Assembly (NCBI GenBank): GCA_947629225.1
Contig: CANRCY010000002.1
Location: 1 to 34,459, forward strand
Length of the DNA stretch: 34,459 bases
Reading direction: 5' to 3'
DNA from: an uncultured Clostridia bacterium
GTDB lineage: Bacteria; Bacillota; Clostridia; Christensenellales; Borkfalkiaceae
Made by a program: the position numbers and the translations under genes. The first letter of the stretch is position 1, and each line of letters starts with the position of its first letter. Shown piece by piece: positions 1-34,459 of this stretch. Under the pieces are notes generated by a model that was not told where the DNA came from, did not search any database, and worked only from the letters and a program-made list of their open reading frames with translations.

Positions 1-1352
1 GCGAGACAGACGTCACCCTCTTGTATGCCGACGAGTCTCTTCTCGTCCTCTCCGCCCCTTCGATGACGACCGCATACCGCTGTTTCGCCCTCTCCGTGAC
101 CGATCTTGCGGAAAAGAGGTGCAGGGAGAATCCCTCCATGACGGCGGGTGCGTTCCCCGTTCTCGTCGGCGGAAAGACGCGCGGCATGCTCGTGCTCGAC
201 GGCGCGGGCGGTGCGGTCTATGCGGAGGAGAACGCCGTCCGCGGGACGTATGTTCTCTCGGACGGGCTTGCGGAGTGCCTCTTCGGCGGCACGCGCACAC
301 AGTTCCGCATCGAGGAAGAGGACGGCAGTTTCTTCTGCCTTGCAGCAGACGTTTCGGGCGAATTTACCGACGGCGAGGGAACGCTCTCCCTCGACGGATT
401 CGGGAAAGCCGTCTACCGCGGCGGGGAATCGTTCACCGCGCCCTACCGCGCGGAAGGGCGCACGGCTGAGATCGTCCGCGGCGGGGAAGTCTGGCGGTTT
501 GTCCTTTCCGAGGGCAAGTTTACGCTCACGCGCTACCGCCGCTATCTCTCGCCCGACGGCAAAGGGGAACTGCTCCTTGCGATCGGCGGGGGCGGCGCGC
601 TCTACCGCGACGGCAGGGAATATGTAGGGGCGTACTCCAAAGAGCAGATCTTTGTCTCCGAAGAATTGGAATTTTCTTACCGTATTTACGGAGACGTATT
701 CCGTTTTTACGACCGCACGCAGGAGATCTCCTACTGCGCGGGGGAGGGAACGCTCCGCCTCGACGGTTGCGGCTTGGGCGAATACACGGTCGGGGAAACG
801 GTCTACCGCGGCAGCGTCACGGTGACGGACGTCGGGCTCATCGTCTTTTCTTCCGAAGAGTTGCCCGCTCTCTCGGGCATGGCGGGGTTCCGCATCGGCG
901 CGAACGGCGCGCTCGAAGTGTTGGGGGAGGAATTCGGCGTTTATTCCCCGCGCGGCGGCGAAGGCGAGCTCTTTTTGCAGGGGGACGGAGTCGCCTACCT
1001 GCGCAAGGGCGGCATTTGGAGAGCGGGCGTTTACACGCGGACGGAGAGCGGGGAATTCCTCTTCGGGCTCTACGGCGAAAGTTTCCGTTTCCGCACGGAA
1101 AAACATGGCGGCGGCGCGACGTATGCCGTCTTCCGCGAAGAGCTCTCCGCCTATGCGGGCGAGTATCAGACGGAAGAGGGGCTTCTTGTCGTGGACGGTT
1201 ACGGCGCAACGCTCGGGGAGCGGGAACTTCGCTTCGTCTGCGCAGGCACGGGGGGATTCGTCGCGTTCGAAGAGGAAACTCGGACCTACTATGCCGTCCG
1301 TATCGGCGAAGAGACGACAATCCGCGCGGCAGAACGTTTTTACACGGCATAA
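1..1352 (+). CDS. C-terminal part of a repeat protein with tandem beta-type 'LDGxG' repeats; 5' end lies outside the window
   Basis: Reading frame is open to the left edge (codons from position 3: E T D V T L L Y A D E S...). The ORF-track start at 21 is a TTG. Repeated blocks: RGMLVLDGAGGAVY, EGTLSLDGFGKAVY, KGELLLAIGGGGALY, EGTLRLDGCGLGEY, EGELFLQGDGVAYL, EGLLVVDGYGATL. Stop at 1350-1352. Confidence 0.8.
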   Translation, partial: ETDVTLLYADESLLVLSAPSMTTAYRCFALSVTDLAEKRCRENPSMTAGAFPVLVGGKTRGMLVLDGAGGAVYAEENAVRGTYVLSDGLAECLFGGTRTQFRIEEEDGSFFCLAADVSGEFTDGEGTLSLDGFGKAVYRGGESFTAPYRAEGRTAEIVRGGEVWRFVLSEGKFTLTRYRRYLSPDGKGELLLAIGGGGALYRDGREYVGAYSKEQIFVSEELEFSYRIYGDVFRFYDRTQEISYCAGEGTLRLDGCGLGEYTVGETVYRGSVTVTDVGLIVFSSEELPALSGMAGFRIGANGALEVLGEEFGVYSPRGGEGELFLQGDGVAYLRKGGIWRAGVYTRTESGEFLFGLYGESFRFRTEKHGGGATYAVFREELSAYAGEYQTEEGLLVVDGYGATLGERELRFVCAGTGGFVAFEEETRTYYAVRIGEETTIRAAERFYTA

Positions 1353-1382
1353 AAATTTTCACCGAAACATAACGGAATGCCA

Positions 1383-1411
1383 TTGCATTTTCACGCGGAA
1401 TTTGGTATAAT
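1383..1411 (+). promoter_or_regulatory. sigma70-like promoter for the trpS operon
   Basis: TTGCAT (1383-1388), 17-bp spacer, TATAAT (1406-1411); ATG at 1442 preceded by GGAGAG. Confidence 0.7.
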
Positions 1412-1441
1412 GTGTTCATAATACCGAATTTTGGAGAGAGA

Positions 1442-2440
1442 ATGGGAAAAGGTACGGTCTATTCGGCGATCCAGCCGAGCGGAAACCTCACGATCGGGAA
1501 CTACGTCGGCTCCATCCGTAATTGGCTGACGATGCAGGCGGAATACGATTGCTTTTTCGCCATGGCGAACATGCACGCCATCACCGTGCGGCAGGAGCCC
1601 GCGGAACTCAGAAGAAGGACGCTCGAACTTGCCGCGCTCTATATCGCCTGCGGGATCGACCCCGAAAAGTGCACGCTCTATGTGCAGTCGCAGGTGCCCC
1701 AGCATGCCGAACTTGCGTGGGTGCTCAATACGGTCACCTATGTCGGCGAAATGGAGCGCATGACGCAGTTCAAGGATAAATCGCAAAAACATGCCGACAA
1801 TATCAACATGGGGCTCATGGACTATCCCGTGCTCATGGCGGCGGATATTCTCCTCTATCAGGCGGAATTCGTCCCCGTGGGGCAGGACCAGACCCAGCAT
1901 GTCGAGATCACGCGGGATATCGCCGTCCGTTTCAACAACCGTTTCGGCGAAACGTTCACCGTGCCCAAGGCGCTCATCTTAAAGCAGGGCGCGAAGATCG
2001 CCTCCTTGCAGGAACCGACGAAAAAGATGAGCAAGTCGGACGAAAACCCGAACGCTTCCGTCTACCTCACCGACGACAGAGAGACGATCATGCGCAAATT
2101 CAAGCGCGCCGTTACCGACAGCGGCAACGAAATCCGCTTCGCTCCCGACGAAAAGCCGGGGGTCTCCAACCTGCTCACGATCTACGCCTCCTTCACGGGT
2201 AAGACGGCGGAAGAGGCGGAAAAGGAATTTGCGGGCAAGGGCTACGGCGAATTCAAGCTCGCCGTGGGGGAGGCAGTCGCGGACAAGCTCGCCCCCGTGC
2301 AGGCGGAACAGGCGCGTATCCTTCGGGACAAGGCTTACCTCGGCGGGGTGCTCGCCTCGGGCGCGGAGCGCGCCTACAAGACCGCCCGCAAGACCCTCTC
2401 CAAAGTCTACCGCAAGATCGGTTTCTATCAAGGCGAATAA
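1442..2440 (+). CDS. trpS: Tryptophanyl-tRNA synthetase
   Basis: N-terminus MGKGTVYSAIQPSGNLTIGNYVGSIRNW and KMSKS motif (KKMSKSDENPNAS), both typical of TrpS. ATG 1442 with SD preferred over the upstream GTG 1412, which directly abuts the -10 box. Confidence 0.95.
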   Translation: MGKGTVYSAIQPSGNLTIGNYVGSIRNWLTMQAEYDCFFAMANMHAITVRQEPAELRRRTLELAALYIACGIDPEKCTLYVQSQVPQHAELAWVLNTVTYVGEMERMTQFKDKSQKHADNINMGLMDYPVLMAADILLYQAEFVPVGQDQTQHVEITRDIAVRFNNRFGETFTVPKALILKQGAKIASLQEPTKKMSKSDENPNASVYLTDDRETIMRKFKRAVTDSGNEIRFAPDEKPGVSNLLTIYASFTGKTAEEAEKEFAGKGYGEFKLAVGEAVADKLAPVQAEQARILRDKAYLGGVLASGAERAYKTARKTLSKVYRKIGFYQGE

Positions 2441-3306
2441 TGTTCGGCTATATCCGTTACGATCTTCCAAATCTCTATATCAAGGACCTCGAACTTTACA
2501 GGGCGCTCTATTGCGGGCTGTGCAAGGGCATCGGCTCGTCATGCGGGCAGGCGGCGCGCATCGGGTTGAGTTACGACGTCGCCTTTCTCTCCGCCCTTCT
2601 GCACAATCTCGCGGGGCAAAACGTCACCGTGGAAATGCAGAACTGCTTCGAGCATACCTTAAAGAAGAGACCCATTGCAAAGCCCGACCCCCTCACCGAA
2701 GAGCTCGGCGCGCTGAACACCGTTCTCATCTATTATAAGCTGACGGACGACATTTCGGACGGCGAGCGGGGCAGGGGAAAGCGGCTCTGGTTCAAACGGG
2801 GCTTCCGCCGCGCGAAAAAAAATTACCCCGAACTCGTCGGGATCGTGGAACGGTTCATGCGGGCGCAGGCGGAGACGGAGAAGAGAGCCGACCCCTCTGC
2901 GGACAGGGCGGCGGACCCGACCGCCTGCATGCTGAGGGAGCTCTCGCGGCATTTCCTCGGCGAAAAGGCGGGCGAGGGGACCGACGAGCTCTTCTACAAT
3001 TTGGGCAAGTGGATTTATCTCATCGACGCGCTCGACGATTACGACAAGGACAAAAAGAAGGGAAATTACAACCCGTTTGTCTTAACGTACGGCGCGGAGA
3101 GCCGCAAAGCTCTCCTCGAACAAGAGCGGGAAGACGTCTCGTTTTTGTTCGACACGATCTTTTTCGCCCTGCGCGAAGGGCTGTCGGGCTGCAAATTTTC
3201 TTTCAACCGCGATCTGACCGATAACGTCATTCTGCTCGGGATTCCCGCCGAGACCTCCCGCGTGATGAAGGGAGAAAAGCGGGAAGAGATGCGGGCGAAG
3301 ATCTAA
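2440..3306 (+). CDS. DUF5685 family protein
   Basis: N-terminus MFGYIRYDLPNLYIKDLELYRALYCGLCKGIGSSCGQ is typical of the DUF5685 family. ATG overlaps the trpS stop by 1 nt. Confidence 0.8.
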   Translation: MFGYIRYDLPNLYIKDLELYRALYCGLCKGIGSSCGQAARIGLSYDVAFLSALLHNLAGQNVTVEMQNCFEHTLKKRPIAKPDPLTEELGALNTVLIYYKLTDDISDGERGRGKRLWFKRGFRRAKKNYPELVGIVERFMRAQAETEKRADPSADRAADPTACMLRELSRHFLGEKAGEGTDELFYNLGKWIYLIDALDDYDKDKKKGNYNPFVLTYGAESRKALLEQEREDVSFLFDTIFFALREGLSGCKFSFNRDLTDNVILLGIPAETSRVMKGEKREEMRAKI

Positions 3307-3330
3307 CGAATCAAGCAAAGGAACGAAACT

Positions 3331-3933
3331 ATGACGAATTACGAACTATTGGGGCTGGGCGAAAACGCCACCGATGAGGAGATCGCCGCGGCGTACAAAG
3401 CCCTGAAAGCAAAATACTCCGAAGAACGCTGGCAAGAGGGCGAAGCGGGCAGCCATGCCGCGCGCATGCTCGAAAAGATAGACGTCGCCTACGAAGAGAT
3501 CATGCGCGAACGCCGCGAGACCTCGCGCGACGCAGAGGGGAAGAACGCCTTCGACGACGTTGCCGACCTCATCCGCGCGGGCGACCTTGCGGGAGCGCAG
3601 GAAAAGCTCGACGCATTCAACGAACGCCCCGCGGAGTGGCACTATCTGCAATCGGTGGTCTTTTACAAGAAGAATTGGATCAACGAGAGCAAAAAACAGC
3701 TCGAGATCGCCATTCAGCTCGACGGGGCGAACGCCAAGTATAAAGAGGCGTACGAAAAACTTCGCGCCCGCGCCAATTACAGAGAACAGACGGGCGGCGC
3801 GGAGAACGTCAACCCCAATCCCATTCCCGAAGAGCAGATGGGCGGCAACACCTGTGCGAACTGCGCCAACGTCTGTTATTCGATCATGTGCGTCAACTGT
3901 CTGTTCAACTTCTGTTGTAGCTGTTGCCGTTAA
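3331..3933 (+). CDS. J-domain (DnaJ-like) protein with a Cys-rich C-terminus
   Basis: N-terminal J-domain-like sequence (NYELLGLGENATDEEIAAAYKALKAKYSEER...), helical TPR-like middle, C-terminus CANCANVCYSIMCVNCLFNFCCSCCR. Confidence 0.75.
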   Translation: MTNYELLGLGENATDEEIAAAYKALKAKYSEERWQEGEAGSHAARMLEKIDVAYEEIMRERRETSRDAEGKNAFDDVADLIRAGDLAGAQEKLDAFNERPAEWHYLQSVVFYKKNWINESKKQLEIAIQLDGANAKYKEAYEKLRARANYREQTGGAENVNPNPIPEEQMGGNTCANCANVCYSIMCVNCLFNFCCSCCR

Positions 3934-3946
3934 ACGCAATACGGGT

Positions 3947-4477
3947 ATGAAAAAGCCGACAAAATCGTTCGAAATAGCGCTCTCTGCGATCGCGGCGGCG
4001 ATCGCCGCCGCATTTATGATGATCGGCAGTCTCACTCCCTTCATGCTCGCCGCGGGCTATGTCATCGCCACGGTCGCGCTCATGCTTCCCCTTTCCAAAG
4101 ACTTTTTGTGGGGAAGCGCGCTCGCCTATCTTGCGGCGGGGCTCATCGCGGTCTGGATTGCGCCGTGGAACATCGTGCCCTATGCGGTCTTCTTCGGGCT
4201 TCATCCCATTGTCAACTATTTGCAGAAAAAGTATGTCAGGCGCACGCCGCTTAAGATCTTATGCTTCGCCGCGAAAGCGGTCTGGTTCGATCTTGCGATG
4301 TGGCTCTCCTTCTTCGTGCTCACTTGGGGGGCGGGATTGCAATTTCCCGCATACGTCACCCGATTTCTTTACTACATTTTGTTTCTCGGCGGCACCCTGT
4401 TTTTTGCGGGATACGACGTGATGATCTTCCTTTGCCAACGTTCGGTAAACGCGGTCATCCGCCGTATACGGAGGTGA
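3947..4477 (+). CDS. Polytopic membrane protein of unknown function
   Basis: ATG at 3947 (in frame with the longer ORF 3560..4477) gives MKKPTKSFEIALSAIAAAIAAAFMMIGSLTPFMLAAGYVIATVALMLPL..., several hydrophobic helices. The upstream part of the ORF overlaps the J-domain gene in another frame. Confidence 0.75.
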   Translation: MKKPTKSFEIALSAIAAAIAAAFMMIGSLTPFMLAAGYVIATVALMLPLSKDFLWGSALAYLAAGLIAVWIAPWNIVPYAVFFGLHPIVNYLQKKYVRRTPLKILCFAAKAVWFDLAMWLSFFVLTWGAGLQFPAYVTRFLYYILFLGGTLFFAGYDVMIFLCQRSVNAVIRRIRR

Positions 4478-4480
4478 GAA

Positions 4481-5872
4481 ATGCAAAAGAACGAGATCGT
4501 TACGGGCGTTGCCGAAGCGCTCGGCACAAACGGCGAGGGGATCGTCCGCACGGACGACGCCGTTATTTTCGTGCCCTTTTTGTTGGTAGGGGAACGCGCC
4601 AAGATCAAAATTTTGCGCAGGAAGGGGAACATCGCCTACGGAAAGGTCATGGAGATCTTCACGCCCGCCGAAGAGCGCACCCGTCCCGCATGCCCCGTGT
4701 TCGGCAAGTGCGGGGGCTGCCGTCTGCAACACATCAAGTACCGCTACCAGCTCGCCTTCAAACAGGACGTCGTGCGCGAAGCGCTGAAAAAGATCGCGGG
4801 GCTCTCGTGCGAGGTCTCCCGTTGCGAACGAAGCGAACGGGAGTACGGCTACCGCAACAAGCTCCAACTCCCCATCGGGAGCAGGAACGGGCAGAACGCC
4901 GTGGGCTTTTATGCCGAACGTTCGCACCGCATCGTCCCGACTTCCGTCTGTCCCATCCATCCCGAATGGTCGGAAGCGCTCATCGCCGCCGTCCGCAAAT
5001 TCATGGAGACGTGCGGGTTAGACGGCTACGACGAGACGACGGGAAAGGGTTCTCTCCGCCATATCGTCGTGCGGGAACTCAAACACAAATATCTGATCAC
5101 TTTGGTCACGGCGGAGCGCACCCTGCCCGGCGTAGACTATTTTTTGTTCTTGCTCGACGGAATTTTCCCCGAATACAGCTTTTATCTCAATTACAATCCC
5201 GAAAACACCAACGTCGTCTTCGGCAAGGAATTCACTCTGCTCAAAGGCAAGGGCGTTTATGAGTGTACGGAAGGGGGGATTTCCTTCGAAGCGGGTCCCA
5301 ACACCTTCGTGCAGGTCAACGAAGGGGTCCGCGCCAAGCTGTACGAGCGCGCCGTGTCCCTCGTGGGGGAGAACGAGACGGTCGTCGACTGTTATTCGGG
5401 CGGCGGGCTCCTCACGGCAATGCTCGCGCGCAAGTGTGAAAAGGCGTACGGCATCGAGATCGTCCGCGAGGCGACCGACTGCGCCGACTCCCTTGCTCTC
5501 CGCAACGGATTGATCGGCAAAATGGAAAATCTCAACGGTTCGGTCGAAGAGCTTCTGCCCCGTCTTTTGGGGGAGCTCCCCGTCCCGTCCACCGTCGTGC
5601 TCGACCCGCCCCGTTCGGGCGCAGAGCGCGGCGTTCTCGATGCGATTTCTGCAAACGGGGTGCAAAAAGTGCTCTACATCAGTTGCAATCCCGCCACGCT
5701 CGCGCGCGATCTCGGCTTGCTCACGGGCAGCCTTTCGTTCAACGCAAAGGGGGAACTCGTCAAGAGCGAGAACTTTGAGCCGCGCTACCGCGTCTCGCTC
5801 GTACAGCCCTTCGACATGTTCCCGCAGACCAAGTGGGTCGAGACGCTCGTCTTGCTCGAACGCGCGGAATAA
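4481..5872 (+). CDS. rlmD: 23S rRNA (uracil-5-)-methyltransferase, RlmD/RumA family
   Basis: N-terminal TRAM-like domain; Fe-S cluster Cys motif CPVFGKCGGCRLQH; SAM motif VVDCYSGGGLLTAMLA; DPPRSGAERG and YISCNPATLARD near the C-terminus. Confidence 0.92.
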   Translation: MQKNEIVTGVAEALGTNGEGIVRTDDAVIFVPFLLVGERAKIKILRRKGNIAYGKVMEIFTPAEERTRPACPVFGKCGGCRLQHIKYRYQLAFKQDVVREALKKIAGLSCEVSRCERSEREYGYRNKLQLPIGSRNGQNAVGFYAERSHRIVPTSVCPIHPEWSEALIAAVRKFMETCGLDGYDETTGKGSLRHIVVRELKHKYLITLVTAERTLPGVDYFLFLLDGIFPEYSFYLNYNPENTNVVFGKEFTLLKGKGVYECTEGGISFEAGPNTFVQVNEGVRAKLYERAVSLVGENETVVDCYSGGGLLTAMLARKCEKAYGIEIVREATDCADSLALRNGLIGKMENLNGSVEELLPRLLGELPVPSTVVLDPPRSGAERGVLDAISANGVQKVLYISCNPATLARDLGLLTGSLSFNAKGELVKSENFEPRYRVSLVQPFDMFPQTKWVETLVLLERAE

Positions 5873-5896
5873 CCGCAAAAAAATACTGCCGACCGC

Positions 5897-5923
5897 ACGG
5901 AGGGACCCCCCTCCGTTTTTTTA
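5897..5923 (+). terminator. Rho-independent terminator of the trpS-rlmD operon
   Basis: ACGGAGGG-accc-CCCTCCGT followed by a T run. Confidence 0.85.
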
Positions 5924-5940
5924 TTACTCCTTTTTTCCTT

Positions 5941-6045
5941 GGCTCCCCCTTGAGGGGGAGCTGTCGAGGCTATGCCGAGACTGAGGGGGTGTCTCGCTGT
6001 CCCTGAAGTGGCGAAGCGCAGTGAGCCGAAGGGCGGCGCTCCGCA
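5941..6045. repeat. REP/MITE-like intergenic palindromic element, copy 1
   Basis: Perfect hairpin GCTCCCCCT-TG-AGGGGGAGC (5942-5961), then ...CTCGCTGTCCCTGAAGTGGCGAAGCGCAGTGAGCCGAAGGG... Its 3' half resembles 16115-16165. Confidence 0.55.
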
Positions 6046-6208
6046 ACCATGTAACAAATTTGCATAAAACTAATTTTTATTCATCACTCTTTCACATAAA
6101 AATGAAAAAAACGAGCAAAAACCAATGTTTTGCTAAATATTTTTTATTATATCAGATTTAGTTATGGATATATAATCAATTTTTATACATTGTCATGCGG
6201 AAAATCGC

Positions 6209-6238
6209 TTGACATTCCTTTTTGTGAAAAGATATAAT
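6209..6238 (+). promoter_or_regulatory. sigma70-like promoter for the giant LRR lipoprotein gene
   Basis: TTGACA (6209-6214), 18-bp spacer, TATAAT (6233-6238). Confidence 0.8.
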
Positions 6239-6284
6239 GACAGAAATTATAATTTATAATGGAACAATTATAAGGAGAGACGAT

Positions 6285-9200
6285 ATGAAACGCAGATTGC
6301 TCTTATTGCTTTCGGTCTTCTTTGCAGTCATCGGCGTGCTTACGTTCGCTTCCTGCAAGGAGAACCCCGACGTGGGCGGAAATCTCCAAGCGGGCGAAGA
6401 AGCCGGCGATTACTACTGCGAAGTCGGCGGGGAGAAATGCACCCTCTCGCTGACGCAGGAGTGCGGGTTTACGCTCGACGTAGGGGGAGCTCCGATCACG
6501 GGCAGTTACACCCCCAACGGCGAAGTCCTCGCGATGAAATACGACGGAGGGGAGATCTCCGCCACCTATTTCAACGATGTGGTCACGCTCGAATTCGAGG
6601 GGACATCTTACCGCTTTTTGAGAGACGTGAACTACACGGTCACGTTTGAAACGAACGGGGGGAGCACGGTATCTCCCGTTTCCGTCCGCAACGGCAAAAA
6701 GGCGGAAAAGCCCGAACCTCCCACAAAAGACGGCGAAGTGTTCGTCGGCTGGTATACGGACAACAATTTTAAGAGCGCCTATGCCTTCAACGAGCCCGTT
6801 TCTTCCGACCTTAAATTATATGCGCGCTTTGTCGCGCCCATGGACCCCGAATACACCGTCTCGTTCGACGTGAACGGGGGAGAGGGGAGCTTCGATCCCG
6901 TGCAGACGATCGGGCATAAGCTCTTCGAACTTCCCGTGCCCGAACGCGAAGACGGCGCAGAATTTGTGGGTTGGTGGGTCAGCCAGTACGGCGACCCCGA
7001 AAAGCTCACCTACCAATATAAGGTAGAGCAAACGCTCGAAGAGAGCGTCACGCTCTATGCCGTTTGGGCGGGCGAAGCTCCCGTCGTTTCGGTAGGGGAA
7101 AAGCTGATCGAGTGGAATTCCGTCGGCGTCGGCGCGACCTATTCGCTCACGGTGAAGAACCTCTCTGTGACGGACGGGGACCCCGTCGTCGTTACGTGGA
7201 CGGGCGCGCAGACTTCCTACAATTTCGATTTCACCCGGCAGGATGCGGGCGAATACGAAATTTCCGTCCAGTCGAACAACAAAGAGGGCAAGGCGTACTA
7301 TAAAAACAAGGTCCTTGCCAAAGTCTCCGTCTTCAAGGTCGAAGGCAGCACCTTGATGTTCAACAAGGTCGAAAATGCGGAGAAATACTTGCTCGCGATC
7401 GAGTGCGGTGACGCGGGTCATCATCCCGGACCCATCGAGATCGACGCGAACAACCCCGCTTCCTACGATTTCTCGGGTTGCGAGATGAAGAACGGCAAGA
7501 TCGGCTTCACGGTCACTGCCACGGCGACGGGCTACCTTTCGTCCGTCTCCGATAAGTTCGAATTCTCGCGCGTGCTCGACCAAGTTTCGGGCATCGACGT
7601 CGAACCCAACTCCGAACAGCTCCGCTGGTCGTCCGTTCCCAATGCCGCGACCTATCACGTCACGGTAAAGCAGGGCGATAGCACGCTCTATGAAGAGGAC
7701 GTTGTCGACGGAACGTCTTTCCCGCTCAAAAATCTCGACAGCGGTCTCTATGAGATCTCCATCACGCCCAAGGCGCGCGGCTGGAACTCTCCCGCGGCGT
7801 CGACCTATTCCTATCAAAAGAATACCCTTGCCGCGCCCGCGAACGTCCGCTCCGACGTCGCCAATTCCAAGATCGTTTGGGATACGGTCAAGGGAGCCGT
7901 CCGCTACGAAGTGCAGATCGGCAGCCATACCAAGTCGGTAACGGAGAACGAAATCCCCTTCACCGAAGAATTCCGCGAGGCGGGCGTCTCCGAATATACC
8001 GTCATCGTGCGCGCGATCGCGCAGGATTCCGCAAACAACTCCCTCTGGACGGACGTTTATTCCGTGCGTTACGGCGAACTCGGCAACGAGCTCCGCTATC
8101 GCGACGGCGTTCTCTCTTGGGACCCCGTCTTCGGCGTGAGCAGTTATGAACTCAAGCTCAACGACGGCGAAGGCGTCGCTTACGACAATGTTTCGAGCAT
8201 CGATGTAAAAGAACTCTTCACCGCGGAGGGCACCTACCGCTTTGCGCTCCGCGCGCTCTATGCCGACACGGGCGAAAAGACGATCTACGCCACCGTGCAG
8301 ATTTATAAACTTTCCTTCGATACGCAGGGCGCGGATCAAAATATCGGCAGCCTCTATCTCGCCACGGGCGACAAGGTCACCCTTCCCGGGAGCGAAGACG
8401 TCTCCCTCTTCGGGTTCGATCTCGACGGTTGGTACACCGATCCCGACGAAGACAAAGGCGAACGCTACGACGACGGCGTCTATCTCGACCAGAACAACCG
8501 CACCGTCTATGCGCATTGGAATCCCAAGATGTTCCACATCAAGCTCGTCGTCGCTCCTTACGGCATTGAAACGGAGGAGATCACGGCAGGTGTAGACGCG
8601 TTTTACAGAAGACGGGTCGAACTTCCCATTCCCGAGAGCTCCGATCCCATCAAGGGCTTCACGGGTTGGTACGATTCTCCCACGGGCGAAGTCTCCTTCA
8701 CCCGCGCAGACGGCGTGATCGCAAGCTATACGCAGGGCGGCGACATCACCCTCTATGCGCAGTGGATCGACGTGCTCTCCTTCACCGCGATCACCGACGG
8801 CAACGGCACGATCACCGCTTATCAGGTGAGCAAGAGCAAGGACATCAACCTCAGCGACCTTTCGCTGATCCACATTCCGCAGTATTATCAAGAGAGACCC
8901 GTCACGCAGGTCATCGACTTCACCGAGTGCACCTCGCTCGAGATCGTGGAAATTCCCGACAGCATCCAGCTGATCTCGGTCGCCACGACGGAGAGCGCCT
9001 TCACGGGCTGCACGAAACTCCGCGAGATCAGAATTTACGAGACCGACTATAACGGTCCGAAGTATTACAGCGACGTGGACGGCGTGCTCCTCTACAACAA
9101 CCCGGGCACGAACCTGCTCGAACTCAAACTCTATCCCATCGGGCGCGACGCCGAAGTCTTCGACATTCCCGACGGCGTGCAGGTGCTCCCTTCCAACGCG

Positions 9201-12200
9201 ATCTGGAACATCAATGCGCTCCGCACGCTCACCATTCCCGCGAGCGTGACCCTGATCGAAACGCAGGCGATCGGCTATTCGAGCACCTCCTATGCCGATC
9301 TCGAAACGCTCACCTTCAAGGCGGCGGCAAACGGTGCGGCAGAACAGCCTCTCGAGATCAGAGAGGGCGCCTTCTACACGCTGCGCGCGCTCAAACACCT
9401 CACCCTTCCTTCCCGCCTCACGGACCTCAACTTCTACACGATGTTCGGCGATACGTATCCCGATTCGTACTCGATCTTCAAGCCGAGCCAGTTAGAGACG
9501 CTTGACTTCGTCGGCGACGGCGGCGTCTATTCCGTCAAGGACAACGGCGCTCTGTACAAGGATAACGGTGCAGACGGGTTGGAGCTCGTGTTCTATCCCT
9601 CGAATGCCGAAACGTTCGAGCTCGACCCGAATACGACCTCGATCGGCGACGACGCCGTGCGCGACAATACCACGATCACCGCGATCGAAATCCCCGCCGT
9701 GGTCACGAATATCGGCGCCCGCGCGTTCTACGGAACGGGCGAAGTGGCGACGCTCACCTTCAAGGGCGAAGCGGGCAAGCTCACCATCGGCGAGTACGCC
9801 TTCTACGGTTGCGGGGATGACCTCTATTCGTGGGATCCCGTCATACTCGACCAGCTCGTGCTTCCCGTCAATCTCGTCCGCCTCGGCGCGCATGCCTTCG
9901 GCGACACGAAGATCAAGAAAGTCACCCTCAACAGCGACGCCGTCATCGACGACGGTGCGTTTGCGGACGACTACGGCGATTCCGAAGTCACCGAGCTTGT
10001 CATCGGACCGAACGTCAAAAACATCAACTTCCGTTCGGTGTTCGGCGCCAAGGTCACCACGATCACGGTCGATCCCGACAATCCTTACTACGACAGCGAG
10101 GACAACGTGATCTACACCAAGAACTACGGCGAGCTCGTGTGGTACAATCTCTCCGCGCTCGGCGACGGCAATTTCGTATTGCCCGATTCCGTCACCCGTA
10201 TCGGCGCGAATACCTTTAAGGATATGGCGGCGCTCAGAAGCATCACCATTCCCGCAAGCGTCACCTACATCGGGCAAGAGGCGTTCTCGGGTTGCAGCGG
10301 GCTCGCAAACGTCATCTTCAAGGCGCCCGAAAACGGCGCCGAGAGGGCAGAGCTCACCATCGGCAACGAGGCGTTCTATAACTGCAAGTCGCTCGTCTCG
10401 ATCACCCTTCCCGAAGGGACCACGAGCCTCGGCTCCAAGATGTTCACGGGGTGCGATAAGCTCACCGAAGTAAATCTTCCCGCCTCGCTCGAACACATCG
10501 AGCCCGTCTACGACTACAACCAGTACAGCGGCAAAACGTCGACCCAGCTCGGCATGTTCTCCGATTCCTATTCGAACATCCTTGCCGTGCTCACGGTCGC
10601 CGAGGGCGGGCAGCACTACTCCGCCAAGGAAGACGTGCTCTACTCTCTCCGTCTCGACGAAAAGACGCAGACTTATGTCGAAGACGAGGTCCTGTACAGG
10701 GCTCCGAAGTCGGCGCACACGTCGGTCACCCTTCCCGATACCATCAGTTACATCTGGGATCGTTCCTTCTATTCCTACTCGACGACCAATCCGAGCACGC
10801 TCACCACGCTCATCTTCCCCGAGACCCTCGCAAAGAGGACGGATAAAGAGGGCAACGAGGTAGACGGCACGCTCGAGATCGGCGACTATGCCTTCTACGG
10901 CAACGTCTCCCTCAAATCGGTCGTATTGCCGCAGGGCGTTACCGTCATCGGCGAAGACGCATTCAACAGCTGTCCGTTCACAAGCTTCGTCGTGCCCAAG
11001 ACGGTCACCTCGATCCGCGCGAGCGCATTCAGATATTGCCAGGAGCTCCGCACCCTCACCTTCGAAGAGGGCGGCACAGAGCCTCTCCGCATCGAGGACG
11101 TCACGGAGTACAGCTCCTACGGCTTCGTGTATAATTGTAGCCGTCTGAGAAAGGTCGAACTTCCCGAACGTACGAGCTACATCGGCGAAGCGGCGTTCGG
11201 TCTTTGCGAACTTCCCGACGGGGTCGTGATCCCGACCACCGTCCGCGAGATCGGAGAGAGTGCGTTCGAGCAGTCGAAGATCCCCACCGTGACCTTCACG
11301 AAGGGCAGTAAGCTCGAGAGCATCGGCTACCAGGCGTTCTACTCTTCCAAGCTCGAATCGATCGTCATTCCCGCTTCCGTCCGCTTCATCGACAATCAGG
11401 CGTTCGCCAACTGCGAATCGCTCAAGAGCTTCGTCGTGGAAGACAACAGCGAGCTCGAAACGATCGGCGATGCGAACTACGGCAACATCGCACCCAACGT
11501 CTTCTCGGGTTGCTATAACCTTGCCGAGGTGAGCTTCGGCGAGAACTCCAAGCTCAGATACATCGGTCAGGAAATGTTTGCGCACTGCGTCTCGCTCAAG
11601 AGCATCGTCATTCCGCTCAGCGTCGAAGAGATCGGCAAAAACGCATTCCTGATCTCCGAATACGACGTCGGCAAGACGGGCAATCCCGACGACCTCGGTT
11701 TAACGTCCATCACGTTCGAACAGAAGGAAGATCGGCTCAGCAAGCTCCATGTCGTCGGGCAGGCGTTCTCGGGCACGCAGATCACCGAGTTCCGCTTCCC
11801 CGAAACGGAGAACGAAATCGTCCTCAAAGACAATGTCTTCCTGGGTTGTGCAAATCTTGCCACCGTCTACATCAGCAGCAAGATCTACAACCTGAAAAAC
11901 GCCTTCCTCGGCTGCACCAAGATCACGAAGATCGAAGTCTCCGCGGATAACCCGAGCTATGAGATCGACGCAAAACAGCCCTTCCTCAGAAGCAAGACGA
12001 ACGGGGATATCCTCCTCGTCTTCGGCGCAGTGACGGGCAGGCTCGAGATCGAAGATGGCTCCGTGCAGATCGGCGCTTCCGCCTTCTCGGGCACCGAGAT
12101 CACCGAAGTGTACATTCCTCGCAGCGTCATGCGTATCGGCGACTCTGCGTTCAAGGATTGTCTCTCTCTTCAAAAGGTCGAATTCGAATCGGGCAGTTCC

Positions 12201-15200
12201 CTCAACACCATCGGCTTGGAGGCGTTCAGCGGATGCGTTGCCCTCAACGATATCGACTTCACCAAGACCCTTCAGCTCAACACGTTGGTTGCAGACAAGA
12301 ACGGGTACAACAGCAACACCTTCGCGGGCTGTTCGAGCCTCACCGTGCTCGATTTCAGCAACACCCGCCTCACGACGATCGGGAGCGGCACGTTCGACGG
12401 ATGCACCGAATTGCAGACCCTCAGACTTCCGCGCACCCTCACGAGCATTTCGAGCCGGACGAGTTATAGTTATTATTCAGAATCTGTGCTCGGTCACACC
12501 AAGATCGCGTCCCTCGATCTGAGCAGAACGGGTCTCAAAGAGCTCCCGATGAACTTCTTCAAGGGAAGCGCGACGCTGGAAAGCGTTCAGTTCCCGAACT
12601 CCCTCAACACGATCGGTCCCTTCGCCTTCCAAGGTTGCACGGCGCTCACCGAGCTCGACCTTTCGGGCAACGGCGGGATCCAGGAGATCGGCAACTACGC
12701 GTTCGAGAGCTGCACGAACCTTGCGACCCTCAAACTGCCCACCTCCCTTCGGACCATCCGCTTCGCCGCATTCGCGAACGATACCCTCGTCACTTCCGTG
12801 AATCTCGATTTTGTCGAGGCGATCGAACTCAAAGCGTTCTACAACACGGGTCTCACCGAAGTTACGCTCTTGGGGAGAGTCACCAAATGGGGCGGCGGCG
12901 ACGATTGGAGCCAATCGTACTCCGGTTGGGATTGGCGTGCCGTCAGCGCAAGAGAGGACAACGGCATCTTCGCCGCCTGCAAAGACTTGAAGAAGGTCAC
13001 CTTCTCCTACACGCTTACCGCCGACTGCAAATTCGAGAGCTACACCTTCGCGCATTGCGACGCGCTCGACACCATCACGTTCGAGGAGGGCACGCAGGTC
13101 GCCACCCTTGGGCAATATATGTTCACATACTGCTCGGGGCTCAAGTCGGTCACCCTTCCCGCAAGCATCAACGATCTGAACTACGCCCGCGCTTTCCAAA
13201 ATTGCATCAACATGCAAATGCTCGACTTTTCCAAGACGGCGTTGACGGGTTTGGATAACAGCTTGTTCAGCGGTTGCGAAAACCTCGAAACGATCAAGCT
13301 GCCTCACGGGCTCACCTCCATCGATTACTACCTCTTCGAAGATATGACGAAGTTGCGCTCGGTCGAGATCCCCTCGAGCGTCACCTCGATCGGAAACTCC
13401 GCATTCGAAAACTGCACCTCGCTCACGTCCATTGACCTTCCCGAAGGGATCAAAACGATCGGCAGCTCTGCGTTCGAAGGTTCGGGGATCACTTCCATCA
13501 GGCTGCCCGCATCCCTTTCCGATTCCGGAAGCTACTACGGCGCACTCGGCACGAGCATCTTCGAAGATTGCGCGTCTCTCGGGTCCGTCACCTTTGCTCC
13601 CGGCATCGACATTCAAAAGATCCCGTCGAGCGCCTTCAAGAACTGCACGTCGCTCACGTCCATCACCCTTCCCGAAGGGCTCACCGATATCGGCGCGAAC
13701 GCCTTCCTCAACGCGGGGATCGTCTCCCTCACCCTTCCGTCGAGCCTGAAAGTGGTCGGGAACCTCGCCTTCTCGGGAAGCAAGATCATGAACGCCGAGA
13801 TCAAGGGCGGGCAGGTCATGGACTCCTCCTACTCCTACGCGTCCGTTCCCAAGCAGCTCTTTGAGGACTGCACAGCCCTTCTCACCGTCACCTTCGCAGA
13901 GGGCACGACGGAGATCGGCGAAAGCTGGTTCTCGGGTTGCAGTTCGCTCATGAGGGTCACCCTTCCCGAAAGTGCGGCGACCCTCGGCAAGAACGCCTTT
14001 GCAAACTGCACGTCGCTCCAGGACATCGACCTGCAACATGTCTCCTCGATCGGCGAGGGCGCGTTCACGGGTTGCGAAACGCTCTTTAAGAGCGAGCAGA
14101 ACTGGCAAGACGGCGTGTTCTACCTCGGCGGACAGATCGTCGCCTTCGACGAAGATCGTCTCAAGGCGGCAAACGGCATTGTCAACGTGAAAGATGGCAC
14201 GGGAAGTATCGGCAACAAGACCTTCTCGGGCGCGCAAGAGCTCAAAAAGATCGTGCTGCCCGCAAGCGTCACTTCGATCGGCGCTAACGCCTTCGAAAAC
14301 TGCGTCGCCCTCACGGAGGCAGACCTCTCTGCGTCCTCCGTCACGGAGATCCCCGCCAGTGCGTTCATCGGTTGCACGGCTTTGACGAAGTTCTCCTTCC
14401 CCAAAGCGATCGAATCGATCGGCTCCTCCGCCTTCAACAAGACGGGTCTCACCGAGATCACGATCCCCGCAACCGTCTCTACGCTTGGGTCGAGCGCCTT
14501 TGCAGATTCCTCGCTTGAAAGTATCACCTTCGAAGACGGCGCGCTCACCGCTCTTCCGAGCAGCTTGTTCAGCGGTTGCGAATCTCTTACAAGCGTCAAG
14601 CTCGGCACGAAGATCATCGAACTCAACATGTATGTCTTCGAAAACTGCACCGCGCTCGAAACGATCGACCTGTCTCATCTCGAGGTCATCGGCTCCTCCG
14701 CCTTCAGGGGCGCGGGGCTCACGAGCGTCACGATCCCCGAGGCGATCAAGGGCTCCTATCCCAACAACCTCGGCGCGAACGCCTTCGAAAACTGCACGAA
14801 ACTTGCGAAGGTAGAGTTCGCTTCCGAAGAGAACTTCACCAACCTTTCGGGTTCGCTGTTCAAGGGCTGCACCGCGCTCAAGACCATCACCCTTCCCGCA
14901 AGCGTCACCGCGATCAACGAGAGCACGTTCGAGAATTCGGGGCTTCAGTCCATCGTCATTCCCGAATCCGTCGTGGGCATTGGCGCGAACGCCTTCAAGG
15001 GTTGCGCCGAACTCACGAGCGTCACTCTTTCCAAGGGTCTCAAAAATCCGCCGAGCTATTCGAGCTCCGTTGCGAGCGGCTTGTGCGAAGGCGCGTTCGA
15101 AAACTGCGTCAAGCTCGCCTCGATCGACTTCACCGCCTGCACCTCGCTCACCGAGCTCCCGAGCAGACTGTTCACGGGTTGCACCCTTTTGAATGACATC

Positions 15201-16013
15201 ACCCTTCCCGCGGGTCTCACGAGGATCGGGATGAACTGCTTCGAAGGCACTGCCTTCACCGAGTTCACCATTCCCGAAACCGTCTCCGCGATCGGCACGG
15301 GCGCGTTCAAGGGCTTGTCCATCACAACGATCACCCTTCCCGCCGCCCTTGTAGATTACGAAGAAGATTACAGTTATTATGACGGCTACGTCTGGGTTGA
15401 CGGCTTCGGCGAAGGCGTGTTCGAGAACTGCACAGAGCTTACCACGGTGATTTTTGCGGAAGGATGCAAGCTCACCGAGCTCTCCGCAAACACCTTCAAA
15501 GGCTGCTCGTCGCTTTCCGAGATCACCCTTCCCGATGGGCTCGATCAGGTTTGCGAATCGGCGTTCAAGGGTTGCGTTGCTCTCAAACATCTCAAACTGC
15601 CGATCACCGTGAAATACTTCGGCAACGACATGTTCAGCGGCTGTTCGTTCGACCTGCTCGAGATCCCGAGCAGCAAGGATACCGACTATTACGAGCGGTA
15701 CTTCTCGGAATTCGTCTCCGTCAAGGTGGTCTCCATTCTCGACGGTTGCACCGAGCTCAACGAGTATCTCTCCACGGTCGCCAATCTGCCCGGACTTCAA
15801 AAGATCATTCTGCCCAAGACAATTGACCGTTACGACGTCGACTATAAGGGCATAGGTCCTTTCGACAATCTTCCTTCGACCGTCCAACTTTGCTTCGTCG
15901 GCAGCGAAGAGGAGATGAAGACGAACTTCGGCGAAAGCGAATGGGAGGAGTTCAAGGCGACCTTCCCCGAAGATGCAAACGTCGTTTACGAGTACAAAGA
16001 GAACGCAGACTGA
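6285..16013 (+). CDS. Giant (~3242 aa) surface lipoprotein: InlB/Flg_new-like repeats, FN3-like segments, long LRR_5 (BspA-like) array
   Basis: Start at ATG 6285 after SD AAGGAGAG; lipoprotein signal MKRRLLLLLSVFFAVIGVLTFASC. Flg_new-like units (YTVTFETNGGSTVSPVSVRNGKKAEKPEPPTKDGEVFVGWYTD...LYARF). Then dozens of LRR_5 units of type 'F.GC..L..V.LP..L..IG..AF..C'. No LPXTG or C-terminal TM seen. The ORF-track start at 6237 overlaps the -10 box. Confidence 0.92.
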   Translation: MKRRLLLLLSVFFAVIGVLTFASCKENPDVGGNLQAGEEAGDYYCEVGGEKCTLSLTQECGFTLDVGGAPITGSYTPNGEVLAMKYDGGEISATYFNDVVTLEFEGTSYRFLRDVNYTVTFETNGGSTVSPVSVRNGKKAEKPEPPTKDGEVFVGWYTDNNFKSAYAFNEPVSSDLKLYARFVAPMDPEYTVSFDVNGGEGSFDPVQTIGHKLFELPVPEREDGAEFVGWWVSQYGDPEKLTYQYKVEQTLEESVTLYAVWAGEAPVVSVGEKLIEWNSVGVGATYSLTVKNLSVTDGDPVVVTWTGAQTSYNFDFTRQDAGEYEISVQSNNKEGKAYYKNKVLAKVSVFKVEGSTLMFNKVENAEKYLLAIECGDAGHHPGPIEIDANNPASYDFSGCEMKNGKIGFTVTATATGYLSSVSDKFEFSRVLDQVSGIDVEPNSEQLRWSSVPNAATYHVTVKQGDSTLYEEDVVDGTSFPLKNLDSGLYEISITPKARGWNSPAASTYSYQKNTLAAPANVRSDVANSKIVWDTVKGAVRYEVQIGSHTKSVTENEIPFTEEFREAGVSEYTVIVRAIAQDSANNSLWTDVYSVRYGELGNELRYRDGVLSWDPVFGVSSYELKLNDGEGVAYDNVSSIDVKELFTAEGTYRFALRALYADTGEKTIYATVQIYKLSFDTQGADQNIGSLYLATGDKVTLPGSEDVSLFGFDLDGWYTDPDEDKGERYDDGVYLDQNNRTVYAHWNPKMFHIKLVVAPYGIETEEITAGVDAFYRRRVELPIPESSDPIKGFTGWYDSPTGEVSFTRADGVIASYTQGGDITLYAQWIDVLSFTAITDGNGTITAYQVSKSKDINLSDLSLIHIPQYYQERPVTQVIDFTECTSLEIVEIPDSIQLISVATTESAFTGCTKLREIRIYETDYNGPKYYSDVDGVLLYNNPGTNLLELKLYPIGRDAEVFDIPDGVQVLPSNAIWNINALRTLTIPASVTLIETQAIGYSSTSYADLETLTFKAAANGAAEQPLEIREGAFYTLRALKHLTLPSRLTDLNFYTMFGDTYPDSYSIFKPSQLETLDFVGDGGVYSVKDNGALYKDNGADGLELVFYPSNAETFELDPNTTSIGDDAVRDNTTITAIEIPAVVTNIGARAFYGTGEVATLTFKGEAGKLTIGEYAFYGCGDDLYSWDPVILDQLVLPVNLVRLGAHAFGDTKIKKVTLNSDAVIDDGAFADDYGDSEVTELVIGPNVKNINFRSVFGAKVTTITVDPDNPYYDSEDNVIYTKNYGELVWYNLSALGDGNFVLPDSVTRIGANTFKDMAALRSITIPASVTYIGQEAFSGCSGLANVIFKAPENGAERAELTIGNEAFYNCKSLVSITLPEGTTSLGSKMFTGCDKLTEVNLPASLEHIEPVYDYNQYSGKTSTQLGMFSDSYSNILAVLTVAEGGQHYSAKEDVLYSLRLDEKTQTYVEDEVLYRAPKSAHTSVTLPDTISYIWDRSFYSYSTTNPSTLTTLIFPETLAKRTDKEGNEVDGTLEIGDYAFYGNVSLKSVVLPQGVTVIGEDAFNSCPFTSFVVPKTVTSIRASAFRYCQELRTLTFEEGGTEPLRIEDVTEYSSYGFVYNCSRLRKVELPERTSYIGEAAFGLCELPDGVVIPTTVREIGESAFEQSKIPTVTFTKGSKLESIGYQAFYSSKLESIVIPASVRFIDNQAFANCESLKSFVVEDNSELETIGDANYGNIAPNVFSGCYNLAEVSFGENSKLRYIGQEMFAHCVSLKSIVIPLSVEEIGKNAFLISEYDVGKTGNPDDLGLTSITFEQKEDRLSKLHVVGQAFSGTQITEFRFPETENEIVLKDNVFLGCANLATVYISSKIYNLKNAFLGCTKITKIEVSADNPSYEIDAKQPFLRSKTNGDILLVFGAVTGRLEIEDGSVQIGASAFSGTEITEVYIPRSVMRIGDSAFKDCLSLQKVEFESGSSLNTIGLEAFSGCVALNDIDFTKTLQLNTLVADKNGYNSNTFAGCSSLTVLDFSNTRLTTIGSGTFDGCTELQTLRLPRTLTSISSRTSYSYYSESVLGHTKIASLDLSRTGLKELPMNFFKGSATLESVQFPNSLNTIGPFAFQGCTALTELDLSGNGGIQEIGNYAFESCTNLATLKLPTSLRTIRFAAFANDTLVTSVNLDFVEAIELKAFYNTGLTEVTLLGRVTKWGGGDDWSQSYSGWDWRAVSAREDNGIFAACKDLKKVTFSYTLTADCKFESYTFAHCDALDTITFEEGTQVATLGQYMFTYCSGLKSVTLPASINDLNYARAFQNCINMQMLDFSKTALTGLDNSLFSGCENLETIKLPHGLTSIDYYLFEDMTKLRSVEIPSSVTSIGNSAFENCTSLTSIDLPEGIKTIGSSAFEGSGITSIRLPASLSDSGSYYGALGTSIFEDCASLGSVTFAPGIDIQKIPSSAFKNCTSLTSITLPEGLTDIGANAFLNAGIVSLTLPSSLKVVGNLAFSGSKIMNAEIKGGQVMDSSYSYASVPKQLFEDCTALLTVTFAEGTTEIGESWFSGCSSLMRVTLPESAATLGKNAFANCTSLQDIDLQHVSSIGEGAFTGCETLFKSEQNWQDGVFYLGGQIVAFDEDRLKAANGIVNVKDGTGSIGNKTFSGAQELKKIVLPASVTSIGANAFENCVALTEADLSASSVTEIPASAFIGCTALTKFSFPKAIESIGSSAFNKTGLTEITIPATVSTLGSSAFADSSLESITFEDGALTALPSSLFSGCESLTSVKLGTKIIELNMYVFENCTALETIDLSHLEVIGSSAFRGAGLTSVTIPEAIKGSYPNNLGANAFENCTKLAKVEFASEENFTNLSGSLFKGCTALKTITLPASVTAINESTFENSGLQSIVIPESVVGIGANAFKGCAELTSVTLSKGLKNPPSYSSSVASGLCEGAFENCVKLASIDFTACTSLTELPSRLFTGCTLLNDITLPAGLTRIGMNCFEGTAFTEFTIPETVSAIGTGAFKGLSITTITLPAALVDYEEDYSYYDGYVWVDGFGEGVFENCTELTTVIFAEGCKLTELSANTFKGCSSLSEITLPDGLDQVCESAFKGCVALKHLKLPITVKYFGNDMFSGCSFDLLEIPSSKDTDYYERYFSEFVSVKVVSILDGCTELNEYLSTVANLPGLQKIILPKTIDRYDVDYKGIGPFDNLPSTVQLCFVGSEEEMKTNFGESEWEEFKATFPEDANVVYEYKENAD

Positions 16014-16028
16014 TCTGCGTTCACACTG

Positions 16029-16057
16029 AAAAGGCAGGCGGTCTCGCCTGCCTTTTT
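16029..16057 (+). terminator. Rho-independent terminator after the giant LRR gene
   Basis: AAAAGGCAGGCG-GTCT-CGCCTGCCTTTTT. Confidence 0.9.
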
Positions 16058-16069
16058 CACTTTCCGAAA

Positions 16070-16175
16070 TTTCCTCACTGTCCCGTTTAGGGAGGTGCGC
16101 CAAGGATAACCCCCTCGCTGTCCCTGAAAGGGAAAGTGGCATGAGCGGAGCGAATGCCGAAAGGGTTCTCTAAAA
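16070..16175. repeat. REP/MITE-like intergenic element, diverged copy 2
   Basis: CTCGCTGTCCCTGAAAGGGAAAGTGGCATGAGCGGAGCGAATGCCGAAAGGG, resembling the 3' half of the element at 5941-6045, same orientation. Confidence 0.45.
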
Positions 16176-16302
16176 CCCCTCGCAAAAAATGTCGCAAATT
16201 CACCCTTCTTGTGCGGGATTTACATTTTTGCATGGGAGTTTGGCATACATCTCAAATTATACATGTTAAATTTATAAATTTTATATTTTCACATGTATTT
16301 GC

Positions 16303-16332
16303 TTGACGGATTCTTGCCTTCGGATATATAAT
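16303..16332 (+). promoter_or_regulatory. sigma70-like promoter for the MoxR/VWA/lipoprotein operon
   Basis: TTGACG (16303-16308), 18-bp spacer, TATAAT (16327-16332); first ATG at 16365. Confidence 0.75.
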
Positions 16333-16364
16333 GTTATAGAGAAAGTATCGTAGAGGAGTTTACC

Positions 16365-17573
16365 ATGGAACGGAAAATATACGAAAAATACAGGAAACGC
16401 ATCGTCAAAGAGGGGATCCTGAAATCTGTTCTTTTGGGCGACATCATCGGTCTCGCCGTCTTCTTGGTCACCGCGTTCTTCTCGTGGTTTTTCGACTATA
16501 AGGCGGGCTTGTTCATTGCGCTCGCACTATTCGGGGTCATCAGCACGGCGGCTACTCTTTTGTTCTATTTCCTCCGCTACCGTCCTACGGTCAAGCAAGT
16601 CGCTTGCCGTATCGACGCGCTCGGTCTCGAAGAGCGCATGCTCACGATGACGGAGCTCGAGGGGGACGATTCCTATATCGCGAGAGCCCAGCGTGAAGAC
16701 ACGATCCGCGCGCTCGGCTCCGTCGACCACATGCTCTTGAAGATCGCGATCTCGGCGGCGATCATCGTGCCCTTCTGTATCTGTTGCGTACTCGGGCTCG
16801 GCATGGCGACCGTCGGCTCCCTCCACGTCGCGGGCATTATCCCGAGCGGGCTCGTAACGCTCACGCCCGACTATACCCCCGGCGTCTTCACCGCGATCTA
16901 TTCCGTCGAAGAGGGGGGCGAAGGCTCCATCATCTATTGGACGGGCGATTGGAGCTCCCCGACCCCCGTCAGCGAAACGGGCGATAAAGTCAAAGAGGGC
17001 GAAGACGCGAAAGCCGTCTATGCGATCCCCGCGGACGATTGGGTCTTTGTCTGTTGGTCGGACGGATGGGGCAATCCCTACCGTCAGGATACCGTCGTAG
17101 ACGAGGACATCTTCGTACAGGCAATTTTCGAACCCATGGACCCCGACCCCGAAGATTCCGAGGCGGAGGACAGCGCGAACAGCGAAGAGAACAGCGACCC
17201 GAGCCAGGAAGGACAGCAAGGTCAGCAGGGTCAAGAGGGGCAGGACGGTCAGCAGGATGGCGAGCCGCAGGAAGGCGACGCGCAGGGCGAAGGAAAGGAC
17301 GATTCGAACGGCGAACCCTCCGCAAACCCCGGGCAATCGGGCGCAAGCGGCGCGCGCGACCTCTCGAGCCAGCAGATCGTGGACGGGCAGACCTACTACG
17401 GCGACCAGTTCGACGACGCCTATCAATCGGCAAAGGACCGTCTGAGTTCGGACAGCAACATTCCCGACGATCTCAAAGGTCACATCGAGGACTATTACGA
17501 ATCGATCGAAACGGGCGGCGAAACGGGCAGAGACGGAAGCGGCTCGGAGGGCGGCTCCGACAGCGGCGACTGA
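16365..17573 (+). CDS. Membrane protein with extracytoplasmic InlB-like domain and Q/G/E-rich low-complexity tail (possibly DUF4175-like)
   Basis: N-terminal hydrophobic helices and a third near residues 125-155; a 'RIDALGLEERMLTMTEL' segment; InlB/Flg_new_2-like domain YTPGVFTAIYSVEEGGEGS...DWVFVCWSDGWGNPYRQDTVVDEDIFVQAIFEP; then GQQGQQGQEGQDGQQDGEPQEGD. Confidence 0.75.
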   Translation: MERKIYEKYRKRIVKEGILKSVLLGDIIGLAVFLVTAFFSWFFDYKAGLFIALALFGVISTAATLLFYFLRYRPTVKQVACRIDALGLEERMLTMTELEGDDSYIARAQREDTIRALGSVDHMLLKIAISAAIIVPFCICCVLGLGMATVGSLHVAGIIPSGLVTLTPDYTPGVFTAIYSVEEGGEGSIIYWTGDWSSPTPVSETGDKVKEGEDAKAVYAIPADDWVFVCWSDGWGNPYRQDTVVDEDIFVQAIFEPMDPDPEDSEAEDSANSEENSDPSQEGQQGQQGQEGQDGQQDGEPQEGDAQGEGKDDSNGEPSANPGQSGASGARDLSSQQIVDGQTYYGDQFDDAYQSAKDRLSSDSNIPDDLKGHIEDYYESIETGGETGRDGSGSEGGSDSGD

Positions 17574-17621
17574 ATTAAAAAAACGAAAAATCATAAAAAA
17601 TAAAATAAGAGAGTGAAAGAC

Positions 17622-18713
17622 ATGGTTACCGAAAACGACATCAAGAAATTCAGCGAACAGTGCAAAAACATCTTCGAGCAGGTCGAGCGCGATATGATCG
17701 GGCAGAAAGAGGTCGTGCAGGGCACGATCATCGCCATGATCGCGGGCGGCAACGTGTTGCTCGAAGGCGTCCCCGGCGTCGGCAAGACCCGTTTGGTGCG
17801 CTCCCTCGGGCGGGTATTCGACCTGCCCTTCAAGCGGATCCAGTTCACGCCCGACCTCATGCCCGCCGACGTCACGGGTACCAACATCATCGTAAAGGAC
17901 GATAACGGCAATTCGCAGTTCCAGTTCCAGCCCGGTCCCGTATTCAGCAACATCATTCTTGCCGACGAGATCAACCGTGCCACACCCAAAACGCAGTCGG
18001 CTCTGCTCGAAGCCATGCAGGAGCACACCGTCACGGTCATGGGCGTTTCGAGAAAGCTCAACGAGCCCTTCTTCGTCCTCGCGACCCAGAACCCGATCGA
18101 GCAAGACGGTACCTATCCGCTCCCCGAAGCGCAGATGGACCGTTTCATGTTCAAGCTCATCGTGCCCAATCCCAGCCTCGACGAGCTCGTCCAGATCGTC
18201 AACATGACGCAGAAGACCATGGACGAAGTCGCCGAAGCGGCTTGCACGGGCGAAGAGCTCCTCGAAATGCGCAAGACGGCGAACCAGATCCCCGTCGCGG
18301 ACGAGGTGATGTATTACGCGATGAAGCTCTGCTCCGCGACCCATCCCAACAGCGAGTGCGCGAGCGCGGCGGCAAAGAAGTATATCCGTCTCGGCGCGAG
18401 CCCCCGTGCGGGTCAGGCGCTCATCTCGGCAGCCAAGGTCATGGCGCTCATGAAGGGGCGTTTCAACGTCGCCTATAACGACATCAACGAACTTGCCTAT
18501 CCCGTGCTCCGTCACCGTATGAAGATGAACTTCGAGGCAGTCGCCGAACGGATCGCGCCCGACGACGTCATCAAGATGATCATCGACGAGCTCGGCGGAA
18601 AGCGCGCACCCGCCGCGGCGCCCGTTGCGCCCGCGGAAAAGACAGAGGCGCCCGCGGAAGAACAGCCGCAGGAAGAGGGGAAGAAGAAGAGAAAATTGTT
18701 CGCGAAGAAGTAA
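17622..18713 (+). CDS. MoxR-family AAA+ ATPase
   Basis: Walker A GGNVLLEGVPGVGKTRLVR; Walker B NIILADEINRATPKTQSALLEAMQE; ATQNPIEQDGTYPLPEAQMDRF. ATG 17622 preferred over GTG 17613. Confidence 0.93.
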   Translation: MVTENDIKKFSEQCKNIFEQVERDMIGQKEVVQGTIIAMIAGGNVLLEGVPGVGKTRLVRSLGRVFDLPFKRIQFTPDLMPADVTGTNIIVKDDNGNSQFQFQPGPVFSNIILADEINRATPKTQSALLEAMQEHTVTVMGVSRKLNEPFFVLATQNPIEQDGTYPLPEAQMDRFMFKLIVPNPSLDELVQIVNMTQKTMDEVAEAACTGEELLEMRKTANQIPVADEVMYYAMKLCSATHPNSECASAAAKKYIRLGASPRAGQALISAAKVMALMKGRFNVAYNDINELAYPVLRHRMKMNFEAVAERIAPDDVIKMIIDELGGKRAPAAAPVAPAEKTEAPAEEQPQEEGKKKRKLFAKK

Positions 18714-18730
18714 TCCCCGCGGAGTAGACC

Positions 18731-19630
18731 ATGAAACCGAACAAACTCAACGACGCGTTTTTCAGCAGACTGGAAACGATGTCATTAAATTTGAAATCGA
18801 GCCTTGCGGGCTATTTCGGCGGGAAGCACCTCGTGCGGACGTACGGTCAGACGGTGGAATTTGCCGACTACCGCGAATATCAGCTCGGCGACGACATCAG
18901 AAGGATCGATTGGAACTTGTTCAGCCGTTTCGAGAAGTACTTTTTGAAGCTCTTTACCGACGAACGGCAGATGCAGGTGCAGATCTTCCTCGATTGCTCG
19001 GGCTCGATGGGAAAGAACAGCCCCCAAAAGGCGGAGTATGCCGTCGCCGCGACCGCGGCGCTGGGCTTTTTGGCTGTCCAGAATATGGATAAGCTCAACC
19101 TCTGTTTCATGACGGGAAACACCGCAACGGACCCGTTCGGCACGATCGTGGGGAAGAATTCCTTCTTCCGCGCGGTCGGCGAGCTCTCCTCGCTCGAATT
19201 CGACGGCGAGGCGGATTTGTATTCGTGCATCACGAGCTATCCGAACGTGAGCGAAAACAACGGGCTCAGCGTCATCATCTCCGATTTCTGCACGGAGAGC
19301 GATTGGAAAAAAGCCGTCGACTATCTGTGTTTCAAAAAGCGGCAGGTGCTCCTTCTGCAAGTGCTCACGCCCGAAGAGATCGACCCCGTTTACGAAGGAC
19401 GGGTCTCGCTCATCGACTCGGAATCGGTCGACCTCGAAGATTCGAAAAACCTCAAACTCCGCATCACGCGCGGCATGCTCGCCGCCTATCAGGAGGCGCT
19501 CCGCGATTTCCGCGAAGACATGCGCGTCTTCTGCGCCAAGCGCGAAGCGGGGTATATCACCGTCTCTACCGACAGTCCCATTGAACGGGTTCTGTTCGGC
19601 GAGCTGTTAAAGGATGGAATTATGTCATGA
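18731..19630 (+). CDS. DUF58 domain protein (VWA-like fold)
   Basis: RTYGQTVEFADYREYQLGDDIRRIDWNLFSRFEKYFLKLFTDERQMQVQIFLDCSGSMG: typical DUF58 core plus DxSxS motif. Confidence 0.92.
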   Translation: MKPNKLNDAFFSRLETMSLNLKSSLAGYFGGKHLVRTYGQTVEFADYREYQLGDDIRRIDWNLFSRFEKYFLKLFTDERQMQVQIFLDCSGSMGKNSPQKAEYAVAATAALGFLAVQNMDKLNLCFMTGNTATDPFGTIVGKNSFFRAVGELSSLEFDGEADLYSCITSYPNVSENNGLSVIISDFCTESDWKKAVDYLCFKKRQVLLLQVLTPEEIDPVYEGRVSLIDSESVDLEDSKNLKLRITRGMLAAYQEALRDFREDMRVFCAKREAGYITVSTDSPIERVLFGELLKDGIMS

Positions 19631-21591
19631 TGAAGCTCTTGGTACCCTTGGGGCTGTTGGGGCTCATCGGGATCGCGGTCCTCATCCTGATCTACATCAT
19701 CCGTCCCAATTACCAAACGCAGCACGTTTCGAGTACATACGTTTGGAGACTCAGCCTCAATTACAAACGCAAGCGCCCTCCCGTCAGCAAGATACGCAAC
19801 ATTCTGATCTTTATCTGCCAACTCTTGATCTTAACGGCAATGGCGCTCCTTATGGCGTGGCCCGCCATCACCGAACGCTCGCTCAACGACGAAACGGACG
19901 CGATCTATATCCTCGATTCTTCGGCGAGCATGTATGCGGGGGATGGGGAGAACACGCGTTTTGACCGTGCGCTCTCCGAAATCCGCACCCGTGCCGACCA
20001 AATCCTCGCAGAGGGCGGCAAGGCGACGGTGATCGTTGCGGACGACGCGCCCTATTTCCTCGCCCAGCGGGTCGATTCTTCGCGCGCCATGCGTTTCCAT
20101 GCCGATATGGATGCGCTCAAAGAAAAGGGCTGTTCGTATGCCGTTTCCGACCTCGAAGCCGCCCTCACGCTCAGCCGCGACGTGCTCGAAGCCAACCCTT
20201 CCGCGGCGATCTATCTCTTTACCGATACCGAATATTCCTATGTTCCCGAACGGGTGACGGTGGAGCTCGTACGCGAGAATACCGAGTGGAACGCCGCCAT
20301 TCTCGACGCTTCCGCCGAACGGGAAAACGGCTATTACACGATCACCGTGCAGATCGCCTGTTACGGCGTCACGCAGGAACTCAAAGTGGAGATCAACGTC
20401 GACGGAGCCAACTCCATTCCCGCGTCGGGAGTCGCGGGCAATCCCGTCGAATTCTATAAATACGTCGATTGCGACGACGACGCCGTAAAGACGGTCATTT
20501 TCCGCGTCGGCGGCGGCGTAGAGGACGAGAACCTCTTCTACTACGACGTGAGCGACACGCAGAGATTTTTCTCCTTTAACTCCATACAGGTGAGCATCGA
20601 GGCGGACGATTCCTATCCCGTCGACGATCACTTTTCCATTTACGGGGGGCAGAAAGAGCTCTTGAAGGTGATGTATTACAGCACCGACCCCAACCCCTTC
20701 ATCCAGACCGCTCTCGGCATTGCGCACAACGCCCTTGCCGACAGGTACGACCTCGAAGTGTACGAAGTCAAGAAGGGGGACGCTCCCGTCCTCGAAGGGT
20801 ACGATTTTTACGTCTTTGAGCACGGCATGCCTTCCCGTCTTCCGACGGACGGCGCAGTTTTGCTCCTCGATCCCAACCCCAACATCGCGCCCGTTCCCTT
20901 AGAGGCGGACTTCGTCGCGGAGCGCACCTCCGACTTCAACGGGAGCTCCGTCTCCCTTGCGGAAGGGGACGATTACGAAGGACACCCCGTAACGAGGTAT
21001 ATCGTCGCCGACGACATCGAGGTCTCCTTTTACGACATGATCACCGACTACGACCCGTCCTATCAGGTCCTGCTCACATACGACGGAAACCCCATGCTCA
21101 TGGTGCGCAACGAAGAAGAGGTCAAGATCGCCGTCATGGCGTTCAGCGTCCACTTCTCCAACCTTGCCAAGCTCCCCGAGAACTTCTTGCTGATGTATTC
21201 GATCATCGACTATTTCTTCCCGTCTGTCATCAGCGGGAATGCGTTTGAAGTCAACGAATCGTTTACGCTCAACACATGGGGGGACGAGCTCGAATTTTCG
21301 TCGGGCGAAGTTTTCTCCGCCGACCAGATGCCCATGAAGTTCTCCCTCGATACCCCGGGGGATTACCGTTTCACCCAAACGACCTATTACGGCAGAGATA
21401 TTTCGGTAGAAGTCTTTATCAAACCGCCCGCAGAGGAGAGCAATATCCGCAAAACGGCAGACAGCTTTTCCGACCCTTACGAGGGCATGACGCGGGAGAC
21501 GGTCTACCGCGACCTGTTGATCATCTTTGCTTCCATTCTGTTCGGGCTCGTGCTTCTCGAATGGATTTTGCAATCGCGCGAAAATAAGTAG
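19627..21591 (+). CDS. BatA-like VWA domain membrane protein
   Basis: N-terminal membrane segments, MIDAS motif AIYILDSSASMYAG, C-terminal TM (LLIIFASILFGLVLLEWIL). Start overlaps the DUF58 stop by 4 nt. Confidence 0.85.
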   Translation: MMKLLVPLGLLGLIGIAVLILIYIIRPNYQTQHVSSTYVWRLSLNYKRKRPPVSKIRNILIFICQLLILTAMALLMAWPAITERSLNDETDAIYILDSSASMYAGDGENTRFDRALSEIRTRADQILAEGGKATVIVADDAPYFLAQRVDSSRAMRFHADMDALKEKGCSYAVSDLEAALTLSRDVLEANPSAAIYLFTDTEYSYVPERVTVELVRENTEWNAAILDASAERENGYYTITVQIACYGVTQELKVEINVDGANSIPASGVAGNPVEFYKYVDCDDDAVKTVIFRVGGGVEDENLFYYDVSDTQRFFSFNSIQVSIEADDSYPVDDHFSIYGGQKELLKVMYYSTDPNPFIQTALGIAHNALADRYDLEVYEVKKGDAPVLEGYDFYVFEHGMPSRLPTDGAVLLLDPNPNIAPVPLEADFVAERTSDFNGSSVSLAEGDDYEGHPVTRYIVADDIEVSFYDMITDYDPSYQVLLTYDGNPMLMVRNEEEVKIAVMAFSVHFSNLAKLPENFLLMYSIIDYFFPSVISGNAFEVNESFTLNTWGDELEFSSGEVFSADQMPMKFSLDTPGDYRFTQTTYYGRDISVEVFIKPPAEESNIRKTADSFSDPYEGMTRETVYRDLLIIFASILFGLVLLEWILQSRENK

Positions 21592-21600
21592 GAGGAGAGT

Positions 21601-24462
21601 ATGCGGAATTTTTCTATCCATTTTCAAAATCCGTGGCTGTTGCTGCTGCTCATACCCGCTTTCGCGCTGACGATCGTTCTCTATCTTCTCCTCAACAAGA
21701 AGTTCAGAAGAACGAGGAACCGTATCGTCTCCATCGTGCTCCACTCGGTGGTCGTCACCCTCTGTGTGTTTGTGCTCGCGGGCATCAGTTTCCGTTACGA
21801 CGTCGCCAATCTCGAAAACGAAATTATTTTGCTCGTCGACGTCTCCGAGACGGAGGAGCAATCGGCGGACCGCAGAGACGAATTTATCCGCACGGTGATC
21901 TCCGAAGGCGGCTACGACGGCTATAAAATGGGCGTCGTCACCTTCGGCTTCGACCAGCGCTACGCCGTGCCGCTCACTTACCGCACCGAGCGCATTTTCG
22001 AGGACTACCAAAACGCGGAAAAACCCGATACGAGCGCGACGAACATCGCGGGGGCGCTCCGCTTCGTCTCCGAACAGAACCTCTTCTCCAATCCCGAGAC
22101 CGCGAAGATCGTGCTCGTCACCGACGGAAAGGAGACGGACGAAAAGGCGACTTCCGTCATCGGCGTGCTCGCACGGAAGGGCATCACCGTCGATACGGTC
22201 TGCATTTCTTCCTCGTACGAAGAGGACGTCGTGCAGGTCAAGGGGATAGATTTCCCCGATTACCACATCAATCAGGACGAGAGCTTCCCCCTCGGCGTGC
22301 GTCTGCAATGCAAGCAAGCCGTGGAGTCGGCGAAGATCTCGGTGTACGATAACGGCGTGCTCGCCGAAGGCATGTCCAAGCCTTCGACGGACGAGGACCC
22401 TTTGAGCCTTGCCGCGGGGGAACAGGTCATCGACTTTTCCGCCGTGTTCACTTCGCAGGGACTGCACGAGATCACCGTCAATATCGAGGTAGACGGCAAG
22501 GACCTTACCTTCAACAACCGTTTCTCCTCCTACTACTATCTCGAACAGTTCAGCCATGTGCTCATCATTGAGCATGCCGCGGGAGAATCGGACGCGCTCA
22601 AAGCGTTGCTCGAAGACAACAACATCTATGAGGGGAAGGTAGACGAGCTCAACCTCTCGGCTTACGAAAAACTTCCCACGACCATCGACGATCTCCGCGT
22701 GTACGACCAGATCATTCTCAACAACGTCTCGAATGCGGACATGCGGAACCTTCCCACGCCCGAAACGGTTTCGACCGAAGACGGCAAGGATTGGTTCGTC
22801 AAACTTCTCTATTCCTATGTCTATGAATACGGCGGAGGGCTGCTCACCGTCGGCGGGAGCGAGGGCGAAGGCGTCGATCTCAAAGCGCACGCCTACAACC
22901 GCGAAGACATGTACAACACGCTCTATCAGGAGCTCCTGCCCGTGCAGGTGATCGACTACACGCCGCCCGTTGCGGTCATGATCATCATCGATATTTCGGG
23001 CTCCATGGGCTCGGGAGAGGACGGCACCCCCCTCTACTATGCAAAGCAGGGCGCCATCTCCTGCCTCTCCGCGCTCAACGACCGCGACTACGTCGGGATC
23101 ATGACGCTCGATACCGTCTACGGCACGATCCTGCCCCTCACCCGAAGGACGGAGGAGACCCGCATCCGCGAGGCGATCCTCGGGATCGGCACGGGGGATT
23201 CGACGGTGTTTTCGAGCGCGATCAAGTCGGCGGGCGAGCGTCTGCGCCAGCAAAAGGATGTCGACAAACGCCACATCGTCATCGTCTCCGACGGTATGCC
23301 GGGCGAAAACGAAGACGTCTACCTCACGATCGCCGAAGAGCTTTACCGCACGAGCGGGGTCACCATTTCCTTTGTCGGCGTAGATATGGAAGCCAACGAT
23401 TCCTACAACGCCATGAAGAAGCTCACCGACATCGCGGGCGGGCAGATCCACTCGGCAAGCGGACGCGAACTCATCGACGAAATGCGCAACGACCTCAACG
23501 CGCCCGCGATCAAAGAGTTCAAGCCCGAAGAATTCTATCCCATCGTACAAGAGGAGCTCTCTCCCGTCTTCAACAACGTGGAATTCGGCAACGAAGACAA
23601 CCGCAGACTGTTCCGCGTCCCGCTCGGCGGGTTCTACGGGGTCAAGAAGCGCGAGAGCGCCGAAGTCCTTCTCGCGGGCGATTACGAAGTGCCCATCTAT
23701 GCGCAGTGGAAATACGGAAAGGGCATGGTCGGCAGTTTCATGTGCGACCTCGGCGCAAGTTCTTCCAGTTGGTCCACGAAGTTCATGGCAGACGAAAACG
23801 GACGGCGTTTCCTCTATAACGTCATCGCCAACCTCATGCCCACGGAGAACATCCGCCCGGGCGAGATCAGGCTCGAATTGAAGGAAGAGAACTACATCAA
23901 CCGCCTCAACGTCTACACCGATCTCGAAGAAGGTCAGCAGATCAAAGGGCGAATTATCGAAAAGACGGACGAAGGGGAGATCGTGCACGAACTCGGCGAG
24001 ACGGGCTCGGCGGAAAACGCAATTTACGTCTCTTCCCCGCTCGGCGAGGAGAACCGCTATTCCCGTTGCGACTTTGTTTTGAAGAGCAACGGCGTCTATC
24101 GGATCGTGATCGAAAAATACAATGCGGACGGCACGCTCCGCGCCTCCATGGAGATCTACAAGGCATTCTCCTATTCGGAGGAATACGATTCCTTTGCGGG
24201 GACGGAAGAGGAGACGACTCCCGAGCAGATGCTCGGCGAACTTGCCGAGCGCGGCAACGGCGCCGCCGTTGCGGAAGACGACCCGTGGGGCGTTTTCACG
24301 AGCTTCGTCACCTCGCTCGGACGCACGTACGACCCGAGGCTCGCCCTGCTCATCATCGCAATGGTCCTCTTCCTCGGCGACGTCGCCGTGCGGAAGTTCA
24401 AATTCAAGTGGATTCACGAATTGGTGCGTGAACACAGGGCAAAGAAGGCGGAGGCAAAATGA
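21601..24462 (+). CDS. VWA domain membrane protein with glutamine-amidotransferase-like (PF07090-type) region
   Basis: N-terminal TMs; degenerate VWA (IILLVDVSETEEQS); GATase-like segments (YEYGGGLLTVGGSEGEG; VPIYAQWKYGKGMVGSFMCDLGASSSSW) surrounding a canonical VWA (VMIIIDISGSMGSGEDGTPLYYAKQGAISCLSAL); C-terminal TM. Confidence 0.88.
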   Translation: MRNFSIHFQNPWLLLLLIPAFALTIVLYLLLNKKFRRTRNRIVSIVLHSVVVTLCVFVLAGISFRYDVANLENEIILLVDVSETEEQSADRRDEFIRTVISEGGYDGYKMGVVTFGFDQRYAVPLTYRTERIFEDYQNAEKPDTSATNIAGALRFVSEQNLFSNPETAKIVLVTDGKETDEKATSVIGVLARKGITVDTVCISSSYEEDVVQVKGIDFPDYHINQDESFPLGVRLQCKQAVESAKISVYDNGVLAEGMSKPSTDEDPLSLAAGEQVIDFSAVFTSQGLHEITVNIEVDGKDLTFNNRFSSYYYLEQFSHVLIIEHAAGESDALKALLEDNNIYEGKVDELNLSAYEKLPTTIDDLRVYDQIILNNVSNADMRNLPTPETVSTEDGKDWFVKLLYSYVYEYGGGLLTVGGSEGEGVDLKAHAYNREDMYNTLYQELLPVQVIDYTPPVAVMIIIDISGSMGSGEDGTPLYYAKQGAISCLSALNDRDYVGIMTLDTVYGTILPLTRRTEETRIREAILGIGTGDSTVFSSAIKSAGERLRQQKDVDKRHIVIVSDGMPGENEDVYLTIAEELYRTSGVTISFVGVDMEANDSYNAMKKLTDIAGGQIHSASGRELIDEMRNDLNAPAIKEFKPEEFYPIVQEELSPVFNNVEFGNEDNRRLFRVPLGGFYGVKKRESAEVLLAGDYEVPIYAQWKYGKGMVGSFMCDLGASSSSWSTKFMADENGRRFLYNVIANLMPTENIRPGEIRLELKEENYINRLNVYTDLEEGQQIKGRIIEKTDEGEIVHELGETGSAENAIYVSSPLGEENRYSRCDFVLKSNGVYRIVIEKYNADGTLRASMEIYKAFSYSEEYDSFAGTEEETTPEQMLGELAERGNGAAVAEDDPWGVFTSFVTSLGRTYDPRLALLIIAMVLFLGDVAVRKFKFKWIHELVREHRAKKAEAK

Positions 24463-27428
24463 AAAAGCTGAGATATTTTTCCGCGATCTTGTTGGCGACG
24501 GCGCTGTTGCTGTTCGCCGCCGCATGCACGCGCACCGCGCCGCTTGCCACCCCAAAGGGGCTCAATTTCGACGACAGCTTAAATCTCTATTGGACGTATG
24601 TCCCGGGCGCGCGCAGTTATACCGTCTCTATTTCGGGAGATAACGGGTTTGAAGACGAGCTCACTTCGCACGTGACGCACGTCTCGCTCGAATATCTCTC
24701 GGAAGGGGACTACGACATTAAGATCATGGCAGTCGGCGGCGCGAACAACGAGGCGGTCTCGGCATGGTCCGAACCCGTTGAGTTCCGCCGTATCAAAGAT
24801 TCGGGGCTCGTCTTCGAGTCCGTCAACGGCAATACCGAATACGCCGTCTCCAAGGTGGGCTCTGCGTCGGGGGACGTCACGATCGAGAACGAATTTCGCG
24901 GCAAGCCCGTCACGGCGATCGCCGAGGACGCGTTCCGCGGCAAGGGGAGCAGCAGAATTACGTCGGTCACGATCGGCGAAAACGTCAAAACGATCGGGAA
25001 CAACGCCTTTTACAACTGCACCAACCTCACCTCGATCGTCATTCCCGATACGGTAACGAGTATCGGCACGAACCTCTTCCAGGGCTGTTCTCGGCTCTCC
25101 GAAGCCGTTCTTCCCGCCTCGATCGGCGAGATCCCCGCATACACGTTCGCCTATTGCCGCGCGCTCGAATCGTTTACGATCGGAAGCGAAGTGCTCGCCA
25201 TCGGCGAAAGCGCGTTCTACAACTGCTCCAAGCTCAAATCGGTCGAAATTCCCGACTCCGTCGTCTCGATCGGGCAGCACGCCTTCGATTCGGACATGGA
25301 AATAACGTCGCTCTCCTTCGGGAGCGGGATTTCGTACATCGGCGACTACGCCTTCTATAACTGCAATCTGATCGCCGAGATCTCCTTCCGCGGGACGGAG
25401 GGTTTCACCCTCGGCGAACACGTCTTCGAGAGCTGTTCCTCTCTTGAAGAGATCGAACTTCCCGAAGGGCTCGAAAACGTCGGCGCGTACGATTTTTACC
25501 GCTGCACCGCCCTCTCCGAGGTCAGCATTCCCGAGAGCGTGATCTCCGTCGGCGCGTTCGCGTTCCGCGATACGGCGATCTTCAACGCGCAGGGCGAACT
25601 GCAAAGCGACGGCTACATCTACACCAAAGAGGGCTGCGACGGATTCATCTATGTCGACGATTGGATCGTCGCCGCCACCGACGAGTATAAACTCTCCGTA
25701 GAGGAGATCAGACCTGCCGACGTCACCCGCAAAAACGCGGTCGGGATCGCAGATCAGACCTTCGTCACGAGTTATATCGGCAATTCGGGGAACGTCGTCA
25801 CGGGGGGACCGCCCAACCTTCGGTCGGTCACTCTGCCCGCGGGGATCCGCTATCTCGGCGTTTACGCCTTCTACAAGTGCGCCGCGCTCGGAACGTTCCT
25901 CACGGAGGCGGGGAGCGAGCTCCTCTCCATCGGGGACAGGGCGTTCCAGGGTTGCGACATTCTCCGCTCCGTACGGCTTCCCGAGGGGCTCCGCGAGATC
26001 GGCAGTTACGCCTTCTATAATTGCGCCGCCGTCAACGATTCGGCGGTTTCGGGGAGCAACATCCTCGCTCCTTCCACCGTCGAACGGATTGGCACATACG
26101 CCTTTTTCGGCACGGCGCTTTGGAACAACGCCCCGCAGGCGGACGGCATCGTCTATGCGGGAGATTGGGTCGTCGGGTTCAACGAACTTGTCGATACGTC
26201 CATCAAATTCAAAGACGGTATCGTCGGCGTCGCCGATTTCGCTTTCTACCAGAACGCCGAACTGCAGAGCATCACGGGGCTTTCGAGCGTACGAAAGATC
26301 GGGAGAGGCGCCTTCTTCGGGTGTACCGCTCTCAATCTGATCTCCCTCAATCCCAACCTGACGGAGATCGCCGACAATACGTTCAGCGGTTGCAGCTCTC
26401 TCTTCATCGCCAACCTGCCCTATAACCTCAAACGGATCGGCAATCGCGCCTTCTTCGGTTGCACCTTGCTCGATTCGATCGACCTCTCGGTGACGGACGT
26501 CGTCGAGATCGGGACTTCGGCGTTCTCGGGTTGCACCAACGTCAAGACAATCGAACTTGGCGAAAAGCTCGAACGGATCGGCGCAAACGCCTTCTACGGG
26601 CTCAACCGCGTGACCGAGCTCGTCATTCCCGACAGTATCACGGAGATCGGCTCCAACGCCTTCACCAACTGTTCGGAACTCGTCTCCGTCTCTTTCGGCA
26701 GTTCGCTCGAACGGATCGGCGCGGGCGCGTTCCACGGTTGCACCGCGCTTGCCTCCGTCTCTTTGCCCGACAATATCAAGTCGATCGGCAGTTACGCCTT
26801 CTATAAATGCTCGGCTCTTTCCGAAGTCGACCTCGGGAGCGGGCTCGAAGAGATCGGGGAATACGCCTTTGCGCTCACGGGGCTCAAATCGCTCGTCTTG
26901 CCCGCTTCGGTAAAGACGATCGGCAATTACGCCTTCAAAAACTGCAAAGAACTCACGAGCGTCCTTCTGCTCGGCACGCCCGATCGGATCGGCATGCACG
27001 CGTTTTACTCGGGCGCGACGCTCACCTTCTTCTCCGCAGGCGCGGGGAAGGGGAACGGGTGGAACGCTCGCTGGAACTCTTCCTTCCGTCCCGTGGTCTG
27101 GAATTGCACCCTCTCCGAGGACGGCGGATACGTCGAATCGTTCACGGTCTCCTTCGAAGACATCGACAATCCCTTCGCGCGCGGCGGTTTTTCCGCTCCC
27201 GCCCGCAAGGGGTACGACTTCGTCGGTTGGGCGCTTTCGCCGGGCGGCGAGGCAGTCTACGGCGCGGACGATTGGCGGAACGCCGAATTCGGGACCACTC
27301 TCTATTCCGTCTGGAAGGAGAGCACGGGCGTGGAAGAACCCGCAGAGCCCACAGAACCGCAGCCTTCCGACCCTTCGGAAGGCGGGGAAGAACAGTCAAC
27401 AACCTCTATTAAGGAGATAACGTTATGA
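24459..27428 (+). CDS. LRR_5 (BspA-like) lipoprotein, 989 aa, with C-terminal InlB-like repeat
   Basis: Lipobox MKKLRYFSAILLATALLLFAAAC; FN3-like N-terminal segment; many LRR_5 units; C-terminal ESFTVSFEDIDNPFARGGFSAPARKGYDFVGWALSPGG...LYSVW. ATG overlaps the upstream TGA (4-nt ATGA). Confidence 0.92.
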   Translation: MKKLRYFSAILLATALLLFAAACTRTAPLATPKGLNFDDSLNLYWTYVPGARSYTVSISGDNGFEDELTSHVTHVSLEYLSEGDYDIKIMAVGGANNEAVSAWSEPVEFRRIKDSGLVFESVNGNTEYAVSKVGSASGDVTIENEFRGKPVTAIAEDAFRGKGSSRITSVTIGENVKTIGNNAFYNCTNLTSIVIPDTVTSIGTNLFQGCSRLSEAVLPASIGEIPAYTFAYCRALESFTIGSEVLAIGESAFYNCSKLKSVEIPDSVVSIGQHAFDSDMEITSLSFGSGISYIGDYAFYNCNLIAEISFRGTEGFTLGEHVFESCSSLEEIELPEGLENVGAYDFYRCTALSEVSIPESVISVGAFAFRDTAIFNAQGELQSDGYIYTKEGCDGFIYVDDWIVAATDEYKLSVEEIRPADVTRKNAVGIADQTFVTSYIGNSGNVVTGGPPNLRSVTLPAGIRYLGVYAFYKCAALGTFLTEAGSELLSIGDRAFQGCDILRSVRLPEGLREIGSYAFYNCAAVNDSAVSGSNILAPSTVERIGTYAFFGTALWNNAPQADGIVYAGDWVVGFNELVDTSIKFKDGIVGVADFAFYQNAELQSITGLSSVRKIGRGAFFGCTALNLISLNPNLTEIADNTFSGCSSLFIANLPYNLKRIGNRAFFGCTLLDSIDLSVTDVVEIGTSAFSGCTNVKTIELGEKLERIGANAFYGLNRVTELVIPDSITEIGSNAFTNCSELVSVSFGSSLERIGAGAFHGCTALASVSLPDNIKSIGSYAFYKCSALSEVDLGSGLEEIGEYAFALTGLKSLVLPASVKTIGNYAFKNCKELTSVLLLGTPDRIGMHAFYSGATLTFFSAGAGKGNGWNARWNSSFRPVVWNCTLSEDGGYVESFTVSFEDIDNPFARGGFSAPARKGYDFVGWALSPGGEAVYGADDWRNAEFGTTLYSVWKESTGVEEPAEPTEPQPSDPSEGGEEQSTTSIKEITL

Positions 27429-30400
27429 AAAGGATGAAAAAAGGTTTGCTTGTGCTTGCACTTGCAGTGTCTGCCGCGCTTTGCCTGCTTTTGGCGGCGT
27501 GCGGCAGCGGCGTCGTTTTCAAGTTCGAAACGGGCGAGGGCGCTCCCTCCGTCCCCGAAGTAAAACTCGAAGCGGGGCAGGAATATACCCTTCCGACGCC
27601 CGAATGGGATGGATACAGCTTCGAAGGCTGGTACCTCACCGAAGATTTCACGGGCGACCCCGTCGTCTCGCTGACGGCAGACGAGGGCAAGACCTTCTAT
27701 GCCAAATGGGAGAAGATGTACCGCGTCACCCTCGATCCCCTCGGCGGGACCCTTTCCGCGACCGAGTTCTATCTCAAAGCGGGCGACGATCTCGGCGCGG
27801 CGGCGGCGGAATACATTCCCCAAAAGGACGGGCTCGAATTCGGCGAATGGCTCTACGGCGAGGAAGGGCTCGGCGAACATACCGTCATGCCCAAGTCGGA
27901 CGTCGAGTTAAAGGCGCACTATAAAGTCGGCTACACCATCGAGGTCTATCTGCAATCCCTTGCCGACGAGAACGTCTACGAAAAGGCGGAAGACGTCGTG
28001 GGCTTCGGTTATCCGGGCGACGACGCTTCCATTCCCCAATACGAACCCGAAGGATTCGAACGCACGACGCATACGGGCGAAGTTTTGCCCAAACAGCTCT
28101 CCGAAAACGCCGCCGAAAACGCATTCAAGCTCTATTTCGACCGCAAGGAGATCGTCGTCTATCTCAACGCCAATGTGGACAACGCAGAAGTCGACGAAGT
28201 GACGCTCACGGGCAAATACGGCGAAGAGACCGAACTTCCTGCCGATCTGTTCTACCGCACGGGGTATCTCCTCTCGGGTTGGAGCGAGAGCGCCTCGGGC
28301 GACAATGCCTACGCGGTCGGGCACGAAGTCTTCAATGCCGACCCGATCCCGTCTCAGAAGTACACGTTCACCGAGAGCACCGTCCTCTTTGCCGTCTGGC
28401 AGCAGGGCTACACCGATCTCTTCGGCGGCTTGGACTACATCTATCCCATTGGGAATAACGTCTATCTCGAACGCGCGGGATTCTTGTTCCTCGGGCAAAA
28501 ACGCGGCAACGAAAATCTCTATACGTTCAGTTCGGACGACGAGATCGTCCTCTCCTGCAAGATCTTCAACGGAACGTTCTGCTATGCCGACGAATCGCGG
28601 CAGGGCTATACCGCAAATCTCTACACTGCCGAGGGCGAAGTGGATACTTCCGTCACCCTCTATTTCTCCGATACCTTCAACGGGCTCTCTTACAGCGTAA
28701 AAGGAGAGAACGACCTCACCACGACCTCCTCGGGCACCTACTATGTCGACGAAACGGGGTACTTCCATACCGAATTCACCTCGGGGAACATGGTCGGGCA
28801 TGACTTTGCCTTCATGCGCGGGACGGTGACGGACGAAGAGGGCAATCGGCTCAGCGTCTTTGTCACCCGCAACGAGGAAGAGTACGGACTCGGCGTTTTG
28901 ACCCTCTATCTCTACACGGGCGAGGCTGTCGTCCCCTACGAAGACAATTATCAGCTGATCCTCGACGGCTTCGGCACTGCCGCATTCAACAACGACGGCA
29001 GCGTCGTTTACCTCTACTATGGGTTCGACGATTCTCTCGGGATCGACATGCTCGTTCTCTATACCGAAGATGAACAGCTCTTCGGGACCTTTATCGTAAG
29101 CACATTCTCGGGCGTGAACGGCTACATGTTCTTCGATCCCGACTACTTCGGCGAATTCGCCGAATCGGAGGGGAGCGGCACGCTCGTCCTCGACGGCACA
29201 TACCGCGCGACCTATACCGACGGCACGACCAGCCTCAACGGCTCCTATGTCTCCGTCACTTCGCAGATGGGCGCAGACCTCATCTATTTCGACGCGGGGG
29301 ACGAGGAGTACGTCTTCTCCCTTTCGAACGGCTATTTCGAGAAGTATGACGCGTCCTATGCCGAACTTCTCAACAGCACCGAAGAGGGGATCGACGCGCC
29401 CATTCTCGTCGTGAATAAGGAGAAAGGAAAGTTCGAACTGTACGCGATAGATAACTACGGCATGTATCTCTATCTCGTAGCCAGGGGCACGATCGCCGCG
29501 CAGGACGGCGACCGCTATCTCGCCACCGTGACCGAGCACCTTCCCGCAGACGATCTCGCGGACGTCGGCTACGATTATGCGAAGCTGAGCAGCTTCGTCT
29601 ATTCCGTCGCCTATCTGAGCACGACGGACGGCGACGTTGTTCCCGTGATGTATTGGTGGTCGTACACCCTCGATGACGGCGAACCTTCCGAGTACGAAAA
29701 GAAGTACACCCCCGCAGAGGGCAAGGGCGAACTCACCGTCGTCAACGGCTTCGGCTACTATACCGACGCGGACGGCGAAGAGCATCTCGGGCTTCTCATC
29801 GACAATACGTCTTATTGGACGCTCAGCTGCGAAGAGGGCGACTTCTACTTCTCCCTCGACGACGCAACCTCTCATTACACCATTTTGGACGGCGAAATTC
29901 TCGGGACTTGCGTGTTCGTCAACGAATACGGCGAGACCGATCAAACGCAATTCCTCACGCTCGACGGTCTCGGCGGAGCAGTTTACGAGTACGAGAGCGA
30001 CGGGAGCGAGAAGAGCGTCAAAGGCAAGATCGCCAAGACGAGCGAGCAGACGATCTTCGAATACGATATTTATACCTTCACCGCAACCGACGGTTCCGAG
30101 GTCTCCTTCAATTTCATCATGATGGACAGCGGAAGCTCGTACAAGTATTTCTTCAAAGAAAATACGACCTATGCGGGCGAGTTCACCTCGAATCTCGGCG
30201 AAACGCTCACGCTCGACGGTTACTTCCTGATGGCATACTATTCGGGACCCGAATTCGAATGCGCGGGGCTCTACTATCTCTATCAGGACGCATGGACGGA
30301 CAAGATCCTCATCTGCCTCTATACCTATCTTGAAGACGGGAGCGGGGTCGAATTCTTCTTCGACGTCACGGGAAAAACGATCTCCATGCGCGGCGATGAG

Positions 30401-32344
30401 TATCTCGACTGCTACGTCGTCGAAAACCAGGATTTGAACGGGGAGATCTATTGCTTCGACGGTCTCGGACATCTCACCGTCCGCACCATCGAAGGGACGG
30501 GCGAGGACGCTGCGATCAAAGTCATCGGAGACGGGAGCTACACTTATAACGAAGCAGAGGGGCTCTATGTCCTCGAGATCACCTATACGGGAACCAACGT
30601 TCCCAAGACGGTCTACGGCGGGTTCAGCGAGATCACCCTCGACGGGCAAGCGGTAAACGCCTTCTTGGTATGCTATACCGAAGTCGTCAACGCCTACCTC
30701 AATGAGGAAGACTGGTCGGTGCTCATGCTCGGCGGATTCGGCTCCGCCTACCGTTTCGGTCCCGACGGCTATCTCGAATCCGGCAGCTACGTCATGCTCT
30801 CCGAAACTCTCCTCTACTATGTGAACGACGATCTGACCGACGCGCTCCTCTATGAGTACGACGCGAAGGCGGGCAGGATCGTTGCGCTCGACCTCGAAGA
30901 AACGGGTTACTACACCGAAAACCTCGAAGCGCTCCTCTTCACAAGCCACGGCTTCGTGCTCTATCAGGACGAGCGGCTCTGCTTCTACAACAAGGAGGCG
31001 GACGGCTCCATCACCCTCTATTACAGCGTCGCCGACCTCGACGATTACGACGAATCGGACGTCACCAAATACGGCTACGTCGCGAAGGACTTCGGCAAGT
31101 TTACCGATCAGATCGACTTTGAGGGGAAGACGTACTATAAGAACGACGGCATCTCCATCATCTTCAAACGCACGGGCAATACGAACAGCTATCCCATTCC
31201 CGTCGGCGAGGACGAGAGCTCTCCTCTCGGCGAGTTGACGTTTGCGCCTTCCGACGGCGACTTCGCCGTCACGGGTACGGTCCAGATCACCATTTCGGGC
31301 ACGACCGAACGTTTCCCCGTGTCCGTTGTCCGCACGAGCGCGGGCGGCGAATCCAAGTTCTATATCTATATCGGGAGCACGGGCGGCGGCTTCTTCCGCT
31401 ACACGATCTCTCTCACCTATCACGGAGAGAACAGCACCTATTCCGTCACAGCCATGGACTATGTGTATCAGCTTTCCTCCTACTACTCTCTCTTGCTCGG
31501 AATAGACTTCGGACAGATGGAGCTCACGTTGCCCTTCACCGAGGCAGGGGAAGAGTCTTCGGACGGCTATTATTTGGATGCCGTGTTCGTCGATGAGCTG
31601 TATACCGACCTCGAAGGGGGGTCGATCGTGTCGATCGACCATGCGCCCGTCACCGTGCTTGAATATGACGATGGGACCATGTTCTACATCGCCGAGTTCG
31701 AGCACACCGACAAGCAGACGTACAGGCTGTATTTCGAGATCGGCTATGTCGAAGATACGAGCTTCTACTATGTGCTTGCGCTCGTGCGCGTGCAGATGGC
31801 GGAAAATATCTCCTGCGGAAACGAAGTTTACGACATCGAGCTCGAAAGCATGATCTCGAGCGACTCCTTCGGCGGCTGGCAAGGGGGCGACCTCTTCTCC
31901 GTGACCGTCTATTACGACGATGCGGAGACGGAGGGCGTGCGCGTTTCCGTCGACCTCACGGGCTACATCGGCGGCAACAAAGCCGTGCTCTTCGAGTACG
32001 ATCTCTGGAGCGGCATGAACGATTCGACCGCTTACGTCATCACGGTGAAGCTCGGCGAGACCGATGACCCGTACGTCGTGCCGCTCTATACCGACGTGCA
32101 GATGATCATCTCGTCCGCGACCTACTACTATACGGCGGCAAACGATTGCGTCGTCATGTTCTACGGCGATGAGATCGGGTTCATCGCGATCGGCACCGAC
32201 GAAGGGGAGGAAGTGCTCGTCGTGGTCGCAACGCAGTCTCTCGGCGACGGCGTCTATGAGGCGACGACGTCCGACGGATATGTGTTCACCGTCACCAAGC
32301 AGAGCGGCGGCACGGTCACCGTGGAAGAAAAGATCGTTGAATAA
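27425..32344 (+). CDS. 1639-aa lipoprotein: N-terminal InlB/Flg_new-like repeats followed by LDGxG beta-repeats
   Basis: Lipobox MKRMKKGLLVLALAVSAALCLLLAAC; YSFEGWYLTEDFTGDPVVSLTADEGKTFYAKW; repeats QLILDGFGTAAF, GTLVLDGTYRATY, GELTVVNGFGYY, QFLTLDGLGGAVY, ETLTLDGYFLMAY, EIYCFDGLGHL, SVLMLGGFGSAY. 4-nt ATGA overlap with the upstream gene. Confidence 0.9.
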   Translation: MKRMKKGLLVLALAVSAALCLLLAACGSGVVFKFETGEGAPSVPEVKLEAGQEYTLPTPEWDGYSFEGWYLTEDFTGDPVVSLTADEGKTFYAKWEKMYRVTLDPLGGTLSATEFYLKAGDDLGAAAAEYIPQKDGLEFGEWLYGEEGLGEHTVMPKSDVELKAHYKVGYTIEVYLQSLADENVYEKAEDVVGFGYPGDDASIPQYEPEGFERTTHTGEVLPKQLSENAAENAFKLYFDRKEIVVYLNANVDNAEVDEVTLTGKYGEETELPADLFYRTGYLLSGWSESASGDNAYAVGHEVFNADPIPSQKYTFTESTVLFAVWQQGYTDLFGGLDYIYPIGNNVYLERAGFLFLGQKRGNENLYTFSSDDEIVLSCKIFNGTFCYADESRQGYTANLYTAEGEVDTSVTLYFSDTFNGLSYSVKGENDLTTTSSGTYYVDETGYFHTEFTSGNMVGHDFAFMRGTVTDEEGNRLSVFVTRNEEEYGLGVLTLYLYTGEAVVPYEDNYQLILDGFGTAAFNNDGSVVYLYYGFDDSLGIDMLVLYTEDEQLFGTFIVSTFSGVNGYMFFDPDYFGEFAESEGSGTLVLDGTYRATYTDGTTSLNGSYVSVTSQMGADLIYFDAGDEEYVFSLSNGYFEKYDASYAELLNSTEEGIDAPILVVNKEKGKFELYAIDNYGMYLYLVARGTIAAQDGDRYLATVTEHLPADDLADVGYDYAKLSSFVYSVAYLSTTDGDVVPVMYWWSYTLDDGEPSEYEKKYTPAEGKGELTVVNGFGYYTDADGEEHLGLLIDNTSYWTLSCEEGDFYFSLDDATSHYTILDGEILGTCVFVNEYGETDQTQFLTLDGLGGAVYEYESDGSEKSVKGKIAKTSEQTIFEYDIYTFTATDGSEVSFNFIMMDSGSSYKYFFKENTTYAGEFTSNLGETLTLDGYFLMAYYSGPEFECAGLYYLYQDAWTDKILICLYTYLEDGSGVEFFFDVTGKTISMRGDEYLDCYVVENQDLNGEIYCFDGLGHLTVRTIEGTGEDAAIKVIGDGSYTYNEAEGLYVLEITYTGTNVPKTVYGGFSEITLDGQAVNAFLVCYTEVVNAYLNEEDWSVLMLGGFGSAYRFGPDGYLESGSYVMLSETLLYYVNDDLTDALLYEYDAKAGRIVALDLEETGYYTENLEALLFTSHGFVLYQDERLCFYNKEADGSITLYYSVADLDDYDESDVTKYGYVAKDFGKFTDQIDFEGKTYYKNDGISIIFKRTGNTNSYPIPVGEDESSPLGELTFAPSDGDFAVTGTVQITISGTTERFPVSVVRTSAGGESKFYIYIGSTGGGFFRYTISLTYHGENSTYSVTAMDYVYQLSSYYSLLLGIDFGQMELTLPFTEAGEESSDGYYLDAVFVDELYTDLEGGSIVSIDHAPVTVLEYDDGTMFYIAEFEHTDKQTYRLYFEIGYVEDTSFYYVLALVRVQMAENISCGNEVYDIELESMISSDSFGGWQGGDLFSVTVYYDDAETEGVRVSVDLTGYIGGNKAVLFEYDLWSGMNDSTAYVITVKLGETDDPYVVPLYTDVQMIISSATYYYTAANDCVVMFYGDEIGFIAIGTDEGEEVLVVVATQSLGDGVYEATTSDGYVFTVTKQSGGTVTVEEKIVE

Positions 32345-32353
32345 CACAGAACG

Positions 32354-32379
32354 GGAGCGGGCACATGCCCGCTCCTTTT
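32354..32379 (+). terminator. Rho-independent terminator of the MoxR/VWA/lipoprotein operon
   Basis: GGAGCGGGCA-CA-TGCCCGCTCC-TTTT, perfect inverted repeat. Confidence 0.9.
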
Positions 32380-32416
32380 CATCATTTCGTCAAAAATCGT
32401 CAAAAAGGAGAAAGAT

Positions 32417-32758
32417 ATGCCATTTATCGACAGCAAAATTACCCTCAAACTCACCGAAGCGCAAAAGGAGCGCGTCAAGGCGCGGCTCGGCAAGGCGGTC
32501 TCCCTTCTTCACAAGGGGGAGAGCTATCTCATGGTCGGCTTTGCCGACGGGTACGACCTCTACTTTGCGGGCAAAAAGCTCGAAAAAGGGGCGTATGTCG
32601 AAGTCAGCCTCTTCGGCAAGGCGTCTCCCGCCGATTACGATAAAATGACGGGGCAGATCTGCGCCATTCTCGCCGAGGAGCTCGGCATTTCGGGCGATTC
32701 GGTCTACGTCACCTATCACGGGCTCTCCGATTGGGGCTGGAACGGCTCGAATTTTTGA
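32417..32758 (+). CDS. MIF-like protein (tautomerase superfamily)
   Basis: MPFIDSKITLKL... with Pro2 after the initiator Met; C-terminal ELGISGDSVYVTYHGLSDWGWNGSNF resembles the MIF C-terminus ([25 protein letters not shown], from memory). SD AAAAAGGAG upstream. Confidence 0.8.
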   Translation: MPFIDSKITLKLTEAQKERVKARLGKAVSLLHKGESYLMVGFADGYDLYFAGKKLEKGAYVEVSLFGKASPADYDKMTGQICAILAEELGISGDSVYVTYHGLSDWGWNGSNF

Positions 32759-32789
32759 GCGGGCATAGGTCCGACTTATCGGAAAACGC

Positions 32790-32818
32790 TTGCTTTCCGC
32801 CGCGGGAGATGTTAAAAT
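32790..32818 (+). promoter_or_regulatory. Probable promoter of the V/A-ATPase operon
   Basis: TTGCTT (32790-32795), 17-bp spacer, TAAAAT (32813-32818). Confidence 0.5.
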
Positions 32819-32849
32819 AGATAGGAATCGAAATTCGGAGCAGATCGGA

Positions 32850-33161
32850 ATGGAAGAGAACATCATCGCACAGATCGCGGAGGCGGAAGAAAAGGGCAAA
32901 GCGCTCATTCTCGAAGAGACGGAGCGCGCTTCCGCCGTGCGTGCCGACGCCCAAAAGCGGGCGGCGGAACTGCGGAGGGCGGCGGAGACCGACTGCGCCG
33001 TTTTGCGCGCCGACGGCATTGCCCGCGCGGCGGCAGAGGCGGAAGAGAGCTACCGCCGTTCGCTTTCTGAAGCCGCCAAACGGGCGGCGGAATATTCCGA
33101 ATCGCTGTTAAAACACACCGACGTGTACGTCGCCGAGATCGTCGGGAGGATCGTCAAGTGA
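32850..33161 (+). CDS. V/A-type ATPase G/H-type coiled-coil subunit
   Basis: ATG 32850 gives MEENIIAQIAEAEEKGKALILEETERASAVRADAQKRAAELRRAAE..., Ala/Glu-rich coiled coil, directly upstream of subunit I. Confidence 0.7.
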   Translation: MEENIIAQIAEAEEKGKALILEETERASAVRADAQKRAAELRRAAETDCAVLRADGIARAAAEAEESYRRSLSEAAKRAAEYSESLLKHTDVYVAEIVGRIVK

Positions 33162-34459
33162 TCGAGCGGATGAGAAAACTTCATCTCATCGCGCTCTCTT
33201 ACGAACGGGACGCCCTTCTCGACGTCCTCGAACGTACGGGCGCGGCAGAGGTGAATTTCCACGCCGAAACGGAGGGCACGCAGCCCCTTCCCGAAGAGGG
33301 AGGGGAGCTTTCCGCGCGCCTTTCTTCTTGGGAAGAAGCTCTCTCCCTGCTCCTCACCGAGGCGGAAAAATACGCCAAAGAGCACGGCAAAAAGGACTTT
33401 TCCCTGCCCAAGGAAAGCACGGTCGGCTACCGCGAATTTCTCGCCGCGCGGCAGACCCTTTCGGAGGGCGACGCGCTCGCAAAGGAAATCCAAACTCTTT
33501 TCAACGAAAAAAATTCCGCCCTTGCCGAGGAGGCGCGCCTCTCCCGTGCGATCGCGGCGGCGCTCCCTTACAGGCAGGCAAGAGCCTTCTCTTCCTATGC
33601 CTCCACCCGCCACACGGTCACAAAGTTGGGGCTTGTTCCCTCTCCCGCGTGGGCGGTTTGCCGCAAAGAGCTCGAAGAGCTCCCCCTTGCCGCATTCGAG
33701 GCGACCGAGGGCGAGAGCGTCCTTGTCGCCGTCACCGCGCATAAGAGCGCGCTTGCGGACGCAGAGCAGGTTTTGGGCGCGGCGGGCTTTGTCTCCTGCC
33801 CCTATACGGGGGAGCAGACGGGCGAAGAGCTCCTTGTCTCTCTCCAAACGGAGCAAGAGGAGCAGAAGGAGCGACAGGAGCGCGCGGAAGAGTCTCTCTT
33901 CGGGCTTGCTTCCCGCGTCGAAGAATTCAGGCTGTATTGCGACGTGCTCGGGTTCGAGCTCGAAAAGGCGGAACAGGCGGAAAAACTCAGGGGCACCGAG
34001 CGCACCTTCCTCTTGGAAGCGTTCGTTCCCGCCGACGACGAATTCGTCCCCACCCTCTTAAAGAACAACAAAGTCGTCGAAAATTTCGAGGCGATCACGA
34101 ATATGTACTCCCCGCCGAACGCGCGGGAATTCGACCCCAACACGGTGATGTCCTTCTTTTACAGCGTCTTTTTGGGGTTCATCATGGCGGACGTCGGCTA
34201 CGGGCTCTTGATGATGCTCGGCGGCGGCTTCCTCTATTTCAAGAACCGCGCCAAGAAGGGCGGGATCAAGTCCCTCGCGGGCGTGTTTGCGATCGGCGGA
34301 ATTTTCGCCGTCGTTTGGGGAATTTTGTTCAATTCGATTTTGGGCATACAATTTCTGCCCTTTACGGTCATGCCCGACCCGCAGCATGCGACTTGGAAAT
34401 TCGTCGGCATCGACATTCCCGCCATGCTCATCATCAGCATGCTCATCGGCATTGCGCAG
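33158..34459 (+). CDS. V/A-type ATPase subunit I (3' end beyond the window)
   Basis: GTG 33158 after GGGAGGA, 4-nt overlap with the upstream stop; frame open to the window end (434 codons). Contains NTVMSFFYSVFLGFIMADVGYGLLMMLGGGFLYF, the conserved subunit I membrane region. Absent from the supplied ORF track, presumably because it has no stop. Confidence 0.9.
   Translation, partial: MIERMRKLHLIALSYERDALLDVLERTGAAEVNFHAETEGTQPLPEEGGELSARLSSWEEALSLLLTEAEKYAKEHGKKDFSLPKESTVGYREFLAARQTLSEGDALAKEIQTLFNEKNSALAEEARLSRAIAAALPYRQARAFSSYASTRHTVTKLGLVPSPAWAVCRKELEELPLAAFEATEGESVLVAVTAHKSALADAEQVLGAAGFVSCPYTGEQTGEELLVSLQTEQEEQKERQERAEESLFGLASRVEEFRLYCDVLGFELEKAEQAEKLRGTERTFLLEAFVPADDEFVPTLLKNNKVVENFEAITNMYSPPNAREFDPNTVMSFFYSVFLGFIMADVGYGLLMMLGGGFLYFKNRAKKGGIKSLAGVFAIGGIFAVVWGILFNSILGIQFLPFTVMPDPQHATWKFVGIDIPAMLIISMLIGIAQ

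Follow-up and report, generated by a model that had tools for sequence, protein, structure and literature searches.

Gene organisation of the locus

The window, meaning the whole stretch of 34,459 nucleotides analysed here (contig CANRCY010000002.1, from an uncultured clostridial bacterium of the family Borkfalkiaceae), carries on its forward strand, on which all features given below lie, an intact gene for a giant LRR_5 lipoprotein of 3242 aa (6285-16013), followed by a MoxR/VWA operon. The frame of the giant opens at 6237, with an ATG start at 6285 and a stop at 16013; a ribosome-binding site, AAGGAG (6272-6277), lies seven bases 5′ of the start, and a sigma70-type promoter, TTGACA-18-TATAAT (6209-6238), agrees with the consensus at 12 of 12 positions. 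The gene upstream ends in a terminator at 5897-5916, an intrinsic terminator identified by sequence scan follows the giant at 16036-16053, and the downstream operon is preceded by a promoter at 16303-16332 with 11 of 12 consensus matches, the chance expectation of the promoter scans being a mean of 0.5-0.8 sites per scan. An earlier note had described an intact frame with its own promoter and terminator, which these signals bear out, and had regarded the giant as a separate transcription unit; for the window this is well supported on sequence grounds, and with separate promoters the expression of giant and operon need not be coupled. The description may not carry over to some relatives, where just 26-50 bp separate giant and operon, neither a terminator nor a promoter is seen between them, and the two may be co-transcribed. 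Similar-looking intergenic stretches (containing ctgtccctgaa and gccgaag) occur on both sides of the giant, at 5940-6050 and 16075-16180, and a search of the window for tRNA and Rfam elements found none.

The source genome is a fragmented metagenome bin, 66% complete and in 221 contigs, and this favours reading the giant as an assembly artefact in which a repeat array has been fused or collapsed. Such a reading is effectively refuted by orthologues of ~2650-3890 aa which are colinear over their full length and come from many independent assemblies, and by the repeats inside the gene, which are mostly 60-75% identical at the DNA level and include no exact repeat of 25 nt or longer. The absence of such exact repeats and a G+C content of 57%, the same as that of the window, make a short-read collapse unlikely.

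The giant begins with a lipoprotein signal peptide (residues 1-24; 6285-6356) comprising a basic n-region (MKRR), a hydrophobic h-region and the lipobox FASC at residues 21-24, the last being retained in the orthologues inspected with the exception of that of locus L152, which has a TM-type start. Residues 42-114 (6408-6626) form a 73-aa module, here termed the GN domain, which has been conserved among 24 sequences spanning several families of the order and which has no Pfam or PDB relative at a significant level. AlphaFold2 predicts it to be an eight-stranded beta-meander (pLDDT 84), and as the best Foldseek match reached only E = 0.04, the weak matches including lipocalin-like, NlpE and DUF4847 structures, a lipocalin-like fold may be taken as a lead only. 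Two InlB-type (List_Bact) repeats (residues 115-263; 6627-7073) follow, then five FN3-like modules (residues 264-674; 7074-8306), two further InlB-type repeats seen in the domain scan and the AlphaFold2 model (residues 675-829; 8307-8771), and an LRR_5 solenoid of ~2350 aa (residues ~830-3183; 8772-15833). Pfam scores on the giant were 1093 bits for LRR_5 (cut-off 27.7), in 18 stretches, and 128 bits for the List_Bact/InlB repeats. None of the Pfam FN3 models fires on the giant; the FN3-like segments are nevertheless considered real, since the AlphaFold2 model of the N-terminal 771 residues (mean pLDDT 88) matched FN3 arrays in Foldseek. Compared with its nearest orthologue the protein shows ~35-53% identity with little fluctuation over its length, so that a hypervariable LRR region suggestive of antigenic variation is not supported for the giant of the window; in its last 42 residues identity falls to 24%.

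The operon begins with Op1 (16365-17573), which by domain scan and hydropathy has three TM segments, an InlB-like domain, an acidic linker and a conserved C-terminal segment. It is followed by the MoxR AAA+ ATPase (17613-18713; PF07726), with Walker A GVPGVGKT and Walker B DEINR, by a DUF58 protein (18731-19630; PF01882), by a BatA-like membrane VWA protein (19627-21591; PF07584, PF13519) and by a membrane VWA/GATase1-like protein (21601-24462). VWA-type DxSxS motifs occur in DUF58, in BatA and, within the VWA/GATase protein, in the second of its VWA domains; this last protein, as judged by sequence comparison, ends in a predicted cytosolic tail, RKFKFKWIHE (24391-24420), which is nearly invariant across diverse sequences. 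The MoxR protein also has a basic C-terminal tail, KKKRKLFAKK (18650-18713), which recurs in several MoxR orthologues and is a possible docking element. The last two genes encode lipoproteins, OpLRR, an LRR_5 protein of 989 aa (24459-27428), and OpFlg, an InlB-repeat protein of 1639 aa (27425-32344), both assigned by domain scan; the latter contains ~1500 aa of LDGxG-type repeats and gave no Pfam match other than one InlB repeat. The modules which the earlier note saw as shared between the giant and the operon lipoproteins (lipobox, InlB-like repeats, FN3-like segments, LRR) are broadly as it described, except that the 1639-aa protein gave no LRR match. Its proposal that the N-terminus of the giant resembles an LDGxG unit was not upheld: a profile of 24 orthologous N-termini compared with the family of the 1639-aa protein aligned only at an InlB junction, over 22 columns with a probability of 28%.

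Conservation and co-occurrence of the giant and the VWA protein

When 84,980 species genomes were searched using the VWA protein as query, 54 loci were obtained, mostly from gut Clostridia and including Candidatus Borkfalkia, Limihabitans and Pumilibacter, and these were combined with genomes drawn from the genus and the order for comparison of gene neighbourhoods. A giant LRR gene was found immediately 5′ of Op1 and on the same strand at 46 distinct loci, many of these giants running past the retrieved stretch and the complete ones measuring ~2650-3890 aa. Giant and Op1 were 26 to 464 bp apart; a terminator-like site was seen in 19 of the gaps and a promoter-like one in 13. The conserved locus, present in several families of one order, consists of the giant, Op1, MoxR, DUF58, BatA, the VWA/GATase-like protein, the LRR lipoprotein and the InlB lipoprotein. 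The giant lies near the operon in nearly all operon-bearing relatives, and to place it merely beside the operon, as the earlier note did, was correct and understated its position as the near-constant first member of the locus.

In some loci (genomes G036 and G109) an LRR protein of 500-760 aa takes the place of the giant. In G036 (L163-L169), G310 and G336 the VWA/GATase gene is present seven to nine times per genome, most of the extra copies in G036 having an LRR protein of ~500 aa, and not a giant, before Op1. Two complete giants (~3310 and ~3590 aa) stand in tandem before the operon in G322 (L194-L195). G109 (L185-L193) harbours GN giants, or the starts of such giants, in at least 8 dispersed copies, the 5′ ends of which are mostly 76-100% identical per 100 bp; their upstream flanks are unrelated and contigs break there, and they look like a recently expanded, possibly recombining family. 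As this genome has just one VWA locus, with a 759-aa LRR protein before it, giants can evidently exist unlinked to the operon.

As the first loci had been found by way of the VWA protein, the reverse test consisted of searching for the GN domain alone in 103 congeneric genomes. A strong GN match was obtained in 48 of these and the near VWA protein in 61, with both present in 47, the VWA protein only in 14, the giant only in one and neither in 41. Several of the VWA-only cases are truncated by contig ends, and the giant-only congener is a genome of 66% completeness. The co-occurrence is significant (Fisher p = 2e-15, uncorrected for shared ancestry), the copy numbers of giant and canonical VWA gene were equal in 37 of the 45 genomes with both, and over all 103 congeners copy number correlated with a rho of 0.82, likewise uncorrected for shared ancestry. 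On contigs carrying both genes, 33 of 34 GN giants were situated on the strand of the VWA gene and upstream of it; the distance was 11-17 kb for 32 giants, while the one lying further off is the outer member of a tandem pair. The genomes compared are metagenome bins almost without exception, and contig ends interrupt many of the loci.

Relatives of the VWA protein extend beyond the order: 50 sampled Clostridia genomes from outside it contained one (148-548 bits), and none of these 50 had a GN giant. The MoxR/VWA machine therefore needs no giant in general, and the giant seems to have been added, in this lineage specifically, to an operon of wider distribution. The cytosolic tail RKFKFKW.H shows a parallel distribution and marks LRR-linked loci: of 68 loci that carry an LRR gene, 66 have it, and it was absent from all 7 divergent LRR-free loci, this last figure setting aside five contig-truncated loci and a termite locus (L089) which has the RKFKFKW tail and in which an LRR gene was not detected.

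Relation to known systems

The tandem LRR_5 repeats above the Pfam cut-off place the giant among the BspA-like proteins, with which it has in common an LRR_5 solenoid with a period of ~23 aa and secretion, as judged against the BspA-like/TpLRR set compared (4fs7, 4gt6, 4fdw, TpLRR 6mlx and Streptococcus HupY/LrrG). It differs from the solved BspA-like proteins in an LRR array several times longer and a lipid anchor, in the GN, InlB and FN3 modules placed in front, and in its constant MoxR/VWA neighbour; against the HupY/LrrG model it scored 316, the cut-off being 1250. Nor does it belong to the internalin (InlB) family, as only the List_Bact/InlB repeat module is common to both; internalins are anchored by LPXTG or GW modules, whereas the LRRs of the giant are LRR_5 and its anchor is a lipobox. 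The earlier note held its size and lipid anchoring to be notable, a judgement which does not stand for the giant alone: the source genome has 136 LRR_5 matches on 29 contigs, and other lipobox-bearing LRR proteins of 640-2300 aa are encoded elsewhere in it, so that such lipoproteins are common and the giant by itself is ordinary. A second giant in the same genome (3001 aa, ~37% identical) likewise precedes an Op1 gene, the second in this genome, which lies where the contig ends, and the GN domain was found in that genome only in these two giants.

Adjacent genes for MoxR, DUF58 and BatA (PF07726, PF01882, PF07584 plus VWA_2) identify the operon as being of the Bat/MoxR kind, and this gene order as well as a double-TM anchor plus VWA topology are common to the Bat (aerotolerance) operons of Bacteroides, Leptospira and Borrelia. 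In contrast to BatABCDE operons (PMC5700661), no TPR, BatD or SH3 protein was seen (for TPR and BatD, no Pfam match among the operon proteins), and the locus has in addition a VWA/GATase-like protein after BatA, three large lipoproteins and Op1. A Borrelia study (PMC5700661) assigned a BatA-like protein to the inner membrane, its VWA domain facing the periplasm, and BatA, the VWA protein and Op1 have a hydropathy and charge that fit this topology. NorQ/NorD and RavA/ViaA likewise pair a MoxR ATPase with VWA MIDAS proteins and are associated with client remodelling (PMC9976466); NorQ and its partner remodel a specific client, the MIDAS motif being required for function and thought to bind that client (PMC9976466). 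The VWA partners in these pairs act on enzymes and have been described as proteins of the cytosol, whereas at the present locus the VWA proteins are predicted to be membrane-anchored and the candidate clients are surface lipoproteins. A search of the open-access literature returned no relevant paper on MoxR with leucine-rich-repeat lipoproteins, nor on Christensenellales with leucine-rich repeats.

A proposed role for the locus and its alternatives

That giant and machine stand side by side in dozens of related genomes suggests a joint function. We consider it somewhat probable, at about 55%, that the giant is the surface component of an eight-gene locus in which the MoxR/VWA machine handles the lipoproteins and the LRR solenoid binds ligands. 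The cytoplasmic membrane would hold the giant and the 989-aa and 1639-aa lipoproteins by their lipid anchors on its outer side; it would also contain BatA, the VWA/GATase-like protein and Op1, whose VWA and InlB-like domains would face outwards. MoxR and DUF58 would act from the cytosol, probably docking on basic tails such as the RKFKFKW.HE of the VWA protein, and the MoxR/VWA complex would most likely spend ATP to assemble, remodel or release the surface lipoproteins. The long LRR solenoid may serve to bind ligands from host, food or microbes, this adhesin or binding role resting on analogy with BspA-like proteins. From their gene context we infer that the lipoproteins are clients or subunits of the machine, a proposal which draws on client remodelling by NorQ/NorD, the Borrelia BatA-like topology and the fitting hydropathy and charge. 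Against such a partnership count the 14 VWA-positive congeners without a detected giant, the loci in which an LRR protein of 500-760 aa replaces it, the unlinked giants of G109, the VWA relatives outside the order, none of which is accompanied by a GN giant, and the separate promoters of the window.

A less probable explanation, though one that carries some weight, is that the giant is an ordinary BspA-like binding protein which stays beside the operon by inherited synteny only, with no interaction between the two. The abundance of LRR_5 proteins and large lipoproteins in the source genome, the promoter and terminator of the giant's own and the unlinked giants of G109 are all compatible with it; it accounts poorly for the presence and copy number of giant and VWA protein tracking each other through losses and duplications, for linkage across several families of the order, and for the confinement of the GN domain to the two GN-type giants of the source genome. 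The lipoproteins might instead be receptors of a sensing system, their LRR/FN3 ectodomains signalling through the membrane VWA proteins to MoxR and DUF58. A sensing role for such VWA proteins was raised by the authors of the Borrelia study (PMC5700661), and extracellular modules combined with membrane VWA proteins bearing conserved cytosolic tails would suit it, but the conserved locus contains no kinase, regulator or other output gene and the MoxR systems studied so far remodel clients, which leaves sensing improbable. It is very improbable that the locus is a MoxR-vWA ternary-type conflict system (PMC7159879) with the giant as effector. Such systems also combine MoxR, VWA and a further component, and with 37.9 bits the MoxR protein exceeds the cut-off of 27 set for the Pfam bpMoxR model; the further component here is, however, a set of surface lipoproteins, the products are predicted membrane and surface proteins, and Pfam and PADLOC revealed no VMAP, iSTAND, FtsH, beta-propeller or enzymatic effector. 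PADLOC yielded only weak AAA cross-hits, and a defence system was accordingly rejected.

A further extension of the preferred reading, in which the MoxR/VWA machine handles the lipoproteins, is tentative and less likely than not: that in gut Clostridia one branch of the Bat-type MoxR/VWA machines has specialised in assembling or remodelling giant surface lipoproteins at the expense of ATP, with the RKFKFKW tail as a lineage-specific coupling element. It is the neighbourhood, rather than the giant itself, that represents the real finding. Few clients of Bat-type MoxR/VWA machines have been described, and the three lipoproteins constantly paired with the machine provide concrete candidates, whereby the client question becomes directly testable in gut bacteria of a group that is widespread yet little studied. 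The locus also explains one class of the giant LRR proteins encoded by gut genomes.
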